Shown one piece after another: positions 1 through 64,000 of a stretch of 64,000 nt of DNA. The first letter of the stretch is position 1. Each line of letters begins with the position of its first letter. The stretch lies in NCBI GenBank assembly GCA_021323655.1, contig JAJPKO010000010.1, forward strand, positions 310,001 to 374,000. Direction: 5' to 3'. The DNA is from Acidobacteriaceae bacterium (GTDB lineage: Bacteria > Acidobacteriota > Terriglobia > Terriglobales > Acidobacteriaceae). Both the position numbers and the translations under genes were made by a program. The notes under the pieces were generated by a model. It was not told the origin of the DNA. It did not search any database and saw only the letters and a list, made by a program, of their open reading frames with translations.

Positions 1-1704
1 CAACAGATTTGTGTCCCCGCCATATGGCGCAAGGTCTTCAGAAGTCCACGGCCCCTGCGCGCCATCAAACGTGAGTGAACCAAGCGCGTGGCGATGATAA
101 AACTCGTTCAGCTGCGCCTGACGATATTCACCGCCAAACTTGAACTGATGTTTTCCAATTGTCCAGGAGAGGTCATCGGTAAGATGTCCGGTGATGTCGT
201 TGCGGCCCTCAGGTGGAGTCTCGCCAGTGGGATCAAACTCCCCATTTGCGCCAATATTGATATTGGGTGATCCGGGAAATGGCGCGCCGGTCACAAGACC
301 AAGGGCAGACGGATTGAAGTCGGTTTCGAAATCGTCGAATAGCTGGTTGAAGTAATTCACGCCCGCCAGCACCTGATTGGCAAGAGTTGGCGTGAAGACA
401 TGGTTATAAACCAATGCATAGTTTTGCACGTGAATTGGAGCCACTTCGTAATAAGCCTTGAGGATAGAGCCTACCGGAGCTACCTGATTTCCCTGCCCTG
501 CGAACCAGTGCGCGGAAAGACTGTTGCGGTCATTGATCGTGTAGTCAAGTTTTATCAGGCCGTTATAGCTGTAGCCGTATTCCGGATCAACGCTGGTGTA
601 GTTATTTGTGGACGCAGGACCGCTGAGGGCATAGCTCGGCCATAGACCCTTATAAGAGCCTTTCCCGTTAATAAGCGCAACGGCAACAGGATTAACAGCA
701 ATTCCGTGATTGGCAAGAACTGCTTCAGCCTCTGCCTGATAAGCAAGTGACGGTTCAGTCGCCTGCGCCGGAACTCCGATGGTGAAATTCTGTTTTTCAA
801 ATGTTATAAACCAGAAAAGTTTGTCTTTGATAAATGGGCCGCCTGCGGAGAAGCCCCAGTTCTGATTTCGCACTTCCTGCTTTGTCTTGGTAAATGGATT
901 CTTGGCGCCGAGAGCTTCATTGCGGTTGAAGTAGTAAGCAGTTCCGTGAATTACATTTGTGCCGGAGCGGAGGCTCAGATTGACCGTGCCTCCGGGATTT
1001 CTGCCGGATTCCGGAGGTGCTTGCGTCTGCGCCGAGAACTGCTCAACTGCGTCAATCGGCAGCACAGTGCCCGCAATGCCGGAGACGCCGCCCTGATTGA
1101 CGGCGGGAATGTTATGCCACAGATCGTTGTTATCAATACCGTCAATCTGCCAGTTCATCTGGTTGGCGCGCGTGCCGTTCAGCGACCCATAGCCGCCGCC
1201 TACATATCCTGCAAATCCGGGAGTCAGCGCAATCAGCTGAGTAAAATCGCGCCCATTCAGGGGAATGTCCTGGACAGCTTTGCTCTGCAGCACGGTTGTC
1301 TGCGTCGTCGAAGTTGTATCCAGCGCCAGAGCTGCAGCAGATACCTCGACCGTTGTAGCCTGCGAAGCTACTGTTAACTTAACCGGAAGCGTATAGATGG
1401 TTCCTGCGGTTACGCCGACGTTGCCCACCTTAATCATCTGGAAGCCGCTGGCAGTTGCGGTAACCGTATATGTGCCCAGCGGTAAATCCTGAAATGCAAA
1501 CTCGCCGCCACTGGATGTAATCGTGGTGTGTGCAACCTGCGTTGCGTCGGCGGTAGCCACGACCTGAGCGCCTGCAATTACGGCTCCAGCCTGATCGGTG
1601 ACAACCCCATTGATGCCGCCACGAAATGTTTGCGCCTGCAGCAGACAGGCCGCAAATAGAACTACGACTGTGACAGATAGGAATAAAGGACGCCGGAACA
1701 ACAT
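1..1704 (-). CDS. Oar-like TonB-dependent receptor, N-terminal part (runs off window)
   Basis: Outer-membrane receptor of the acidobacterial Oar/TonB-dependent type. Reading the minus strand from the ATG at 1704 gives an uninterrupted frame to the window edge, so about 568 residues are seen and the C-terminal barrel is missing. A signal peptide (about residues 1-24, ending LLQAQ) is followed by a carboxypeptidase-regulatory/SdrD-like beta domain (GVVTDQAGAVIAGAQV, then the LPLGTYTV motif) and a plug region with PLNGRDFTQL and IDGIDNND. Aromatic-rich barrel strands follow (FWFITFEKQNF, HQFKFGGEYRQ). The start has GGAGG about 12 bases upstream. Such proteins are generally thought to import large substrates or anchor surface polymers; the substrate here is not readable. 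Confidence 0.93.
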   Translation of the reverse strand, partial: MLFRRPLFLSVTVVVLFAACLLQAQTFRGGINGVVTDQAGAVIAGAQVVATADATQVAHTTITSSGGEFAFQDLPLGTYTVTATASGFQMIKVGNVGVTAGTIYTLPVKLTVASQATTVEVSAAALALDTTSTTQTTVLQSKAVQDIPLNGRDFTQLIALTPGFAGYVGGGYGSLNGTRANQMNWQIDGIDNNDLWHNIPAVNQGGVSGIAGTVLPIDAVEQFSAQTQAPPESGRNPGGTVNLSLRSGTNVIHGTAYYFNRNEALGAKNPFTKTKQEVRNQNWGFSAGGPFIKDKLFWFITFEKQNFTIGVPAQATEPSLAYQAEAEAVLANHGIAVNPVAVALINGKGSYKGLWPSYALSGPASTNNYTSVDPEYGYSYNGLIKLDYTINDRNSLSAHWFAGQGNQVAPVGSILKAYYEVAPIHVQNYALVYNHVFTPTLANQVLAGVNYFNQLFDDFETDFNPSALGLVTGAPFPGSPNINIGANGEFDPTGETPPEGRNDITGHLTDDLSWTIGKHQFKFGGEYRQAQLNEFYHRHALGSLTFDGAQGPWTSEDLAPYGGDTNLL

Positions 1705-2204
1705 AGCAAAAACCTCCAGGGAAAGATAGGAAAAATCTATAATTTTGTAATTGAGCTGACTACTCAGTTAAAGCGCGCAGGAGAGGATTTCTACGAACGT
1801 TCTTTGGGATAACGCGCAGGATGAAATGTCTGCCGAATAACTTCCATGTCCAAACTTAGTTTGAACAAATGCGTGAATTCAACAGCAAATTTGAGGTATT
1901 CGATAAATCCAATTTCAGCGATAAACAGGATTTATTCGATACGGATCCAAGTCAGAAAAGAAAAAAAGAATGACGAAATGGGCAAATGTTTTATATTGCT
2001 GAACAAATCAGCAATAAGTAAGCACAGCATAAAGATTTTTAATGCTTCGCACTATAACTTTACCTACTGCACAGGCGAGGCCGTTGTGTCCCTGCGCCTA
2101 CGAATAATGGCGCCCTATTCCCGCTGCGCCAGTTCTTTCATAGGCGCAGGCATGCCGGCTTGTCCAAAAACTTTTGCTGTTTCTGACATGCGCTGCCAAG
2201 CAGA
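1705..2204. other. AT-rich gene-free spacer
   Basis: About 500 bases with no convincing gene. The stretch from roughly 1730 to 2060 is much richer in A and T than its surroundings. It probably carries the promoter of the leftward receptor gene. A 140-codon open frame crossing it on the plus strand has no ribosome site and no protein-like composition. Confidence 0.6.
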
Positions 2205-2753
2205 TTACATCAGTGGAAAGCGTTCGCGCACTTCGTACCTGGACCCGGATGGCTCCGTGAAGCTTTGATACAGCAGAAATTCGTGTGCCGTAAACACAGA
2301 CAATTTCGCTGGAAAAAGCTTTTCCACTACATGCCGAAGCCGCTTGAAATCAGCGGAAGAAGCGCGTCCTTTATTGTGCGCCAGCGTGATGTGCGGTGAA
2401 TATGGACGAACCTCTGGTTTAAATCCGCAATATGCTAACGCCTGTTCTGTCTGATAATGCAGCGCGAGGAGTGATTCTGTCTTCTCAATTTCGATGTGAA
2501 ACACGCCTGCCCGCTCAAAAAAGGCTGGGCCGCCTATTCGGATCTCTGCTGCGTCTGCACGGACCGTCCGCAAGTGTTGTACGATGCTTGTGTAACATTC
2601 TTCTTTCGCCTCACCAAGAAACTGCAATGTAACATGCCACTGCTGCGGCAAAGACCAGCGCAGCGCCGGAAATTCCCGGTGGAAGCTGCTCACATAAGAA
2701 TGCAATGACTGGGCAGTTTTATCATCCAGAGCGATTCCTGTAAAAAGCCGCAT
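2205..2753 (-). CDS. thpR: RNA 2',3'-cyclic phosphodiesterase / 2'-5' RNA ligase family protein
   Basis: Member of the 2H phosphoesterase (LigT/ThpR) superfamily, soluble, about 182 residues as usual for the family. Both catalytic HxT motifs are visible: HVTLQFLGE near residue 44 and HITLAHNK near residue 130. Family members hydrolyse 2',3'-cyclic phosphates and reversibly join tRNA halves in vitro; the biological substrate is not settled. I place the start at the ATG at 2753 (MRLFTGIAL), which is where family similarity begins. The open frame continues upstream only because it reads into a transposase scrap. Confidence 0.85.
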   Translation of the reverse strand: MRLFTGIALDDKTAQSLHSYVSSFHREFPALRWSLPQQWHVTLQFLGEAKEECYTSIVQHLRTVRADAAEIRIGGPAFFERAGVFHIEIEKTESLLALHYQTEQALAYCGFKPEVRPYSPHITLAHNKGRASSADFKRLRHVVEKLFPAKLSVFTAHEFLLYQSFTEPSGSRYEVRERFPLM

Positions 2754-2840
2754 GAATTCACTGTAGAGCAGAATCCGGCAGATGAATCTGCCTGCGGTGC
2801 ACAATCTATAACAGGATGCCAGTTGCGCCCAAGCTGTTCC

Positions 2841-3034
2841 GGCGATCCGTTTGACGCCGGCAAAGCGACGCAGCACCGGCAATTCATACAGTGCATCCTC
2901 GACCGCCGGCTTCGAGAGCGCGAACCACTGCTGGAGAAAAACTCGCAACATGATGTCGAGGCCCACCGGCTTGCGGCCCAGTTCACCCTTCGAGTAGTGC
3001 GGCACGACCGGCGAGAACAATTCGACCGCAAATT
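2841..3034 (-). pseudogene. IS5-type transposase N-terminal fragment
   Basis: About 60 codons ending near 2841 resemble the N-terminal region of IS5-family transposases. Recognisable pieces are PHYSKGELGRKPVGLD, LRVFLQQWFALS, VEDALY and LRRFAGV. A stop lies at 3033-3035 and the expected DDE catalytic domain is absent, so this is a 5'- and 3'-truncated relic. Similarity stops after RRFAG, and the frame then reads on into the RNA-ligase gene without a stop. No terminal inverted repeats were found. Confidence 0.75.
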
Positions 3035-3199
3035 ATCTTTTAAATTGTGGAGCGATTCCTTTGGAATCGTCTGGAGCGAAATCCAAGGAAGCGGATATCA
3101 CAGTCTTCCAATAGCAAGATACACGGGCGAACAAAGTGAGCGTGTCGCTGGACGCGCAGTCCTGATACACTCATCAGTTTCCTGGAGGTTTTTTCTAGA

Positions 3200-5392
3200 T
3201 TGGCTGCTTTGCAGGATTTTAAGCCTTATGTCCCCGCCCATGAATCGCGTCCGGAGTTTACCCTTCGCGCGGTGCTGCTGGGGTGTGTGTTTGCGCTGTT
3301 GTTTGGCGCTGTAACGGTCTATGTGGGGCTGCGGGCCGGTCTGACGGTGGCCGCATCCATTCCGATTGCAGTGCTTTCCATCAGCGTGCTCAGGGCGCTG
3401 GGCAAGGCATCCATACTTGAAAACAATATCGTTCAGACAACCGGGAACGCGGGGCAGTCCATTGCCGCTGGAGTCATCTTTACTCTGCCCGCGCTCATTT
3501 TCCTGGGCTTTGATCTCGAATACATCCGCATCTTCATGCTGGCGCTGCTGGGCGGATGGCTCGGCGTGCTCTTCATGATTCCGCTGCGGCGGCAATTGAT
3601 TGTGGAAGAACACGGGAACCTGACCTATCCCGAAGGCACCGCCTGCGCCGATGTGCTGGTTGCCGGTGAGCGCGGCGGATCGTTTGCCAGTCGCGTCTTC
3701 TTTGGTCTTGGCGTGGGTGCTCTCTATACGCTCTTCCAGAATGAAAACCTGCTGGGTACGTGGCCCGGCACCCCGAATTATGAGCCGAAGTGGCTGCCCG
3801 GCGCAGCGGTTCGCGCAGAGGCAACCCCTGAATATCTGGGCGTGGGCTACATTATTGGTCCGCGCATTGCGGGTACGCTCTTTGCCGGAGGCATCATCAG
3901 CTGGCTTGTGATTATGCCGGCGATCCACTTTTTCGGAGCGCATTATCCGCAGGCGATTTATCCCGGAACAGTGCCGATTGCACAGATGTCGCCCAGTGAT
4001 TTGTGGCGCGTCTATATCCGGCCCATGGGAGCGGGCGCGGTGGCTGCCTCAGGACTGATTACGCTGCTGCGCACCATGCCAACGATCGTCGGGGCGTTGC
4101 GCGCAGGCGTAAAGATGATGGGGAAGAATGCGGCCACGACCCGCTCTTCGCGCACGGAGCGCGATATTCCCATGAATATTGTTGTAGGGGGGAGCGTACT
4201 CCTGGTGCTGGCAATTTTCCTCTTCCTTACATTCAAGCCTGTGCCGGGAGCCTATACCGGATGGCTCGCCAACTTTGCCGCGGCGCTGCTGATTGTGATC
4301 TTTGGATTTTTGTTTGTCACCGTCAGCAGCCGTATTGTGGGCCTGATTGGCAGCTCGGCCAACCCCATCAGCGGCATGACGATTGCGACCATCATGGCGA
4401 CGGCGGCCATTTTTCTGGTTAAGGGCTGGACGGCCTCGGCCTTTGGCGCACTGGCCATTATGATCGGCGGCGTTGTCTGCATTGCCGCCGCGAATGCCGG
4501 AGACACATCGCAGGACCTTAAGACCGGGTTCCTGATCGGCGCGACTCCCTGGAAGCAGCAGGTGGCGGTGATGGTTGGCGTCATCGTCTCAGTATTTTCG
4601 ATTGGCATCACTCTGAACGCCATGAACAAGGGGCTGGAAACCTTCATGCTGCTCAAGCAGCCGGTCCCGTTTGACATTACCCAGCCGCATGATGGGGTCG
4701 AAGTGCAGCAACAGCACTTTTCGCGCCAGCGCTTTCTGCTGACAAAACCGGACAATTCTTCTGGCTTTGTGGAAGGTGGCCAGTATGTGCTGCTGAATGC
4801 TTTAGGCTCGAGGGCGTTGGCAGACGGCAAGTATCTCTACAATCCGCAAAGCGGCGAAATTGAGGTGCAGTGGGTACAGGGCATCGGCAGTGAAAAGGCT
4901 GCAGCGCCGCAGGGTCGTTTGATGGCAACGGTCATCAACGGAATTCTTTCGCGCAAGCTGCCGTGGGGGCTGGTCTTTTTGGGAGTATTTCTGGTGCTCG
5001 CAGTGGAAGTGCTCGGCATTCGCTCACTGTCGTTTGCGGTAGGTGCTTATCTTTCCATTGGCACCACTCTGGCCATGTTCTGCGGAGGGCTTGTGCGCTG
5101 GATGGCCGATCGCGCCGTGGAGAAAGCAGGGGGAAGCGCTTCAGAGCTGGAGAGCGAAGTTTCTCCGGGTTCACTGTACGCCAGCGGATTGATTGCCGCG
5201 GGCGGCGTAATGGGGCTGCTGGGTGTTGCGCGCAAATTGTATGAAACAGCAACAGGCAACGAGCTGCACGTATGGTTTGCCGAAGGCAGTTTTGCAGACA
5301 GACTGCTGCATCACCAGGGAGTTTCGATTGCGGCCTTTGCGCTGCTGGCGTTTTCGCTGTACTACTTTGCGCGCAAACCCCTGAAGGAATAG
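3200..5392 (+). CDS. OPT family oligopeptide/metal-chelate transporter
   Basis: Polytopic inner-membrane transporter of the OPT family, 730 residues. The N-terminal half has successive hydrophobic helices (LLGCVFALLFGAVTVYVGL, then ASIPIAVLSISVL). It also has family-typical stretches NNIVQTTGNAGQS near residue 76 and LTYPEGTACADVL near 140, and further helices to the C-terminus. A soluble insert lies at about residues 485-570. Family members move oligopeptides or metal-siderophore complexes with protons. The TTG start at 3200 is preceded by GGAGG 11 bases upstream. It converges with purK, leaving only about 13 bases between the stops. Confidence 0.9.
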   Translation: MAALQDFKPYVPAHESRPEFTLRAVLLGCVFALLFGAVTVYVGLRAGLTVAASIPIAVLSISVLRALGKASILENNIVQTTGNAGQSIAAGVIFTLPALIFLGFDLEYIRIFMLALLGGWLGVLFMIPLRRQLIVEEHGNLTYPEGTACADVLVAGERGGSFASRVFFGLGVGALYTLFQNENLLGTWPGTPNYEPKWLPGAAVRAEATPEYLGVGYIIGPRIAGTLFAGGIISWLVIMPAIHFFGAHYPQAIYPGTVPIAQMSPSDLWRVYIRPMGAGAVAASGLITLLRTMPTIVGALRAGVKMMGKNAATTRSSRTERDIPMNIVVGGSVLLVLAIFLFLTFKPVPGAYTGWLANFAAALLIVIFGFLFVTVSSRIVGLIGSSANPISGMTIATIMATAAIFLVKGWTASAFGALAIMIGGVVCIAAANAGDTSQDLKTGFLIGATPWKQQVAVMVGVIVSVFSIGITLNAMNKGLETFMLLKQPVPFDITQPHDGVEVQQQHFSRQRFLLTKPDNSSGFVEGGQYVLLNALGSRALADGKYLYNPQSGEIEVQWVQGIGSEKAAAPQGRLMATVINGILSRKLPWGLVFLGVFLVLAVEVLGIRSLSFAVGAYLSIGTTLAMFCGGLVRWMADRAVEKAGGSASELESEVSPGSLYASGLIAAGGVMGLLGVARKLYETATGNELHVWFAEGSFADRLLHHQGVSIAAFALLAFSLYYFARKPLKE

Positions 5393-5405
5393 CCGGGAGG
5401 ACTGC

Positions 5406-6551
5406 TTAGAGCAACCCCTCAGCCTCAAGCACGCGCTGGACGGCCTCTTCCGGTGTTTTTCCTATTGCGGAAAGATGGCCCATCTTGCGGCCCTTGCGGG
5501 ACTGGTGCTTTTCATACAGGTGCAGGCGCACTCCGGGGACCCGCAGTGCCTGGTCAAAACGCGGTTCGTGATCGATCCACAAATCTCCCAGGAGATTGAC
5601 GATGGCCACGGGCGCGATCACAGAAGTATCGCCCAAAGGCAGGTCGCACACGGCGCGCACAATCTGCTCAAACTGGCTGGTGACGCAGGCGCGCTCGCTC
5701 GTGTGGTAGCTGTTGTGCGGACGCGGCGCCAGCTCATTCACCAGCAGGCGGCCATCTCGCGTCACAAACATTTCAACGGCGAGAATGCCTTCCAGGCGCA
5801 TCTTGTCCGCGATATCGCGTGCCAGCTTCTGCGCTTTTTCTTCCAACGAAGAGGGGATGACCGAAGGAATGACGCTCCAGGCCAGAATCTGATTCACATG
5901 GTGGTTGGTGGCCGTAGGAAAGCTCTTTGTTTCGCCATTTGGAGCTCGCGCCACCATTACAGAGATTTCTTTTTCAAGATCGAGGGCCTTTTCCGCAATC
6001 GCAGGACGCTCACCGAGGGACTTCCATGCTTCGATGACTTCAGCTTCGGAAGACTGCTTTTCGGCAAAACCGATTCTCGCCTGGCTGCGGCCGTCGTATC
6101 CGCCGCGCGCGCTTTTGACGAAGAGCTTTCCTCCAAGGGCCTTTGCCGCGCTTTGCAGGTCCGCCTCAGAATGGATGGCACGAAATTCGCCAACCGGGAA
6201 TTGGTTCTCCGCAAGCCAGCTCTTTTGCAGAATACGGTCCTGAATACTCTGCATTATGGCGATGCCGGGACGCAGGGGCGCAAATTTTTGCGCGGCCTCA
6301 AGGCAGGCGATGGAAACCTGCTCGATTTCAAGCGTGACTACATCGGAACCGCGCGCCAGATCTGCCGCGGCGCGGGCATCATCCCATCCGCCTTCAAAGC
6401 AGGCGTCTACAACAAAGCGCGCAGGGCACGATGGATCAGGGTCCATGACCTGCACGCGATACCCGAGCGAGCGCGCCGCCATCGCCGTCATACGGCCAAG
6501 CTGTCCACCGCCGAGAATTCCAATTGTTGAGCCGGGAAGGATGGCGCTCAT
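5406..6551 (-). CDS. purK: 5-(carboxyamino)imidazole ribonucleotide synthase
   Basis: ATP-grasp enzyme converting AIR, bicarbonate and ATP to N5-CAIR in de novo purine synthesis; 381 residues, normal length. The N-terminus carries the nucleotide-binding GGGQLGRM motif near residue 14. The ATP-grasp body includes [13 protein letters not shown] near 145 and the metal-binding [13 protein letters not shown] near 270. Its ATG overlaps the purE stop by four bases, so the two are translationally coupled. Confidence 0.96.
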
Positions 6552-7039
6552 TGCGGCAGCTCCTGCTTGAGGACTTCCTGCGTGCGCGCATCACGCCAGG
6601 CGCGCAGACGGTTGCGCAGCCCTGCGTCAGTTGTTGCAAGAATCTCTGCCGCAAACAATGCTGCGTTGGCAGCGCCAGGCTTGCCGATGGCGAGCGTTCC
6701 CACGGGAACGCCTTTCGGCATCTGCACAATGGAAAGCAGCGAATCTATGCCATTCAGCATCGTTGCAGGCACGGGCACACCAAGCACGGGCAGAAGCGTT
6801 TTGGCGGCAAGCATTCCCGGCAGGTGCGCCGCGCCGCCTGCTCCGGCAATAATGACGCGCAGGCCGCGACCTTCTGCCTGGGCGGCGTATTCAAAAAGCC
6901 AGTCGGGAGTGCGGTGGGCCGATACCACGCGCACTTCATAAGGAATTGAGAATTCTTTCAGCAGGTCAACGGCAGCTTTTAATACTTCGTAATCGCTCTG
7001 GCTGCCCATGACCACGCCAACGAGAGGGGCGTGCTCCAT
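6548..7039 (-). CDS. purE: N5-carboxyaminoimidazole ribonucleotide mutase
   Basis: Class I PurE, 163 residues, converting N5-CAIR to CAIR. The family signature [10 protein letters not shown] lies at residues 11-20, followed by [15 protein letters not shown] near 38 and [17 protein letters not shown] near 67. First gene of the purE-purK operon. The roughly 95-base gap upstream separates it from the phage-like element, so its promoter must be in that gap or inside the small gene beyond it. Confidence 0.97.
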
Positions 7040-7135
7040 AGTGATGATTATAGTGTGAGCGATGGAACAGCCGTCATGCTGAAGAACCCTGGCGATGATG
7101 GGCGGGCCATGACCACACAGAGTTCTTCCGCCTGG

Positions 7136-7417
7136 CTACAGTTTAATTCCGACGGAAGCCGCAAACCTGACCACGGCTGGCCATACGGCCTTCAAATCCT
7201 GAACAGTGGTCGCATCGAGCGTAAAGTTCAGCGGGTTGCTGGCCACAGCGCTTACGTCTTCTACGGCCTTCGCAACGGTGCCTAGCAGCACGCCCAGGCC
7301 GGCAATCGCATCGGGATTGAGCTCGCTGCTGATGGTTTTTGCGCGCGTCAGAAACTTCAGCACGTCGTCTGCTGCCACTTCAATTCCATGCTCTATGCCA
7401 AGAAGGATGTTTGCCAT
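7136..7417 (-). CDS. Small alpha-helical protein at the end of the phage-like operon
   Basis: A 93-residue protein rich in Ala, Val and Asp, predicted mostly helical, without an obvious signal or clear membrane span. Motifs include LKFLTRAKTISSELNPD. The start codon follows directly after the stop of the preceding gene, indicating coupling. No family recognised; its place after the hub gene is where tail accessory or lysis genes often sit, but that is only positional. Confidence 0.65.
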   Translation of the reverse strand: MANILLGIEHGIEVAADDVLKFLTRAKTISSELNPDAIAGLGVLLGTVAKAVEDVSAVASNPLNFTLDATTVQDLKAVWPAVVRFAASVGIKL

Positions 7418-7627
7418 CTATTTCTTCTCCGTGTTTGATTGAGTTGTTGGTGCTCCAAAGGCCCTGTCGAGGTTCGCCGCAAGAAAATGCGTGAAACGGT
7501 AGAGCCATCCATAAAAGCGGCTGTCATCGGCACGCGGAGCGTCCATCGCGCTCACCGCTGCCGAAAAAATCCACAGCACACCCATCCCAATCCAGAAGAA
7601 CTGGGGACTGTTGGTTGATAGGTCCAT
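7418..7627 (-). CDS. Small single-span membrane protein (holin-like position)
   Basis: A 69-residue protein with one N-terminal hydrophobic segment (FFWIGMGVLWIFSAAVSAM, about residues 10-28) and a charged C-terminal tail ending in Lys-Lys. A ribosome site (AAGGAAATTGTC) precedes its ATG. Size, single span and position after the tail genes would fit a holin or an anchoring subunit, but no holin family is recognised and no endolysin accompanies it. Confidence 0.65.
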   Translation of the reverse strand: MDLSTNSPQFFWIGMGVLWIFSAAVSAMDAPRADDSRFYGWLYRFTHFLAANLDRAFGAPTTQSNTEKK

Positions 7628-7656
7628 GACAATTTCCTTAGTTGTGAAGAAAACTA

Positions 7657-7690
7657 GGTGGTCCCATGCCTCGCAGAGACATGGGTTTTA
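7657..7690. repeat. Palindromic spacer repeat, copy 1
   Basis: Arms CCCATG (7663-7668) and CATGGG (7680-7685) enclose CCTCGCAGAGA. It sits immediately after the hub gene stop and may terminate or stabilise the transcript. Related hairpins occur at about 14855, 18358, 20001 and 28557. Confidence 0.6.
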
Positions 7691-10000
7691 CAGCGGCACG
7701 TTCACAAATACCGCGCTCGAGAAGCGCGAGTAGTTCGGCGGAGTCGAGCCATCGTACATGCGAATGTAATACTGCTCCATCACCGCTTCGCGCGGAATCG
7801 TGAAGTTGCTGACTGGGCTGCGCAGCACTAAATCAGAGTCCGTACCTGGGCCAAAAGACCAGTCCCGCCGACGTACTTCAAAGCCGCCGCCGGAAGGTGG
7901 CGTGACATTGGTGCTGACCTGAATCGCAGACGAGCTGACCGAAACTGTCATATCGCGCAGATTGTCTAACGGCTCAACCGTCTGCGGTTGCTGCGGCAGC
8001 CATGTATCTGCCGGAACAGCAGAGGACGCCTTGATGGCCAGCGGCTCGGCCCAGTCATTGGCAAACCAGATGGTGTATTTGTTCAGTTGCGGTGACGTAT
8101 TCTGCACCTCAATCTGCACCTTGCGCACAACTACGTTTGCGGCCATGCCGGAGGAAGTCGCGGAAATCGCAAGCACATCTCCCGGCCATACATCTCCTTG
8201 TGTCTCGAAATTCCATCCGGTGTACGTGCCCTTCCACGCTGCGCCGCGGCTCGAAGCAAGATTGAGGATGGCCGTGGCGGCATTTTCGCAGTCCATAGAA
8301 CTGAGCGGCTTCGGATGTGTGACGGTGCCCATCCATCGTGAGGTCACAGGAATCTGCACGGGACCTTGCGACGATGTTGACACATTGTTTGCCAGACGCG
8401 CGACCGCACGCCTCTTTGTACGGTATGAGACAAAAACCAGCTCGCCGGATTGCGGCACGCTTGTCGCATAAAAGCGCAGCTTTCCTGTGCGTTCTATTCT
8501 GCAGTCCGCGCCCTGGGCCGTGGTACCAATGCGCCGCGTCACTATGCTTCCGCCCAGTGGAAGGCTCGCAACCCACTCTGGTCCCGCCTGCGCAATGTGC
8601 ACGCTGCGAATGCTGCAATCCAGGCCAGCACTGTTCAGTGGAGCATATACGCCGGCCGCCGGAGCATTCGCGATCGCGCCGTCATACAGAATTACCGGGG
8701 TCTGTGCCACACCGTTCGTCGTGTCCTGAATCTCAAGAACGCAACTCGCATTGCACGGAATGGCCGTTCCGCCAAAGAGTCTCGTTCCCGTGTCATCCAC
8801 CGAATAGTACGACTGCAACACGCGCTGCATCTCTTTCGCATAGATGCGCGTGCGCAGCGTGTACACGTGGCCCGCTGCGGGAGTAAATGCATTTCCTGCA
8901 ACTGCGCCAGCAACAAAGGCCGCGACAGAGTTGGCGCCATTGCTCTGCGTCACCTGAAAACCGGCAATGCAGTCCGGTGCGCTGATGACTCCCGAATACA
9001 GTCCGCTGAGCAGGCCCGTACTCGCAGCGTTGAATTGCACGCCGTTCGCTTCGATGATCAGCGAACCGCCAAGCTCAAAGCTGCTAATCGTACTGACGCA
9101 GGTCTGCCCGTCGTTGCCGTTGCCGCCCGCGCAGGTAAGGCCTGTGGATGTAAGTGATACGTGCTGGCCGGGGTCGCGCACCTGCCATACGGCGGCATTC
9201 ACAGCCGGACCCTGAAACAGATCGGCAAGCTCGTGTGTCTTTGAAGATGGAGGGAAGAAAGGCTCTTCCGTCAGATCAAAGAGCGTAGTAGTGCCATCAC
9301 CCTGAAAGACCTCAGTCACATAGGCGCTAGGTTCCTCATCTCCGCAGGTCGTCACATCATTCGCAAGGGCCTTTACCTGCGATGCCTGCAAGTGTCCCAT
9401 TTGCAGAGTGCCATTCGATTCACTCAACACATGTGTCGTAGTGCCAACCGGTACAAGCGTAATGCTGCCGTTCACTGCCCGATAAGCATTGCGCGAATGC
9501 GCCGCCAGCAGGCCCGCATTTGTGGACCAGCTGCCGGAAGGCTCCGCGACAAACCTGCCCACGACCCCTGTTGCCGCGGTAGTGTTGAGTGAAAACTGGC
9601 TTGCACTCACGGTGCTGGTCAAGGCCGCGAGGACCTGCGAAGCAGGCTCGTTATACAGCGCCGTCCGCTGCGGAATCCCTTGCATATCCAGAAGTACTTC
9701 ATCACTCACGGCCGAGATGGATGCCTGATAAAAAGGCCCGGCAATTCCTTCGCCCGCCAGCACCATTGCGGGCTCAGTGGCAATGTATCCGGTAAAGAGC
9801 GCCGTGCCGCTGTCATCAGAAATTACAACCCTGCCGAAGCGCAGCGGCACTTCCAGATTCACCGGAGAGGGAACCAGCACAAACGAACAGATGGCCGGCT
9901 GGTTCAGTTCTCGCTCAATGCGCAGCGGCGGTTTCTCAGCGAGTGCGCTGGTATAGTCAAGCGCGCCTTTGCCATCCACATTGTCGATCATCAGCTTCAA
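7688..10000 (-). CDS. Putative tail hub / baseplate protein
   Basis: A 770-residue protein. The N-terminus (LMIDNVDGKGALDYTSAL, then RIERELNQPAICSFVL) and the stretch FGRVVISDDSGTALFTGYI look like the beta-domain found in tail hub proteins that cap the tube. A lectin-like insert lies around residues 260-420 (FELGGSLIIEANGVQF) and a fibronectin-like C-terminal domain around 690-770. I choose the TTG at 10000 because AAGGAGATCCG precedes it; a longer frame begins at 10018. Its location directly after the tail tube gene supports a tail role. The function is inferred, not recognised from a named family. Confidence 0.6.
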   Translation of the reverse strand: MKLMIDNVDGKGALDYTSALAEKPPLRIERELNQPAICSFVLVPSPVNLEVPLRFGRVVISDDSGTALFTGYIATEPAMVLAGEGIAGPFYQASISAVSDEVLLDMQGIPQRTALYNEPASQVLAALTSTVSASQFSLNTTAATGVVGRFVAEPSGSWSTNAGLLAAHSRNAYRAVNGSITLVPVGTTTHVLSESNGTLQMGHLQASQVKALANDVTTCGDEEPSAYVTEVFQGDGTTTLFDLTEEPFFPPSSKTHELADLFQGPAVNAAVWQVRDPGQHVSLTSTGLTCAGGNGNDGQTCVSTISSFELGGSLIIEANGVQFNAASTGLLSGLYSGVISAPDCIAGFQVTQSNGANSVAAFVAGAVAGNAFTPAAGHVYTLRTRIYAKEMQRVLQSYYSVDDTGTRLFGGTAIPCNASCVLEIQDTTNGVAQTPVILYDGAIANAPAAGVYAPLNSAGLDCSIRSVHIAQAGPEWVASLPLGGSIVTRRIGTTAQGADCRIERTGKLRFYATSVPQSGELVFVSYRTKRRAVARLANNVSTSSQGPVQIPVTSRWMGTVTHPKPLSSMDCENAATAILNLASSRGAAWKGTYTGWNFETQGDVWPGDVLAISATSSGMAANVVVRKVQIEVQNTSPQLNKYTIWFANDWAEPLAIKASSAVPADTWLPQQPQTVEPLDNLRDMTVSVSSSAIQVSTNVTPPSGGGFEVRRRDWSFGPGTDSDLVLRSPVSNFTIPREAVMEQYYIRMYDGSTPPNYSRFSSAVFVNVPL

Positions 10001-10010
10001 ACGGATCTCC

Positions 10011-10991
10011 TTAAACAAGGGTCATGGGCGCAGGCAGAAAGCTGCGGAAGCACACCACTTGCTCACCATCATTCGCATCGGTGACAGGCAGCGCGCGAAA
10101 GCTCGCAGTCAGTGCAACCCGCTCCAGCGGAGCAGAGAGAACCTCGCTCATCTCCTGTGCTCCCTGCATCGCCTGCAGCCGCGGATAGTGAAAGAAGATG
10201 CGCTCGCCCTGTTCGCCGGGTAGGACGAACAGCGCGGACCACTCCTGAAAAAAGCTTCCGCCTTCGCGGTCAACAAATCCAAGAATCGGCTGCACCTTCA
10301 TTCCGATCGCGGGCACGCCAGCCATCAAAGGCTGCGCAAGCGTAAGCCCCGCGGAAGACACCTGTGCCACGCGTGCTACGTTAAACGTCACGCGGCGGAT
10401 ATAGTCCGCGTCATTGTTCACCGCCGCCGCATTCCGCACATATGCAGCCGATACTCCGCTGCCGACAAAACCTGTCTGGCCGGAGTAGTCCACGTCTACA
10501 GCAACTAGCGCGCCAGCGCTGAATTGCGCCGCATCGCCAGCATCCAGCGCTATGAATGTCGCGGTGGATCCAGCCTGTACATTCACTGCTGCGATGCCCT
10601 TGGTACCCGATCCATTTGCCGCGCTGCCGCTCGCAGGTTCTAACAGGTTCATGTGCTGCGAGCCGGACGCCAGGGCCATCGTCAGCTTGTTCCATGTTTT
10701 AAACCGAAATGAGACATTTGCCCCCACAGCCTCGCGCACCTGATACTGTGCCACTGCCGGGATGCCTGTATTCAGCGCCCCAATCGTGCTCGCGGACTTG
10801 CGGGTGAAGTTCTCGATCCATCCCAGATCAATCCACGGCGCAGGTGGTGCATCAAGCGCTAACTGCACGTTCTGGGAAGGATCAAAAATCGTTGGGGACT
10901 GGCTGGTCCTGTTCACTGGGGCGAAATATGCTCGAACGCGCCGTGTCACCACGGGCAACGAAAGATAATTTGTAACCGTGGCTGTACTCAT
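10011..10991 (-). CDS. Putative major tail tube protein
   Basis: A 326-residue phage structural protein with alternating short beta strands, N-terminal VTRRVRAYFAPVNRT and a C-terminal VALTASFRALPVTDAN segment. The architecture and position, after two connector/terminator-size genes and before the hub gene, suggest the tube subunit. Its ATG overlaps the stop of the gene before it by four bases (ATGA). No sheath gene is present, so any tail would be non-contractile. It could instead be a decoration protein. Confidence 0.55.
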   Translation of the reverse strand: MSTATVTNYLSLPVVTRRVRAYFAPVNRTSQSPTIFDPSQNVQLALDAPPAPWIDLGWIENFTRKSASTIGALNTGIPAVAQYQVREAVGANVSFRFKTWNKLTMALASGSQHMNLLEPASGSAANGSGTKGIAAVNVQAGSTATFIALDAGDAAQFSAGALVAVDVDYSGQTGFVGSGVSAAYVRNAAAVNNDADYIRRVTFNVARVAQVSSAGLTLAQPLMAGVPAIGMKVQPILGFVDREGGSFFQEWSALFVLPGEQGERIFFHYPRLQAMQGAQEMSEVLSAPLERVALTASFRALPVTDANDGEQVVCFRSFLPAPMTLV

Positions 10992-11476
10992 AGTTCACCC
11001 TGCTCCTGAAACGCAAAAACATTTACTTTCGCCCGCCGTGTAAGCCGCTCCTTTGACGTAACAAGCGGAGAGAATTCTGGCGCGGTCCAGAAGACCACAG
11101 TCTCCATCTGCGCTGCGGGGCTGTGCGCATAAGCCATTTTCTGTGCAGAACCCGGCTGAAGAATCGAAACAAGCTCCGCATCCATTTCAGCCATGGCGCG
11201 GCCCCGGTCAAGTCCGTTGCTGGCCTGCGTACCTCCAGTTGCATAGTGGACCTCACAGGTCATCTGCGCGAGCGTCGAAGGCAGTTGTGTATCGGCATTC
11301 AGTGCTGTCCAGCGCAGCACGAAGACATCGCTGGGCATTTGCGCAATGGGGGCCTCGGCTTCCTCCACCAGAATTCCAGGGCGCTGCACTCCTCGCAGCA
11401 TCATCACCCGCTGGGGATCCAGTGCCGCCAACCGGTTACGCAACGTGATGTAAAAGGTGTCCTTTGCATTTTCCAT
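10988..11476 (-). CDS. Putative tail terminator / completion protein
   Basis: A 162-residue protein (MENAKDTFYITLRNRL) with a mixed alpha/beta pattern. It occupies the slot between head connectors and the tail tube where tail-terminator proteins are coded. The segment MTCEVHYATGG followed by LDRGRAMAEMDAEL resembles such proteins in style, but I do not recognise a named family. It is coupled to the tail tube gene by a four-base overlap. Confidence 0.55.
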   Translation of the reverse strand: MENAKDTFYITLRNRLAALDPQRVMMLRGVQRPGILVEEAEAPIAQMPSDVFVLRWTALNADTQLPSTLAQMTCEVHYATGGTQASNGLDRGRAMAEMDAELVSILQPGSAQKMAYAHSPAAQMETVVFWTAPEFSPLVTSKERLTRRAKVNVFAFQEQGEL

Positions 11477-11512
11477 GGATGATTGTCCTGTGCGAAGTCG
11501 TGGTGTCTCGGT

Positions 11513-11959
11513 TTAAGCAACGGTTTGTTTCAGCGCGTGCGCTTCACGTAACAAGAAGCGATACAAATACACCTGCCCCAACACCTCAGAAACAGCGCGG
11601 GACTCAATCACAAACTGCGCGCCGTCCACCATTACGCCTGCTGCCGAATCAAACAGCGCATCTGCGGATGTAAGCTGTAACGCGCTTACCTGCTGCGCGA
11701 CCGCCGATGCGGAAATCAAAAGCTCATACCTGGGCAGCTGGCCCTCGTTCATGGCAGCGCGCACCTGCCGGAAAAGCGCCGGGGACAGCGTCATCTGTTG
11801 GAAATTCGGCGCGTTCAACCCCAACTGTGCTGCATCACTGCTGTCTGGCACTCCCGGTGCGACGAGCAGCGAAACAACGTTACCTCCGGCAGCGCGCAGA
11901 AGTGCATCGGCCATCAGTACCGGGCCCTGGTTCGGATTCCTTACACTGAAGTCGCCCAT
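11513..11959 (-). CDS. Phage structural protein of unknown role (connector region)
   Basis: A 148-residue protein beginning MGDFSVRNPNQGPVLMADAL, with a helical middle and a C-terminal SEVLGQVYLYRFLLREAHAL helix. It starts three bases after the stop of the head-tail adaptor gene, so it belongs to the same operon. The function is not recognised; head-closure protein is a positional guess. Confidence 0.55.
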   Translation of the reverse strand: MGDFSVRNPNQGPVLMADALLRAAGGNVVSLLVAPGVPDSSDAAQLGLNAPNFQQMTLSPALFRQVRAAMNEGQLPRYELLISASAVAQQVSALQLTSADALFDSAAGVMVDGAQFVIESRAVSEVLGQVYLYRFLLREAHALKQTVA

Positions 11960-11962
11960 CGC

Positions 11963-12586
11963 TCACCCCATCCTGCTTGCGATCCACGGCTTCAGGAGCT
12001 CTTCCACCGTACTGTCAATCAGCGAATTGGAGAAGTAGTCCATCTGCAGCGTGTCCACACGGCCGCGCTTCACATTCAGTCCTGGCGTGGCCTGCGCATT
12101 CTTCACAATCAGAGCGCATGCAGACTTCACTGCATCAGGAATTGTGGCCAACCCTGCCGTGTACGCCACCTGCACCTCGTTGAAGGGAAGCCCATACACA
12201 TTCATGGGAAAGACCAGCTCACCCGTATCAGCAACAAAGTCCACTGTGGAAGGATCCACCTGTGCCCAGCTGCCCGGCAGTGCAAAGGCCCAAGCAATCT
12301 CTTCCTGCATGGGATAAATCACCTGTCCTCGCCGCGGACGCGCATACCTTGCCTGAATGCTCACCAGCGGCAACGTGGCCGGAGCAATAGGCGCAAGCGG
12401 CAGATAACTCAGCCGCACAGTCTGCGCGCCGGTCGTCAACCTCAGTCTCTCTGTATATTGGGTGGGATTCAGGCTCGCACGCCTGCAATGGCTGTCAATC
12501 AATGCGGACGCAACCGTGATCCAGTCATCCGTTGTGTCTGCAGCAAGCCCATAGCTTGTATATTCCGTTGGTTGTAAATAGCCCAT
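11963..12586 (-). CDS. Putative head-tail adaptor (gp6-like)
   Basis: About 207 residues. The N-terminal region has TDDWITVASALIDSHCRRASLN and the TERLRLTTGAQTVRLSYLPL stretch. The later VQVAYTAGLATIPDAVKSACALIV pattern is typical of head-tail connector proteins of the gp6 type, which dock beneath the portal. The second of two adjacent ATGs (12586) is better spaced from GGAGA, although the frame is open further upstream. It follows the capsid gene after a terminator-like hairpin. Confidence 0.65.
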   Translation of the reverse strand: MGYLQPTEYTSYGLAADTTDDWITVASALIDSHCRRASLNPTQYTERLRLTTGAQTVRLSYLPLAPIAPATLPLVSIQARYARPRRGQVIYPMQEEIAWAFALPGSWAQVDPSTVDFVADTGELVFPMNVYGLPFNEVQVAYTAGLATIPDAVKSACALIVKNAQATPGLNVKRGRVDTLQMDYFSNSLIDSTVEELLKPWIASRMG

Positions 12587-12616
12587 CATTTCTCCACAAA
12601 GCGGGTCCCTCGTAAA

Positions 12617-12662
12617 GTAAAAAGGGAGCAAGGACCCCAACATCGTCAGAGTTCTCGCTCCC
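12617..12662 (-). terminator. Terminator-like hairpin after the capsid gene
   Basis: On the minus strand GGGAGC and GCTCCC arms are followed by TTTTTAC. It lies between the capsid stop and the adaptor start, and could raise capsid expression relative to the downstream genes by partial termination. Confidence 0.6.
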
Positions 12663-12683
12663 TTCAGCGGCCAGATCACCCGT

Positions 12684-13649
12684 TTAGCGGTCTACGAGCA
12701 CCTGATAATGCGCGTAGTTGGCGCCCTTCACCACCACGCCGCCAAACTTTACCACCACGTACTGCGAAGCTAGCGAACCCGGCACGCCGAGTTGGAAAAT
12801 ACGCGGGTTTGGATCGCTCAGCCAGTGGTACTCAATCATGTCTTCTGACACGATGTAAGCCGGAAGCACAGCCGAACCGGACCCCGATGTGCCTGTATAG
12901 CCCAGCGCCCAGTCAGGAATCAGCGGTAATTCGCCCGCCTGCGTGGAAAGCGTCTTGACCGTAAAGCCTGCGACCTCGCGCGTGTTCAGCACAACGTTGA
13001 ACTCGCTCTTCATCTCGCGATCAATCAGGTCGAGCAGCACCGGGTTTGCATAGATTGCACTCGGACGCACAGCGAAGTTGCTGTTCGCAACCATCTGTGC
13101 CACCGTGGACTTCAGGCCATCCACGATGCTCTGTGAAGTGCCAATCGTGACGGTGTTTCCGCTGGCTGCAATCTGCGAGGCGGCACCGTAGTACTGCGTT
13201 GTGGTCGGGCTGCTCAGCGACGTATCATTGCCGTTCCACAGCGCAATATCATGCGAGTGCAGAACACCCTCGACCGTGTCCACCAGGTCTTTGGCCTGCA
13301 GATAAGCAAACTGCTTTTGCTGCGTGCCCAGCTCAATATCGAACAGGTTGTAATTCAGCTGTGCAACAATCGCCTTCAGCGGAACGCTGCGCTCCACGCG
13401 TGTCGGACTCACGACCGGAGCGACAATGTTGCGCGGGTCCACAAAGCCGGCCGTTCCAGGAGAAGGAATGCCCGTCTCTTCAAAAAAGCGTGAAGGGTGA
13501 CCGGTGGCCGGTACCTGCTTGATGCGCTGACCAAAGATGCCGCGGCGGCGGACAAGGTCCGTGATCTCGGTCTGGTAAAACGGGACCTCGATCGCGCCAG
13601 GCCCAATAAAATCCGCTGCAGAGTGAATGTCGTAGAAGTTTGCTTTCAT
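12684..13649 (-). CDS. Major capsid protein, HK97-fold type
   Basis: Main shell protein of the phage-like particle, 321 residues from the ATG at 13649 (MKANFYDIHSAADF). The pattern is that of HK97-fold capsids. An N-terminal region binds the partner subunit, with VERSVPLKAIVAQLNYNLFD near residue 100. A helix with VANSNFAVRPSAIYANP near 190 follows, and the C-terminal P-domain has GVVVKGANYAHYQVLVD. A longer frame to 13757 includes vector-like repeat sequence and is not favoured. Gene order protease-scaffold-capsid supports the call. Confidence 0.78.
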   Translation of the reverse strand: MKANFYDIHSAADFIGPGAIEVPFYQTEITDLVRRRGIFGQRIKQVPATGHPSRFFEETGIPSPGTAGFVDPRNIVAPVVSPTRVERSVPLKAIVAQLNYNLFDIELGTQQKQFAYLQAKDLVDTVEGVLHSHDIALWNGNDTSLSSPTTTQYYGAASQIAASGNTVTIGTSQSIVDGLKSTVAQMVANSNFAVRPSAIYANPVLLDLIDREMKSEFNVVLNTREVAGFTVKTLSTQAGELPLIPDWALGYTGTSGSGSAVLPAYIVSEDMIEYHWLSDPNPRIFQLGVPGSLASQYVVVKFGGVVVKGANYAHYQVLVDR

Positions 13650-13763
13650 TCCCTTGTTCTTTCTGCCTGAATTCAGGCAAGTTGAAATGGATGTGTGAAG
13701 GGGGTGACCAAGTCCCCGCACCCGGGATGCCGGGTACCCCATGTCTGCGAAGAACACCTGTGA

Positions 13764-14144
13764 CTATCGCCCCAGCAATCCAGCGCGCATCAACTGCGCC
13801 TTCACCGCAATGCGCTGCTCCAGACTCAGCCCGCTCAGCGCCGCATCCAGCGATTCGGCCTGAATCGAATCCACCGTAGAAATTCCCTGCTTGGTGAGCA
13901 ACTGCATCGTCGAGGCCGGGACCGTCTGCCGGTGTGACTGTGCGCGCAGCTCGGCAATCTGCTGCTCCGCTGCCTCCAGCTTGCGCAGCAGCTCCTGCTC
14001 GCGGCCTTCCACCGCGGCAGTAATCTTTTCGACCGCGCCACCATGCTGCTCCAGCCACGCAACTGTTCTTTCCAGCGCGGCGGCCGCTGCGCTCAGCCGA
14101 TCAATGCTTTCTCCCAGAGAAACAAACATGCTTTCTGTTTCCAT
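13764..14144 (-). CDS. Coiled-coil scaffold-like protein
   Basis: About 126 residues, METESMF at the start. A long amphipathic helix (LSAAAAALERTVAWLEQH, then EGREQELLRKLEAAEQQIAEL) predicts a coiled coil, followed by a compact helical tail (SLEQRIAVKAQLMRAGLLGR). The start lies inside the 3' end of the protease gene. A helical protein between protease and capsid is the standard place for a scaffold that templates the prohead. Confidence 0.65.
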   Translation of the reverse strand: METESMFVSLGESIDRLSAAAAALERTVAWLEQHGGAVEKITAAVEGREQELLRKLEAAEQQIAELRAQSHRQTVPASTMQLLTKQGISTVDSIQAESLDAALSGLSLEQRIAVKAQLMRAGLLGR

Positions 14145-14721
14145 TACGCTCCCTTTCGTGTTGATAAAAATGTGGGGTTTGTGCCGCCACTCGCTGTGCC
14201 AGGCGGCTGTTGCTGCGGTGTTTTTCCGCAAGCCGGAACGACGTGTTCTGGTACGCCGCTTTCTCGCGCAGCAGAATCGCAGCTCCGGTAAATGTGGCCT
14301 TGGTCAATGTCCAGACCTCGGCCCGCAAGTCTGCTACGTGAGCATCCGCCAGTTCATAGGACATGCCCATGGCGCCAGCGGCCGTGTCCGCAAGCTGCTG
14401 CACAACATCAGGAAAATCGCGGCCAAACAGATAGCCGCGCACGCGCAGCTCCTTGCCTACCACATCTGCCTGGGTGATGATTCCGCATTTTGCCCGCGCA
14501 TCGTGCCGGTCCCACTTCGGCGCAAAATCCACCGCCATACCCAGCAGCGATGGCAGCGCTTCTTCCGCGGCCCAGCGCGTCAGCACCACACGGTGTCCGC
14601 GCGCGCCTGAAGGAGGCCGCGTGCTGACCTCATCCACCACCGTTAATACCCCTTCAAAGGGCACGCGGTTCGGATGCTCCGCCACCTCCGGCATGGCAAT
14701 CGCCATTGCTTCCAGTTTCAT
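14101..14721 (-). CDS. Putative prohead protease
   Basis: About 206 residues from the ATG at 14721 (MKLEAMAIAMPEV). It fits the layout of phage capsid-maturation proteases: a candidate catalytic His in APKWDRHDARAK, strands GIITQADVVGKELRVRG, and a candidate catalytic Ser in GAMGMSYEL. A hydrophobic TLTKATFTGAAILL stretch follows. The C-terminal 50 residues are basic. It overlaps the scaffold start by 44 bases. The assignment depends on the H/S pattern and its place between portal and capsid. Confidence 0.62.
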   Translation of the reverse strand: MKLEAMAIAMPEVAEHPNRVPFEGVLTVVDEVSTRPPSGARGHRVVLTRWAAEEALPSLLGMAVDFAPKWDRHDARAKCGIITQADVVGKELRVRGYLFGRDFPDVVQQLADTAAGAMGMSYELADAHVADLRAEVWTLTKATFTGAAILLREKAAYQNTSFRLAEKHRSNSRLAQRVAAQTPHFYQHERERNGNRKHVCFSGRKH

Positions 14722-15007
14722 TCCCTCTCCATCACTCGTATTTGCATTTGATTTTTTCAAGCAGTCAGCGGGCCTTTGGCCCTGTTGGCTGAAAAGCGGT
14801 TGGCGGCCTCTGGTCCGTAAGCAAGTCGAGCAAATGCTGCTCTCCAAATGCCGGGTGCCCCATTCTGTCGCGCTGTGGTTGCGCAATAGGGTGGGAACCC
14901 ACAAACGTTCACCTGCCACGCACTTTCCAGCCATCGGGCAGAAGGCAGCAAACAGGGGCGAAAGGAGGCTTGACTGCCGACCGCTTCTTGGCCGACCTGC
15001 TGACTCA
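14722..15007. repeat. 286-base spacer with palindromic repeat copy 2
   Basis: There is no gene here. At about 14855-14900 a hairpin-forming stretch (GTGCCCCATT, an inner GCGC pair, then AATAGGGTGGGA) matches the family seen at 20001 and 7657. Further on, a CACAAACGTTCACCTGCCAC stretch resembles the spacer repeats at 16346 and 17317. Confidence 0.5.
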
Positions 15008-16219
15008 CTACTCCAGCGGAGCGAGCCCTCTCATCGCGCGCACTTCATTCACCGTCAAGACTCCGGCCTTCAACAGCTCTGTTTGTATCCGCATCTCCGC
15101 CACTTCATCCGGCGCATCCAGTTCGTTGAAGACAAACTCAAACTCGCGCCACCCCAGTTTCTTCGCAAACAGATCGCGCGTCAGCTGTTCTGCTACAAGC
15201 CTGGCCAACGGCACGACCGCACTCCGAAACGCCTCATCCGACTGCTCAGCCGCCGTGGTGCGATTCACCTCGCGCTCCAGCCCCAGCAGCATCGGCGGCA
15301 GCCCAAAGGCATTCGCTACCATACGAATCAGAAACTCCTGCCACGCCAGGCGTAGATCAGCATCCGTGCCATTTGAAAAGCGCAGCACCTCCGGCTTCTG
15401 TTCTGTGCTCAGGAGCGGAACGCGTCCCGTGCCTTCAATCTCGTCCTGCCACCAGCGAATCAGCCGTTCATGCTCAGCCGGGGTCGCCTCATTCAGCCAA
15501 AGCGCATACTGCACCACCGAATTGCTCGCCAGATTTCCGGCAAAGCGATGTGCCGCCAGAAACGCGTTGACCGTCTCAAACGCAACCTCCAGCGGCCCCA
15601 GCCCAAAGGGCGTGTGTGAGCGCGGATTCATTCGCAGGTACATCAACTGGTCATCGCGCAGCAGAATGCGCCCTTCACTGCCCGGCAGACCGGTCGTCTG
15701 CACATACCGCACCGACTCTGGCTTGCCATCCCACTTCGGATCAATCTGGATCGTTGCGCCATCCACTGCCCATAGTTCGACCGGCCTCTGCGCATCGCCT
15801 GTCAGTTCCATTTCCACCGTGCCAAAACCGCCCACCAGCGCGTCTTCCAGTACCTGCTCCATCAGCGTGCGAAAGGAATCGCCCGGGTTCGGCTCCTCCA
15901 GTACCAGCCGCAGAATCTGCATGCGCTCCAGCGCATCCGGAACATCCGCTACAGAAAATCCGCGCTTCAGCTTCACCTGCCAGTCCATGCTGGCAATCCG
16001 GTCTTTCAGCAGATTGATCGCCCTGCGCACCAGTGGTGTCTCCGCAAACCGGCGAAGATTCACCGGCGTTGGCTTGGGCAGCAAATGCGAGTTTGCACGA
16101 AACGGCGTCAGAATCGAAGGCAACGCCAGTGTCTTTCGCTTGGCCGTGCCATTTGCTTCCGCCGCTACCTCCACGCTCTTCGGCCTCCATAATTTCTGAA
16201 TCGAATCGGTAATCCTCAA
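15008..16219 (-). CDS. Phage portal protein
   Basis: Dodecameric portal subunit through which DNA enters the head, about 404 residues. Recognisable portal features are VRRAINLLKDRIASMDW near residue 65 and LEDALVGGFGTVEMEL near 125. RMNPRSHTPFGLGPLEVAFE lies near 195, and FLIRMVANAFGLPPMLLGLE near 290. The C-terminal tail is helical. I choose the TTG at 16219 because GGAGGCGGGCACG precedes it and because the longer frame would run through a terminator hairpin. Confidence 0.85.
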   Translation of the reverse strand: MRITDSIQKLWRPKSVEVAAEANGTAKRKTLALPSILTPFRANSHLLPKPTPVNLRRFAETPLVRRAINLLKDRIASMDWQVKLKRGFSVADVPDALERMQILRLVLEEPNPGDSFRTLMEQVLEDALVGGFGTVEMELTGDAQRPVELWAVDGATIQIDPKWDGKPESVRYVQTTGLPGSEGRILLRDDQLMYLRMNPRSHTPFGLGPLEVAFETVNAFLAAHRFAGNLASNSVVQYALWLNEATPAEHERLIRWWQDEIEGTGRVPLLSTEQKPEVLRFSNGTDADLRLAWQEFLIRMVANAFGLPPMLLGLEREVNRTTAAEQSDEAFRSAVVPLARLVAEQLTRDLFAKKLGWREFEFVFNELDAPDEVAEMRIQTELLKAGVLTVNEVRAMRGLAPLE

Positions 16220-16240
16220 CGTGCCCGCCTCCAATCTTTT

Positions 16241-16281
16241 TTCCGAAAAAAGAAAAGGCATGACTCGAAAGCCATGCCTTT
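16241..16281 (-). terminator. Intrinsic terminator between cargo pair and portal
   Basis: On the minus strand AAAGGCATG pairs with CATGCCTTT around a 10-base loop and is followed by TCTTTTTTC. It would end transcription coming from the DUF3037 gene before the portal start, separating cargo from structural genes. Confidence 0.7.
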
Positions 16282-16345
16282 GCCGCCACAAACCTGATTT
16301 ACGTTAATTTTGCATCTGAAGCCCTGTCAGGGAAGAAGCCGGATG

Positions 16346-16392
16346 CCAGGTGCCACAAATCTTCACCTGCCACCTGCGTCTTAGCTGACCGC
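16346..16392. repeat. Spacer repeat A (copy downstream of DUF3037 gene)
   Basis: Shares the words GGTGCCACAAATC, TCACCTGC, TCTTAG and CTGACCGC in the same order with the stretch at 17317-17361. Both copies lie directly beyond a stop codon of the cargo pair. Confidence 0.6.
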
Positions 16393-16394
16393 CT

Positions 16395-17210
16395 TCACAC
16401 CCTCAACTCCCGCAGCGCCGTCTCCGCCACACGCGAAAGATCATTCACCGTCAGCACCCGAATCCGCTGCGCTTCCATCGTTTCCACTGCAAAACGATAC
16501 TCATCCCACTCTGCGCTGACCTCCGCAATCGGCTCGACAATTGCCGTCAGCTCCAGCTCAGCCTTTTCCACTCGCGCCACGCCTTCGCGGATCGAAGGAA
16601 CACTGAACGCCAGCACCTTCGGCACATCAGAATCGCCATCCAGCGACACCGCATGGAACATCCGGATGATTCCATTCGGCCTGTAGCCGCAATCAATCCG
16701 CAGCGGGTCGCCCGCCCTTGTATACGCTGAGACAGCAATGCGTTTCCGCATCAGGTCCCACACCCCGGCGCGCTCAAACTCCGAGCGCATCTTGGCGTGG
16801 ATCGCCATCCGTCCACTCTGCTTCTTCGCGGCCTCGCGCTTGCGCGGTTCCACATAGATGCGCATCAGCTCTTCCATGCCGGCCTGCATAGACTCGGCCA
16901 GGTATGCCGCCGGCATTGTGATCTGGACCGCATTCGACAGGCAATCTTCCAGCACCTGCATCAGCGGTTTGCCAGGAACAAGCTCGCCGCCAATCCTCTC
17001 CCGCAGCTCGCTCTCCAGGCTTTCCAGCATGCCAATGTCTGCATCCGGATCCACGCAGCGCACTCGCGACCAGTCTTTGGTAAAACGCAGCAATGCGCGG
17101 TCCGCGCGCCCTGCCTCACGCAGCAGCACGCCGATGTTCACAAACTCATTCCTTACCGGGTCCGGCACATACCGCACCAGCAGGAAATCGCATTGCAGGC
17201 GTCCGTTCAT
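16395..17210 (-). CDS. DUF3037 family protein, partner of HipA-like kinase
   Basis: A 271-residue cytoplasmic protein. The N-terminus (FLLVRYVPDPVRNEFVNIGV) is the hallmark of DUF3037 proteins, followed by a helical middle (AKKQSGRMAIHAKM) and an alpha/beta C-terminal half. DUF3037 genes are repeatedly found beside HipA-like kinase genes, as here, where the kinase gene is just upstream on the same strand with a 168-base spacer. The molecular role of DUF3037 is not established to my knowledge. It interrupts an otherwise canonical terminase-to-portal order, which marks it as cargo. Confidence 0.82.
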   Translation of the reverse strand: MNGRLQCDFLLVRYVPDPVRNEFVNIGVLLREAGRADRALLRFTKDWSRVRCVDPDADIGMLESLESELRERIGGELVPGKPLMQVLEDCLSNAVQITMPAAYLAESMQAGMEELMRIYVEPRKREAAKKQSGRMAIHAKMRSEFERAGVWDLMRKRIAVSAYTRAGDPLRIDCGYRPNGIIRMFHAVSLDGDSDVPKVLAFSVPSIREGVARVEKAELELTAIVEPIAEVSAEWDEYRFAVETMEAQRIRVLTVNDLSRVAETALRELRV

Positions 17211-17316
17211 CGTTTGAATCTGTGCTACTCCTTTGCTTCGTTTGCGAAAGGCCTGCTTCGCAGGCTGTCAGCGGGTTTCGGTCGCCATTAGCCCCACTCA
17301 TCCAGACTGCACCGCC

Positions 17317-17361
17317 GGGTGCCACAAATCTCCACCTGCATCTTAGATAACTGCTGACCGC
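17317..17361. repeat. Spacer repeat B (between kinase and DUF3037 genes)
   Basis: Second copy of the spacer repeat at 16346-16392, with GGGTGCCACAAATC, TCCACCTGC, TCTTAG and CTGACCGCTTTT in the same order. Confidence 0.6.
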
Positions 17362-17378
17362 TTTTCGCTGCCCCGCTC

Positions 17379-18251
17379 TCACATCACCGGCCCACGGATA
17401 TCATCGGACCAATCCGGCCCCACAAACTGCCTTCCCACCACAACACTTTCCATCTTCATCCACTTTGGAAAGGGCTGACGCGACGATTCCCGAAACTGCG
17501 TGATCAACTCCCGCACGCGGCTTCGCCGAAGCAGCAGTTGTTCCATCAACCGTTCCATCTCGGTCACATCGCCTCCATACCACTCCGGCGGAACCATCTC
17601 CGCCAGCGACCACACCTTCTGCGGGTCCAGCTCTTCCACGCGCGTCAGCCACGGCTCAAAGCTGTCCCAATTCACTACATCCCTGTAGGCCAGATTTCGC
17701 GCATATACTCCGCGCAGCGGAGCATCCACAAACTTCCACTCCCCTGCATTAAAACAATATCCCTGATCAATAAATGTAGCCGCATACTTTTTGTCCCGCG
17801 GCCGTTTGTAGAAGACCGCCTGCCGACCATTTGCATTGCACGTCCATTTATCAATCACCAGCATCCCGGCAAATTCCGCCAGATTTTTCACCTCGGCCAG
17901 GCGCTCTTCTGGCAGATAATCCACCACCAGCCCTGGCATCAGCCCGCCCACCAGCCGCGATCCAAACTGCAAACCGGCGCAACATTGCTCCTGTTTCCGT
18001 CCAAAGTCCATCATCAGTTCTTTGGAATTTTCAATCAGCCACTCTGTGACCTCCACAACATCGCACGGCGGAACACTCAGCCCCACCATCTCCGCCAGCT
18101 TCGTTGCCAAAAGCTCATTGGCCAGCACGCGCACATGCTGCGGATTGTTCTGGAACTTCACCACATATGGCTGCCCATCCGAACCAAGCATCAGATGACT
18201 CTGCGCCCCGCCCCGCATCTTCCGAACAGCCTGTATCGCCTGGACCGCCAA
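17379..18251 (-). CDS. HipA-like (HipA_2 type) kinase
   Basis: About 290 residues. The N-terminus RKMRGGAQSHLMLGSDGQ followed by YVVKFQNNPQ shows a glycine-rich loop and the ATP-binding Lys of the HipA-type kinase fold. FAGMLVIDKWTCNANGRQAVF near residue 135 carries the catalytic-loop Asp and Asn, and FIDQGYCFNAGEW near 180 carries the metal-binding Asp. HipA kinases phosphorylate translation targets and cause growth arrest; the target here is unknown. I prefer the TTG at 18251, after GGAGAG, to the longer frame at 18293. No HipB-like antitoxin gene is adjacent; the neighbour is DUF3037. Confidence 0.82.
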   Translation of the reverse strand: MAVQAIQAVRKMRGGAQSHLMLGSDGQPYVVKFQNNPQHVRVLANELLATKLAEMVGLSVPPCDVVEVTEWLIENSKELMMDFGRKQEQCCAGLQFGSRLVGGLMPGLVVDYLPEERLAEVKNLAEFAGMLVIDKWTCNANGRQAVFYKRPRDKKYAATFIDQGYCFNAGEWKFVDAPLRGVYARNLAYRDVVNWDSFEPWLTRVEELDPQKVWSLAEMVPPEWYGGDVTEMERLMEQLLLRRSRVRELITQFRESSRQPFPKWMKMESVVVGRQFVGPDWSDDIRGPVM

Positions 18252-18349
18252 ACACTCTCTCCGTATCACTCGGATTGTAAAGCAGTCAGCCAATCAGCGA
18301 AGAGGCGGATGCTTGTACAATCTCACAAACCTCAGCTGACAATACCTGG

Positions 18350-18378
18350 GTGCCCATCCTTCGCGCAGCGAAGGGAGT
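18350..18378. repeat. Palindromic spacer repeat, copy 3
   Basis: A perfect CCTTCGC/GCGAAGG stem (18358-18374) with a GCA loop, preceded by GGGTGCCCAT. It lies between terminase and kinase genes. Confidence 0.6.
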
Positions 18379-18424
18379 TTTGCAGGACGCGAACGCGAAC
18401 CAATATCCCTGCTCCCTACAACCG

Positions 18425-19969
18425 TCAAAAGCGCTGACCCGCTCCTACCATCCTCTCCCTCGTAGCCAGCCCAACCGCCATCGCCATCACGCAATCATCA
18501 TGCGCACCGCTCTTCGCTCCCGCTTTCCCATTTGGAAGCCGCACAAAACTTCGGCACTCCTGCAACAGCCGCCTGCTTGAAACGATCTCCGGAGTCTCCA
18601 CCAGGGCCGCTGCCAGCAGGTTCAGCATAGTTGGTCTCTCCATGGGAGAAGTCAGCCACCCATCCTGCCCCTTCTGCTGAAAGATGCGCTCATATCTGCA
18701 AACACTGTGCAGATAAGCCAGCACCCCGGCGCCATGGTTGTTCCGCTCCACTACCAGCACAGCATCGTTGTATTCCCGGGCCAGCTTCGCCACCTCCTGC
18801 GCCAGCTCCAGCGGAGGCAGCTTCGCCTGCAACTCCGCGCATTGCAACCCGTGCTTCAACTCAATCGCCTGTGCTGCGGAATAATCTCCCTCACTTCCGC
18901 CGCCGGCTGTGTCCACCGCTACCAGATACTGCTTCCCACGTACAGGAGGAAACCATATCTGCAGCTTTCCTCCCATCCGCGTCGCAATCGGTTCCGGAAC
19001 TTCCTTCACCCGGTCATCAATTGCGCTTACATCAAAGAAGCACTCCCCGCTGGTCAAAAAGCATTCCATCGCGTCTTCCGGATACTCCTGCTTTGCCAGC
19101 CCGCGCAGTCCTGCGTGAACTTTGCGCCGGAACCCAATCTGTTCCCGGTCCAGCCCATGCCGTTCCATCAGCTCGCGCTCTTCTTCTGTCAGCGACTTTG
19201 CAGAAACCGCCTTGGCACGATACGCAGGCTCCCACCACCAGGGAAAGAAGTGCTGCACCATACCGGTCTCTCCGGCCTTGTTCCACTCCTCCCAGAAGCA
19301 TCCCTCCGCACCGTTCGGCGTAGACTCAAGCACAAGTTCGCCAGATGGAGGCATCGCCGCCCGCAGCCCCTGCAGAATCTCCGCCGCATCGCCCGGCCAC
19401 CGCGCTACCTCTGAGCAGTGCAGGTTCTGGATCGTCAACCCGCGTCCGGCGTTCACATCGCCCGCGCTTTCTACCCGGTACTCACTGTCTATCTGAGGGA
19501 AAACAATCTGCCGCGCGCTCGCATGCGATGTGCGCAAAGGCCCAACCCGAAGCTTCTCCGGAAGATTTTCAAGAAACCGATGCACAATCCTGAAGATCCC
19601 CTCTGCTGCCTCCTGCGTATGCGCCACCTGGAGCGTCAGCGTACCTGGCTGCAGAATCGTCTTCAGAAAAAAGCGCGCCGCCACCCATGTGCTGATGCCC
19701 ATCTGTCGCGACTTCAGTACAATGTTTTCCCGCCCGCGCCGCCGCTCATACTCCAGTTGCGCCGGGTTCAGTTCCAGGCGAACGATCTTCCCCTTCCGGT
19801 TTCGAATCCGCAGCAGGGCCGAAGCGGTCACAATCAAAGTCGGTTCGTCATACAACAAAGGAAGCTCATCAGACAACACCTCTCCCACATGCACTGCTTC
19901 TGCACGGTCGTCCCCTTCCCAAATGGTCTTCATCACACCATCAATCCAATCAGAGCATCGCGTAAGCAA
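18425..19969 (-). CDS. Phage terminase large subunit
   Basis: DNA-packaging ATPase-nuclease, 514 residues. The ATPase part has a Walker A-like SRQMGIST near residue 87, a coupling QVAHTQEAAEGI segment, and a Walker B-like LVLESTPNGAEG near 210. The C-terminal RNase H-fold nuclease has LVAVDTAGGGSEGDYSA near 348 and VVERNNHGAGVLAY near 400 with the acidic residues expected. The frame opens at a TTG at 19969; an ATG at 19933 (MKTIWEGDD) is an equally plausible start. No small-subunit gene was found beside it. Confidence 0.9.
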   Translation of the reverse strand: MLTRCSDWIDGVMKTIWEGDDRAEAVHVGEVLSDELPLLYDEPTLIVTASALLRIRNRKGKIVRLELNPAQLEYERRRGRENIVLKSRQMGISTWVAARFFLKTILQPGTLTLQVAHTQEAAEGIFRIVHRFLENLPEKLRVGPLRTSHASARQIVFPQIDSEYRVESAGDVNAGRGLTIQNLHCSEVARWPGDAAEILQGLRAAMPPSGELVLESTPNGAEGCFWEEWNKAGETGMVQHFFPWWWEPAYRAKAVSAKSLTEEERELMERHGLDREQIGFRRKVHAGLRGLAKQEYPEDAMECFLTSGECFFDVSAIDDRVKEVPEPIATRMGGKLQIWFPPVRGKQYLVAVDTAGGGSEGDYSAAQAIELKHGLQCAELQAKLPPLELAQEVAKLAREYNDAVLVVERNNHGAGVLAYLHSVCRYERIFQQKGQDGWLTSPMERPTMLNLLAAALVETPEIVSSRRLLQECRSFVRLPNGKAGAKSGAHDDCVMAMAVGLATRERMVGAGQRF

Positions 19970-20000
19970 TCCCAGGGTGGGACGTTACAGGCCGGGGTGC

Positions 20001-20023
20001 CCCACATCTCAGAGAGATGTGGG
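20001..20023. repeat. Palindromic spacer repeat, copy 4
   Basis: A perfect nine-base stem, CCCACATCT (20001-20009) and AGATGTGGG (20015-20023), with a five-base loop and preceded by GGGGTGC. It lies just after the tailspike gene stop, where it may act as a transcript end. Confidence 0.7.
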
Positions 20024-20039
20024 TTCTAAACCCCCAGCT

Positions 20040-23000
20040 CTAATACGCATACCAGTTGTAGTCCGGAGCACACACCAGCGTCCGTTTCCCCGCCGACGAA
20101 ATCACCAGCGACGTTCCCGTCACTCCCTGATAATTGATCGTCTGCGAACTCACTGCCGCCAGGGTCACTGCATTCGAGCTTGTGTCCGACTTGATGATCG
20201 TGAACTCCTCGCCTGTCGGCTGTGCCTTGTCCGCCCATTGCGTATAGCAGCTCGGCAGCGTGATCGTCTGCGGCCCGCTCGCCGCATTCGCAATCACATT
20301 TTTGTTCGCTGGCGTCAGCGTCATCGCTGAAGCGGTATTGATCACAGTAGACAGCGCAATCCCGCCCTGCGAGCGGATCGTCCCCTGATACGTCACGTTG
20401 AAGAACGGGTTCTGCCCCGCCACATGCGCCTCAAACACATCCGTCTGGTACCCGTTGTAGAGCTGCGCCGAATACGCCTCGTAGTTGGAAGTCCCCGCCT
20501 TTGGCGCCGCCCACACCGTAGCTACCGCGCCATTTCCCGGAGCATTGTTGGACGCGCCACCCGCCGTAAACCCGGTCGTCGTCTCCGGCTCCAGCGCTTG
20601 CGCATAATTGCCGCACCCCGTCAGATGATGCACGCTGGCAAACGCCGGAGGTACGCCCGAACTCGCCGCATACGTAATCCAGTTCGCCGTTGCAGACATC
20701 CCCAGGCACCCAATGTCGGCAATTTCGAGCCCATTTGTAACCGTGTTGGCTACATAAGCAAGGTTCGCCGCCGGAAAGCTCGTCGTATCCGGCCACTGGA
20801 TATGTCCGCCATGAATGTTCGTCCCATTCGCGCCTACATAAAATGCCGCCACCGCCGGACTGTCCGCATAGGTGTCCGTCCATACACTGCCCGCGCCACC
20901 CGTATCATAGATCACGTAATTCGTCGCATACGACGCATTCGCAGCCGACCCGCTCGCCGCCGTATTGCTGCAAGGTGCCGTTGTGCACGTGTATGGATAC
21001 CCGAAGCCATGAATCATGTATCCTGTATTGCCCGTGCCTTCGTTCCATACGCTCGCCACCTGCGCATTCCGCACCAGCACGGTATCCAGATGGCTGTCCA
21101 TCGCCGTCTTCTGCAAATGAACGCCATACGCGGCCCGGTTTGCTGGAGTGAAGGCCGACGCGCTGTAGCTCACCATAATGTTCCGCATCAGGAACCCCGA
21201 CTGGTGCCCACCCGCCGTCGAGCTTTCGCCCAGCAAAATCCCCTCCGCCGTCGTGTCATTCACCGCAACATTTTCAATCAGCAGTCCACGAAACCACTGC
21301 AACTCCAGCCCGTGCGTTGCGTTCGCATTGGCAAGAATGGTGAAGTCCTTAAACACGCACCCCTGCGCCTGCGCCGCATTCCCCAGAAAAATCACATCTC
21401 CGTTCAGATTGCCGGCTACATTCAGCGTCGTCGCGCTCACCGTGCTGTCCGCTACCTGGCTCATTCCACCAGAGCCCACCAGGTCTACACACGCACCATT
21501 TCCCGGCTCGGTCAGCGTCGCCGTCACCGCATATGTACCCGGCCCCAGCCGCACCGTCTGGTTGCGTCCCGTCGAAACAGCCGCATTCACCGCCGCCGCC
21601 CACGCCGCATTCAACGTCGGATACGTCCCTCCATCCACCGTAAATTCGCCATTGATGGATGCCGCCGAAATTCCGCCGCCAATCTTTGCATTGCCAGCTC
21701 CATCATCCAGCGTATTGTTCGCAGTCTTTACCTGGCCGCCGTTTTGCACGTGCAGGTACGACTTCGCATCATTCGTCAGCACATCAAACATGGCGTCGAC
21801 CGAACCGCCGCTGTTTTCATGCGACTGCACTGCAATTCCCGCAGTGTTGCGAACAAACACAGGACGCGCATAATTCGGGCTTCCCACATACTGCATATTG
21901 CCTACCAGCCCAAAGCTGCTGCCGTTGCCCTTTCCTCCCACCACATACATGCAGCCCGTGCAATTCGAGTCCAGATAAACATTGTTGGTCGCAGGCTCAA
22001 ACTGCGCTTTGGAATATCCGCCAGACTGTCCCGCAACATTCCAGAGATAGTAAAAGTAATTCGAGTCTGCGCATCCAGTTTGCGGACAGTTCTGCACACG
22101 CAACAAGCTGCCTGCATATGTCGGCGGATTCACCGCGTCCAGAAAGTTCTGATAGGTTGCATTGTTTCCGTTCGCAGACGATTCAACAAACAAATCGGGA
22201 GGAACAAGACTTCCGCCGAAGTACTGATACTTCGTGGCCGGAGTATTCAAAGAAACGTTAATTGCCCCGTTCTGCAATGGCCCGGCATTCTGTGCATTGT
22301 TGGCGATTCCTGACCCCTGCAAACCAATCTCAAGCCCTTTCCATACAAACGAATTGGGATTGTGGATGTTCAGGTCAGACTTCATGCCTTCATACTGCAT
22401 GGCGAAAAGGTGTGACTCTTCGACCGCGTCGCCTGTCTGCCAAGGATTCAGATTGTCCTCAAGCGCAAACGTTCCGTCTACCAGATAATTGTTCGCCGGG
22501 TTCTGTGCATCCAGCACTTCTGCGCCGGGATACAGCGTGAAGTCGCCATTCCCAGCTGGCGTGTCACCATAGGCCAGATTCGCAGTGGCCGATGTGTGTG
22601 CCCCGCTCAGCCCGGGAATCGTACATTGCCACATCTGCCCGGAAACATACTGCACATTCGTACATTGCGTGTTCAGCGCAGAATCCGACGCTCCAGAGAT
22701 GGTGACTACCGGAGCATTGTTGTACAACACAATGTTGTTTGGGCCCGTGAACTGATACGAAAACTGTACTGTCGTCCCCGTAGAAGACAGATTCGAGATG
22801 CCCATTGTCCCAATAAACAGGCCGTAAATGTTAAGCCCAAGTCCCGCCAGATTGCCGTCGGCCTTGAGAAACGCCTTGTATACCAGCGTGTTCGACGACG
22901 TGGCCCCAAGGATGTCAATCGGGTAGCGGAACCCGTCACCGTGCATGGCAGCAATGTCGGCAAAGTTGCCGCATGGGCCGCCTTCCATAATCCACGTACC

Positions 23001-24806
23001 CTGAGCATGTGGCTCACGCAGGTTTGCTGTGAGCGTCTGCTGGCCTCCGGATGGACTGGACGCCGACAGAATCTTCGCCTGCTCATGAAAGTTTCCCGCA
23101 AAGCAGGCAAGCTGCCCCGTCACAAACGCCCCACTACTCACGTTGACCGTGAACGTCATGGGCGTGCTGCCCGTTCCCATCGGATTCGGAATCGGCGTAG
23201 CAACAGGATTCGTCAGCGTGCCCCATGCTGTCGAAGGCGTCACAGAACCAGCAATCGTCATTGTGCCCGGCGTGTTGCCGCTCGGGTTCGTATAGGCAGT
23301 GATGTAGCTGGTCAGCGCGGGTCGGCTCGTGTCAATCAGGTAGCGTCCCTGCCCGGCCAGATTATTTCCGTTGTAGACGTTGCAGTCCGAAGTGCAATTC
23401 GTCTTGATGTTTGTCGAAGACGTAATCGTCGAAATGGTTCCCTGATACGGCGCTGTTTCTCCCGGCCAGCCTTCAATGACCTGCGCTACATAACCTTCCG
23501 TGCCTTCATCGTCTGGTGCTGTTGAACCGCCCGATTGCACGGAATACACATATGAGCCGACGGTGTCGCCCGGCGAAGCACTCCGCACGCTTGTGTAATT
23601 GATGGCCTGCCCGGAACCCGTCGAAAATACGTTGTCATCGTGCGAAGTCCTTGCTACCCATCCGCCAATACTGCCGCCAGTTGAGAACGCTCCGCGATTG
23701 ATGCCCGGACTCGTGGCCTGCATGTCGGACTTGTCGCCGTCCAGCATCATGTAGCCTTGCGTGTTGGTGCGAGGGCCGTTGATTGTTGTCTCCACATACC
23801 GCGAAGGGAACACATAACCTTGTAGCGACCACTGCGAAGGGTTCGTGACCCATTGGCTATTGTTCATACTTGTCAGTGCAAATTGCGCTAAAGATACCGT
23901 CGAAGGCCCGGTAAAAGTCTGGCCAGCAATCTTTACTGTGATTCCCGAAGCAAGATTCAGGGATGCGCCGCCGTCCGTCTCAATATTGCTGGACAGCGTC
24001 AGCGTGCCCGACACTTTATAGCTGCCATTGGGAATGTATAAAGGCGCCTGGTGCGCTCCTGCATAAGCATCCGCCGCCGTAAAGGCAGCTGTAGAATCCA
24101 GTACGCCCGATGGGTCAGCTCCTCCGGCAAAATCTGTATGCCGCACATCCACACGGGGCAGCTTCGCAATCACATTCGGCATACGCAGTGCTCCGGTCAT
24201 GCTGCCGCCAGACAACGGCACCGCACTCTGCACTGCCTGGTCCACGTACTGCTTCGACGCCGCCTGATTGCTCGCCGTCGGTGCGCCCGCCAGCGTCAGT
24301 GGACCAGACATCGCGCCCCCACTCACCTGCAAGTAGTTCCCGCTCAGCGACGCGATGGAAGCATCCACATACTGCTTGGTCGCACTCTGCACCGCCACAG
24401 TCGCCGGCACCAACTGCGCGCGCACTGACGTCAACGAGGCGCTCGCCGCCTGCGGCACCACCCAGTATTCCTTGTTCACCGTACCATCACTCAGGTGGTA
24501 CACCACCGTATAGTACGTCCCTGCCGGGGACGCGCCTGCATTCGGCGCAAGGTTCAGGCTTACAAATCCGTCCTGCCCGATCACAGCCGTCGTGCTTCCC
24601 GCGGCAATGGTCCGGTTGCTCGCCGTAGAAAAGGCCGGCCAGCTTACAATCACCGTCCCTGCCGCCGGTGTTCCATCCGCCCGGTACACGATTCCCTGAA
24701 CAGTCGTTGTGCTTATCTGGGCATCCACAAGGCCGCAGCACAGCATAACCACAGTTGCAGCCAGTGCAATTCTTCGCATCATTCGTTCGGCAAAACCTGT
24801 TCTCAT
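20040..24806 (-). CDS. Large exported tailspike-like protein with pectin-lyase-fold domains
   Basis: About 1,588 residues. An N-terminal signal peptide (MMRRIALAATVVMLCCG, cleavage near VDAQ) is followed by a short beta domain. Two tail-fibre style repeats come next, each with a KQYVD element and a GGxMSGPL/GGSMTGAL element (about residues 140-215). A pectate-lyase-3 start, DFAGGADPSGVLDSTAAF, lies near 232, then a long beta-rich central part and a second beta-helix region near 1050-1220 (TVDGGTYPTLNAAW, VFKDFTILANANATHG). Such proteins bind or cut polysaccharide. A cleavable signal is unusual for a virion fibre and could mean a surface protein of the host. A GTG at 24815 is an alternative start. 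Confidence 0.72.
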   Translation of the reverse strand: MRTGFAERMMRRIALAATVVMLCCGLVDAQISTTTVQGIVYRADGTPAAGTVIVSWPAFSTASNRTIAAGSTTAVIGQDGFVSLNLAPNAGASPAGTYYTVVYHLSDGTVNKEYWVVPQAASASLTSVRAQLVPATVAVQSATKQYVDASIASLSGNYLQVSGGAMSGPLTLAGAPTASNQAASKQYVDQAVQSAVPLSGGSMTGALRMPNVIAKLPRVDVRHTDFAGGADPSGVLDSTAAFTAADAYAGAHQAPLYIPNGSYKVSGTLTLSSNIETDGGASLNLASGITVKIAGQTFTGPSTVSLAQFALTSMNNSQWVTNPSQWSLQGYVFPSRYVETTINGPRTNTQGYMMLDGDKSDMQATSPGINRGAFSTGGSIGGWVARTSHDDNVFSTGSGQAINYTSVRSASPGDTVGSYVYSVQSGGSTAPDDEGTEGYVAQVIEGWPGETAPYQGTISTITSSTNIKTNCTSDCNVYNGNNLAGQGRYLIDTSRPALTSYITAYTNPSGNTPGTMTIAGSVTPSTAWGTLTNPVATPIPNPMGTGSTPMTFTVNVSSGAFVTGQLACFAGNFHEQAKILSASSPSGGQQTLTANLREPHAQGTWIMEGGPCGNFADIAAMHGDGFRYPIDILGATSSNTLVYKAFLKADGNLAGLGLNIYGLFIGTMGISNLSSTGTTVQFSYQFTGPNNIVLYNNAPVVTISGASDSALNTQCTNVQYVSGQMWQCTIPGLSGAHTSATANLAYGDTPAGNGDFTLYPGAEVLDAQNPANNYLVDGTFALEDNLNPWQTGDAVEESHLFAMQYEGMKSDLNIHNPNSFVWKGLEIGLQGSGIANNAQNAGPLQNGAINVSLNTPATKYQYFGGSLVPPDLFVESSANGNNATYQNFLDAVNPPTYAGSLLRVQNCPQTGCADSNYFYYLWNVAGQSGGYSKAQFEPATNNVYLDSNCTGCMYVVGGKGNGSSFGLVGNMQYVGSPNYARPVFVRNTAGIAVQSHENSGGSVDAMFDVLTNDAKSYLHVQNGGQVKTANNTLDDGAGNAKIGGGISAASINGEFTVDGGTYPTLNAAWAAAVNAAVSTGRNQTVRLGPGTYAVTATLTEPGNGACVDLVGSGGMSQVADSTVSATTLNVAGNLNGDVIFLGNAAQAQGCVFKDFTILANANATHGLELQWFRGLLIENVAVNDTTAEGILLGESSTAGGHQSGFLMRNIMVSYSASAFTPANRAAYGVHLQKTAMDSHLDTVLVRNAQVASVWNEGTGNTGYMIHGFGYPYTCTTAPCSNTAASGSAANASYATNYVIYDTGGAGSVWTDTYADSPAVAAFYVGANGTNIHGGHIQWPDTTSFPAANLAYVANTVTNGLEIADIGCLGMSATANWITYAASSGVPPAFASVHHLTGCGNYAQALEPETTTGFTAGGASNNAPGNGAVATVWAAPKAGTSNYEAYSAQLYNGYQTDVFEAHVAGQNPFFNVTYQGTIRSQGGIALSTVINTASAMTLTPANKNVIANAASGPQTITLPSCYTQWADKAQPTGEEFTIIKSDTSSNAVTLAAVSSQTINYQGVTGTSLVISSAGKRTLVCAPDYNWYAY

Positions 24807-24950
24807 CGCACACACCTGTCAAGGAAAAGTCGTGTCATCATTCTGGACTCACAGCGTCCACGGATGGGTCTGTTCGGAATGCCTTCCCATAAAAGACATA
24901 GAAGCACCGAAGCATAGGAACAGAAGCACCAGCCCGCCCGTCCCATAACA

Positions 24951-25253
24951 ATAATCGGGATAGGGAAGCCTCGCGGCTCCTCCCCTCCCACACCGTACAA
25001 GATCAACTGTTCCCTAGATGCAACCGGACTCTCGGATTCGCGTTTCGTCGTGGACGATTCGGTCCCTCCAGCCACGGGCTCAGGGGTTTCCCCCTGCGTC
25101 CTGCGTTTGAGGCCAGCTTGCGCTGGATTTTCTGCCGCACTGTATCCATCGAGTCCTGCCCCGTACTTGCCGCTTCCTATCGTTTGGGCCTTTGTGCCAT
25201 TCTGGATGCGAAGAGGACTTACACCTCCAAGCTGTTATTCATGCACGGCGCAC
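24951..25253 (-). ncRNA. ORF-less group IIC intron-like relic
   Basis: On the minus strand this begins GTGCGCCGTGCATG, a typical group II 5' end, continues with GGAGGTGTAAGTCCTC and GGGGGAAACCCCTGAGCC, and ends with a TACGGTGTGGGAGGGG/CCCTATCCCGATT stem like the last domain of bacterial group II introns. It starts nine bases past a strong terminator hairpin, the usual insertion site of class C introns. There is no maturase gene, and at about 300 bases it is too short for a complete ribozyme. I infer an internally deleted copy. The 3' boundary is approximate. Confidence 0.5.
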
Positions 25254-25256
25254 AAC

Positions 25257-25288
25257 AAAAAAGGGAAGCAGCGATCGCTGCTTCCCTT
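25257..25288 (-). terminator. Perfect-palindrome intrinsic terminator
   Basis: AAGGGAAGCAGCGA and its exact reverse complement form a 28-base palindrome at 25261-25288, followed on the minus strand by six T residues. It would end transcripts of the sigma-like gene at 25423-25857. Confidence 0.85.
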
Positions 25289-25422
25289 CGATTTCTTTAC
25301 TCTTAAGTTCAGAATATCATTTTCACTAAAAATTACCGGCCACTTCCCCGCAAAAATAAATTCTTGTAAATACAGGGTTTATCATGTTTTCCACAGCATC
25401 CCCTCTTGACACCATTTCTCGT

Positions 25423-25857
25423 TCAGCTCCTTTCCAGCAATTCAAACTCCAGAAATATCCTCGAGAGCCGGTCCAGTATCTCGGGATATCTCCGCCGCAC
25501 CGTCTTCACCCCAAGCTTCAGCAGCCGGGCGGCCTCCTCCTGCGTATATTCCTGCAATGCGATTCGCGCGATCATCTCCTGCTCGAACCGGTCCAACTGC
25601 TTCAGGCATTTTTCAATGTCCAGCAGAAAAATGATCGCATCTTCAAAGCTGTGCATCCGGTAGTGCGATGCCTTGCCCCGGACCACGCAATTGCTCAGGG
25701 CTGCCGGAAGCCGTCCCGTCTGCAGCGACACGGCGATATACCGCTGCAGCAGCTCTTCCGTGCGCTTCCGGTAAAAAGCAATCCCATCTCCGGAAGTCTC
25801 CGTCTCGACCGTTTCCGATTCTGCCCAGACATAAGGAAGTGCCAGCGCTGCGCTCAT
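25423..25857 (-). CDS. Sigma-region-4-like regulator of the phage-like element
   Basis: About 144 residues, start MSAALALPYVW at 25857 with GGAGGT six bases upstream. The N-terminal half is helical. The C-terminal part, LDRFEQEMIARIALQEYTQEEAARLLKL then VKTVRRRYPEILDRLSR, is a helix-turn-helix of the sigma-70 region 4 type. Its ATG overlaps the stop of the zinc-ribbon gene by four bases. A late-gene activator of the downstream structural genes is a reasonable inference; no region 2 is present, so it is not a complete sigma factor. Confidence 0.7.
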   Translation of the reverse strand: MSAALALPYVWAESETVETETSGDGIAFYRKRTEELLQRYIAVSLQTGRLPAALSNCVVRGKASHYRMHSFEDAIIFLLDIEKCLKQLDRFEQEMIARIALQEYTQEEAARLLKLGVKTVRRRYPEILDRLSRIFLEFELLERS

Positions 25858-26213
25858 CGCATACCTCCCATCCCGGTTTTCGCAGAACAAAAGCGCGGGC
25901 GTCCTTTCCGTGTCTTCCTCGGTTTAGGAAATTCCCGCAGCCTCTCCCTGCAAACTGAGCAGTAAACATCGTTAAATTCCTGGACGCGCAGCCACAAGCT
26001 TCCGCATCCTTCACACACTTTCAGGTTAAGCAGCATGTACATAGTGTGGTCTCCAGTATCTGGATCCTCGCTGACTGATACTTCAGTGCAAGGCAGGAAA
26101 TATATAAATCGCGCAGAACACGGTCTTCTCGTGTGCCGTTGCTCTTTGCCCAAGTCTTCCCGTTCTGGACGGGAACCAATAAAACGCAGATCATCGGGAA
26201 CAATACTTCTCAT
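25854..26213 (-). CDS. Zinc-ribbon small protein coupled to sigma-like gene
   Basis: A 119-residue protein with one four-cysteine zinc ribbon (CEGCGSLW then CSVCRERL, residues about 68-92) and a basic C-terminal tail (PRKTRKGRPR). The N-terminal part has no recognised domain. First gene of the leftward set, divergent from the repressor, with a candidate operator palindrome about ten bases upstream of its ATG, so it is likely under direct control of that repressor. Confidence 0.7.
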   Translation of the reverse strand: MRSIVPDDLRFIGSRPEREDLGKEQRHTRRPCSARFIYFLPCTEVSVSEDPDTGDHTMYMLLNLKVCEGCGSLWLRVQEFNDVYCSVCRERLREFPKPRKTRKGRPRFCSAKTGMGGMR

Positions 26214-26222
26214 GCACTTCCA

Positions 26223-26234
26223 CCTGAAATCAGG
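26223..26234. promoter_or_regulatory. Operator candidate O1
   Basis: Perfect inverted repeat CCTGA-AA-TCAGG, ten bases upstream of the zinc-ribbon ATG. The identical 12-mer recurs at 26409. Confidence 0.55.
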
Positions 26235-26408
26235 CGCAGCGTCCCATTCACGACAAGGGGCTTCCCGCAGGAAACCGTCCCCGTGAACGCAAAACTTGAA
26301 ATGTAAATTCAGGCGAAAGTGAAAAAGAATCTATCCTCGGAAGCAAATCGGGGTCAACCACTCCTGCGTCTGGCTTAAAAATTTGCGCTCGTCTCTCAGG
26401 AATGCTCC

Positions 26409-26420
26409 CCTGAAATCAGG
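26409..26420. promoter_or_regulatory. Operator candidate O2
   Basis: Second exact copy of CCTGAAATCAGG, extended to a 14-base palindrome (26408-26421), about 75 bases upstream of the repressor ATG in the same divergent intergenic region. Confidence 0.55.
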
Positions 26421-26494
26421 GAAGGACATCAGAATTACTTTTCCTGGAGAAAACATCCTCCCCACGATGTATTTCTCTAAGAAAAATTCCCACA

Positions 26495-27190
26495 ATGAAT
26501 GTCTCTCAGTTCCACGAGCAGCTCCGGCGCGAATTGTTGCGGCGCATCCAGCGCGGCACGCTGTCCGGAACACTGCTCGCGCGGCAGACAGGCCTCAATC
26601 CTGCCCATATCTCCAATTTTCTTCACGGAAAACGCCGTCTCAGTCTCACCGCGCTCGATCAGATTCTCACCGCCCTCGATCTCAAAATTGAAAATCTTCT
26701 CCCTCACGCGCGTTCTCGCGATTCTTCCTCCGCGCCAGACCGCATTCCCCTCGTCGCCCAGTCCATCGCCATCCATGAAGAAAAAATTCGCTCCAGTTCC
26801 ATTTTGGAACTGATTCAGTTACCTTCTGGCTTGCTTCATCACCTCACCGCACGCCGTACTCCCGATCGCCGCACCTGGGACCGGTTCGTCGCCATCCGTG
26901 TGGATTACTCTCAGGCCGAACCCATGATGCCAGCCATTCATCCTCACTCCATCCTCGTCCTCGACCGCCACTACACTTCCCTGACTCCCTACCGGCCGCC
27001 CCTGCCCAACATCTACGCTATTCAGGCGGCTTCAAAAATTCTGGTGCGGTACGCATCCCTGCAAAACAACTCCATCCTCCTTCGCCCGCATAAGCTCGAA
27101 CACCCCATGCAGCTCATCGAACTCCAACCCAAACAGCTGCCTTCCAGCTTCATCATCGGCCGTGTCTGCGCCTCTCTCTCCGAGCTCTAG
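26495..27190 (+). CDS. XRE-family repressor with S24-like C-terminal domain
   Basis: A 231-residue DNA-binding regulator. An N-terminal helix-turn-helix (SGTLLARQTGLNPAHISNFL, about residues 24-45, then RRLSLTALDQILTAL) is joined to a C-terminal domain with the outline of the LexA/CI S24 fold (PHSILVLDRHYTSL, NIYAIQAASKILVR, LPSSFIIGRVCA). The residues normally holding the catalytic Ser (PMMPAI here) and Lys are not conserved, so self-cleavage is unlikely. It is divergent from the zinc-ribbon/sigma-like operon, as a lysogeny-type switch would be. Confidence 0.78.
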   Translation: MNVSQFHEQLRRELLRRIQRGTLSGTLLARQTGLNPAHISNFLHGKRRLSLTALDQILTALDLKIENLLPHARSRDSSSAPDRIPLVAQSIAIHEEKIRSSSILELIQLPSGLLHHLTARRTPDRRTWDRFVAIRVDYSQAEPMMPAIHPHSILVLDRHYTSLTPYRPPLPNIYAIQAASKILVRYASLQNNSILLRPHKLEHPMQLIELQPKQLPSSFIIGRVCASLSEL

Positions 27191-27272
27191 ACCTACAGCC
27201 ACCTGCATCAAGCCCCTTTCCCCACATCGCCAGTTCTTTTTGATAGCATCGCTTCGGAGGGACTTGTTTTTT

Positions 27273-27497
27273 ATGGACCAACCATCCATCACGGTCAACG
27301 GAGCGCGCCGCAACGAAGACATCGCTCTGGATCTGCTCAAATTTCTCGCCATGACCACCGGGGCCGGGCGTACCTCCGCATCTGCTCCCGGTTTCGTCTC
27401 TGCCACCGCGCCCAAACCGGAAGACCACATCGAACAGTTGCTCGAACTCTATTCCCGCTGCCTGCAGGCTGTTGAAGGAAAGGGAGCATCCCGATAA
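27273..27497 (+). CDS. Small hypothetical protein
   Basis: A 74-residue acidic protein (MDQPSITVNGARRNED) with two predicted helices (ALDLLKFLAM and HIEQLLELYSRCLQAV). CGGAGG lies 12 bases upstream of the ATG. It runs into the next gene, whose true start probably overlaps it. No family recognised. Confidence 0.6.
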   Translation: MDQPSITVNGARRNEDIALDLLKFLAMTTGAGRTSASAPGFVSATAPKPEDHIEQLLELYSRCLQAVEGKGASR

Positions 27498-27517
27498 CCA
27501 CTCCGGTTCAAAACGTA

Positions 27518-28513
27518 ATGGTCTGTGGGGCCGGCGCTTTCGGCCTCAACCACCTGCGCATCATTCGCGACCTTGAACGCTCAGGCTCTCCCATCCACCT
27601 CGCAGCCATTGTGGAATCCAACCCTGACCGCGTAGCCGCGCTCCAGGCAGAGTGGAATGTCCCCGTTTACCAATCCATAGAGTCATGCCTGCACGACCGC
27701 GAAAGCGACAGGCCCTCCATTCAGGCCGCATCCGTATGCGTTCCGACCATCGCGCATTTTTCGGCGACCTCCGCTTTGTTGCAGGCAGGCATAGATGTGC
27801 TGGTCGAAAAACCCATTACACCCACGCTCGAGGAAGCAGACAAGCTTCTGGAACTCGCTCAGGCGCACGGCCGTATCCTGCAGGTAGGTCACCTCGAACG
27901 GTTTAACCCAGCCGTCACAGCCGTGTACCCATTCTTAAATGGGCCGATGTTCTTTGAGGTCCACCGCCTCAGCGTCTTCAGCCCGCGTTCGCTCGATGTA
28001 GATGTGGTCCTCGACCTCATGATCCACGACCTCGACATCGTCCTCACGCTCGCGCAGTCCCCCGTCGCCAGCATTCACGCCGTCGGCCTGCCCATCCTCT
28101 CTCCCAAAGTGGACATCGCCAACGTCCGCATCGAGTTTGCCTCCGGATGCGTCGCCAACTTCACCGCCAGCCGTGTCAGTACAGAGCGCGTGCGCAAGGT
28201 AAGGTTTTTCCAGCCGCACCAGTATGTTTCGATTGATTATGCACGGCAGGACCTGCTCCTGATTGACGTGCCCACAAAGGAACTAACGCCCTCCACCGAT
28301 CTGTCTTCCGCTCTCAAAATCCAGAAGCCGCCCATCACCCAGGCCGAACCCCTGCGCCTCGAAATCGAATCCTTTCTCGATTCCGTCCGCACCCGCCAGC
28401 GCCCCATTGTCTCCGGAGAAGATGGCCGCGCTGCCCTGGCCCTCGCCCTCGAAATCAATCAGGCCATCGCCACCCACTCCACCCGCGCCGGACTCGACCG
28501 TTACCGCCAATAG
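27518..28513 (+). CDS. Gfo/Idh/MocA family oxidoreductase
   Basis: NAD(P)-dependent sugar or sugar-nucleotide dehydrogenase-like protein, about 331 residues. The Rossmann GAGAFG motif lies near the N-terminus, VLVEKPITPTLEEA near residue 96 carries the family EKP motif, and VVLDLMIHDLDIVL near 165 carries the catalytic His/Asp. The listed ATG cuts off the first beta strand. The frame is open upstream (TTPVQNVMVCGAG) to a TTG at 27473, which I think is closer to the real start. The substrate cannot be read. Confidence 0.85.
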   Translation: MVCGAGAFGLNHLRIIRDLERSGSPIHLAAIVESNPDRVAALQAEWNVPVYQSIESCLHDRESDRPSIQAASVCVPTIAHFSATSALLQAGIDVLVEKPITPTLEEADKLLELAQAHGRILQVGHLERFNPAVTAVYPFLNGPMFFEVHRLSVFSPRSLDVDVVLDLMIHDLDIVLTLAQSPVASIHAVGLPILSPKVDIANVRIEFASGCVANFTASRVSTERVRKVRFFQPHQYVSIDYARQDLLLIDVPTKELTPSTDLSSALKIQKPPITQAEPLRLEIESFLDSVRTRQRPIVSGEDGRAALALALEINQAIATHSTRAGLDRYRQ

Positions 28514-28556
28514 ACCGCAGCAAATACGCAGAACTGGCAGATACAGATACTGAGGT

Positions 28557-28594
28557 GCCCATGTTCGTAAAGCCGAAGGCGCACAAACATGGGC
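28557..28594. repeat. Palindromic spacer repeat, copy 5
   Basis: A perfect nine-base stem, GCCCATGTT and AACATGGGC, around a 20-base loop, preceded by GAGGT. It lies between the convergent Gfo/Idh and serine hydrolase genes, outside the phage-like element, so the family is chromosomal rather than element-specific. Confidence 0.65.
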
Positions 28595-28643
28595 CTTCCC
28601 AGTCTGCGCGAAGACCACTCCAATGGTGAACCAGGTTCCTGCC

Positions 28644-29792
28644 TCACTTCGCAAAAAAGTGGTCTATCAGATAGTCGCGTAATTCGATATTGAAACTCAG
28701 CGTGTTTTGCTTCGCTTCCTGCGCGTCCGTGTTATACGCCACGATGTACGCGCTGCGGCTTACCGGATCAAGATTGATCTGGCTGCGAAAGCCATTCTGC
28801 CATCCCGGATGCCCCACCAGAGTCAACCCACCGTCTTTATGCACAAAGAAGCTCTCAGCCACAAAGTCCCGCGCCCCCGCTCGCGATGGAAAATCCTCAT
28901 CCGGAGTAACAGGTAGCACCGGCCTCCACATCTCCTCCAGCGACGACCGCTTCAGCACCGCAGCATACTCTGGATCACCCAACAAAAAGCGCACGTACCG
29001 GATCATGTCCGGCATGGACGCATTCAGTCCGCCATTCGATCGCGTAATCCCCGTATTGAAGTCGAACGGATCTTCCGTCAGCTCCCCATCCTTCAGCTCC
29101 CAGCTATGTGAGCGGTACTTCAGCAGGTAGTAAGGACTCCGGTCAAAGTACGCGTGCTCCATCCCCAGCGGCCGCAGCACGTTCTTCTCCATATAAACCT
29201 CATACGGATCGCCAGAAACACGTTCAATAATCTCGCCCAGAAACACCACCGCCAGGTTTGAATAGCTGAAGCGCGAACCTGGCTGAAACTTCACATCCGT
29301 ATACGGCAGCATGGACACAATCTGCGACCACTCCGTCGGCTCAAAGGGCTGCCAGTCTTCGGTGCGCCACGGCCACGTTGCATCACGAAACCCGGTCGAG
29401 TGCGACATAGCCTCACGTATCGTAATCGCAGAAACCGGGCCATACACATCATGCACTTTTTCAAGCTCAGGGACGTACTTCACCAGCGGATCATCCAGTG
29501 AAAGCAGACCGCGGTCGCGCAACTGCATAATCGCAATCCCAGTAAAAGTCTTCGTCACAGAAGCCCAGTGATACGTCGTGTTCTCATCCACGGGCTGCGT
29601 CTCGCTCTGCCGCCCGTAGTGGTCATCGAGAACGACCTCGCCATTGCGAATCAGCACCAGGCTGCTGCCCACAATTCCATTCCGCTTCAGCCCCGATTCA
29701 TAGAAAGAACGAATGGCCTCCATGGAAGCAGACGCCTTCACCTGCGCAGCCGCACCAAGAGAAAAAACAAGAGAAACGATCAAAGCAATCAT
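28644..29792 (-). CDS. Exported serine hydrolase, beta-lactamase/PBP4* family
   Basis: A 382-residue secreted or periplasmic enzyme of the class C beta-lactamase-like family. It has a signal peptide (LIVSLVFSLGAAAQ), an SxxK motif in HWASVTKTFTG near residue 78, the YSN-type motif in GSRFSYSNLAV near 175, and a C-terminal HPGWQNGF replacing the KTG box. Members act as esterases, peptidases or lactamases. The altered third box argues against assuming antibiotic resistance. Confidence 0.88.
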   Translation of the reverse strand: MIALIVSLVFSLGAAAQVKASASMEAIRSFYESGLKRNGIVGSSLVLIRNGEVVLDDHYGRQSETQPVDENTTYHWASVTKTFTGIAIMQLRDRGLLSLDDPLVKYVPELEKVHDVYGPVSAITIREAMSHSTGFRDATWPWRTEDWQPFEPTEWSQIVSMLPYTDVKFQPGSRFSYSNLAVVFLGEIIERVSGDPYEVYMEKNVLRPLGMEHAYFDRSPYYLLKYRSHSWELKDGELTEDPFDFNTGITRSNGGLNASMPDMIRYVRFLLGDPEYAAVLKRSSLEEMWRPVLPVTPDEDFPSRAGARDFVAESFFVHKDGGLTLVGHPGWQNGFRSQINLDPVSRSAYIVAYNTDAQEAKQNTLSFNIELRDYLIDHFFAK

Positions 29793-29849
29793 CGGAATGA
29801 CGGCATTTTAGCCCATTGCACCAACCTGCGCAGCACACTTTCATTTACA

Positions 29850-29905
29850 ACCAAATCCGACATCCTTTGTATCTGGGCATTTTTTGATGGGATCATCCTG
29901 AGCAA
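29850..29905. repeat. Dispersed spacer repeat, copy 1
   Basis: Shares the words CATCCTTTGTATCTGGGC, a T-rich tract and ATCCTGAGCAAGC with the stretch near 32853-32912 in the same orientation. Confidence 0.45.
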
Positions 29906-29934
29906 GCAAGATGTTCCCAGGCAGGCAGCAGGAT

Positions 29935-31041
29935 CTAACTCCGCCAACGTAACGTCATCGGACCATCCATCGGATGCCTCACCGGTCCGCCGTTCTTCTC
30001 CGCCTCCAGCCGCGCCTGTTTCAGCGCAAAGTACCACTTCGCTGGACGGTCTGCATCATCAATCAGCATCAGCGCCGGATCATACCTGAGCCCGTCCGCC
30101 TGCTGAATCATGGTCACCTGGTCCTGCTCCACAAACCGCTTTCCAAAAAATGTAGCAATGGCAGTTACAAATGGAACATGATAGAAAATGTTCCACGCCG
30201 CATACACATCAATGCGGCATGCATTTGCAACCGTGGGAGTTACGGTTGTGATGCTCGAGAACCACTTGTCCCCGGCCCGGACCGTCTCATACCTGCGGTT
30301 CGGCAGCACAAAATCAATGGTCGTCGTAATCGCCTTGCCATAAACGCCCAGCAGCTTATACGGCGCGCTGTTGGCCGAAGGTGTATGCGACGACATTCGG
30401 AAGCCCTGCTCAATCGGCTCAAAGTGCTTCTCTTTTTCGTGGATGCTCGCCTGCTTGCGCCACCACCACGACTGGTGCACAAACGGCCCATGCGCCGGGT
30501 CCATCAGCCCGATAATGCCGTGGTCCACATTGCACGGCAGCTCCGCCGTAAGATGCTGGCTGCGAAACTTCGTGCTGAACTTCGGCAGCTCCGGAACAGG
30601 AGGCAGCGCTTCGTCCGCTGCCACACGTCCGCTTCCCGGCGCCGGAACATACACCCATACGTACCCATCACGCTCCTCGCAGGGAAAAGCCGTTCCATAA
30701 ATGCGTTTGGGATCGAGCGTGTCGCGGCTCGTGAGCGATGGAATCTCCACGCACTGCCCGCTGCATGGGTCAAAGCTCCATCCGTGATATTTGCAGGTGA
30801 GCTTCTGCCCATCAAACCATCCGTACGACAGAGGAATGCCGCGGTGCGGGCAAAGGTCACGCATGGCAAAAATGCGGCCATCGCTGCGACGCCCCAGCAC
30901 CATGGGAATGTCCATCAGGACCGTCGTTGCTAGTTTTTTTTCGCGCAGCCCATCGCCGCGCATCGCCGGATACCAGTCGTTATAAATAAGCGCAGTCGCC
31001 GGACCCTGCGGCGGAGCAATCTGCGTGAGTTTGTTGGCCAT
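29935..31041 (-). CDS. Rieske [2Fe-2S] aromatic-ring-oxygenase-like protein
   Basis: A 368-residue protein. The N-terminal Rieske domain ligates a [2Fe-2S] cluster through CPHRG (near residue 64) and CKYHGWSFD (near 83). The C-terminal domain resembles the oxygenase alpha subunit of the pheophorbide-a-oxygenase type, with NVDHGIIGLMDPAHGPFVH near 165 supplying candidate mononuclear-iron ligands. An electron donor gene is not adjacent. Likely a monooxygenase or demethylase; substrate unknown. Confidence 0.87.
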   Translation of the reverse strand: MANKLTQIAPPQGPATALIYNDWYPAMRGDGLREKKLATTVLMDIPMVLGRRSDGRIFAMRDLCPHRGIPLSYGWFDGQKLTCKYHGWSFDPCSGQCVEIPSLTSRDTLDPKRIYGTAFPCEERDGYVWVYVPAPGSGRVAADEALPPVPELPKFSTKFRSQHLTAELPCNVDHGIIGLMDPAHGPFVHQSWWWRKQASIHEKEKHFEPIEQGFRMSSHTPSANSAPYKLLGVYGKAITTTIDFVLPNRRYETVRAGDKWFSSITTVTPTVANACRIDVYAAWNIFYHVPFVTAIATFFGKRFVEQDQVTMIQQADGLRYDPALMLIDDADRPAKWYFALKQARLEAEKNGGPVRHPMDGPMTLRWRS

Positions 31042-31185
31042 CGTCCTTAACTATAGCCGAACCGGAGCTTTGCTCCCGCGTCAGGCTCCGGTACAATTCT
31101 CCTGGCGTTGCAAGAGCGCCTCCGGGCCCGCGGAAAGGGTTGAATCCACTTGCTTCATGGGCACGTTCAGCCACGTATCCTTAAA

Positions 31186-31327
31186 ATAACACCCACTTTC
31201 ACGCCGCCGATTGGCTCGGCTGCGCAAAAGCGCTGGTGGCGCACGACATGCCACTCCCGCCAGAGAAGTACGAATTCTCAGAGGACGTAACAGAATACTT
31301 CGACATTCTCTCCAGCCAAACACCTTA
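31186..31327 (+). pseudogene. C-terminal fragment of an unidentified protein
   Basis: A 46-codon frame reading HFHAADWLGCAKALVAHDMP then EDVTEYFDIL up to a stop at 31325-31327. It is preceded in frame by a stop at about 31175 and has no start codon or ribosome site. The composition is protein-like and unlike the surrounding spacer, so it is probably the tail end of a deleted gene. I do not recognise the family. Confidence 0.45.
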
Positions 31328-31374
31328 AAAGGACGAAACGGTCTGGAGCAATCCAGACCGTTCATTCTGAAATA

Positions 31375-32805
31375 CTAAATCGCCATCACCAGCAACTTCC
31401 GCTCCGTCATCTCTTCCATCGCGTAGCGCAGCCCTTCGCGTCCCAGCCCTGAATCCTTCACCCCGCCATAAGGCATCGGATCCAGCCGCCACGTCGGCGT
31501 ATCACCCACAATCAGCCCGCCCACATCCAGCACTTCATACGCGCGAAAGATTTTCGCAGCATCGCGCGTGAACAGCCCCGCCTGCAATCCATAGCGCGTG
31601 CGGTTCACTTCATCGAGCACCGCATCGAAATCGTCATACGGCTCTATCGCCAGCACCGGAGCAAACACTTCTTCATCCAGCACCTTCATCCCCGCGCGCG
31701 TGCCCGTCAGCAGCGTCGGCTCTACCAGCTGACCTTCGCGTGAGCCGCCTGTGAGCACCGTCGCGCCCGCTTTCCGGGCCTCGTCCATCCAGCTTTCAAT
31801 TCGCTCGGCGTCGGAGGCGCGTATCACCGGGCCCACATCGGTCGCCTCATTTGCCGGATCGCCCATCACCAGCGCGCCTGCGTGTTTCACCGCGTGCTGA
31901 ATAAATTCATCAAAGCGCGTGCGCTCCACATACACGCGTTGTACTGAGATGCAGCTCTGCCCCGCATAGCTCGTGCCCGCAAGTACGGACTTTTTTGCCG
32001 CTCCATCCAGGTCGCCCCAGTCGCTGTGAACAATCAGCGCTGCGTTGCCGCCCAGCTCCAGCAGAACGCGCTTCTTAGCAGCTTTCTGTTTCAGCTGCCA
32101 CCCCACCCTTGCGCTTCCTGTAAAGCTCAGTACCTTCAGCCGGTCTTCATCCTCAGCCAAATATGCGGTGTCTTCATTTGAGAGCGGCATCACCGCAATC
32201 GCCTCTGCTGGCCAGCCAGCCTCCAGTAGAAAATCCGCGAGCTTCAGCGCGCAGAACGGCGTCTGCGGAGCAGGCTTTACCAGTACCGGACAACCCACCG
32301 CCACCGCCGGAGCCAGCTTGTGCGCCACCAGATTCAGCGGAAAATTGAACGGTGTAATCGCAAGCACCGGACCAGCCGGAAATCGCCGCACCATCCCCCA
32401 TCGGCCTTCATTACCCTTCAACAGATCCAGCGGCAGCACCTCGCCGCCCATGCGCACGGACTCTTCCCCGGCGGTGGTAAAGGTCAGTACGGCGCGCTCC
32501 ACTTCCACCCTCGCGGCTTTCAGCGGTTTGCCTGCTTCGGCCACAATCATCCGCGCCAGATCGTCCTTTTGCGCGGCAATCTTCTCTGCCACCTCCAGCA
32601 GAACCCTCTTGCGTTCATGGCTCGCCAGCTGGCGCGTCACCGCAAACGACTGCTCCAGCAAACGCACCGCTTCGAGAGCACCTGTGCGTGAAGCCTGCCA
32701 TACCACGCCAACCACGCTCTGGTCCCACGGCGACCGAATGAACACCTCCTCACCGTCAAAGTGCTCGTGTCCGCTCATCAAAAATCCGCGTCGTATCTCC
32801 GTCAT
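31375..32805 (-). CDS. NAD(P)-dependent aldehyde dehydrogenase
   Basis: Aldehyde dehydrogenase superfamily, about 476 residues from the ATG at 32805 (GGAGA five bases upstream). Visible motifs are ITPFNFPLNLVAHKLAPA near residue 140, FTGSARVGWQLK near 220, the general base Glu in LLELGGNAAL near 250, and the catalytic Cys in AGQSCISVQR near 285. It oxidises an aldehyde to the acid; the motif around the Cys resembles lactaldehyde/glyceraldehyde-3-phosphate types. An in-frame ATG at 32838 would add 11 residues. Confidence 0.93.
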   Translation of the reverse strand: MTEIRRGFLMSGHEHFDGEEVFIRSPWDQSVVGVVWQASRTGALEAVRLLEQSFAVTRQLASHERKRVLLEVAEKIAAQKDDLARMIVAEAGKPLKAARVEVERAVLTFTTAGEESVRMGGEVLPLDLLKGNEGRWGMVRRFPAGPVLAITPFNFPLNLVAHKLAPAVAVGCPVLVKPAPQTPFCALKLADFLLEAGWPAEAIAVMPLSNEDTAYLAEDEDRLKVLSFTGSARVGWQLKQKAAKKRVLLELGGNAALIVHSDWGDLDGAAKKSVLAGTSYAGQSCISVQRVYVERTRFDEFIQHAVKHAGALVMGDPANEATDVGPVIRASDAERIESWMDEARKAGATVLTGGSREGQLVEPTLLTGTRAGMKVLDEEVFAPVLAIEPYDDFDAVLDEVNRTRYGLQAGLFTRDAAKIFRAYEVLDVGGLIVGDTPTWRLDPMPYGGVKDSGLGREGLRYAMEEMTERKLLVMAI

Positions 32806-32852
32806 CTGTTCTCCAGCTCCATTACACAACTCTGTCATCCGGCCACAAAATT

Positions 32853-32912
32853 TCTGTCATCCTTGTATCTGCGCTTTTATTTCATGGGTCATCCTGAACG
32901 AAGCGCAATCGG
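32853..32912. repeat. Dispersed spacer repeat, copy 2
   Basis: Partner of 29850-29905: CATCCTTGTATCTGCGC, a T-rich tract, then GGGTCATCCTGAACGAAGCG. With copy 1 it brackets the Rieske and aldehyde dehydrogenase genes in direct orientation. Confidence 0.45.
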
Positions 32913-33087
32913 GGCCCACGGAACGCGCGGTTTTCGCGTTCTGGGGGTGAGAGTCGAAAAGTGGGAAGCCACAACTCCCAAACCAGAACCACATCACAAA
33001 TAAATTTTGGAACGAAGCCTGAAGGTAAGAAAATTTCATAAGACCCCTACTTCGCTTTATCTTCTCTTTTCCGGTAAACTCCTTGCG

Positions 33088-33777
33088 ATGACCGATGGAC
33101 GCCGCCCTGTACGTTACGATGCTGCCCTGGCCTGCCGCGAACTCTCCGCCGCCGACCCCAAACTCGCACAACTCATCGAACGCGCCGGCCCATTCACGCT
33201 ACGGCTCAAGAGCCAGCACTCACCCTTTGAGGCACTGCTTGAATCCATCATCTACCAGCAGATCCACGGAAAGGCGGCCGCCGCGATTCTAAAACGTCTG
33301 CTCACCTTGTTTGGAGAAATCCACCCCAGTCCCAAACACCTTCTCGAAGCCAGCGACGACATGCTGCGCTCCGCCGGACTCTCAGCCAGCAAAGCAAAGG
33401 CCCTGCGCGACCTCGCCGCCAAAACCATAGATGGAACAGTGCCCACACTCACGGCCATCCGCCGCATGAGCGATGAAGAAATTGTGGAACGATTGACACA
33501 GGTACGCGGTATTGGCACCTGGACCGTAGAAATGCTGCTGATTTTTCGGCTCGGCCGCCCGGATGTTTTTCCAATGACCGACTATGGCGTGCGCAAAGGA
33601 TTTGCGCTCACATTCAAGAAGCTGCCGAAACACAAACCCTTCGACGCAACCCTGCTGGCCCTGCCCAAAGAAATGCTCCGTCGCGCCGAAAAGTGGAGGC
33701 CTTGGCGCTCGGTCGCAAGCTGGTACCTCTGGCGCGCCTGCGACCTCTACGGAAAACCTTCCCCACCACCGGAGTAG
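33088..33777 (+). CDS. DNA-3-methyladenine glycosylase, AlkA family
   Basis: Helix-hairpin-helix base-excision glycosylase, about 229 residues. FEALLESIIYQQIHGKAA lies near residue 50, the hairpin VRGIGTWTVEMLLIF near 140, and the catalytic Asp in RPDVFPMTDYGVRKG near 163. It removes alkylated purines such as 3-methyladenine. I start it at the ATG at 33088 (MTDGRRPVRYD), since the upstream 27 codons read through repeat sequence. Confidence 0.9.
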   Translation: MTDGRRPVRYDAALACRELSAADPKLAQLIERAGPFTLRLKSQHSPFEALLESIIYQQIHGKAAAAILKRLLTLFGEIHPSPKHLLEASDDMLRSAGLSASKAKALRDLAAKTIDGTVPTLTAIRRMSDEEIVERLTQVRGIGTWTVEMLLIFRLGRPDVFPMTDYGVRKGFALTFKKLPKHKPFDATLLALPKEMLRRAEKWRPWRSVASWYLWRACDLYGKPSPPPE

Positions 33778-33920
33778 GGAACTAATCGTAGTAAATGTCC
33801 TGTCCGAATTCGACGAGGAAATTTCACGGCTTGCGGCTTCTGTCCCTGCTATGCCGTGAGTAAACTTTCATTTCAGCCGATAAAGTCTGTCCTGCTCTCT
33901 CCCGGAATAAAATCGCTTTC

Positions 33921-35042
33921 ATGCGATGGTCTTCCGTTCTCTGCCTGCTGTGCCTTCTCTGTGCAAACTTCTCCCATGCCCAGGGCCAAAGCGGAGCCGC
34001 CGACCGCGCATACTCCGTTCAGGTCATGCAGCGCATCGCCCTGCCGGTGCTCACCGCCCTCAGCCAGAACAAGCTCAGGCAGACGATGCCGGTGGAAGGA
34101 CCCGCGGACCGCGCCGCTTACACCCATCTGGAAGCCGCAGGCCGCCTGCTTGCTGGCATGGCCCCGTGGCTCGAGCTTGGGCCTGACAATACTCCTGAAG
34201 GCCAGCTGCGCGCGCAGGACATCCGCCTCGCCGTTCAGGCAATTTCCCACGCAGCCGACCCCAGCTCACCTGACTTCATGAACTTCGACAAAGGCTCGCA
34301 GCCCCTCGTGGACACGGCTTTCTCGCTCTCGCCCTCCTGCGCGCCCCGCATCAGCTATGGGGAAATCTCAGTCCAGCGGACAAGGCCCATGTCATCGTGG
34401 CATTTTAAAAAATCGCGCGTCATCCATCCATTTGAGAGCAACTGGCTCCTCTTCAGCGCAACCATTGAAGCCGCTGTATGGGAGTTCACCGGAGAGTGCA
34501 ACTAGAGCGCCATCGAATACGCCGTCAACCGCCACATGGAGTGGTACAAGGGCGACGGCGTCTACGGCGATGGCCCGCACTACCACTGGGACTACTACAA
34601 TAGCTATGTCATCCACCCCATGCTGCTCGAAGTGCTGCGCATCTGCGCGGAAAAGCAGCATCCCCTTGGCAAGCTCTACCTCGTCGAGCTTGAACGCGCC
34701 CAGCGCTATGCCGTCATTCAGGAGCGGCTCATCGCTCCCGATGCCAGCTTTCCCGTTATGGGCCGCTCCAGTGCCTACCGCTTCGGTGCCTTCCAGACGC
34801 TGTCCGACGTTGTTTTGATGCACCAGCTCCCCACATCGCTCGACCCCGGCGCCGTAGGCCACCAGCCACACATCGGCGAAGGATATATCTCAACCGGAAG
34901 CCTGTATCTCTGTACTGTGGGCCTGCTGCATCTCGGCCTCCCTCCCAACGATCCCTTCTGGATCGCCCCCTCCCATCCATGGACACAAAAGCGCATCTGG
35001 TCCGGAGAAGATGTCCCCGCCGACCACGCTCTTCCCAATTAG
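33921..35042 (+). pseudogene. Broken DUF2264 family gene
   Basis: A secreted DUF2264-type protein (signal peptide LCLLCLLCANFSHAQ) with several lesions. A frame shift near 34319 is compensated near 34406: the expected LLRAPHQLWGNLS continues in another frame between them. An in-frame TAG lies at 34503-34505 inside FTGECN*SAIEYAVNRHMEWY. A deletion follows LDPGAVGHQPHIGEG near 34855, dropping family sequence that normally lies between the two halves. The 3' part still reads cleanly to DVPADHALPN. Family members are associated with polysaccharide breakdown. This copy cannot make a full product. Confidence 0.85.
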
Positions 35043-35250
35043 CGCATTGCATCTGCGGATCAAAAATACATCCGGGGTGAGTTGAGGAGACACCCGTCGC
35101 GTAAACCATTGAAAAAACGATTCCCGTACAACCACCATAACCCATTGAAAATAAAGCATTCCCGTACAAAACAGGGAGGTCTCAAAGCAACAAGAATGAG
35201 AGCCGCTGGCGCCGATTCCGGTTATTCTGGATACAGCGAAACTGCTCACC

Positions 35251-37242
35251 ATGTTGAATCGGGAAGAGAAGCTCCCATCTCTCAAGCTGACTGTCGTCCA
35301 GTACGCCATCGTGGGCATCTTTCTTGTCCTCATCTTCGGACTTTGGCGGCTGCAGGTCGTCGGGGCGGAAAACTACCGCGCTCTGGCCGAAGCCAACCGC
35401 ATTCGCAAGGTCCCCATTCTGGCCCCGCGCGGCAAACTCTTTGATCGCGAAGGCCGCCTTCTGGTGGACAACTACCCTTCCGTCTCCTGCTTCCTCGTGC
35501 GCGAGCAGGGGCATGACTATATGTCGGACCTTCCGCGCATCGCCAATGGCCTCCATATGACCGTGGACCAGATCGAGGCCATCCTGAAGAAGTACCAGAC
35601 TGCGCCCAAGTATCAGCCCCTGCCCCTCAAGCAGGACATCACACCTGACGAGCAGGAATTCATCGAGGCACATCGCGACGAGTTCCCTGAACTTGAAACA
35701 GTCGAAGAGCAGCGCCGCCTCTATCCCCGCGATGGTTTCGCTGCGCATTTGATCGGCTACGTCGGCGAAGTGAGCGAAGACATGCTCAACGACCCCAAGT
35801 ACGCCTACTATGAGCCAGGCGATGTCGTGGGCAAGTCGGGAGTGGAGCAATCCTATGACGCCATCCTGCGCGGGCAGGATGGCTCGCGCGACGTAGTCGT
35901 AGACAGCCACGGCCGGGAAGTGGGCAAGCTGGGCATTGAGCACGCCGTACCCGGCAAGAGCCTCAAGCTGACCATAGATATTGATATTCAGCGCGCGGCG
36001 GAGAACGCCCTCGAGGGCCGCAATGGTGCAATCGTGGCCATGGATCCCCATACGGGCGAGATTCTGGCGATGGTCAGCCGCCCTGTCTTTGATCCAAATG
36101 ACTTTGCTGTCCGCATTGGCCGCGAAGAGTGGAACAAGCTGATTACTGACCCCGAGCATCCGCTGCTCAACAAGGCCATTCAGGCGCAGCTTGCTCCCGG
36201 TTCAACCTTCAAGATCATCATGGCCGCTGCCGGCCTTGAAGAAGGTATCGCCCAGACCCTGAATGTGCATTGCAGCGGCGGGGCCAGCTTCTACGGGCAC
36301 TACTTCAAATGCTGGCAAAAAGGCGGACACGGCGAAGTCAACATCACCCGCGCCATCTACCAGTCATGCGACGTCTTCTTCTACACGCTTGCTGAAAAGC
36401 TCGGTATTGGACGCATCGCCAAATGGGCACACGCCTTCGGACTCGGACAGAAGACCGGAATTGACTTGCCCAATGAAGCTGCAGGCACAATGCCATCAGA
36501 AGAGTGGAAGATGCGCAACTATCACCAGAAGTGGTACGCAGGCGAAACCATTTCCGTCGGTATCGGCCAGGGCGCCGTCGCGGCCACTCCCATCCAGATG
36601 GCGCGCGCAATCGCCGGCATTGCTTCCGGAGGGGCACTGAAGCGGCCTCACGTAGTCTTCCCCGATGAGCTGCCTCCCGATTACCGCAAGGCCATTCTGG
36701 AAAGCTTCCCCGGCTCCGGAAACCAGAACGTTCCCATTGACCCTGCAAGCTGGGAAACCATCACCGACGCCATGACTCTGGTGATGGCCCCGGGCGGCAC
36801 CGACTCCAGCGCCCACCTCGAAGGCATTGACTTCGCCGGAAAAACAGGAAGCGCGCAGACCATGAGTAATGCGCTTGCCGCTCGGCTTGGCCATTCACAT
36901 TCCGTAAAAGACAATGCCTGGTTTGTGGGCTTCGCTCCTCGTCGCAACCCTGACATCGTGGTCTGCACCCTGTTCGAGGCAGGCGAACACGGCCAGTTCG
37001 CCGGACGTCTCGCGGCCCGCGTGATTGAGGCCTATGTAACCAAGCAGCGCCGTCTGAACAATAATCTTGTAGCCAAAACCGCTTCTACTGTGGATGTAGG
37101 CGCTATCTGGAACCATCCTCTGGAACAGGAGATCCCAGGCGGAAAGCCGGTCCTGAAGAGCGCGAATGACAAGGACACGCTCTGGGGCGGACACTTCTAT
37201 CTGAACGTACCATCCACCCTGGCTGAAGCGCAGACCCGATAA
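35251..37242 (+). CDS. mrdA: Penicillin-binding protein 2 (cell-elongation transpeptidase)
   Basis: A 663-residue inner-membrane class B PBP. It has one N-terminal span (VVQYAIVGIFLVLIFGLW), a dimerisation region with ILAPRGKLFDREGRLLVDN near residue 57, and the transpeptidase domain. Active-site motifs are the SxxK in APGSTFKIIMA near 313, SCD in YQSCDVFFYTLA near 370, and KTG in FAGKTGSAQ near 530. It crosslinks peptidoglycan during elongation. The usual mreBCD and rodA neighbours are not in this window. Confidence 0.94.
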   Translation: MLNREEKLPSLKLTVVQYAIVGIFLVLIFGLWRLQVVGAENYRALAEANRIRKVPILAPRGKLFDREGRLLVDNYPSVSCFLVREQGHDYMSDLPRIANGLHMTVDQIEAILKKYQTAPKYQPLPLKQDITPDEQEFIEAHRDEFPELETVEEQRRLYPRDGFAAHLIGYVGEVSEDMLNDPKYAYYEPGDVVGKSGVEQSYDAILRGQDGSRDVVVDSHGREVGKLGIEHAVPGKSLKLTIDIDIQRAAENALEGRNGAIVAMDPHTGEILAMVSRPVFDPNDFAVRIGREEWNKLITDPEHPLLNKAIQAQLAPGSTFKIIMAAAGLEEGIAQTLNVHCSGGASFYGHYFKCWQKGGHGEVNITRAIYQSCDVFFYTLAEKLGIGRIAKWAHAFGLGQKTGIDLPNEAAGTMPSEEWKMRNYHQKWYAGETISVGIGQGAVAATPIQMARAIAGIASGGALKRPHVVFPDELPPDYRKAILESFPGSGNQNVPIDPASWETITDAMTLVMAPGGTDSSAHLEGIDFAGKTGSAQTMSNALAARLGHSHSVKDNAWFVGFAPRRNPDIVVCTLFEAGEHGQFAGRLAARVIEAYVTKQRRLNNNLVAKTASTVDVGAIWNHPLEQEIPGGKPVLKSANDKDTLWGGHFYLNVPSTLAEAQTR

Positions 37243-37255
37243 GTACGATCCGCCT

Positions 37256-37390
37256 TTAAGCGGTCCTCTTTTGGCGAACCGCCGATTTCAATGTCTGGCC
37301 AATATCCGGATCGTCGTAGACGAGGTGAGCATCGGCGAAATCCAGACCGTGCTTCTCCCGATTGGCCTTCGCTTGGCCTCGTAAAATAGG
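37256..37390 (-). pseudogene. BrnT-like toxin N-terminal fragment
   Basis: On the minus strand the piece ANREKHGLDFADAHLVYDDPD resembles the N-terminal region of BrnT-type ribonuclease toxins. The expected preceding residues (FYEAK) are readable in another frame, and the frame ends soon after at a stop near 37257. It lies between the PBP2 and VWA genes with no antitoxin gene nearby. The similarity is short, so this is tentative. Confidence 0.4.
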
Positions 37391-37397
37391 GGAGCAA

Positions 37398-38477
37398 TCA
37401 TTTGCTCTGGCTGTCTGCTGTCTGGCTCTTGTTGGTTGTTTTCGGATAGTAGCCTGTGCGGGTGCGCACAATCAGCTTGCCGTGTTTCGGCGCGCTGGCC
37501 ACCACCTTTACCATGCGATATCCGCCGAGACTGGGCGGTTTGGTGGAGTGGTAACCGATAGTGTATTGGTTCCGGATGTCATGGGCGACCTCGGCGCATA
37601 TCTGGTCTACTTCCGAGAGGGAGTGGGGGAAATAAGCCATGCCTCCGGTCTCGGAGGACAACAACTGAAGTGCACGTTTGGCCCGCCGCCCCTCGCGTCC
37701 TCCAGAATCGCCAAAGAGGAGCCCGATCGAATAGACTACCGGGCCTTGCAGGTCCTGCACGCGCCGGATGGTCTGCTCAAGGTTCAGGCTGGAGGCGTTG
37801 TCTTCTCCATCCGTCACTACCAGCAGCACCTGTTTAGGCCGTTTTGCATCCTGGGCAAGATGGTCAGCAGAAGCTACGATCGCGTCATACAGGGCCGTAC
37901 CGCCTTTGGAATCAATGTGCGCCAGACCATCCTGCAATTTGTTGATGGAGGAAGTGAAGTCCTGGTCAATGAACGCCTCATCAGAGAAATTGACGATGAA
38001 TGCCTCGTCCTCCGGGTTTGAGGCGCGGACCAGATCGAGCGCGGCAGAGTTGACCGCGGCGCGTTTGTCCCGCATCGAGCCGGAATTATCAATAATGATC
38101 CCCATGGAAACAGGGATGTCCTGGTGCTGGAACGAAGAGATGGTCTGCTGCACGCCATCTTCAAAGACGTGAAAGTCGTCCTTCGTCAGGTCGTTCACCA
38201 GATGGCCGTGATCATCAAGCACTGCCGCGTTCAGCACGACTTCGTCCACGTCGCGGCGAAACGTAAAGCCTCCGTGCTGACCGTGCTGCAACGTCTCAGA
38301 GGACTGGGCGTTTTTTCCGGAGACGGTAGGGCTGATCGGCTGGTTGTCAGCAGCGTCCGGCGAAACGACAGGGTCGCGATCCACATTCAGTGGCGGCTGC
38401 TGCTGTTGCGCAAAAATCGGCAACCACGTAATGAAAAGAAAAAGAAGGAAAACCTTCCGGTTATTGCAAAGGCGCAT
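37398..38477 (-). CDS. Secreted VWA-domain protein (second of tandem pair)
   Basis: About 359 residues: a signal peptide (VFLLFLFITWLPIFAQ), a proline-rich linker, an N-terminal VLDDHGHLVNDLTKDDF beta segment, and a von Willebrand A domain with an intact MIDAS motif (IIDNSGSM near residue 140) and VTDGEDNASS near 235. This architecture is common in acidobacteria. The domain binds metal-dependent protein partners; the partner is unknown. It starts inside the 3' end of the upstream paralogue, so the two are probably cotranscribed. Confidence 0.85.
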   Translation of the reverse strand: MRLCNNRKVFLLFLFITWLPIFAQQQQPPLNVDRDPVVSPDAADNQPISPTVSGKNAQSSETLQHGQHGGFTFRRDVDEVVLNAAVLDDHGHLVNDLTKDDFHVFEDGVQQTISSFQHQDIPVSMGIIIDNSGSMRDKRAAVNSAALDLVRASNPEDEAFIVNFSDEAFIDQDFTSSINKLQDGLAHIDSKGGTALYDAIVASADHLAQDAKRPKQVLLVVTDGEDNASSLNLEQTIRRVQDLQGPVVYSIGLLFGDSGGREGRRAKRALQLLSSETGGMAYFPHSLSEVDQICAEVAHDIRNQYTIGYHSTKPPSLGGYRMVKVVASAPKHGKLIVRTRTGYYPKTTNKSQTADSQSK

Positions 38478-39540
38478 AGTATCCGGTGCGAGCATGCACT
38501 GTGAGCTGAGGCAGGCCCGGGGGCGGCACCAGCTTTACTTTCAATTTACGCCACTTGCCATCTTTACGGGCATCGTCCGGCCGGTATCCGAGCACATATT
38601 CATTGCGCAGCTCGGCACTGATTTTCTCAGCAATGTCACCCATTTCTGAAATATCGTCTACGCGGAAGAGGCGGCCGCCCGTTTCTGAACAGATATCATT
38701 CAGGAGAACTGGACCGAGTCGTTCTTCCGTCGTTGCAGCATAAGGATCGAAGATGCCGATCGCGTAGATCTGCACATTGGCCTCGCGCACTGTGGCGCGG
38801 ACCTCATTTTCCGTGTAGCGGCTGCGGTTATCCCCGCCATCCGAGACGATAAGCAGGGCGCGGCGCTCATACCTGGCCTGCTTCATCTTGTTCAGGCCAT
38901 AATAAATCGCATCGAGCAGGGCAGTGCGATGGGCTGCGTGAACATTCGCCAGGCGGGCTTCAATGTCCTGCGGATTTGAAGTAAAGTCCTCAATCAGCTC
39001 AGGACGGTCGTTGAAACCGATGACAAAAAATTCATCCTGAGGATTAGCGGTATGCATGAATTGCAGAATCGAATCGCGCGCACGGATGATCTTGTTGTTC
39101 ATGCTGCCGCTCATGTCAAAGATGATTCCGATGGAGACAGGCGCATCTTCCTGTGAGAATGTCTTGATGGCCTGAAGCCTGTTGTTTTCGTAGAGATAGA
39201 AATTATTTTTCTCCAGACCAGTTACGAGCCTGTCCATAGGATCGGTCACGGTGAGCGGGACGAGCACGAGGTTTACATCTACGCGGATGCGCTCACCCCG
39301 TGAGGCGCTCATGGCGGCATCGCCTTCCTTCAGCGGAGGAGGCGCATTGGGGTCAGGCTTGGGCGGAGGCGGCTGAACGTGGATCGAATCCAATGAATCT
39401 TCCTGCGCATGGGCGTGAGGAAGCAGGAACCCGGCAGTCAGGCAAAGAACAAGGAAAACTGCGAGCATCCGGAGTATGGGAAGCTCGCCTGCCGGTATGG
39501 CAGTGGAAATAGCGGTCTTGCGCCCTGAAGAGAGCGCCAT
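38461..39540 (-). CDS. Secreted VWA-domain protein (first of tandem pair)
   Basis: A 359-residue paralogue of the gene after it. A signal-anchor region (LAVFLVLCLTAGFLLPHAHAQ) is followed by a proline-rich linker (VQPPPPKPDPNAPPP), the VTGLEKNNFYLYENN segment, MIDAS motif IIFDMSGSM near residue 148, and VSDGGDNRSR near 240. The C-termini of both paralogues share the closing pattern VHARTGYYAP/VRTRTGYYPK. Tandem duplication is the likely origin. Confidence 0.85.
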   Translation of the reverse strand: MALSSGRKTAISTAIPAGELPILRMLAVFLVLCLTAGFLLPHAHAQEDSLDSIHVQPPPPKPDPNAPPPLKEGDAAMSASRGERIRVDVNLVLVPLTVTDPMDRLVTGLEKNNFYLYENNRLQAIKTFSQEDAPVSIGIIFDMSGSMNNKIIRARDSILQFMHTANPQDEFFVIGFNDRPELIEDFTSNPQDIEARLANVHAAHRTALLDAIYYGLNKMKQARYERRALLIVSDGGDNRSRYTENEVRATVREANVQIYAIGIFDPYAATTEERLGPVLLNDICSETGGRLFRVDDISEMGDIAEKISAELRNEYVLGYRPDDARKDGKWRKLKVKLVPPPGLPQLTVHARTGYYAPLQ

Positions 39541-39767
39541 AGCGTGCCCCTTCTGTGCAGAATGCTAGCACGCCCAGAAATAGGATGCTTCCTATCTTTT
39601 CGATGACATGAGAAGAAAAAAGTCCAGTCGTGGTGAAGAAGGGAATTTCCTGCAGCGTCCACACGCGCATAAAACCGCGGTGTTCAGTGGGATACAATGC
39701 AGGCAGAACCACTTATTTTTAAAAACAGCCAGATTTTCAACCTTCCCGGAGACTGACAAACGCTCGC

Positions 39768-41102
39768 ATGGCCCGTATTTATCCGTTTTACGCCCTTCGC
39801 TATAACCCTTCCCTTGTCCGCGTGCAGGACTGCGTAACGCAACCGTATGACAAGATCACGCCTGCAATGCAGCAGGCCTACTACCAGAAGAGTCCTTACA
39901 ATCTGGTGCGGATCATTCTGGGCCTGCCGGAGCTTTTCGACGGCAAGGAGACGGGTGACGTTTATACGCGGGCCGCGCGCGACTTCAAGGCATGGCGCGA
40001 GAAGGGCATTCTGGCACAGGAGCCCGAGCCATGTGTTTTTGCTTATTCGCAAAAGTTTACCGTGCCCGGCTCCAATGGCAAGGTGCTGGAACGGCGCGGA
40101 TTTATCGCCCTCGGCGGTCTGCACGATTACAGCGAAGGCGTAGTCTTCCGGCATGAGCAGACCCTCTCGAAGCCAAAGTCAGACCGCCTGAACCTGCTCA
40201 AAGCCACGCGCGCCCACTTCGGCCAGATCTTCATGCTGTACTCTGACCCGGGGCTGACGGCGGAGAAGCTGCTCTTTTCAGAAGATGCGATTCCGGAGAT
40301 CGAAGTGACCGATGAGTACGATGTGCTGCATCGCGTCTGGAAGATCAGCGACCCGAACACCATCAATATCCTCATCAGCGCTCTCGCCGACAAAAAACTC
40401 ATCATCGCCGACGGGCACCACCGCTATGAGACAGCGCTCAACTACTCAAAAGAACACGCTCCGGCACAGCCTGCATCGAGCGAGCGCAGTACAAATTCGC
40501 TGCCGCAGCCTCCATATCCGGAAGCAGCCGCAATGATGACTTTCGTCAATATGGACGCCGAGGGCCTGGTGATTCTGCCCACGCATCGTGTGGTCTTTGG
40601 ACTGAAGGACTTCGCGACAGATGCATTTCTTGAAAAGGCAAAGGAGTTCTTCGAGGTAGAGCCCGTTGCATCCAAAGAATCCAGCGAGCTGACGGCAAAG
40701 CTGGCAGCGGCAGGCGAAGGAAAAACGGCCTTCATCGCTATCACAAGAGAGGGTAACTACCTGCTGAGGTCAAAGACGGAAGCCATTGCGAAGGCGCTCG
40801 CCGGCGCCTCGGAGCGCCAGCGTCAACTGGATGTGGCGCAGCTGCACGGCATAGTTCTGGAAAAGCTGCTGGGGCTTACGCCCGAGGCTGTTCGTGAGCA
40901 GACCAACCTGCGCTATCTGCGCGACGCGGGTGAGGCGATCGAGCAGGTGCTGCGCGGTGATGCGGATGTCTCGTTCCTGATGAATCCGGTAACGATGTCC
41001 CAGTTGCGCGAAGTGGCCTTTGCAGGCGAAGTGATGCCGCAGAAATCCACGGACTTTTTCCCTAAACTATTGAGTGGCCTTGCGATCTATCCTTTGGAAT
41101 AG
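39768..41102 (+). CDS. DUF1015 family protein
   Basis: A 444-residue cytoplasmic protein of the DUF1015 family (IYPFYALRYNPSLV at the start, VTQPYDKITPAMQQAYY near residue 22, LIIADGHHRYETAL near 210). The conserved DGHHRYETA motif suggests an enzymatic site, and a kinase or ATP-dependent role has been proposed for the family, but no reaction is established here. Its 3' end overlaps the start of the amidase gene by 29 bases. Confidence 0.9.
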   Translation: MARIYPFYALRYNPSLVRVQDCVTQPYDKITPAMQQAYYQKSPYNLVRIILGLPELFDGKETGDVYTRAARDFKAWREKGILAQEPEPCVFAYSQKFTVPGSNGKVLERRGFIALGGLHDYSEGVVFRHEQTLSKPKSDRLNLLKATRAHFGQIFMLYSDPGLTAEKLLFSEDAIPEIEVTDEYDVLHRVWKISDPNTINILISALADKKLIIADGHHRYETALNYSKEHAPAQPASSERSTNSLPQPPYPEAAAMMTFVNMDAEGLVILPTHRVVFGLKDFATDAFLEKAKEFFEVEPVASKESSELTAKLAAAGEGKTAFIAITREGNYLLRSKTEAIAKALAGASERQRQLDVAQLHGIVLEKLLGLTPEAVREQTNLRYLRDAGEAIEQVLRGDADVSFLMNPVTMSQLREVAFAGEVMPQKSTDFFPKLLSGLAIYPLE

Positions 41103-41763
41103 CATCCTGCTGTGCTGCGTCCCGCTGTGGGCGCAGCAATCCGGCCTTCCTTCTGTTCCGCCTGCAGCGAGGGCCCAGGTGCAACCGCAGTACCTCGTCG
41201 TTCTCGATGCGGCGCATGGAGGCACGGATTCTGGCGCGCGCCTGAACGACAAACTGCTTGAAAAAGATGTGACGCTGGCCCTGACCCTGCGCCTCCGCGG
41301 GGCACTTGCGGCAAAGGGGATTCAGGTCATTACCACGCGCGACAATGATGCGACGGTGCCCCTGCAAACCCGTGCGGAAACAGCCAACCATGCACTGGCG
41401 GAGGCATGCATTACGCTTCACGCTACGGGCACCGGAAGCGGCGTCCACCTGTTTACCTCTTCGCTCGCGCCTGCCCCGCGGATGCAGTTTCTGCCATGGC
41501 GCAGCGCGCAGGCCGCCTATGTGACGCAAAGCCTGCGCCTTTCTTCTGAGATCAACGCAGCGCTGGCCCATGTCTCCATTCCGGTAATGCTGGGACGGAC
41601 ATCGCTGCAGCCGATGGACAGTTTTGCCTGCCCGGCAGTTGCGGTCGAAGTGGCGAATGCAGGAAACGTATCGCTGAGCGATGAGGGTTATCAGCAAAAG
41701 ATTGTGGACGCACTCGCTTCTGCCCTTACGCAGTGGAAAAACGACTGGAGGCCGCAGCCGTGA
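41074..41763 (+). CDS. N-acetylmuramoyl-L-alanine amidase (Amidase_3 type)
   Basis: An exported zinc amidase that cleaves the glycan-peptide bond of peptidoglycan, 229 residues, GTG start. A short signal-like N-terminus (LWNSILLCCVPLWAQQ) is followed by the amidase domain. LDAAHGGTDSGA supplies the first His, LLEKDVTLALT the Glu, and ACITLHATG the second His. VAVEVANAGNVSLSDEGY near residue 190 carries a Val where many members have the catalytic Glu region, so activity should not be taken for granted. First of three overlapping cell-wall genes. Confidence 0.82.
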   Translation: MALRSILWNSILLCCVPLWAQQSGLPSVPPAARAQVQPQYLVVLDAAHGGTDSGARLNDKLLEKDVTLALTLRLRGALAAKGIQVITTRDNDATVPLQTRAETANHALAEACITLHATGTGSGVHLFTSSLAPAPRMQFLPWRSAQAAYVTQSLRLSSEINAALAHVSIPVMLGRTSLQPMDSFACPAVAVEVANAGNVSLSDEGYQQKIVDALASALTQWKNDWRPQP

Positions 41764-42359
41764 TTCCGCGCGTCCAGCGCATTCTTTTCTGGGTGATGCT
41801 GCTTGCCGCAGTCATCATGGCGGTGGTGCTCATCCGCCTGCGGGAGCGGGCGCACGACCGCCTCCTGGTCGCAGCAGATAACGCCGTCCCCACTGCGCCG
41901 CTGAATGCTCCAGTGGAGAAGATCCGCCTGCTGGTTGCAAATGATGCTGACGGCTCGCTGATTCCCGTGGAGCGCAGCTTTCCCATGCCGAAAGACCCGA
42001 ACGCCCGCGCGCGTGTGTTGCTGCAAAAGCTGGTGGAAGAATACTCAGCTCCAAAATCTACCCATCCGATTCCAAATGCTTCCGGAGTAGACGAGGTCTT
42101 TCTGATGCCGCTCGCGCAGCAGAAGGGCGAGATGGCGGTGGTAAATCTGGACGGCGCCTTTGTGGGAGCGCAGCCCTCGGGCATTGAGCCGGAGACCATG
42201 ACGCTGCTCTCGATGATTGCCACGCTGCATGCCAATCTTCCGCAGATCACCGAAGTGCGCTTTCTTGTCAATGGCCAGCAGAAGGACACACTTGCAGGCC
42301 ATGCCGACCTGACCCGCACCTATCTTGCTTCCGATACGGAGACGGCGGTGCGCCAGTGA
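41760..42359 (+). CDS. GerMN-domain lipoprotein-like/membrane protein
   Basis: About 199 residues from the GTG at 41760, whose first four bases overlap the amidase stop. One N-terminal membrane span (ILFWVMLLAAVIMAVVLI) anchors an extracytoplasmic GerMN domain (KIRLLVANDADG, VVNLDGAFVGAQPSG, ITEVRFLVNGQQKDTLAGH). GerMN domains are thought to bind peptidoglycan. The placement between amidase and glutamate racemase supports a cell-wall role. A longer GTG start at 41733 is possible. Confidence 0.85.
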   Translation: MIPRVQRILFWVMLLAAVIMAVVLIRLRERAHDRLLVAADNAVPTAPLNAPVEKIRLLVANDADGSLIPVERSFPMPKDPNARARVLLQKLVEEYSAPKSTHPIPNASGVDEVFLMPLAQQKGEMAVVNLDGAFVGAQPSGIEPETMTLLSMIATLHANLPQITEVRFLVNGQQKDTLAGHADLTRTYLASDTETAVRQ

Positions 42360-43150
42360 AGATCGGCGTCTTCGATTCAGGCGTGGGCGGCCTGACGGTG
42401 CTGCACGCGCTGCTCAGGCAGGCCCCACAGGCTGACTACATCTATCTGGGCGATACGGCGCGGCTGCCCTATGGATCGAAATCGCAGGCCACCATCGCGC
42501 GATACGCTGTTTCCAGCGCGCATTTTCTGGTCGAAGAGCAGGGTGCGGAGTTTCTGGTCATCGCCTGCAACACGGCAAGCGCGCTCGCCCTCGACGCGAT
42601 CAAAGGCGCCGTTTCTGTTCCTGTGTTGGGCGTAGTCGAGACCGGTGCGAATGCCGCCAGGGCTGCTTCTGCATCTGGCGACGTTTTGGTCATTGCGACA
42701 GACGCTACAGTCCAGAGCCATGCCTATTCCGCCGCCTGCCGCGAGCGTGGGCTACGCACCTATGAGAAGGCATGTCCGCTGCTGGTGCCGCTCGTCGAAG
42801 AAGGATGGATTACGCACCCAGTGACGCAGGAAGTGCTGCGCATCTATCTTTCAGAATTGAAGCAAGAGGCCGGCGCAATGCAGATGTCTCCGGACACTCT
42901 GGTGCTGGGATGCACGCATTATCCGCTGCTGCGTGACCAGATTGCGCACATCGTACCGGACCTAAAAGTGATTGATTCGGCCTGCGTGACGGCCGAGCAG
43001 GTGGCCAGTACCATCCATGACAAAAAAGCAACAGGAAATGGTACGCGCCGGTTCTTTGCGACAGATTCGATTGAGAAATTCCGCGCGATGGGAACGCGCT
43101 TTCTGGGCGAGGCCATCGATGGTGTAACGCTTGTGGACCTGGGTGGCTGA
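42356..43150 (+). CDS. murI: Glutamate racemase
   Basis: Converts L- to D-glutamate for peptidoglycan stems; 264 residues. The N-terminal IGVFDSGVGGLTVL, the YLGDTARLPYGSKS segment, and the two catalytic cysteines in IACNTASALALDA (near residue 70) and LGCTHYPLL (near 183) are all intact. The GTG start overlaps the preceding stop by four bases. Confidence 0.97.
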   Translation: MKIGVFDSGVGGLTVLHALLRQAPQADYIYLGDTARLPYGSKSQATIARYAVSSAHFLVEEQGAEFLVIACNTASALALDAIKGAVSVPVLGVVETGANAARAASASGDVLVIATDATVQSHAYSAACRERGLRTYEKACPLLVPLVEEGWITHPVTQEVLRIYLSELKQEAGAMQMSPDTLVLGCTHYPLLRDQIAHIVPDLKVIDSACVTAEQVASTIHDKKATGNGTRRFFATDSIEKFRAMGTRFLGEAIDGVTLVDLGG

Positions 43151-43214
43151 TATTCTTCCTATTGTTGTGCTGAACGAGGACCTGCTTCTGATTTTCCGGA
43201 GGTAACTTAATTTC

Positions 43215-43982
43215 ATGCTGAACCTGAAAGATCATGTCGCCGTCGTATTTGGGGTGGCCAACAAGCGCAGTATCGCCTGGGCCATTGTGCAGAAGCTGCA
43301 TGAGGCCGGCGCACAGCTCGCCATCGGCTATCAGAACGAGCGGCTGAAGGCCGAGGCCGAAAACCTGATCGCGGAACTGCCAGGCGCTGAGGCCTTCCAA
43401 TGCGATGTTTCCAGCGATGCCGAAATTGCAAAGGTATTCGAGCAATTGAAGACGCGCTATGGAAAGATCCATACGCTGGTGCACAGCGTTGCATATGCCC
43501 CTGCGGACGAGCTGAAAAATGATTTTATCCAGACCTCACGCGAGGGCTTCCGCATCGCGCATGATGTAAGCGTTTATTCCCTGATTGCACTGAGCCGCGC
43601 GGCTGCTCCGTTAATGACCGAAGGCGGCAGCATCATGACGCTGACCTACTATGGCGCGGAGAAAGTTGTCCCCCACTACAACGTGATGGGCGTGGCCAAA
43701 GCTGCCCTCGAAGCCACGGTGCGTTATCTCGCAGCCGACCTGGGCAAGCAGAACATTCGCGTGAATGCCATCTCCGCCGGCCCGATCAAGACGCTGGCCG
43801 CGCGCGGCATCGGCGGGCTGGGTGACATGCTGAAGGCGCACTCAGATCGCGCTCCTCTGCGGCGCAACGTGGAACAGTCGGAAGTGGGTGGAACAGCACT
43901 CTATCTGGCTTCAGACCTGGCAAGCGGCGTCACCGGAGAAACCATCTACGTAGATTGCGGCTACAACATTATGGGTTTCTGA
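43215..43982 (+). CDS. fabI: Enoyl-[acyl-carrier-protein] reductase, FabI type
   Basis: NADH-dependent last step of fatty-acid elongation, 255 residues. The FabI-type nucleotide motif (GVANKRSIAWAI, near residue 13) replaces the usual TGxxxGxG. HSVAYAP lies near 90, and the catalytic Tyr/Lys are in YYGAEKVVPHYNVMGVAKAAL near 145-165. ISAGPIKTLAARG and YVDCGYNIMG close the fold. GGAGGTAA precedes the start. Confidence 0.96.
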   Translation: MLNLKDHVAVVFGVANKRSIAWAIVQKLHEAGAQLAIGYQNERLKAEAENLIAELPGAEAFQCDVSSDAEIAKVFEQLKTRYGKIHTLVHSVAYAPADELKNDFIQTSREGFRIAHDVSVYSLIALSRAAAPLMTEGGSIMTLTYYGAEKVVPHYNVMGVAKAALEATVRYLAADLGKQNIRVNAISAGPIKTLAARGIGGLGDMLKAHSDRAPLRRNVEQSEVGGTALYLASDLASGVTGETIYVDCGYNIMGF

Positions 43983-44018
43983 CCCGGCAACAACCATCTA
44001 TCTAAGCCCCGCATATCG

Positions 44019-44160
44019 GAGCAGTTGTCGAAGACTCTTATGTAGCCAGCGGCTGGCGGTGTATCTGCTGGAGATTTTTGGCGGGTTGGCGCTGCTGCTC
44101 TGCGTTGCCGGATTGTACGGGCTGCTGGCCTATGTTGTTTCGCGGCGTACGCGCGAGTTG
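44019..44160 (+). pseudogene. Fragment of an ABC-type (ADOP) permease
   Basis: EQLSKTLM, then after a one-base insertion SQRLAVYLLEIFGGLALLLC and LYGLLAYVVSRRTREL, match the C-terminal membrane segment of the MacB-like orphan permeases that acidobacteria carry in many copies. Everything upstream, and the remainder after RTREL, is missing. It is a relic of about 47 codons in the spacer after fabI. Confidence 0.75.
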
Positions 44161-44312
44161 ACCAGTGCGCAGCGTTCAGGCCAGGTCTTCTTGCATCGGC
44201 CCGGATTTAGTTAGATTGTCACCTGCTCTTCGTACTGTGTGTCCCTAAGCGAACCACTGGAAAGTTTTATGCGTAAGAAGCATCAGGCCGGATACTATGA
44301 AGGCCAGACCTG

Positions 44313-46883
44313 ATGAAGAAAAAAAAGGTTTCTCCGAATTTGCTGCGCTTTTTCCTGGGGCTGTATGTGCTGGCCAGTCTGGGGTTCTGGCTTGCCGGGG
44401 CCATGGACGGCTGGACTGTGCTTTGGCATCCGGAGGAACATGTTTCCCGTCCATTTGACTATGACCCGGACACGCGCATCATCGGCAAGTTGCAGCCCGA
44501 GGCCCGTGCTGCCGGCGTGCAGCAGGGGGCCACTCTTGAAACGCTCAATGGAGTCCCTTATTCGGCGAAAACCTGGGACGAGATTATAAACACCTCCCGA
44601 CCGGGAGACATGATGGACCTGGGCTTCCGCAAAACAGACGGGAGCCTGGGGACCGCAACCGTAACTCTGGTGCAACTGCGGCGGCCTTATACTCCCGTTC
44701 TGGCCACGGAAGAGATTGTTCTTGAGATTGTGGCCTTCGGCTGCCTGCTTACCGGCTATTGGATTGTGCTCGCAAAGCCGAGGGAGGGAAACGCCTGGCT
44801 CCTGCTGGTCCTCCTGACCTTTCCCAGCGTTTTCTTCCTCTCGCACCACGGCTTTGCAACTGACCTGACCGCACTGGCACGCGAGTTCTGGTACCAGATC
44901 GTCCAGTATGTAACCACGTCGGCCCTTCTGCTGTTCGGTATTTATTTTCCTGAGCGCTCGCGGATTGACATCAGATTTCCATGGATCAAGTGGCTGGTGC
45001 TGGTGCCGTTGTTTTTGTGCGCGTTTGTACTCTTTCCCGCGTTTTATGCGGAGCGTTTTGGCGCCGGATTTGGCCCGGAATTCCTGCGATTGAGCGATGC
45101 CGCGGACCGGATCGCCAGCTTCCTGAATCTTGCCTGTGTAGTGCTGTACCTGGCGCTCACGCTGGACAAGCTGCGATCTGCCTCGACGGAAGATGCCCGG
45201 CGCCGCCTGCGCGTATTGACGGCCGGCATGAGCATCGGAATGGGCTCGCTGCTTGGGTTCTTTGTGGTACTGCCGGACCTCGGCATCAAGACCTATTCGG
45301 GCGAGCATCCGTGGCTGAATATTCTGGGCCTTACGCTTTTTCTCTTTGCACCATTCACGCTGGCCTATGTCATCCTGGTGCAGCGCGCCATGGATGTGCG
45401 CATCCTCATTCGCATGGGCGCGCGGTACGCCCTGGCAAAGGCGACCCTCTGGGTGGTGCAGATTACGTTGATCGGCGTGCTGGCCGTGGAACTGCTGCTG
45501 CCTGTCTTTGGAAAGAAGCAGCAAAGCTCGACCGGTGTAATCGGGGTGCTGGTCTTTCTGGCCATCGTGCTGGTTCTGCGCTCCGGCTTGCAGAAGCGCG
45601 CGCAGCAGTGGATTGACCGCCGTTTCTTCCGCGAAGCCTATGACGCTGAGCGCGTGCTGAGCGATCTGGCCGAAGAGGTCCGCCGTTTCACTGAGACGGA
45701 GCCATTGCTGGAGACGGTCAGCCGCCGCATCGCCGAGACGCTGCATGTTGGGCAGATCGCCATGCTGCTGCGGCGCGGCGAGGAATTCGTTTTGCAGCAG
45801 GGCATCGGGCTTGCGGCAAACAATGCGCTCGCGCTGCCGATGCAGTCGTCCTCTGTCCGTTATATGACCAATACCAACCAGCCGGCGCGCCTCTACCGTG
45901 AGGACCCGGACGCGTGGTACCTGATGGCCGGCACAGCGGAGCGCTATGCACTGGACCAGATCAACGCCGAAGTGCTGCTGCCGCTGCCCGGACGCAACCG
46001 CCTGATGGGCGTGATGGCGCTCGGTCCCAAGCGCTCGGAAGCTGCCTACTCGTCTGCGGACTTGAAGATGCTGCAGGCGCTGGCCTCGCAAACCGGGCTG
46101 GCGCTTGAAGTGAGCGAGCTGGCCCGGTCGCTTGCCACAGAAGCGGCGCAGCGGGAGCGCGTGAATCGCGAAATGGAGATTGCGCGCGAGGTACAGGAGC
46201 GCCTCTTTCCGCAGGAAATGCCGCAGATTCCTGGGGCCAGCGTTGCCGGCTTCTGCCGTCCCGCGCAGGGCGTGGGCGGGGACTACTACGACGTGATTGA
46301 CCTGGGCGATGGCCGCGTCGGTCTTGCCATTGGCGACGTTTCCGGCAAAGGAATTTCTGCCGCGCTGCTGATGGCCAGCCTGCGGGCGTCATTGCGCGGT
46401 GTCACTCTGGACGGGCCACGCGATTATGCGAGGCTGATGCACAAGGTCAACCGCCTGGTCTATGAGGCCTCGGCATCGAACCGTTATGCCACATTTTTCT
46501 TTGGCTGCTATGATCCAGCCACGTACATGCTTGAGTGCGTCAATGCGGGCCATAATCCTCCAGTGGTGCTGCGCGGCGAAAAAGTAATCCGCCTGCAGCC
46601 GGATGGCCCGGTTGTTGGCCTGCTGCCCGCCGCCCCTTACACGGAGCAGAAGATCCAGCTTGTGGCGGGAGACGCGCTGGTGCTTTACACCGACGGCATC
46701 AGCGAGGCCATGAATAAAGATGAACAAGAGTGGAGCGAGGAACGCATGATCGCTGCAGCCGATGGCGCACGCGATAAGACGGCCTGCGAGCTGCTTGAAA
46801 CCATCTTTGCTGCGGCCGATGCTTTTACCTCCGGCGCTCCGCAGCATGATGACATGACGCTGCTGGTTTTAAAGCTGGATTAA
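44313..46883 (+). CDS. Membrane SpoIIE/PP2C-type serine phosphatase with GAF domain
   Basis: An 856-residue regulator. One N-terminal span precedes a PDZ-like extracytoplasmic region (residues about 60-130), then about eight membrane helices to residue 440. A GAF domain follows (about 465-610), then a linker coiled coil (NREMEIAREVQERLFPQ) and a PP2C/SpoIIE domain. The metal-binding Asp residues are visible in GVGGDYYDVIDLG near 655, LAIGDVSGKGISAALLMA near 675, and YTDGISEAMN near 795. Such enzymes dephosphorylate anti-sigma-antagonist or other switch proteins; no partner gene is adjacent. Confidence 0.9.
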   Translation: MKKKKVSPNLLRFFLGLYVLASLGFWLAGAMDGWTVLWHPEEHVSRPFDYDPDTRIIGKLQPEARAAGVQQGATLETLNGVPYSAKTWDEIINTSRPGDMMDLGFRKTDGSLGTATVTLVQLRRPYTPVLATEEIVLEIVAFGCLLTGYWIVLAKPREGNAWLLLVLLTFPSVFFLSHHGFATDLTALAREFWYQIVQYVTTSALLLFGIYFPERSRIDIRFPWIKWLVLVPLFLCAFVLFPAFYAERFGAGFGPEFLRLSDAADRIASFLNLACVVLYLALTLDKLRSASTEDARRRLRVLTAGMSIGMGSLLGFFVVLPDLGIKTYSGEHPWLNILGLTLFLFAPFTLAYVILVQRAMDVRILIRMGARYALAKATLWVVQITLIGVLAVELLLPVFGKKQQSSTGVIGVLVFLAIVLVLRSGLQKRAQQWIDRRFFREAYDAERVLSDLAEEVRRFTETEPLLETVSRRIAETLHVGQIAMLLRRGEEFVLQQGIGLAANNALALPMQSSSVRYMTNTNQPARLYREDPDAWYLMAGTAERYALDQINAEVLLPLPGRNRLMGVMALGPKRSEAAYSSADLKMLQALASQTGLALEVSELARSLATEAAQRERVNREMEIAREVQERLFPQEMPQIPGASVAGFCRPAQGVGGDYYDVIDLGDGRVGLAIGDVSGKGISAALLMASLRASLRGVTLDGPRDYARLMHKVNRLVYEASASNRYATFFFGCYDPATYMLECVNAGHNPPVVLRGEKVIRLQPDGPVVGLLPAAPYTEQKIQLVAGDALVLYTDGISEAMNKDEQEWSEERMIAAADGARDKTACELLETIFAAADAFTSGAPQHDDMTLLVLKLD

Positions 46884-47078
46884 AGCAGGTGATATTCGCA
46901 GCGACGCCTTAAAGCTGGAACCAGCTGCGCAGTCTGGTGGATGCCCGGCAGATGGGCGTATCCAACCAGTGGCCGCGACTGCGATTTTCCAGTGATTCTG
47001 TGCATTTTCCGCTTGAAAAAACAGCTATACTGCGCGAAGAACACTTTTGTATTTCCTCCAGGTTAAAGAGGTATCCAG

Positions 47079-47360
47079 ATGTCCACTGTTGCACTGAAAG
47101 AAGCCGAACTCCCACTTGCCGTTGATGACTTTAATGCCCTTGAGCAGCGCATTCTCCGCACCGTTGAATCCCTGAAGAAAGAGCGCGAAGCCCGCGCCGC
47201 CGCCGAGCAGAATGCCAATACTCTGCAACAGCTTCTTGATGAACAATCTGTGGAACTGAGCAAGGCCCAGGACCGCGTGAAGGCCCTTGAAGAAGAGCGC
47301 GAAGCCGTACGCCAGCGCGTCGAACGTATGCTGAAGCAACTCGATGAAATTTCTGCCTGA
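47079..47360 (+). CDS. ZapB-like coiled-coil protein
   Basis: A 93-residue protein, almost entirely a coiled coil (LEQRILRTVESLKKERE through VKALEEEREAVRQRVERML). AGAGGT precedes the ATG. It lies 29 bases upstream of zapA, so a role at the division ring next to ZapA is a reasonable inference. Sequence similarity to ZapB itself is weak, as expected for coiled coils. Confidence 0.72.
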   Translation: MSTVALKEAELPLAVDDFNALEQRILRTVESLKKEREARAAAEQNANTLQQLLDEQSVELSKAQDRVKALEEEREAVRQRVERMLKQLDEISA

Positions 47361-47389
47361 GAAACGCTTGACAGGAGAAGGTCCAGGGA

Positions 47390-47716
47390 ATGGCAAACAA
47401 CAACGGTCCATCGGAGTTTGTAACTGTAGACATTTATGACCAGACCTACCGCCTGCGCGGCCAGGACCAGGCATATATTCAAAAGCTCGCCGACATGGTA
47501 GACACGAAGATGCGCGCCGTGGCCGCACAGGGCAAGACAGTGGATTCCCTCCGCGTGGCGGTGCTGGCGGCGCTGAATATCGCAGATGAACTGTCGGCGC
47601 TCGAAGAACGGTACCGGCAGGTGACGGGCCACACGCGGGACAATATCCGCAGCCGGGCGAGCAAGCTCAGCGGGCTGCTCGATTCTGTGCTGAGTGAGGA
47701 CCGCAAGATCAGCTAG
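47390..47716 (+). CDS. zapA: Cell division protein ZapA
   Basis: A 108-residue FtsZ-associated protein. The N-terminal VTVDIYDQTYRLRGQDQAYI and LADMVDTKMRAVAAQGKT segments are characteristic of ZapA, followed by a helical tail. It promotes FtsZ bundling at the septum. In many bacteria zapA is followed by the 6S RNA gene. Confidence 0.9.
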   Translation: MANNNGPSEFVTVDIYDQTYRLRGQDQAYIQKLADMVDTKMRAVAAQGKTVDSLRVAVLAALNIADELSALEERYRQVTGHTRDNIRSRASKLSGLLDSVLSEDRKIS

Positions 47717-48307
47717 CTTTTTGCGGAACCCCTCCCTTTGAAGATTTTCTAAAGTCCTGAAAAGCAATGACTTGCGATATCTCAAGACGGTAAATTATTG
47801 AAAAAAAGCAGTTTAGGTGAAAGGTTTCTTGTAACTTGCGTGGCTCAGCGGAGGCTTGCCTGGTCCAGGGCGTGCCTTTCCAATTCTCAAATCATGCCGT
47901 TTGATTCACTGACGGCAGGCCAGTGCAGCCGAGATGCATGACGCCTGGTAAGTGGCTTACTGGTTCTGGCCCTCCTCTGATTCAAGAGTAGCATTTTGTG
48001 ACGAAATTTCCGGAACATAGTCGTTACAACAAATAACCTATGGAACCAACGACTTGGACGAGTTTGCCCACTTCCAGGTCTTGACATGTATAGCGCCTGG
48101 ATCCTGAAATCAATGCTGGTTGTTGTGGCCCTGTTCCCGACTGCGATGGAAATGGTGGCGAACTGCATCAACTTGCAATCCCTGTCCACACCCGATAGCA
48201 TCCATGTAGAAACCGGCCTGCAAAGCAGGTGGGTGCGGTCTATGCCGGTTGAACCTACATTCATTGAACAGGGAGCTCGACTCGACAATTCGGTTCGGTG
48301 AGCAATG
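47717..48307. other. Gene-free spacer after zapA
   Basis: No supported gene. Short open frames on both strands (for example near 48086 and 47887) lack ribosome sites and recognisable content. It leads into the structured stretch at 48308. Confidence 0.5.
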
Positions 48308-48547
48308 TCCGCCAGTCCGGAATGCCTAAAGAACCACGGGGAGTTCCCACCGTCTTAGGACGGGTTCACCGGCGCAGCGCTCCACGGCCCCGCGGGTCGG
48401 TTTTGTGATTTGCACGTGAGCAGACCCATGAAAGAATCCCGGATATTTCGCCCTGGCTGCCTTGCTTTGTTTCCGGGAATGGGCATTGCACTGCTTCCCG
48501 GGTCTGCATACAAGAGTGCCCGAGCGCCCCATCAGGGCTAAGATGGT
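48308..48547 (+). ncRNA. Candidate structured RNA (possibly 6S RNA)
   Basis: A GC-rich stretch with nested pairings: CCTAA/TTAGG around a 25-base loop near 48324, then GCAGACCC (48420-48427) with GGGTCTGC (48500-48507) enclosing TCCCGG (48437) with CCGGGA (48473). There is no protein-like frame, and it lies in the zapA-downstream neighbourhood where 6S RNA commonly sits. I could not match a 6S consensus by eye, so this rests on synteny and foldability only. Confidence 0.3.
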
Positions 48548-48550
48548 CTT

Positions 48551-49363
48551 TTGTACCCGCGTCTCCTCCAGTTCGGACATATCGCCATCCCTACATACGG
48601 CGTGTTTGCGGCACTGGCGATTCTGGCAGCGCTTGCCGTTGCGGTGCACACCGCACGACGGCTGGCCCTTTCTCCAGACCAGATATGGAACCTCTGCCTG
48701 ACCGGCATCTTCACTGCTTTTATCAGCGCGCGCCTCTTGCTTGTCCTCTTTCACCTGCACGATTTTCTTGACCATCCCTTCTGGATGTTGGGGCTGGTGA
48801 CGGTCAACAGTAATGCCGCGTTGTCAGGGAGCCTGGCTATCGCGATATGTATCTGTTACGGATACATATATGCACACGGACTGCCGGTCCGCCAGACCCT
48901 GGACTGCCTGGCTCCCGCTGCTGCTCTGGGACTGGCTGTTCGTTCCGTCGGGGCCTTTGCCGCTGGCTCGGAGTATGGCTCGCCCAGCTCGGTTCCATGG
49001 GGCGTGGTCTATACGCATCGGCTGGCATGGCTGTGGTCAGGCACGCCGCTGGGGATCCGGGTGCATCCGGTGCAGATGTATGAGGCGTTTGTGCTCTTTG
49101 TGCTCTTCGCAGTGCTGATGTGGCTGCTGCCTCGTTATGCTCATGCCGGAGACCTGGCTGCGCTGTTCTGTTTTGTGTATGGACCAGAACTTTATTTCCT
49201 TGATTATTTTCGCGGTGGGCGCAGCTTTGTTTTGGCTGATGTCGTTTCCGTCGTCCAGCTGACAGGGGTTGCCTGGCTGCTTGCAGGAGCAGTGCTTGGT
49301 ATGCAGGCAGGCCAGGAAAATAGAAAAGAAGACCCTGAAAATTCCTGTTCGCCGGCTGAGTAA
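48551..49363 (+). CDS. lgt: Prolipoprotein diacylglyceryl transferase-like protein
   Basis: A polytopic membrane protein, 270 residues, TTG start. It opens YPRLLQFGHIAIPTYGVFAA as Lgt does. It has the family segments NAALSGSLAIAI, VRSVGAFAAGSEYGSPS and HPVQMYEAFVLFVLF, the last being the Lgt HPxQ-YE signature, with seven hydrophobic spans. It transfers diacylglycerol to the lipobox Cys of prolipoproteins. The canonical active-site region HxR-N is less clear than in typical Lgt, so it may be a diverged paralogue. Confidence 0.8.
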   Translation: MYPRLLQFGHIAIPTYGVFAALAILAALAVAVHTARRLALSPDQIWNLCLTGIFTAFISARLLLVLFHLHDFLDHPFWMLGLVTVNSNAALSGSLAIAICICYGYIYAHGLPVRQTLDCLAPAAALGLAVRSVGAFAAGSEYGSPSSVPWGVVYTHRLAWLWSGTPLGIRVHPVQMYEAFVLFVLFAVLMWLLPRYAHAGDLAALFCFVYGPELYFLDYFRGGRSFVLADVVSVVQLTGVAWLLAGAVLGMQAGQENRKEDPENSCSPAE

Positions 49364-49404
49364 TACATTCCACAGTATTGCTATTCCTGGTAGAAATCAC
49401 ATTT

Positions 49405-49682
49405 ATGCTTATTACCAGCAAGGGACAGCTGACCATACCTCAGGAAGTCAGAAAACGGTTAGGGCTTTTGCCTCACACAGAGGTGGAGTTTGAAATTATT
49501 CTGCTTGACATTGCCACGAACGATCCCCGTTGGGGCGAACGGTCGGAAAAAATGCCTGATTTTTACATCGGCGAGCACGCAGCTGTTAAAGGGCTTGCGT
49601 TGTTGACGCGTGATGTCAGCCGGTACCGGACCGGACGTATTTCCCCAGCGTCGCAATACTTTTGCCGCCAGAGAGAAGATAG
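49405..49682 (+). pseudogene. Decayed VapBC-like toxin-antitoxin module
   Basis: The frame starts as an AbrB/VapB antitoxin (ITSKGQLTIPQEVRKRLGL). It jumps inside the domain into the PIN toxin (ILLDIATNDPRWGERSEK), then jumps again to the toxin C-terminus (DFYIGEHAAVKGLALLTRD, then SRYRT). The last residues TYFPSVAILLPPER are readable only in another frame because a five-base tandem duplication (CCGGA at 49626-49630 and 49631-49635) intervenes. The module therefore has two deletions and a duplication and is not functional. Confidence 0.8.
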
Positions 49683-49690
49683 GTATTGCA

Positions 49691-50560
49691 TCACCCCTGA
49701 TAGCCCATTCCGGCGAGCACGCCGCGCATATAGGCGAAGCTTTTGATCACCCCGGGCATAGGGTCGTCACCGTGGATCTCATACTCCAGGTCTACGTGGC
49801 CCTGGTATTTGACGGCGATGAGCGCCTCAAAGATGGCGCGGACCGGCATTTTTCCGTCCCCTACCGGCACCTGGCTCTCTTTGACCTGCAGGTCGGCGAG
49901 GTCTTTCATGTGAATGTCAAATACCCGGGGTCCTACTTCGCGGATGGCCTGGACAGGGTCAGTCCCGGTACGGGCACAGTGGCCTACATCAATACAGCAG
50001 CCCATACGCGGATCCATGTTTCTGACGGCCTTCAGAACATTGAGAGGAGAGTGCCATATTTTGTCTTCCGGTCCGTGATTGTGGATAGCGAAGCGTATGT
50101 CGTATTGCTTCACAAATTTCTCGATGCGCGGAAGGGCCTGGGGCAGGGGGTCACCGGCAACGATCACTTTTACGCCAGCGCGCTTTGCATAGTCGAACTT
50201 TGGGCGGATGTCGTCATCTTCATCTTTCCCGAAATAGACCGTTCCTACCGCGGTCAGGTGGATACCATTGGCGGCGTAGTCATGCAGGGCTGCTTCGGTC
50301 GCCTCCGGAGGTGTTGCGGGAAGATGGTCCTTCACGTCCTTTGCGTTCAGGCTGGTCAGATCCAGCTCTTTCATAAACTGAATCACGTGCGCGCGGTCGA
50401 ACTCGCGGAAGGTGTAGCTGCACATGCCGAGCTGGATGGGCGAAGGCTTAAGCGATTCAGACGGCCCTCCTCTGTCCCAGGCAACGGCAGACCGCGGAGC
50501 AGCAGAGGCAACAGCAGCGGTAAGAACGCCAGCGCGAAGAAATTCCCTGCGTGTGGACAT
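49691..50560 (-). CDS. Exported sugar phosphate isomerase/epimerase-like TIM-barrel protein
   Basis: A 289-residue protein with a twin-arginine signal (STRREFLRAGVLTAAVASAA), so exported folded. The xylose-isomerase-like TIM barrel has candidate metal ligands in FAIHNHGPEDK near residue 165, CCIDVGHCARTG near 190, FDIHMKDL near 215, and VDLEYEIHGDD near 265. Likely an isomerase or epimerase acting on a periplasmic sugar; the substrate is unknown. Confidence 0.87.
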   Translation of the reverse strand: MSTRREFLRAGVLTAAVASAAPRSAVAWDRGGPSESLKPSPIQLGMCSYTFREFDRAHVIQFMKELDLTSLNAKDVKDHLPATPPEATEAALHDYAANGIHLTAVGTVYFGKDEDDDIRPKFDYAKRAGVKVIVAGDPLPQALPRIEKFVKQYDIRFAIHNHGPEDKIWHSPLNVLKAVRNMDPRMGCCIDVGHCARTGTDPVQAIREVGPRVFDIHMKDLADLQVKESQVPVGDGKMPVRAIFEALIAVKYQGHVDLEYEIHGDDPMPGVIKSFAYMRGVLAGMGYQG

Positions 50561-50989
50561 GGCGGCATCATAAATTTTCCATTGCCCATGTGTCTAAGCA
50601 GAGATGCCGGGGCAGACCACATAGCGGTACGGGCGGTTTTGCGGACCGTGTTTCAGGGACCAAGGTGTTCCGCCTGGGAGGAACTGCGTTGATGAGAGGA
50701 CCATCGAGCAGTTGTACGCGTTTTCTGAACGGATGCATGCAACCATGGTGCTTTTCTCTTCCGTGTGGCGCATTTTGGTGTACTCCCCGAACAAAGGGTT
50801 GGAAAATCCTGAATGCGCACAAACAGTTTTTGGGTTCGCGCGTCGAAGAACTACAAGTAATTTAGCAAGCTATACCTTTCGAACCATCAGGACACATGGC
50901 CATCAATCGGGCAAAGCCCTTGCCCGGAACGAATTGCGCTGGATACACAAACTAAAAGACCGCGTAGAGACACAGAATTGAGACAACAG
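50561..50989. other. Spacer between isomerase and regulatory-domain gene
   Basis: Divergent-promoter spacer of about 430 bases with no supported gene. Several short frames on the minus strand (50568-50822) lack ribosome sites and recognisable content. Confidence 0.5.
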
Positions 50990-52102
50990 ATGCGGACCAC
51001 TCTCTCCTGCCATGCAAGAATGCATGTGCTTTCGCTTTGCATCTTCGCCTTGCCTGCGTTTGCGCAGCAAGACATTGCGCGCCTGTCACTTCCGGAGGCC
51101 CCCGTGCCTCAACAGGAAAAAGCGGCAGGCGCAGCAAGTATCTCAGGCACCATATCGGATACAGGTGGAGCAATCGTACCGCAGGCACAGGTCAGCCTGG
51201 TCCGGCGGAGCGGGGGACCCTTGCAAACAAAGAGATCGGACGCGTACGGCCAGTTCTCTTTCACTGAAGTCCCGGCGGGGACGTACTTTGTGACTGTCGA
51301 GGCGACTGGGTTTGCTCCCTTCAAGACGCAGGAATTCACCATAACAGCACAAGAGTTCTATGTAGTCCCGGAAATTTCGCTTGCGGTTGCAGGCATGAAT
51401 ACAAACGTAATCGTCCGGCCTACTGACGAGATTGCGGCCGAACAAATCAAGGCAGAAGAAAAGCAGCGCGTGGTAGGTATTTTCCCCAACTATTATGTAA
51501 GCTATGTTCCGGACGCGGCGCCTCTAACGTCGAAACAAAAGTTTTCGCTCGCCGCACACGACACCTTCGACTGGACCGCCTTTGTTGGGACAAGCCTCGG
51601 CGCTGGTCTTGAGCAGGCAGTCAACAGGCCGAGCGGATACGGCCAGGGAGCGGAAGGATATGGCAAGCGCTGGGGATCGCTTTTTGCCGATGGACGAAGC
51701 AGCGATCTGCTCAGTCATTATGTTTTTGCCTCGCTTCTCCACCAGGACCCTCGTTACTTCTATCAGGGCACCGGCACCACGAAGTCCCGGCTTTATCACG
51801 CTGTAAGCAGCGCATTTGTCGCCCGCAGTGACAGCGGTAAGACGATGCCAAATTATTCGTACCTGCTGGGCGATATTTGCGCCGGCGCTCTATCGAATGC
51901 GTACTACCCCAGTTCGGACCGAGGAGCAGGTCTGGTTTTCACGAATGCAGCGATTGGGATCGCTGGCCGCGCGGCACAAGCGGTATTTCAGGAGTTTCTT
52001 GGAAAGCGCCTGACCAAAAATGTTCCAAAGCTCAGTTCATCAGGAAGCACAGATCCGAATGCATCCTCAAGGTTGGGCACAGGAGCAACAACGAAACCGT
52101 AA
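50990..52102 (+). CDS. Secreted protein with carboxypeptidase-regulatory domain
   Basis: About 370 residues. A signal peptide (MHVLSLCIFALPAFAQQ) is followed by a carboxypeptidase-regulatory-like beta domain (SGTISDTGGAIVPQAQVSLV, then EVPAGTYFVTVEATGFAPF, about residues 50-125). The C-terminal 200-residue part is of unknown type (AHDTFDWTAFVGTSLGAGLEQ, YFYQGTGTTKSRLYHAVSS). It resembles a class of acidobacterial exported proteins of unknown function. The start could be the ATG at 50990 or 51020. Confidence 0.78.
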   Translation: MRTTLSCHARMHVLSLCIFALPAFAQQDIARLSLPEAPVPQQEKAAGAASISGTISDTGGAIVPQAQVSLVRRSGGPLQTKRSDAYGQFSFTEVPAGTYFVTVEATGFAPFKTQEFTITAQEFYVVPEISLAVAGMNTNVIVRPTDEIAAEQIKAEEKQRVVGIFPNYYVSYVPDAAPLTSKQKFSLAAHDTFDWTAFVGTSLGAGLEQAVNRPSGYGQGAEGYGKRWGSLFADGRSSDLLSHYVFASLLHQDPRYFYQGTGTTKSRLYHAVSSAFVARSDSGKTMPNYSYLLGDICAGALSNAYYPSSDRGAGLVFTNAAIGIAGRAAQAVFQEFLGKRLTKNVPKLSSSGSTDPNASSRLGTGATTKP

Positions 52103-52191
52103 CCGCTGGCTGGCAATGCGAATTCAGAGGCCACAAGAGAAAGGCCCGGAATTAAGCCGGGCCTCCCTGTTCTCCCAGGACCTGGTTTATC

Positions 52192-53313
52192 TCAGATGCG
52201 CATCGGCATGATGATGTAGCGGTACTTGTATTCTTCAGATCCGTCTTCAGGGCGCATCTGGCCAGCAGACTGCGCGTCCTTAAACTCCAGGCGCACTTCG
52301 CCGGAATTTCCGGTGGCCTTCAGAAAATCGAGAAGATACGCGGAATTGAACCCGACTATCAGCGGGTCAAAGTTATACGGCGTTTCAATGACATCTTCAG
52401 ACTCGCCCGCATCGGTAGAAGAGGACGAGATTTTCAGCTCATTCTGCTCCAGACGGAGCTTGATGGCGCCAGAGCGCTCATCGGCAAACTGCGCCACGCG
52501 CTGGATGGAGCTGGTGAGATCTTCACTGCGCACAACGGCGAACTTGTTGTTGTCGCGCGGCATCACGGCTTCGTAGTTCGGAAACTGCCCAGTGAGCTTA
52601 CGGCTGGTGAGCGTGCGATGGCCGATGCGGAAGAACAGCGTCTGTTCATCATCAGCGAATTCCAGATATTCTTCTTCGCTGTTGGCCAGCAACGATTGCA
52701 GCTCCTGCAGGGCCTTGCGTGGAATGAGGGTGCGCTTTTCACCGCTGATATTGGAGAGCGTCTCGCCGGTTTTTTCGATGTGCGCGAGGCGGTGTCCATC
52801 GGTTGCCACCATGGTCAGGCTTTCGGCCTTCAGGACCAGAAGAGCACCGTTCAGGGTATAGCGCGACTCTTCGTTGGAGATGGCGAAGATGGTTTTGGCG
52901 ATCAGGTTTTTGAGCGATGAAGCCGGGATTTTCGTAAGACTTGTCTCGGGGAACTCGGGCACCTGCGGGAAGTTGGCCCGGGCCATACCGACCATCTTGG
53001 TGTTGGATCGGCCGGAGCGAATCTGAACCCAATGATTTTCAAGCAGCTTGATGGAAATATCACCGTCGCCCAGCAGCTTGATGTAGTCATAGAGCTTGCG
53101 GGCTGGAATGGTGCAGGAGCCGGGCTTTTTCACCTTTGCCGCGCATGAGGTCTTCATGCTCTGGTCAAGGTCGGTGCCGGTAATGGTAAGCCTGTCATTG
53201 TCTGTTTCCAGCAAAAAGTTGGAAAGGATCGGGATCGTCGTCTTGCGCTCGACCACGCTCTGCGTCGCCGTCAGTTCGCGCAGCAGTTCCTGCCTGCTGA
53301 CGCTGATCTCCAT
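52192..53313 (-). CDS. dnaN: DNA polymerase III beta subunit (sliding clamp)
   Basis: Clamp of the replicative polymerase, about 373 residues. The N-terminus MEISVSRQELLRELTATQSVV, the middle IPILSNFLLE and LTITGTDLDQSM, and the C-terminal YKYRYIIMPMRI are typical. I start it at the ATG at 53313, because the open frame extends 16 codons further upstream with non-homologous sequence. dnaA is not in the window. Confidence 0.96.
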   Translation of the reverse strand: MEISVSRQELLRELTATQSVVERKTTIPILSNFLLETDNDRLTITGTDLDQSMKTSCAAKVKKPGSCTIPARKLYDYIKLLGDGDISIKLLENHWVQIRSGRSNTKMVGMARANFPQVPEFPETSLTKIPASSLKNLIAKTIFAISNEESRYTLNGALLVLKAESLTMVATDGHRLAHIEKTGETLSNISGEKRTLIPRKALQELQSLLANSEEEYLEFADDEQTLFFRIGHRTLTSRKLTGQFPNYEAVMPRDNNKFAVVRSEDLTSSIQRVAQFADERSGAIKLRLEQNELKISSSSTDAGESEDVIETPYNFDPLIVGFNSAYLLDFLKATGNSGEVRLEFKDAQSAGQMRPEDGSEEYKYRYIIMPMRI

Positions 53314-53439
53314 GGCGCCCTGCGCCGTTTGCTTTTCCTGCTCTACGCCTACGCCAGGCATATGTTGCCCCCTTTAGGGATTTGCCCCAATTTACACCAC
53401 TGCGCGCAGAACTATGAAGCACGCAGCCCTTTGGCATTC

Positions 53440-53940
53440 ATTCTAGTGACAAATTGCCTAAATTGTACCTGCGGAAAACATGGTCTTGCATAGGAAATCG
53501 TGCAGCGCAGGTGGGGCTGTGGCTGGCTGTCCGCGCTGGCATTGGTCTGCGACGGGTGCTTCTACTAAAAAAGAGATTAGTTTTATCCAGCCGTAGTAGT
53601 AGATGTCTGCGGAAAAGTGGAAAGATGGCCCGAAATGCCGATTGTCTGCGCTTTTCAGCGGTACACGTTTTAGAAAACAGGTCCGGGTAGAAAGGCAAAA
53701 CTCGGAAATTCCGGAGAAAACCGTCCAGTAGTGTACCGCGATCTCCGAATTCCCCACAGCGGGACGGAAAAGTGAATGTGGAAACCAGGGCTGCCGCGTG
53801 GAAAGCACGTCCGCGATGAATAAATATGTGTGTTCCACGCAGATGGGTATTCCACTGAAGACGGCTTATCCGAATCTTCCACAGGGATGCAAGATGCTTC
53901 CTGAGAACCATCCAGATGCCGCCTTTGAATAGGAGACTGA
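53440..53940. other. Candidate oriC-like region upstream of dnaN
   Basis: About 500 bases without a gene, between divergent dnaN and an epimerase-like gene. It holds many short TTCCACA/TGTGGAA-type words: TTCCCCACA near 53750, TGTGGAAA near 53778, GTTCCACG near 53831, and CTTCCACAGG near 53877. Each matches the 9-base DnaA box at about seven positions. Adjacency to dnaN and the cluster suggest an origin, but no AT-rich unwinding tract stands out. Confidence 0.35.
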
Positions 53941-54864
53941 ATGCGAAAATCCCGCATCTATCCAAATGGGGAGCTTGGAAAGGAAGGGGTGTTGCGCGTT
54001 CTTGTTGCTGGAGCATCCGGATATCTGGGGAGGTTTATAGCCGAAGAATTAAAGGCTCGCGGCCATTGGATCCGGGTGCTTGTACGGGATGCGGATGCAT
54101 TGAAAGTCCCGGGCCGGTATCTGGCACCTGCCATTCATGGCCTTGTGGATGAGATTTTTGTTGGCGATGTCACCAAACCCAATACCCTTGAGCACGTCTG
54201 TCAGAACATTGACGTACTTATCTCTGCGCTCGGGATCACCCGCCAGTCCGGTGCTTCGCACATGGATGTGGATTACCAAGGCAATAAGAACCTGCTCCAC
54301 CTCGCATTGCAGGCGTCGGTGCGCAAATTCATTTATGTTCACGTTTTTAACGCATCCATCCTCCAATTTCTTGAAAATGTCCAGGCCAAGCAGAAATTTG
54401 TTGATGATCTGCAAGGGTCCGGAATGGCGCACACAGTCCTTTGCCCAACCGGCTTCTTCAGTGATATGACTGAATTTCTGCAGATGGCGAAAAAAGGCCG
54501 GGTATATCTCATTGGAGACGGGATCAGCCGCATCAATCCAATTCACGGTGCCGATCTGGCAAAGGTGTGCGTGGATGCGATCGCATGTGATGTTGAGGAG
54601 CTTTCCGTGGGTGGGCCTGTGACGTATACCTACCAGCAGATAGCCGAAACGGCATTTTCCGCTGTAAAAAGGCCGCCCGTGATCTGGCATTTGCCCATGG
54701 GGATGATACGGACAGCAGTTTCGCTTTTATACCCGTTCAGCAGAAGGCTTTATGGAATCGGCAGAGGGCTTATTGCTTTGATGCAAATTGACAGCGTAGC
54801 TCCGGAGAGCGGCACGCATACTCTGGCACAGTACTACGAGCAGATACTCTCAGCAGAATTTTAG
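53941..54864 (+). CDS. NmrA/atypical SDR family NAD(P)-binding protein
   Basis: About 307 residues; the ATG at 53941 is preceded by AGGAGA seven bases upstream. The Rossmann GASGYLGRFIAEEL motif near residue 25, LISALGITRQSGAS near 95, and a C-terminal domain with amphipathic helices place it with atypical extended SDR/NmrA proteins, which often act as epimerases, reductases or regulators. The Tyr-x3-Lys pair is not clear. Specific function unknown. Confidence 0.82.
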   Translation: MRKSRIYPNGELGKEGVLRVLVAGASGYLGRFIAEELKARGHWIRVLVRDADALKVPGRYLAPAIHGLVDEIFVGDVTKPNTLEHVCQNIDVLISALGITRQSGASHMDVDYQGNKNLLHLALQASVRKFIYVHVFNASILQFLENVQAKQKFVDDLQGSGMAHTVLCPTGFFSDMTEFLQMAKKGRVYLIGDGISRINPIHGADLAKVCVDAIACDVEELSVGGPVTYTYQQIAETAFSAVKRPPVIWHLPMGMIRTAVSLLYPFSRRLYGIGRGLIALMQIDSVAPESGTHTLAQYYEQILSAEF

Positions 54865-54930
54865 TTTTTATCCTGCAGCCCACTCTCCATGTGAATGCAA
54901 GGCCATCGGAGCTTGCTATCATCCATCCAG

Positions 54931-55989
54931 ATGGATCCGGTCACTCATTGTCTTACTGGGGCCGTCCTGGGCCGCGCAGGATTTAACCGCAAAGCTGCTC
55001 ATGCGACGCTGGCCATGACGCTCGCTGCGGAAGCCCCCGATCTCGACGTGTTGTGGGGGTTCCGTGGCCCGGTGTCAGGTTTTGAGCACCACCGCGGCAT
55101 TACGCATACATTTCTGGCCGCGCCTGTGATTGCGCTCGTTACCGTGGCCGTAGTCTGGGTCATCCATCGTTTTCGAAGAAAGCCGGCCAGGGCCCCGGTG
55201 CGCTGGGGTCTGTTGTGGTTGTTTGCTCTGGTTGCGGTCCTGAGTCATCTGCTGCTGGACTTTACCAACAATTACGGTCTGCGGCCGTTTTATCCCTTCT
55301 ATCCGCGATGGTATTCATGGGACATCGTTTTTATTGTTGAGCCGCTGATTCTGATAGCACTGATTCTGGCGCTGGTGGTGCCATGGATACTGGGCCTGGC
55401 AGACCGCGAGATCGGAGCAAGACGGACCGTGTTTCGAGGCCGCGGATGGGCCATTGCCGCGCTCATTTTTATCGGATTGCTGTACGCTGTGCGGAATGGC
55501 GAGCACGCGCACGCCATGAACCTTGTCCGCAATACCGGGGTGATCAACGGACGCATCCTGCGCGTTGCGGCCGAGCCGTATCCCATCAATCCATTTCACT
55601 GGTATGCGGTGGCGGAGACGCCGGACACTTATCAGACGGCGATGGTATACACCTGCGCAGATCGCGTGGACACGGACGCGGGCGAGACCATCTACAAGCC
55701 TCCGGTTACACCTGCCGTGGCCGCTGCAAAACAGTCCTGGCTGGGACGCGTGTATCTGGACTGGTCCACGTTTCCCGTGACAGAAGATAAAGGCCCGATT
55801 GCTCCTCCGGGGTATAACGTAGATCCGCTGCAGCGGGACTGGCATACGGTGCAGTTTCACGACATGCGGTTTGGGTATCCGGTCCTTTCCTCCAAGGCGA
55901 ACGATTCGGTGCTCTCAGGATGGGTCTACGTGGGCCCGCAGCAGGAGATTGAAGGCATGTTCATGAGCGGTAAGGAACAGAAAGAATGA
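54931..55989 (+). CDS. Membrane-bound metal-dependent hydrolase (YdjM family)
   Basis: About 352 residues from the ATG at 54931. Family motifs are DPVTHCLTGAVLGRAGF, HHRGITHTFLAAP near residue 47, and HLLLDFTNNYGLRPF near 107, all bearing the metal-ligand His and Asp residues. About five membrane helices lie in the N-terminal two-thirds, and the C-terminal 130 residues are soluble. The reaction is not established for the family. Confidence 0.88.
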   Translation: MDPVTHCLTGAVLGRAGFNRKAAHATLAMTLAAEAPDLDVLWGFRGPVSGFEHHRGITHTFLAAPVIALVTVAVVWVIHRFRRKPARAPVRWGLLWLFALVAVLSHLLLDFTNNYGLRPFYPFYPRWYSWDIVFIVEPLILIALILALVVPWILGLADREIGARRTVFRGRGWAIAALIFIGLLYAVRNGEHAHAMNLVRNTGVINGRILRVAAEPYPINPFHWYAVAETPDTYQTAMVYTCADRVDTDAGETIYKPPVTPAVAAAKQSWLGRVYLDWSTFPVTEDKGPIAPPGYNVDPLQRDWHTVQFHDMRFGYPVLSSKANDSVLSGWVYVGPQQEIEGMFMSGKEQKE

Positions 55990-56038
55990 GGGACTGGCCG
56001 TCGCTTGCAAGGAGCGCCGCATTTCCTATCCTCAATGC

Positions 56039-56257
56039 ATGAAATTTCTCTCCAGGGACGAAATTTGCCGAATGACCGCGCCCGAACGCCTCGCCCTGAT
56101 TTCCCAGCTTTGGGACAGCCTGGAAAATGAGCAGGTTCCCCTCTCCTCAACGCAGAAAGAGGAATTGGATTGGCGCCTTGCTGTTCTGGAAACAGACCCG
56201 CAGACTGGCGTGAGCTGGGCGGCCCTGAAGGCGGAGCTGGAACACCGTTGTCCGTAG
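56039..56257 (+). CDS. Addiction-module antitoxin, RelB/ParD-like small protein
   Basis: A 72-residue acidic helical protein (RMTAPERLALISQLWDSLE, then LSSTQKEELDWRLAVLE) of the type found as the antitoxin before RelE/ParE toxins in addiction modules. Its stop is directly followed by a damaged toxin frame. It is intact and may still be expressed, although its toxin is not. Confidence 0.78.
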   Translation: MKFLSRDEICRMTAPERLALISQLWDSLENEQVPLSSTQKEELDWRLAVLETDPQTGVSWAALKAELEHRCP

Positions 56258-56473
56258 CGCGCTTCATTACTTTCACTCAAGCTGCGCACTCAAGCTGCGC
56301 GAGGTGAGTTGATCGAAGCGCAGGACTGGTATCTATAAAAAAGAGGTACGTCGTGCTTTGCTCAGGCATTTTCCGTATGCCCTTATGTTCCTGATCGGCC
56401 AGAGAATTCGCTGATAGTGATTGCCTGCTTTCATGGAAACCGCAATCCCATTCATTGGCAAAGCCGGTCATAA
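56258..56473 (+). pseudogene. Decayed RelE/ParE-type toxin
   Basis: The toxin N-terminus (VARFITFTQAA then GELIEAQDWY) is split by a 13-base tandem duplication (ACTCAAGCTGCGC at 56275-56287 and 56288-56300), which shifts the frame. After the DWY element the middle of the toxin is missing. The C-terminus (EVRRALLRHFPYALMFLI, then in another frame LIVIACFHGNRNPIHWQSRS) is recognisable and ends at a TAA at 56471-56473. Confidence 0.8.
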
Positions 56474-56577
56474 GCTTTTCACTTGTTGCGGATGAAGAGA
56501 TGGCAAACGAATGACTGTGATCCTCTGCCGGAACATGAAATAATGATTTTTCAGGAATTTTCCGCGCGGGGGTAACG

Positions 56578-57126
56578 ATGTCTGCATATGTGCTGGTGCT
56601 GTTTGCGATTTTGAGCCGTTATGTTGTGGCTTCGCATCATGACTGGCTGAACTTTACCGCCATTGGCGGATCTTTGCTGTTTTTTGGCGCAAGGCGGCCG
56701 CTGCGGCAGATGTTTTTCCCCGTCCTGGCGCTGGCGGGCATGGATTACCTGATGACCGTCCATTTCTACAGCTATCCTTTCCATGCGCAGGACTACCTGG
56801 TGACCTGGGCCTGGTATGCGGCGGTCATCGTGCTGGGGCACCTGCTGCTGCGCAGTCGTCAGTCCGCCGCCCGTATCGCAACGGCGGTGGTGCTTTCCTC
56901 GACGACATTCTTTCTGGCCAGCAATTTTGTTGCGTGGTCCGGGCTTCCGGGAATCTACCCGCACACCTTTAGCGGCCTGATGTCAGCCTACATTGCCGGT
57001 TTGCCTTTCTATCGCAATGACCTGCTCTCGACAACGCTGGTGACGGGATTGGCTTTCGGGCTGCCTGCGCTGGCGCGACATTGGACTGAGCACCATACTG
57101 CATCCAATCTTTCCGTCCGAAATTAG
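56578..57126 (+). CDS. Membrane protein, DUF6580-like
   Basis: A 182-residue integral membrane protein with about five hydrophobic segments (NFTAIGGSLLFFGARRPLRQ, AWYAAVIVLGHLLL, FLASNFVAWSGLPGIYPHT). The NFTAIGG and SNFVAW elements match an uncharacterised bacterial transport-like family that I know as DUF6580. The ATG follows GGGGGTAACG. The substrate is unknown. Confidence 0.75.
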   Translation: MSAYVLVLFAILSRYVVASHHDWLNFTAIGGSLLFFGARRPLRQMFFPVLALAGMDYLMTVHFYSYPFHAQDYLVTWAWYAAVIVLGHLLLRSRQSAARIATAVVLSSTTFFLASNFVAWSGLPGIYPHTFSGLMSAYIAGLPFYRNDLLSTTLVTGLAFGLPALARHWTEHHTASNLSVRN

Positions 57127-57146
57127 GAGAAAAACACAGTCTGCTG

Positions 57147-57171
57147 GCCCGCCCGCGTGGCGGGCTTTTTT
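57147..57171 (+). terminator. Intrinsic terminator
   Basis: GCCCGCC and GGCGGGC arms around CGCGT are followed by six T residues, 20 bases after the DUF6580-like stop. Confidence 0.85.
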
Positions 57172-57322
57172 GCTGTCCAGGTGAGTTCGGGTATCCTTCG
57201 GCCCTGTGATGGCAGTGACTAGCTGTGTACGGCCACCTCGCAGTTTCTCATAGAAGGACCCGCGTTCCCACTGTCATACTGTTTCTTCTGTCGTTGAACA
57301 AAATTGCGGAGGCCTGTTTCTA

Positions 57323-60300
57323 TTGACATACTTTTGTTTTCGCAGGCCAGTTCAAATGCTCCTTCGTATCGGAGCAGTTCTGACCGTCGTTGTTTCCGGT
57401 CTGGCTTCCATGAAGGCGCAGGAGTTTCGGATTACCAGGCTTGAGGTGGTCAGGAAACCGGGCAAAGCAGATGGAAAGGCCATGGCCACTGTTCTGCAGC
57501 CCGTCAAAGTAAAAGACCAGGTCGTTGAGAAGGAAAAGACAGGCAGCATCGAGGCGCATGTAATGCAGGCATGGCCGGTGATGAACGGGCATGCTGCGCT
57601 TCTGCTTATGTCTCCGGCAAAGCCAGGTCAGCCTTACCGGCTCCGCTATTACCAGCTGGACGCGGCCAAGGGCCGCTTTCTGGGCAGTGTTCCCTTCAGC
57701 CATGCGGAAATGACGGAGTTCACCGGGCTGAATACCTGGGCCTTCGCGGTGAGCGGGACCGACCCTGCAACAAAACAGCCGATGATCTTTGCCGGGGATG
57801 CGAATGCGATCCACGCACGGCTGAGCCATGCGTCTGCTCCGCACTTTACGGAAGATTCGCTATCGTTCCACTCTTCAGGTGGAACGGGTACAATCGCCAT
57901 GGCCACGCTGATGGGCTGGAAGACGACGGACCGTATCTACCAGATGCCCGCAGGCCAGGCGGGAGAATATCTCCAGTTCTTTCCCGATGGAACTTCGTTT
58001 GAGACAACAGCCAATGGCCAGGTGGAACGCGGAAGCTGGATCGTAGACGGCGAGAACATCCATGTAACCAGAAAGAATGCTCCAGACAGAGCGTGGCGGC
58101 TGGACCAGTTGCAAACTGTGACAGGAATTCCGGCAGACAGCCGCCTGACCGTCCGCCTCCTTGGGCCGCTCTCTTCCAGAACAGCGAAGAAGGGCATGGA
58201 GGTCAAAGCAGTCCTTACTTCTCCCGCCGTCTTTGAGAACAAGATTCTGATTCCACAGGGAAGCGAATTTGACGGCAGCGTTGTAGATGCGCATGGCGTA
58301 GGTCTTGGCATCAAACACGAGACCGCGGCTGTGACGGTACATTTTTCCTCGGTCAAACTCCCGGACAACCGCGTTCTGCCCATTGATGCGCACGTCCTGG
58401 CAGTAGCAAACTCGCGAGAAGAGGTCACAAAAAGCGGCAGGATACAGGGGATCCGGTCTACCGGAACACTGGGACATACGGCGGAAAACCAGATCAACTC
58501 GCTCGCCCAGATTGATCCTGTCGGCTACATTTTCACCAGCACCGCCGGGCCGGCTGTTCTGGGATTTGCCGAACCCGAAATTCTGTACAACGCCGGGACG
58601 GAACTCGACATTGCTTTTAACAAGCCAGTGATTACCTCGCAGAAATATGACGCGCATGTGCCTTATCTGGCGCTTTCGCAGGAAGAGACTTCGCGGCTGG
58701 ACAACATCGTAAAGCACCTGCCTTACCGCACAGAGACTCTGGTTGGACACGTGCCGTCGGACATCACCAACCTGATTTTTATCGGCACTCCAGAGGCCTT
58801 GCGTCGCGGGTTGGAAGCCGCGGGGTGGACTCCGGCCGACTCACTGACTGCTGCTGCCACCTTCCAGACTGTGAAGACGCTGACCGGGAACGAAGTCTAT
58901 ACGCAGGCCCCCATGTCAGTGCTTACGCTTGCTGGCAAGAACCCCGTCTTCACGCTGCAGAAGACGACCAACACCTTTTCTTCGCGTCACCATCTGCGCG
59001 TTTTTCCGACAGGAGAGACTTTTGACGAACAGCCGGTCCTCACGGCTTCTTCCACGCAGGACATTGGCATTGCCTTTTCCTACAGGCAAAAGACATTCAT
59101 CCACGTCATTGACCAGTACCTGGATAACGAGCGCTCAAAGGTCGTCAATGATCTTGGCCTGACGGGATGCGTGACCGGATTGGCAATGGTCGCGCGGCGG
59201 TGGGTTCCCCAGGACGCCTACAACTCCACCGGAGACCGCTTGCGTACGGATGGCGATGCTGCACTGCTGAAGCTGAATGACTGCTCTCATCCATACGCCA
59301 CACCCACAACGCCAGCCAAACGCGCGCCCCTGCTGGAACGAAGCGAGCGCAACACCATGCTCACCATCAAGGACACGCTCTTTCGCGGCAACCTGATTTA
59401 TACCGGTGTTTCCGGAGGTATCAAGGTACATCATTACCTCGCGATACAGGGAGAACTTGGAAAAGAACCAGGGAACTGGCGCAAGAATGATGCGAGTGGA
59501 ACCAATTACCGGATTGCCAACGTTGCCGGAGAACAGCGTCCGAACCGGATCGATCTGGCCCAACAGCTGTCCCCGGAAAACCAGCGTGAGCTGGAGGTCG
59601 CATCGAAGGCGCTCATTGTTGCTCATAAATGGGACCCGCCGCGATTTGAAATTGCGCTCAACCTCGGCTACTCCAATTACCGGAACAACATTCTGGAGAC
59701 CACGGCGGTGCTTCTGGCCTCCAGCGATCCCACAAAACCTCTTTATGCGATTGGTCTGGCAGATGGTGTCTTCGACGGGTGGGCTGCGGGGATCTCGCTG
59801 ACTCTCAATACGTGGAACTGGATTTCCAACGAGTTCTCATACACAAGGCAGCAGACAAAGTTTGACCTGATCGAGATTACAATTCCTTCGAATTCGGATG
59901 AAGAGGCCAGCATTGATGCGCGGACGGTGGGTCTGGTCACACGCCGTTTTGCCTACAACACCATCTTTAATCTGCGGCCGCGCAAGTCGAGATGGCGCCC
60001 TTATATTTCTGCCGGACCCGCGTTCCAACTGCTGGCGTTGTCCGATGCTCCGCTGAAGAAGCCTGCGGGCTACTTCAAGCTTGGTCTCTCCAACATAGGC
60101 CTGCTGAAAGCTGCATTTGATTTCGGCAGCACGCCCCCATTGAACGGCGGTGGCATCTTCCAGTTCGGCCTTCAGTACGGCGGCGGCATTAAATACCGTG
60201 TGACGCCGCGATTTATGCTGCGCGGCGATTACGGTGAGACCTGGAGCGCCAATCCAAAGATCATTCGTGACAGCTATCTGGGCTACCTGCCTGATAACCT

Positions 60301-60394
60301 GGACAATACTTACACCACCGATGTGACAAATACGCGGCCGCCCACGAAATACATCCAGCAACGCGCCACAGTTGGATTTGCATTTACGTTCTAG
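57323..60394 (+). CDS. Large exported protein with LssY_C domain and barrel-like C-terminus
   Basis: About 1,023 residues. Segments in order: a signal peptide (RIGAVLTVVVSGLASMKAQ); a TrbI/VirB10-like beta domain near 290-380 (ILIPQGSEFDGSVVDAHGVG); an LssY C-terminal-type domain near 476-616 (VPSDITNLIFIGTPEALRRG, then EAAGWTPADSLT and SSRHHLRVFPTG); and a C-terminal third with alternating aromatic strands and a terminal Phe (RATVGFAFTF) that looks like an outer-membrane barrel. The TTG at 57323 has GGAGG ten bases upstream; an ATG at 57356 is an alternative. Function not known; the domain mix suggests a surface or envelope role. Confidence 0.72.
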   Translation: MTYFCFRRPVQMLLRIGAVLTVVVSGLASMKAQEFRITRLEVVRKPGKADGKAMATVLQPVKVKDQVVEKEKTGSIEAHVMQAWPVMNGHAALLLMSPAKPGQPYRLRYYQLDAAKGRFLGSVPFSHAEMTEFTGLNTWAFAVSGTDPATKQPMIFAGDANAIHARLSHASAPHFTEDSLSFHSSGGTGTIAMATLMGWKTTDRIYQMPAGQAGEYLQFFPDGTSFETTANGQVERGSWIVDGENIHVTRKNAPDRAWRLDQLQTVTGIPADSRLTVRLLGPLSSRTAKKGMEVKAVLTSPAVFENKILIPQGSEFDGSVVDAHGVGLGIKHETAAVTVHFSSVKLPDNRVLPIDAHVLAVANSREEVTKSGRIQGIRSTGTLGHTAENQINSLAQIDPVGYIFTSTAGPAVLGFAEPEILYNAGTELDIAFNKPVITSQKYDAHVPYLALSQEETSRLDNIVKHLPYRTETLVGHVPSDITNLIFIGTPEALRRGLEAAGWTPADSLTAAATFQTVKTLTGNEVYTQAPMSVLTLAGKNPVFTLQKTTNTFSSRHHLRVFPTGETFDEQPVLTASSTQDIGIAFSYRQKTFIHVIDQYLDNERSKVVNDLGLTGCVTGLAMVARRWVPQDAYNSTGDRLRTDGDAALLKLNDCSHPYATPTTPAKRAPLLERSERNTMLTIKDTLFRGNLIYTGVSGGIKVHHYLAIQGELGKEPGNWRKNDASGTNYRIANVAGEQRPNRIDLAQQLSPENQRELEVASKALIVAHKWDPPRFEIALNLGYSNYRNNILETTAVLLASSDPTKPLYAIGLADGVFDGWAAGISLTLNTWNWISNEFSYTRQQTKFDLIEITIPSNSDEEASIDARTVGLVTRRFAYNTIFNLRPRKSRWRPYISAGPAFQLLALSDAPLKKPAGYFKLGLSNIGLLKAAFDFGSTPPLNGGGIFQFGLQYGGGIKYRVTPRFMLRGDYGETWSANPKIIRDSYLGYLPDNLDNTYTTDVTNTRPPTKYIQQRATVGFAFTF

Positions 60395-60570
60395 ACATCA
60401 CCGGGGTGGACGTACGGGCAGTATACAGAAAGGGTCGCGCTCCGCGTCCATGATTTATCCTGCATGCTGAACAAAAAGTCCTCTCCCGGTCCGGCTTGCG
60501 TTGCCGCCTGGTCGGCCAACCACCTACATTGAAATGGCGCGGCGGCATGTTGCCTGGCCGGCAAGCAGCG

Positions 60571-61701
60571 ATGAAGATCACTGACGTAAAAACTTATTAC
60601 CTGCGCTCCGATGTGGTGCGGGACCGTGCCGACAGCGGCCAGGATGCATTAATCGTGGTTGTCGAGACCGACGCCGGAATTTCCGGCCTTGGCGAGGTAG
60701 ATTCTGCGCCATTGGCCGTAAAGGGAGCGATTGAGGCGCCCTATTCACATGCCGTTACGGCGGGGCTCCGCGCTCTGGTGATCGGCGAAGATCCCTTCGA
60801 GACGGAGAAGATCTGGCACAAGATGTATCGCCAGAACATCTACTCCGGAAGGCGCGGAATCGCCATCCATGCCATGAGCGGCATTGACATGGCGCTTTGG
60901 GATATCAAGGGCAAGGCGCTGGACATGCCCGTCTGGAAGTTACTGGGCGGCGGCTTTCATTCGAAAATTCGCGCTTATGCAAGCACATTGTTCGGAGATT
61001 CTCCCGCGGAAACGCGGGAACGGGGCAAGCGCTTCGTCGGCCAGGGTTTCAGCGCGGTCAAGTTCGGGTGGGGGCCGCTGGGGCAGGACGAGAAGCTCGA
61101 TCTGGCGCTTGTGCGAGCGGCGCGCGAGGGGGCCGGCGAACACGCCGACCTGATGATCGATGCGGGGCTCTGCTACGACACCAGGACAGCCATACAGCGG
61201 GCTCGCCAATTCGAGGAATTCCGGCCCTATTGGTTTGAAGAGCCGCTCCTACCCGACAACTACGAGGGCTATCGCCGGCTGTCCGAATCTACCTCGATGC
61301 GGATTGCGGCCGGAGAGGAAGAGAGCAATCGGCTTTCTTATCTCGACCTGATGGACCGGGGAAACATCGATGTCGTGCAGGTGGACCTGACGCGCTGCGG
61401 TGGGTTTACCGAAGCGATGAAGATCGCAAGTCTCGCACATGATCGCGCTCTGCCGGTGGTCAATCACGGTTTTACCACCTATATCAACATCGCCTCGGCG
61501 CTCCATTTCTTGGCGTCCATTCCGAATTCGTTCATTCTGGAATACGTGGTGGAAGAAGACACCGTACTGCGGAACGAGATCACCACGCAGGACATCGCGA
61601 TGGTGGATGGCTTCGTGGCTGTACCGGACAGCCCCGGCTTGGGAGTTACTTTGCGCGAAGACGCCCTGGAGCGCTACGGCGTGAAGGCGCAGAGCCGTTG
61701 A
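60571..61701 (+). CDS. Mandelate racemase/muconate-lactonizing enzyme family protein
   Basis: Enolase-superfamily enzyme, about 376 residues from the ATG at 60571 (MKITDVKTYYLRSDVV). The barrel carries the three metal ligands: Asp in LMIDAGLCYD near residue 195, Glu in WFEEPLLPDN near 222, and Glu in AAGEEESNRL near 247. A Lys lies at VKFGWGPLGQ near 165 and a His at NHGFTTYIN near 297. The acid/base pattern fits acid-sugar dehydratases or racemases; the exact substrate cannot be told. Confidence 0.85.
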   Translation: MKITDVKTYYLRSDVVRDRADSGQDALIVVVETDAGISGLGEVDSAPLAVKGAIEAPYSHAVTAGLRALVIGEDPFETEKIWHKMYRQNIYSGRRGIAIHAMSGIDMALWDIKGKALDMPVWKLLGGGFHSKIRAYASTLFGDSPAETRERGKRFVGQGFSAVKFGWGPLGQDEKLDLALVRAAREGAGEHADLMIDAGLCYDTRTAIQRARQFEEFRPYWFEEPLLPDNYEGYRRLSESTSMRIAAGEEESNRLSYLDLMDRGNIDVVQVDLTRCGGFTEAMKIASLAHDRALPVVNHGFTTYINIASALHFLASIPNSFILEYVVEEDTVLRNEITTQDIAMVDGFVAVPDSPGLGVTLREDALERYGVKAQSR

Positions 61702-61733
61702 CGACGGGGTAGAGAAGATTCATTGGAGGAATC

Positions 61734-63167
61734 ATGCACTTCAGGTTGTCTGGGCTGTGCGTGGCAGCCCTGCTTATTGCCTTGCCAGGAGCGGCCTACA
61801 GAGAGAATTCCACCACGCCTGGCCACATCATCGTAGATGCATCGCAACGCTTTCAAACCATCGACGGATTCGGGCTGAACTTCACGGCACCCTATTTCCG
61901 CGACGACCAGAAGGCGATGTTTGACAAGTTCATCGACGATCTCGGGGTGACGATGTTCCGGGTGGTGCCGTACCTGGTTGCCAGCGACTGGGAGACGACC
62001 AACCCCAACTCCTCCGCCGACGAGATGAACTGGGAGTACTATGACAACCGCTATTCGTCGCCGATTTTCGAAGCAACCTGGAACGCGATCCGGTATTTGA
62101 ACTCCCGGGGCATCCAGCCGGAACTGGCGATGATGGGGCCGGTGCCCCGCTGGATGCTGGCTGACAGCAGTACACCGCCGCAGCACAAGGTCTGCGTGCC
62201 TGACAGCAAAATTCCTCCCATCAACCCCTCGATGTATCCGGAGTTCGCCAAAGAGCTGGTTTCCATGCTGATGTACGCGCGTTCTCGCGAGCACCTCAAA
62301 TTCCAATACTTCAGCCCCTTCAACGAAACCGACTGCTATCCCAATGAGGGTCCGCGGATCGACCCGGCGGACGCTCCGGCGGTGCTCGACGCGGTGGCGG
62401 AGTGGCTCCAGAAGGAAGGCCTGGGAGATATCCGCCTGGTGGTGCCCGATAATGCCATCATCACCAACGACTACACCACCCCCATACTGCACGACGATAA
62501 GTTGATGAAGCAGGTCGCCGCCTTTGCGTATCACTCCTACAGCGACACCTCGGTGGGGGAGCAGGTGGTGCGTGTGCGGTCCAGCAAGTACGCGCAGACC
62601 CCGGTGTGGCTGAGCGAGTACGGGGACCTGAGCGACCAGGACAAAACCGAAGCGAACGAGTGGAAGAGTTTTGTAATAGCTTCCAACCGGCGCGCTCTCA
62701 CCGCGCTCAACCAGGGCGCCAACGTGCTCATGTACTTCAATGCATTCGATGACTACGAGGAATGCATGGGGCGGCTCACGTATTACGGCCTGTTTCACAA
62801 CGCAGACCAGGTCTACTACCCGCGCAAGCGGTATTACGCGATCCGACAGCTCTATCATTTCGTGCATCCGGGGGCGACACGGATTGGCGCGACGGCTACC
62901 GGCGAGGGATTGACCGTCTCGGCGTTCGAGAATCCTGGCTCCGGGTTGGTGATCGTGGGAGTGAAAGAGGGGGGCCCGAATCATATTCAGCTCTCGCTGC
63001 GCGGATTGCCGGCAACGCCCGACCATTTCGACCTCTATGTTACCAGCCGATCGTTCAATTGCCTTAAGCAGGGATCGTTTCCCGTCCGGGCAGGCTCGGT
63101 AGACATCGATCTCCCCGATCAGGCGGTGTTTACGCTGTTGGCGGCGAGCGATTCCAATCACCAGTAG
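61734..63167 (+). CDS. Exported clan-A glycoside hydrolase (GH30-like)
   Basis: A 477-residue secreted enzyme: signal peptide (LCVAALLIALPGAAY), a (beta/alpha)8 catalytic domain, and a C-terminal beta domain. The N-terminal QTIDGFGLNFTAPYF is of the type seen in GH30. The acid/base Glu is in YFSPFNETDCYP near residue 201 and the nucleophile Glu in TPVWLSEYGDLSD near 292. It should cleave a beta-linked glycan outside the cytoplasm. GGAGG precedes the ATG, and it follows the enolase-superfamily gene after 32 bases. Confidence 0.8.
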   Translation: MHFRLSGLCVAALLIALPGAAYRENSTTPGHIIVDASQRFQTIDGFGLNFTAPYFRDDQKAMFDKFIDDLGVTMFRVVPYLVASDWETTNPNSSADEMNWEYYDNRYSSPIFEATWNAIRYLNSRGIQPELAMMGPVPRWMLADSSTPPQHKVCVPDSKIPPINPSMYPEFAKELVSMLMYARSREHLKFQYFSPFNETDCYPNEGPRIDPADAPAVLDAVAEWLQKEGLGDIRLVVPDNAIITNDYTTPILHDDKLMKQVAAFAYHSYSDTSVGEQVVRVRSSKYAQTPVWLSEYGDLSDQDKTEANEWKSFVIASNRRALTALNQGANVLMYFNAFDDYEECMGRLTYYGLFHNADQVYYPRKRYYAIRQLYHFVHPGATRIGATATGEGLTVSAFENPGSGLVIVGVKEGGPNHIQLSLRGLPATPDHFDLYVTSRSFNCLKQGSFPVRAGSVDIDLPDQAVFTLLAASDSNHQ

Positions 63168-63196
63168 ACATTCAGGAAGTATCCAAGAGGCTTGCG

Positions 63197-63961
63197 ATGA
63201 AGCTGGAAGGAAAAATGGCAGTAGTGACAGGGGCCGGTTCGGGAATCGGTCGCGCCTGCGCGCTCGAATTCGCTCGCGAGGGCGCCCGCGTGGTGGTTGC
63301 CGACATCAATGCCGCGGCCGCGCAGGCCACGGCTCAACAGATCGGCCCAGCGGCCATTGGCATTCCCACCGATGTGGCCGATCCGGAAGCCGTGACCCGT
63401 CTCGCGCAGAAGACCATCGAAACCTTGGGCAAAGTCGATGTGCTCATGAATAACGCGGCCATCCAGGTGAACAAGACCATTGAAGACACGACGCTGGAAG
63501 AGTGGAACCGGCAGATGGCGGTGAACGTGGGTGGCGTGTTTCTGTGCTCGCGGGCTTTTCTTCCCCAGCTTCGCCGGACGCGCGGCGCCATCGTTAACAT
63601 GTCCTCGGTGAACGGGTACTTTGTCGAGCCCTTCTCCGCGGGCTACTGCGCCACCAAGGCGGCCATTATTGGGTTGACCAAGGCAATGGCGATCGACTGT
63701 GGCCCTTCGCGTGTGCGGGTAAACTGCATCTGCCCCGGATACATCGATGCGGGACTTGCCGAGGGCTATTTCCAGGCGCAGGCGGATCCGGCGGCGGCGC
63801 GCATGGCCGCCGGCAAGCTTCACGCTCTGGGGCGCATAGGCCGGCCCGAAGAGGTGGCGCGGGTGGCCGCTTTTCTGGCCAGTGAGGAGGCGTCGTTCAT
63901 CACCGGCGCGCAGATTGCGGTGGACGGCGGATTTGGCTCGGGCCTGCCGCTCAATAGCTGA
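63197..63961 (+). CDS. Short-chain dehydrogenase/reductase
   Basis: A classical SDR, 254 residues. TGAGSGIGRACALEFA near residue 11 binds NAD(P), MNNAAIQVNKTIE near 89 is the NNAG-type motif, and catalytic Ser and Tyr-x3-Lys appear in NMSSVNGYFVEPFSAGYCATKAAI near 135-160. VNCICPGYIDAGL closes the substrate site. Closely spaced behind the glycoside hydrolase, it probably acts on a released sugar or sugar acid. Confidence 0.9.
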   Translation: MKLEGKMAVVTGAGSGIGRACALEFAREGARVVVADINAAAAQATAQQIGPAAIGIPTDVADPEAVTRLAQKTIETLGKVDVLMNNAAIQVNKTIEDTTLEEWNRQMAVNVGGVFLCSRAFLPQLRRTRGAIVNMSSVNGYFVEPFSAGYCATKAAIIGLTKAMAIDCGPSRVRVNCICPGYIDAGLAEGYFQAQADPAAARMAAGKLHALGRIGRPEEVARVAAFLASEEASFITGAQIAVDGGFGSGLPLNS

Positions 63962-63969
63962 GGGCCCTC

Positions 63970-64000
63970 ATGGCAGATACAATCGGGGCTGAATCAAGGC
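63970..64000 (+). CDS. Possible start of next gene (runs off window)
   Basis: ATG at 63970 reads MADTIGAESR to the window end, nine bases after the SDR stop. Too short to assign. Confidence 0.3.
   Translation, partial: MADTIGAESR

Follow-up and report, generated by a model that had tools for sequence, protein, structure and literature searches.

A kinase–DUF3037 pair within a phage-derived block

In the window (the whole stretch of 64,000 nucleotides analyzed here, from an Acidobacteriaceae contig), genes of phage origin for head formation and packaging are grouped at a single locus, where the minus strand reads, in order, terminase, HipA_2 kinase, DUF3037 gene, terminator and portal. The large terminase (18425..19969; PHROG 2, E=9.6e-25), the portal (15008..16291; PF04860, E=3.2e-56) and a head–tail adaptor (11963..12679; PHROG 442, E=2e-15), all on the minus strand, were recognized by profile. 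A putative major capsid protein (12684..13757, minus; the gene is conserved) and a putative head protease (14101..14934, minus; its place is conserved) were assigned by position only, the protease candidate having no significant family match in Pfam and PHROG scans. Capsid homologues in large phage contigs are 66–70% identical to the putative capsid; its structure model was poor (pLDDT 35), and its profile found no useful match among three phage proteins, two of them annotated as capsids and the third encoded at the capsid position. Other minus-strand genes encode a conserved small block protein (13764..14231), two further conserved block proteins (11513..11959 and 10988..11476) and two conserved proteins that are tail-side by position, of 326 aa (10011..10991) and 776 aa (7688..10018), neither with a significant match. 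When the capsid and these two tail-side proteins were searched as profiles against the PDB, nothing useful emerged, and permissive PHROG and Pfam scans gave chance-level matches only, save for SU10_MCP (E=0.02) in one of 39 capsid members.

Upstream of the terminase, a 1591-aa protein (20040..24815, minus) that varies among relatives may be tail-spike-like, judged only from its length and position. A Cro/C1-type HTH regulator gene marks the upstream end of the block (26495..27190, plus; PF13443, 3.9e-7; 25/123 loci), beside which lies a divergent gene (25384..25965, plus) that recurs in 24/123 loci. Conserved chromosomal flanks are formed by purE (6548..7039, minus; 36/123 loci) and purK (5406..6551, minus; 31/123 loci). 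Among 20 ORFs scanned there was no integrase, nor any phage replication or integration gene.

The kinase gene (17379..18251, minus) matches Pfam HipA_2 (E=4.8e-10, residues 24–101) and the PADLOC model PDC-M66A (E=3.3e-9). Its mechanically called ORF reaches 18293, and a TTG start at 18251 agrees with the aligned homologues. The HipA_C match is weak and falls under the Pfam cut-off; PDB profile searches with the kinase and with the DUF3037 protein gave nothing useful, the best kinase match to solved HipA-family toxins reaching only E=0.54. K46, D148, N153 and D176—which by analogy with HipA would provide the ATP lysine, catalytic loop and metal site—do not vary across 29 alignment rows. (Alignments consisted of the window sequence and a subset of rows picked for open frames and spread: 28/36 for the kinase, 29/40 for DUF3037 and 38/80 for the capsid.)

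Directly downstream, the gene for the DUF3037 protein, the probable partner or antitoxin (16395..17210, minus), matches PF11236 (E=1.2e-17) and PDC-M66B of PADLOC (E=2.2e-8). Residues 127–271 adopt a PD-(D/E)XK-like fold in the structure model (pLDDT 85.6) and resemble Can2, Cdn1, BstEII, XPF and similar proteins (Z 6–8.4; best Foldseek E 8.8e-3), which presumably all belong to the PD-(D/E)XK superfamily. In the 30-row alignment D168 occurs in every row and D173 in 29, while position 186, where an acidic residue would be expected by eye, holds H (19) or Q (11); the C-terminal domain seems to be PD-(D/E)XK-like without the (D/E)xK motif. The sequence features by which HipAD / PDC-M66 systems are recognized (a match to the kinase model, retained catalytic residues and an adjacent downstream DUF3037 gene) were all found, and by these sequence marks the pair is a member of the HipAD / PDC-M66 / DS-6 group.

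Between the DUF3037 gene and the portal, a stem-loop with a T-run (16254..16281, minus; −17.9 kcal/mol, z=−2.3) is a predicted intrinsic terminator. By count the terminator scan did not exceed chance (2 sites vs 4.5 in shuffles); the call is supported because a like hairpin recurs in the same gap across loci, in 38/47 vs 2/47 shuffled gaps (37/49 in another version of the scan). The kinase–DUF3037 and terminase–kinase gaps held no hairpin in one scan version and 2/50 and 4/51, respectively, in the other. Since the terminator overlaps the first codons of the mechanically called portal ORF, the true portal start probably lies downstream. A 26-nt direct repeat brackets the DUF3037 gene, with one copy in the DUF3037–portal spacer (16345..16370) and the other in the kinase–DUF3037 spacer (17314..17339); with up to 2 mismatches allowed, the genome contains just two occurrences of a 21-base core of the repeat, and the corresponding region of a same-genus relative (L034) has no such repeat. 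No sigma-70-type promoter emerged from a scan of 14900–20100 (1.4 expected). These comparisons show terminase, kinase and DUF3037 genes as one short-spaced run, closed by a conserved predicted terminator before the portal. An earlier note on this DNA had described a HipA_2-type kinase with intact residues, then a DUF3037 gene, their own terminator and flanking spacer repeats; both genes and their order are confirmed, and the residues, hairpin and repeats are as it described.

Conservation and inheritance of the block

The phage-derived block spans ~20 kb, and its capsid gene is present as a single copy in 70/120 family genomes. Among 80 loci found via the capsid gene, all 41 that have both terminase and portal carry the kinase–DUF3037 pair between them. 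A separate set gave 40/41, many of its loci having been retrieved around DUF3037 and hence biased towards it, and in IMG/VR the pair is present in 22/25 contigs with terminase and portal (20/23 minus two found via the kinase itself). Capsid and DUF3037 genes co-occur (64/6/12/38 over 120 family genomes; Fisher p=2e-14) and lie within 12 kb of each other in 57/64, on the same strand in all 57. Where head genes are rearranged, the terminase–kinase–DUF3037 unit is intact. Loci L157, L267, L270 and L273 have terminase and portal without the pair between them, and the pair is also missing from the G009 block contig (L156), where no terminase was seen; its loss or relocation from this gap is scattered and amounts to at least four changes.

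The earlier note had called the pair “inserted,” a description that fails because this gene order goes back to the ancestor of the family; family-wide synteny rules out a recent insertion of cargo. The association between block and pair is probably old, because one locus of family f7 (L154) has the terminase–kinase–DUF3037–portal order of f1 yet a kinase that groups with f7. In another f7 locus (L155), the terminase lies ~8 kb off on the opposite strand and the portal is split over two frames. Horizontal spread of block and pair from f1 to f7 is ruled out by the grouping of the f7 block kinases with f7 (98/94). We also considered the 25 IMG/VR contigs as proof of free phages with the pair, which they are not, because their gene order is that of the chromosomal block and mostly nothing lies beyond it. 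A related capsid also occurs in four large phage contigs, whose examined stretches contained no pair and which the kinase scan did not match.

Mantel correlations with rpoB are 0.60 for the kinase, 0.83 for DUF3037, 0.57 for the terminase, 0.67 for the portal and 0.77 for the capsid (0/2000 permutations each), and nearest neighbors match those of rpoB in 17/36, 15/36, 18/36, 21/35 and 9/31 cases, respectively, where ~1 is expected by chance. Values of dN/dS (0.07–0.23 for the kinase, with 0.13 vs the same genus, and 0.035–0.17 for DUF3037, with 0.09 for the gene of the window) come from a simple Nei–Gojobori count in which several pairs come close to saturation at synonymous sites. As judged from gene divergence, these data show block genes to be under purifying selection and to track the host. 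Once rpoB is removed, the kinase and DUF3037 are weakly coupled (partial Mantel 0.18, 78/2000); kinase divergence follows the portal (0.59, 0/2000), the 776-aa protein (0.40, 0/2000) and the terminase (0.38, 1/2000), with values of 0.07 for the capsid and 0.04 for the adaptor, and DUF3037 gives 0.01 with each of portal and capsid.

Because the block is single copy, is often flanked by purE–purK, is under selection, tracks rpoB and keeps its unit through rearrangement, we infer that it is domesticated and vertically inherited. Vertical inheritance and purifying selection, which serve to recognize gene transfer agents (GTAs), were both found, with nearest-neighbor agreement partial, and the block is possibly GTA-like. 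Its likeness to GTAs of the RcGTA type lies in phage head genes held in one host-inherited, selected, single-copy locus, known here from genes alone; unlike them, it belongs to another phylum and has a kinase pair inside. Loci of this kind have been published: coordinates given for Cluster 153 acidobacterial prophages in Terriglobus roseus NC_018014 and KBS 89 scaffold 5 (Eichorst, 2018) are those of our loci L108 and L115, and Terriglobales provirus group (ii) of the Tunturi paper may correspond to the block, a link made through Koribacter only. The passages concerned call these loci prophages or proviruses and mention neither vertical inheritance nor the kinase pair, and in the parts of the open-access literature covered we found no published description of the kinase pair in this block.

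Relatives, stand-alone genes and competing readings

Where published work treats relatives of this pair, HipA kinase and DUF3037 act as toxin and antitoxin with anti-phage activity: in Retron-Sda1, removing HipA abolishes defence and removing DUF3037 is toxic, and DS-6/HipAD requires a predicted catalytic kinase residue, its two proteins being predicted to interact with one another and with DNA (PMC12548924, PMC13092281). HipAD (DS-6) of E. coli and HipA-HipD of phage PhiR5_1 likewise consist of a HipA-like kinase gene with a DUF3037 gene after it. Their kinase and that of the window share 28.6% identity over 58% of the length, and the PhiR5_1 proteins match our profiles (HipA, 2.4e-15 over 202 kinase columns; HipD, 7.7e-12 over 150 DUF3037 columns). 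In PhiR5_1, an E. coli phage, the pair accompanies lambda-like genes and sits between cI and kil, whereas here the block is inherited with the host and the pair separates the terminase from the portal. The PADLOC candidate system PDC-M66, both of whose models are matched here, and the Retron-Sda1 operon have the same gene pair, but that of the window has phage structural neighbors. HipBA toxin–antitoxin systems share the kinase superfamily and have HipB as the partner, in place of DUF3037.

The two genes also occur outside the block, together or singly. The kinase is found in 159/200 class genomes vs 35 for the capsid, and such a near-core, class-wide kinase gene is unusual as a defence system. 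Pairs lie beside purEK without phage genes in L164, L165 and L181; upstream genes found at the f7 block locus L154 recur in stand-alone f7 and f12 loci; and in L180 a related HTH gene adjoins a stand-alone pair, as it would in a relic. Kinases with no DUF3037 match nearby (L166, L168, L174, L175, including both f6 kinase loci examined) speak against a strict toxin–antitoxin pair, because a toxin should not be left alone; the reverse, DUF3037 with no kinase match nearby, occurs in L057, L060, L061, L067, L070, L169 and L171. Phage linkage of HipA_2–DUF3037 pairs is strong within the family, and most genomes of other families examined lack phage genes beside them (in a first set, 0/13 loci had terminase and portal).

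The reading that we favor, with confidence slightly above even, is that the pair is a HipAD-type module, likely anti-phage, which has long belonged to a phage block that the Acidobacteriaceae have domesticated and inherit vertically. Of four alternatives, the one that survives best, though we think it unlikely, has the pair controlling a GTA-like particle, with the kinase stalling the producing cell or DUF3037 gating the passage from packaging to head assembly. The fixed site beside the terminase, the shared terminator and the covariation of the kinase with portal, 776-aa protein and terminase would fit such control, and there is precedent in Caulobacter, where the immune-like LypABC is described as governing GTA release (PMC13236601). 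Yet the pair survives without the block and, in a few loci, the block without the pair; the kinase does not covary with capsid or adaptor, nor DUF3037 with portal or capsid; recombination of the whole segment might itself yield the kinase correlations; and the block is known from its genes, with no known particle, packaging or transfer.

Less probable again is that the pair consists of old chromosomal housekeeping or defence genes of the class, around which the phage block formed, so that the context is accidental. The excess of kinase over capsid across the class, the chromosomal neighbors that stand-alone pairs share and the first set of other-family loci speak for it. Against it stand the full f1 order with an f7-type kinase in L154, the survival of the unit through rearrangement, the relic-like HTH gene of L180 and, as weaker counter-evidence, L155.

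We give little credence to an addiction module that persists by punishing its own loss, with no gain for host or block: the pair is retained once phage genes vanish, and loss of DUF3037 is toxic in the Retron-Sda1 relative, but the scattered losses or relocations and the kinases lacking a nearby DUF3037 match argue otherwise. An ordinary active prophage family with recent defence cargo, the view of the earlier note, is scarcely credible: the published prophage and provirus labels, the related capsid in large phage contigs and the pair in PhiR5_1 speak for it, and it is opposed by the single copy, a purEK flank that many loci share, divergence that follows the host, selection of the purifying kind, the lack of an integrase in the 20 ORFs scanned and the family-wide presence of the pair. 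What stands of that note's proposal is a putative arrest kinase with a probable DUF3037 antitoxin linked to phage genes, consistent with the relatives as published and with phage linkage in the family; the cargo of an ordinary prophage does not stand, and the roles that the note suggested (superinfection exclusion, lysogen stability, particle-linked dormancy) are speculative.

A candidate anti-phage switch and its significance

Within the favored reading of a HipAD-type module in a domesticated block, the kinase is probably a restrained growth-arrest kinase that serves defence and/or control of the block, as its relatives and context suggest. By analogy with published relatives, the DUF3037 protein would bind the kinase and hold it off, and perhaps would also bind DNA through the PD-(D/E)XK-like domain at its C-terminus. 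Should another phage infect the cell, or the block be expressed, this balance would break, and the freed kinase would phosphorylate a host target and arrest growth. The most likely outcome would be a population protected from phage; a second role may be the holding or timing of the block, which may still form GTA-like particles.

More speculatively, and with considerable doubt, the Acidobacteriaceae may possess an independently domesticated GTA-like system, commonly by purE–purK, in which a HipA kinase–DUF3037 switch in the terminase unit ties packaging to arrest of the producer, guards against phages and outlives the particle genes as a class-wide immune gene. If true, this would be one way for a domesticated virus to seed a host immune system. 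The locus presents an anti-phage kinase pair of a validated kind as a long-standing neighbor of phage packaging genes, kept by descent, and joins topics that are usually separate—HipA toxins, defence systems and domesticated phages. It calls into question the prophage reading of these loci and flags a candidate GTA locus in an abundant soil phylum.

Proposed inheritance of the pair within its phage block

The pair, a HipA_2-type kinase gene (17379-18251, minus strand) and a DUF3037 gene (16395-17210, minus), lies between the genes for the large terminase (18425-19969, minus) and the portal (15008-16291, minus), and we lean slightly toward reading it as an ancestral part of a vertically inherited, domesticated phage block (the ~20-kb phage-derived cluster of the window and its homologs in relatives). 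After the portal, the minus strand carries genes for a putative protease, a small conserved protein, a putative capsid and an adaptor, then four more conserved block genes reaching 7688; a 1591-aa gene lies upstream of the terminase, a Cro/C1-type regulator (26495-27190, plus) on the upstream side of the block, and purE and purK downstream. GC content is 58% in pair and block and 57% in the window. A 26-nt repeat lies on either side of the DUF3037 gene (16345-16370 and 17314-17339); its core occurs only twice in the genome, and it was not found in that region of the same-genus relative examined.

Among 120 same-family genomes, the capsid gene occurs in 70, as a single copy each, and DUF3037 in 76 (64 with both, 6 with the capsid alone, 12 with DUF3037 alone, 38 with neither; Fisher p = 2e-14). 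The two lie ≤12 kb apart in 57 of the 64, on the same strand in all 57 and with DUF3037 upstream in 55. As far as positions and lengths (the latter for G075 and G109) show, the six capsid-only genomes have <3.2 kb of sequence upstream of the capsid, below the shortest spacing seen, and therefore none is a proven pairless block. purE is present in 36 of 123 loci and purK in 31, many loci stopping short of that flank. Protein distances for the kinase, DUF3037, terminase, portal, capsid, protease, adaptor and both tail-side genes track those of rpoB (Mantel r 0.57–0.83, 0/2000 permutations each, 30–36 genomes), as do those of the purE control (r 0.58, 13/2000, only 11 genomes), and dN/dS is <0.25 for all pairs computed (capsid 0.02–0.08). 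Judged from sequence comparison, the block is inherited with its host. Nearest neighbors match those of rpoB in 9/31 (capsid) to 21/35 (portal) cases (chance ~1), and because this agreement is partial, there is room for some exchange.

Across 200 genomes of the class, the kinase was found in 159, the capsid in 35 and the portal in 39. In three family genomes (loci L164, L165, L181), kinase and DUF3037 adjoin purE-purK, and phage genes were not detected within the 17–20 kb examined. Within f7, another family of the class, L154 has the full terminase–kinase–DUF3037–portal order, and L155 runs from kinase through DUF3037 and portal to capsid, with the portal in two frames and the terminase ~8 kb off on the other strand; both kinases cluster with f7 and not with family f1. 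Genes upstream of L154 are common to stand-alone pairs of f7 (L065, L178 and, for one gene, L179) and to the f12 stand-alone pair L180, where a related HTH gene adjoins the pair; the flanks of L155 have nothing in common with those loci, and what L172 and L173 have in common with L065 and L179 is confined to downstream genes. We read the pattern as that of an old block in which repeated loss of the phage genes would have left the pair in place. That the block was assembled around an already old pair is unlikely.

A plain toxin–antitoxin pair of kinase and DUF3037 fits poorly with four loci that have a kinase and no DUF3037 match nearby (L166, L168, L174, L175), with seven that have DUF3037 and no kinase match (L057, L060, L061, L067, L070, L169, L171), and with a kinase–DUF3037 coupling that is weak after rpoB (0.18). 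L174 and L175, where the kinase lacks a DUF3037 neighbor, belong to family f6, and the gene next to the L174 kinase resembles, by eye, DNA topoisomerase I. DUF3037 lies near purE-purK in L169 and L171, with no kinase detected. L005, L006, L007 and L039 have a DUF3037 match of another kind, probably a separate lineage; it is much the stronger match in ten family genomes (E <1e-38), and the nearby kinase match in L039 is weak (36 bits).

Gene order, transcription and viral kin

The linkage to phage genes raised in the earlier note holds within the family and mostly not outside it. In a first set of 40 neighborhoods in relatives, fetched around DUF3037, terminase, kinase, DUF3037 and portal occur together in 21 of 27 same-family loci and in 0 of 13 from other families. 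Better evidence comes from 80 named acidobacterial loci, the top-ranking 80 among 206 recovered by a capsid alignment, because these were not chosen for the pair. Terminase and portal are both present in 41, the pair lies between them in 41/41, and no complete kinase (0/47) or DUF3037 (0/48) ORF is short. This conserved order rules out a recent insertion, and the earlier claim that the pair had been inserted, splitting a normal terminase–portal order, falls with it.

An additional set (overlapping the named organisms and partly fetched by DUF3037) has the pair in this position in 40/41 loci, and IMG/VR contigs in 22/25, or 20/23 without two found only by kinase (pairless: L267, L270, L273). 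The order is intact even where Granulicella- and Edaphobacter-type loci have two block modules swapped (L048, L089, L103, L187, L188 and L242, which reach far enough). In the portal tree, five pairless loci are dispersed, giving at least four changes; in G032 and G009 the pair sits elsewhere in the genome. The pairless terminase–portal gap of G032 (L157, 13522-13956) holds a short ORF that we take to resemble a four-helix S23-type protein. In G023 (L052, 5031-6902), a local rearrangement has placed purE-purK inside the block, oppositely oriented, with the capsid gene on one side and the protease gene on the other. L128, labeled Verrucomicrobia Tous-C9LFEB, carries block genes with a capsid 80% identical; the bin is probably mislabeled or chimeric.

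Median gaps are 82 bp (terminase–kinase), 41 bp (kinase–DUF3037) and 139 bp (DUF3037–portal). The terminator noted earlier between DUF3037 and portal (16281-16254, minus) recurs as a similar hairpin in 38/47 such gaps (2 in shuffled gaps), its stems differing in sequence between loci with pairing retained; terminase–kinase (4/51), kinase–DUF3037 (2/50) and the five remaining gap sets (≤2 each) have few. Given the short gaps and the hairpins concentrated after DUF3037, the genes from terminase to DUF3037 are probably transcribed together as a single unit, and since a second hairpin follows the capsid gene in 32/77 capsid–adaptor gaps of named loci (7 in shuffled), the block may be split into three.

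The block capsid had no tblastn match among 50,697 phage records. Its homologs (66–70% identity) occur in four large IMG/VR phage contigs of 74–214 kb (L272, L274, L275, L276), with DNA ligase, polynucleotide kinase, thymidylate synthase and RNA ligase family matches nearby in L276, and helicase and exonuclease matches plus a protease-like homolog in L274. By these homologs and their phage-type neighbors, the capsid is of phage kind, with viral kin; the four contigs may be relatives of the domesticated block or the stock from which it came.

Known relatives and possible function

Kinase and DUF3037 protein each match one of the two PADLOC PDC-M66 models, and profile comparison matches them to HipA (E = 2.4e-15) and HipD (E = 7.7e-12) of Escherichia phage PhiR5_1, where, however, the pair lies between cI and kil instead of between terminase and portal. 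The DUF3037 protein model (pLDDT 85.6) has middling fold-match scores at residues 127–271 (Can2 Z 8.4, Cdn1 8.2, BstEII 7.9, XPF 7.2, ERCC1 6.9), mostly, we presume, PD-(D/E)XK nucleases and inactive relatives, with a few of other kinds (e.g., succinyl-CoA synthetase, Z 6.4). D168 and D173 are conserved, and the second acidic site, placed by eye, is H or Q in 30/30. The modeled C-terminal domain resembles a PD-(D/E)XK fold in which the (D/E)xK motif is apparently missing, and a DNA-binding, nuclease-dead role is a reasonable guess.

In published work, defense by Retron-Sda1 requires the kinase and removal of its DUF3037 is toxic (PMC12548924), and altering a residue predicted to be catalytic abolishes defense by DS-6, since renamed HipAD, whose proteins are predicted to bind one another and DNA (PMC13092281). 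Given these reports, the anti-phage activity of such a pair is already known.

The work of Eichorst et al. (2018) places prophage Cluster 153 at 150–180 kb in Terriglobus roseus and 60–90 kb on KBS 89 scaffold 5, to which L108 and L115 map (L115 starting 0.7 kb earlier), and reports no detected prophage in KBS 146, where block genes are present (L111). Terriglobales proviruses in a 2025 paper may be the same block, and a Sphagnum study suggested prophage-derived regions in Acidobacteriaceae. The consulted portions of these three accounts mention neither vertical inheritance of the block nor the kinase pair; as far as the open-access literature searched extends, the pair as an ancestral component of a host-inherited phage block is new.

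A connection to packaging or particle release is attractive because the pair adjoins the terminase. Once rpoB is accounted for, kinase divergence correlates with that of portal (0.59), the 776-aa protein (0.40) and terminase (0.38), whereas for capsid (0.07) and adaptor (0.04) there is no such correlation, nor is there one between DUF3037 and portal (0.01). Immune-like LypABC, which governs GTA release in Caulobacter, offers a published precedent (PMC13236601). The mechanism best supported by relatives is that of a growth-arrest kinase that would be restrained by the DUF3037 protein, loss of restraint arresting growth and so limiting phage.
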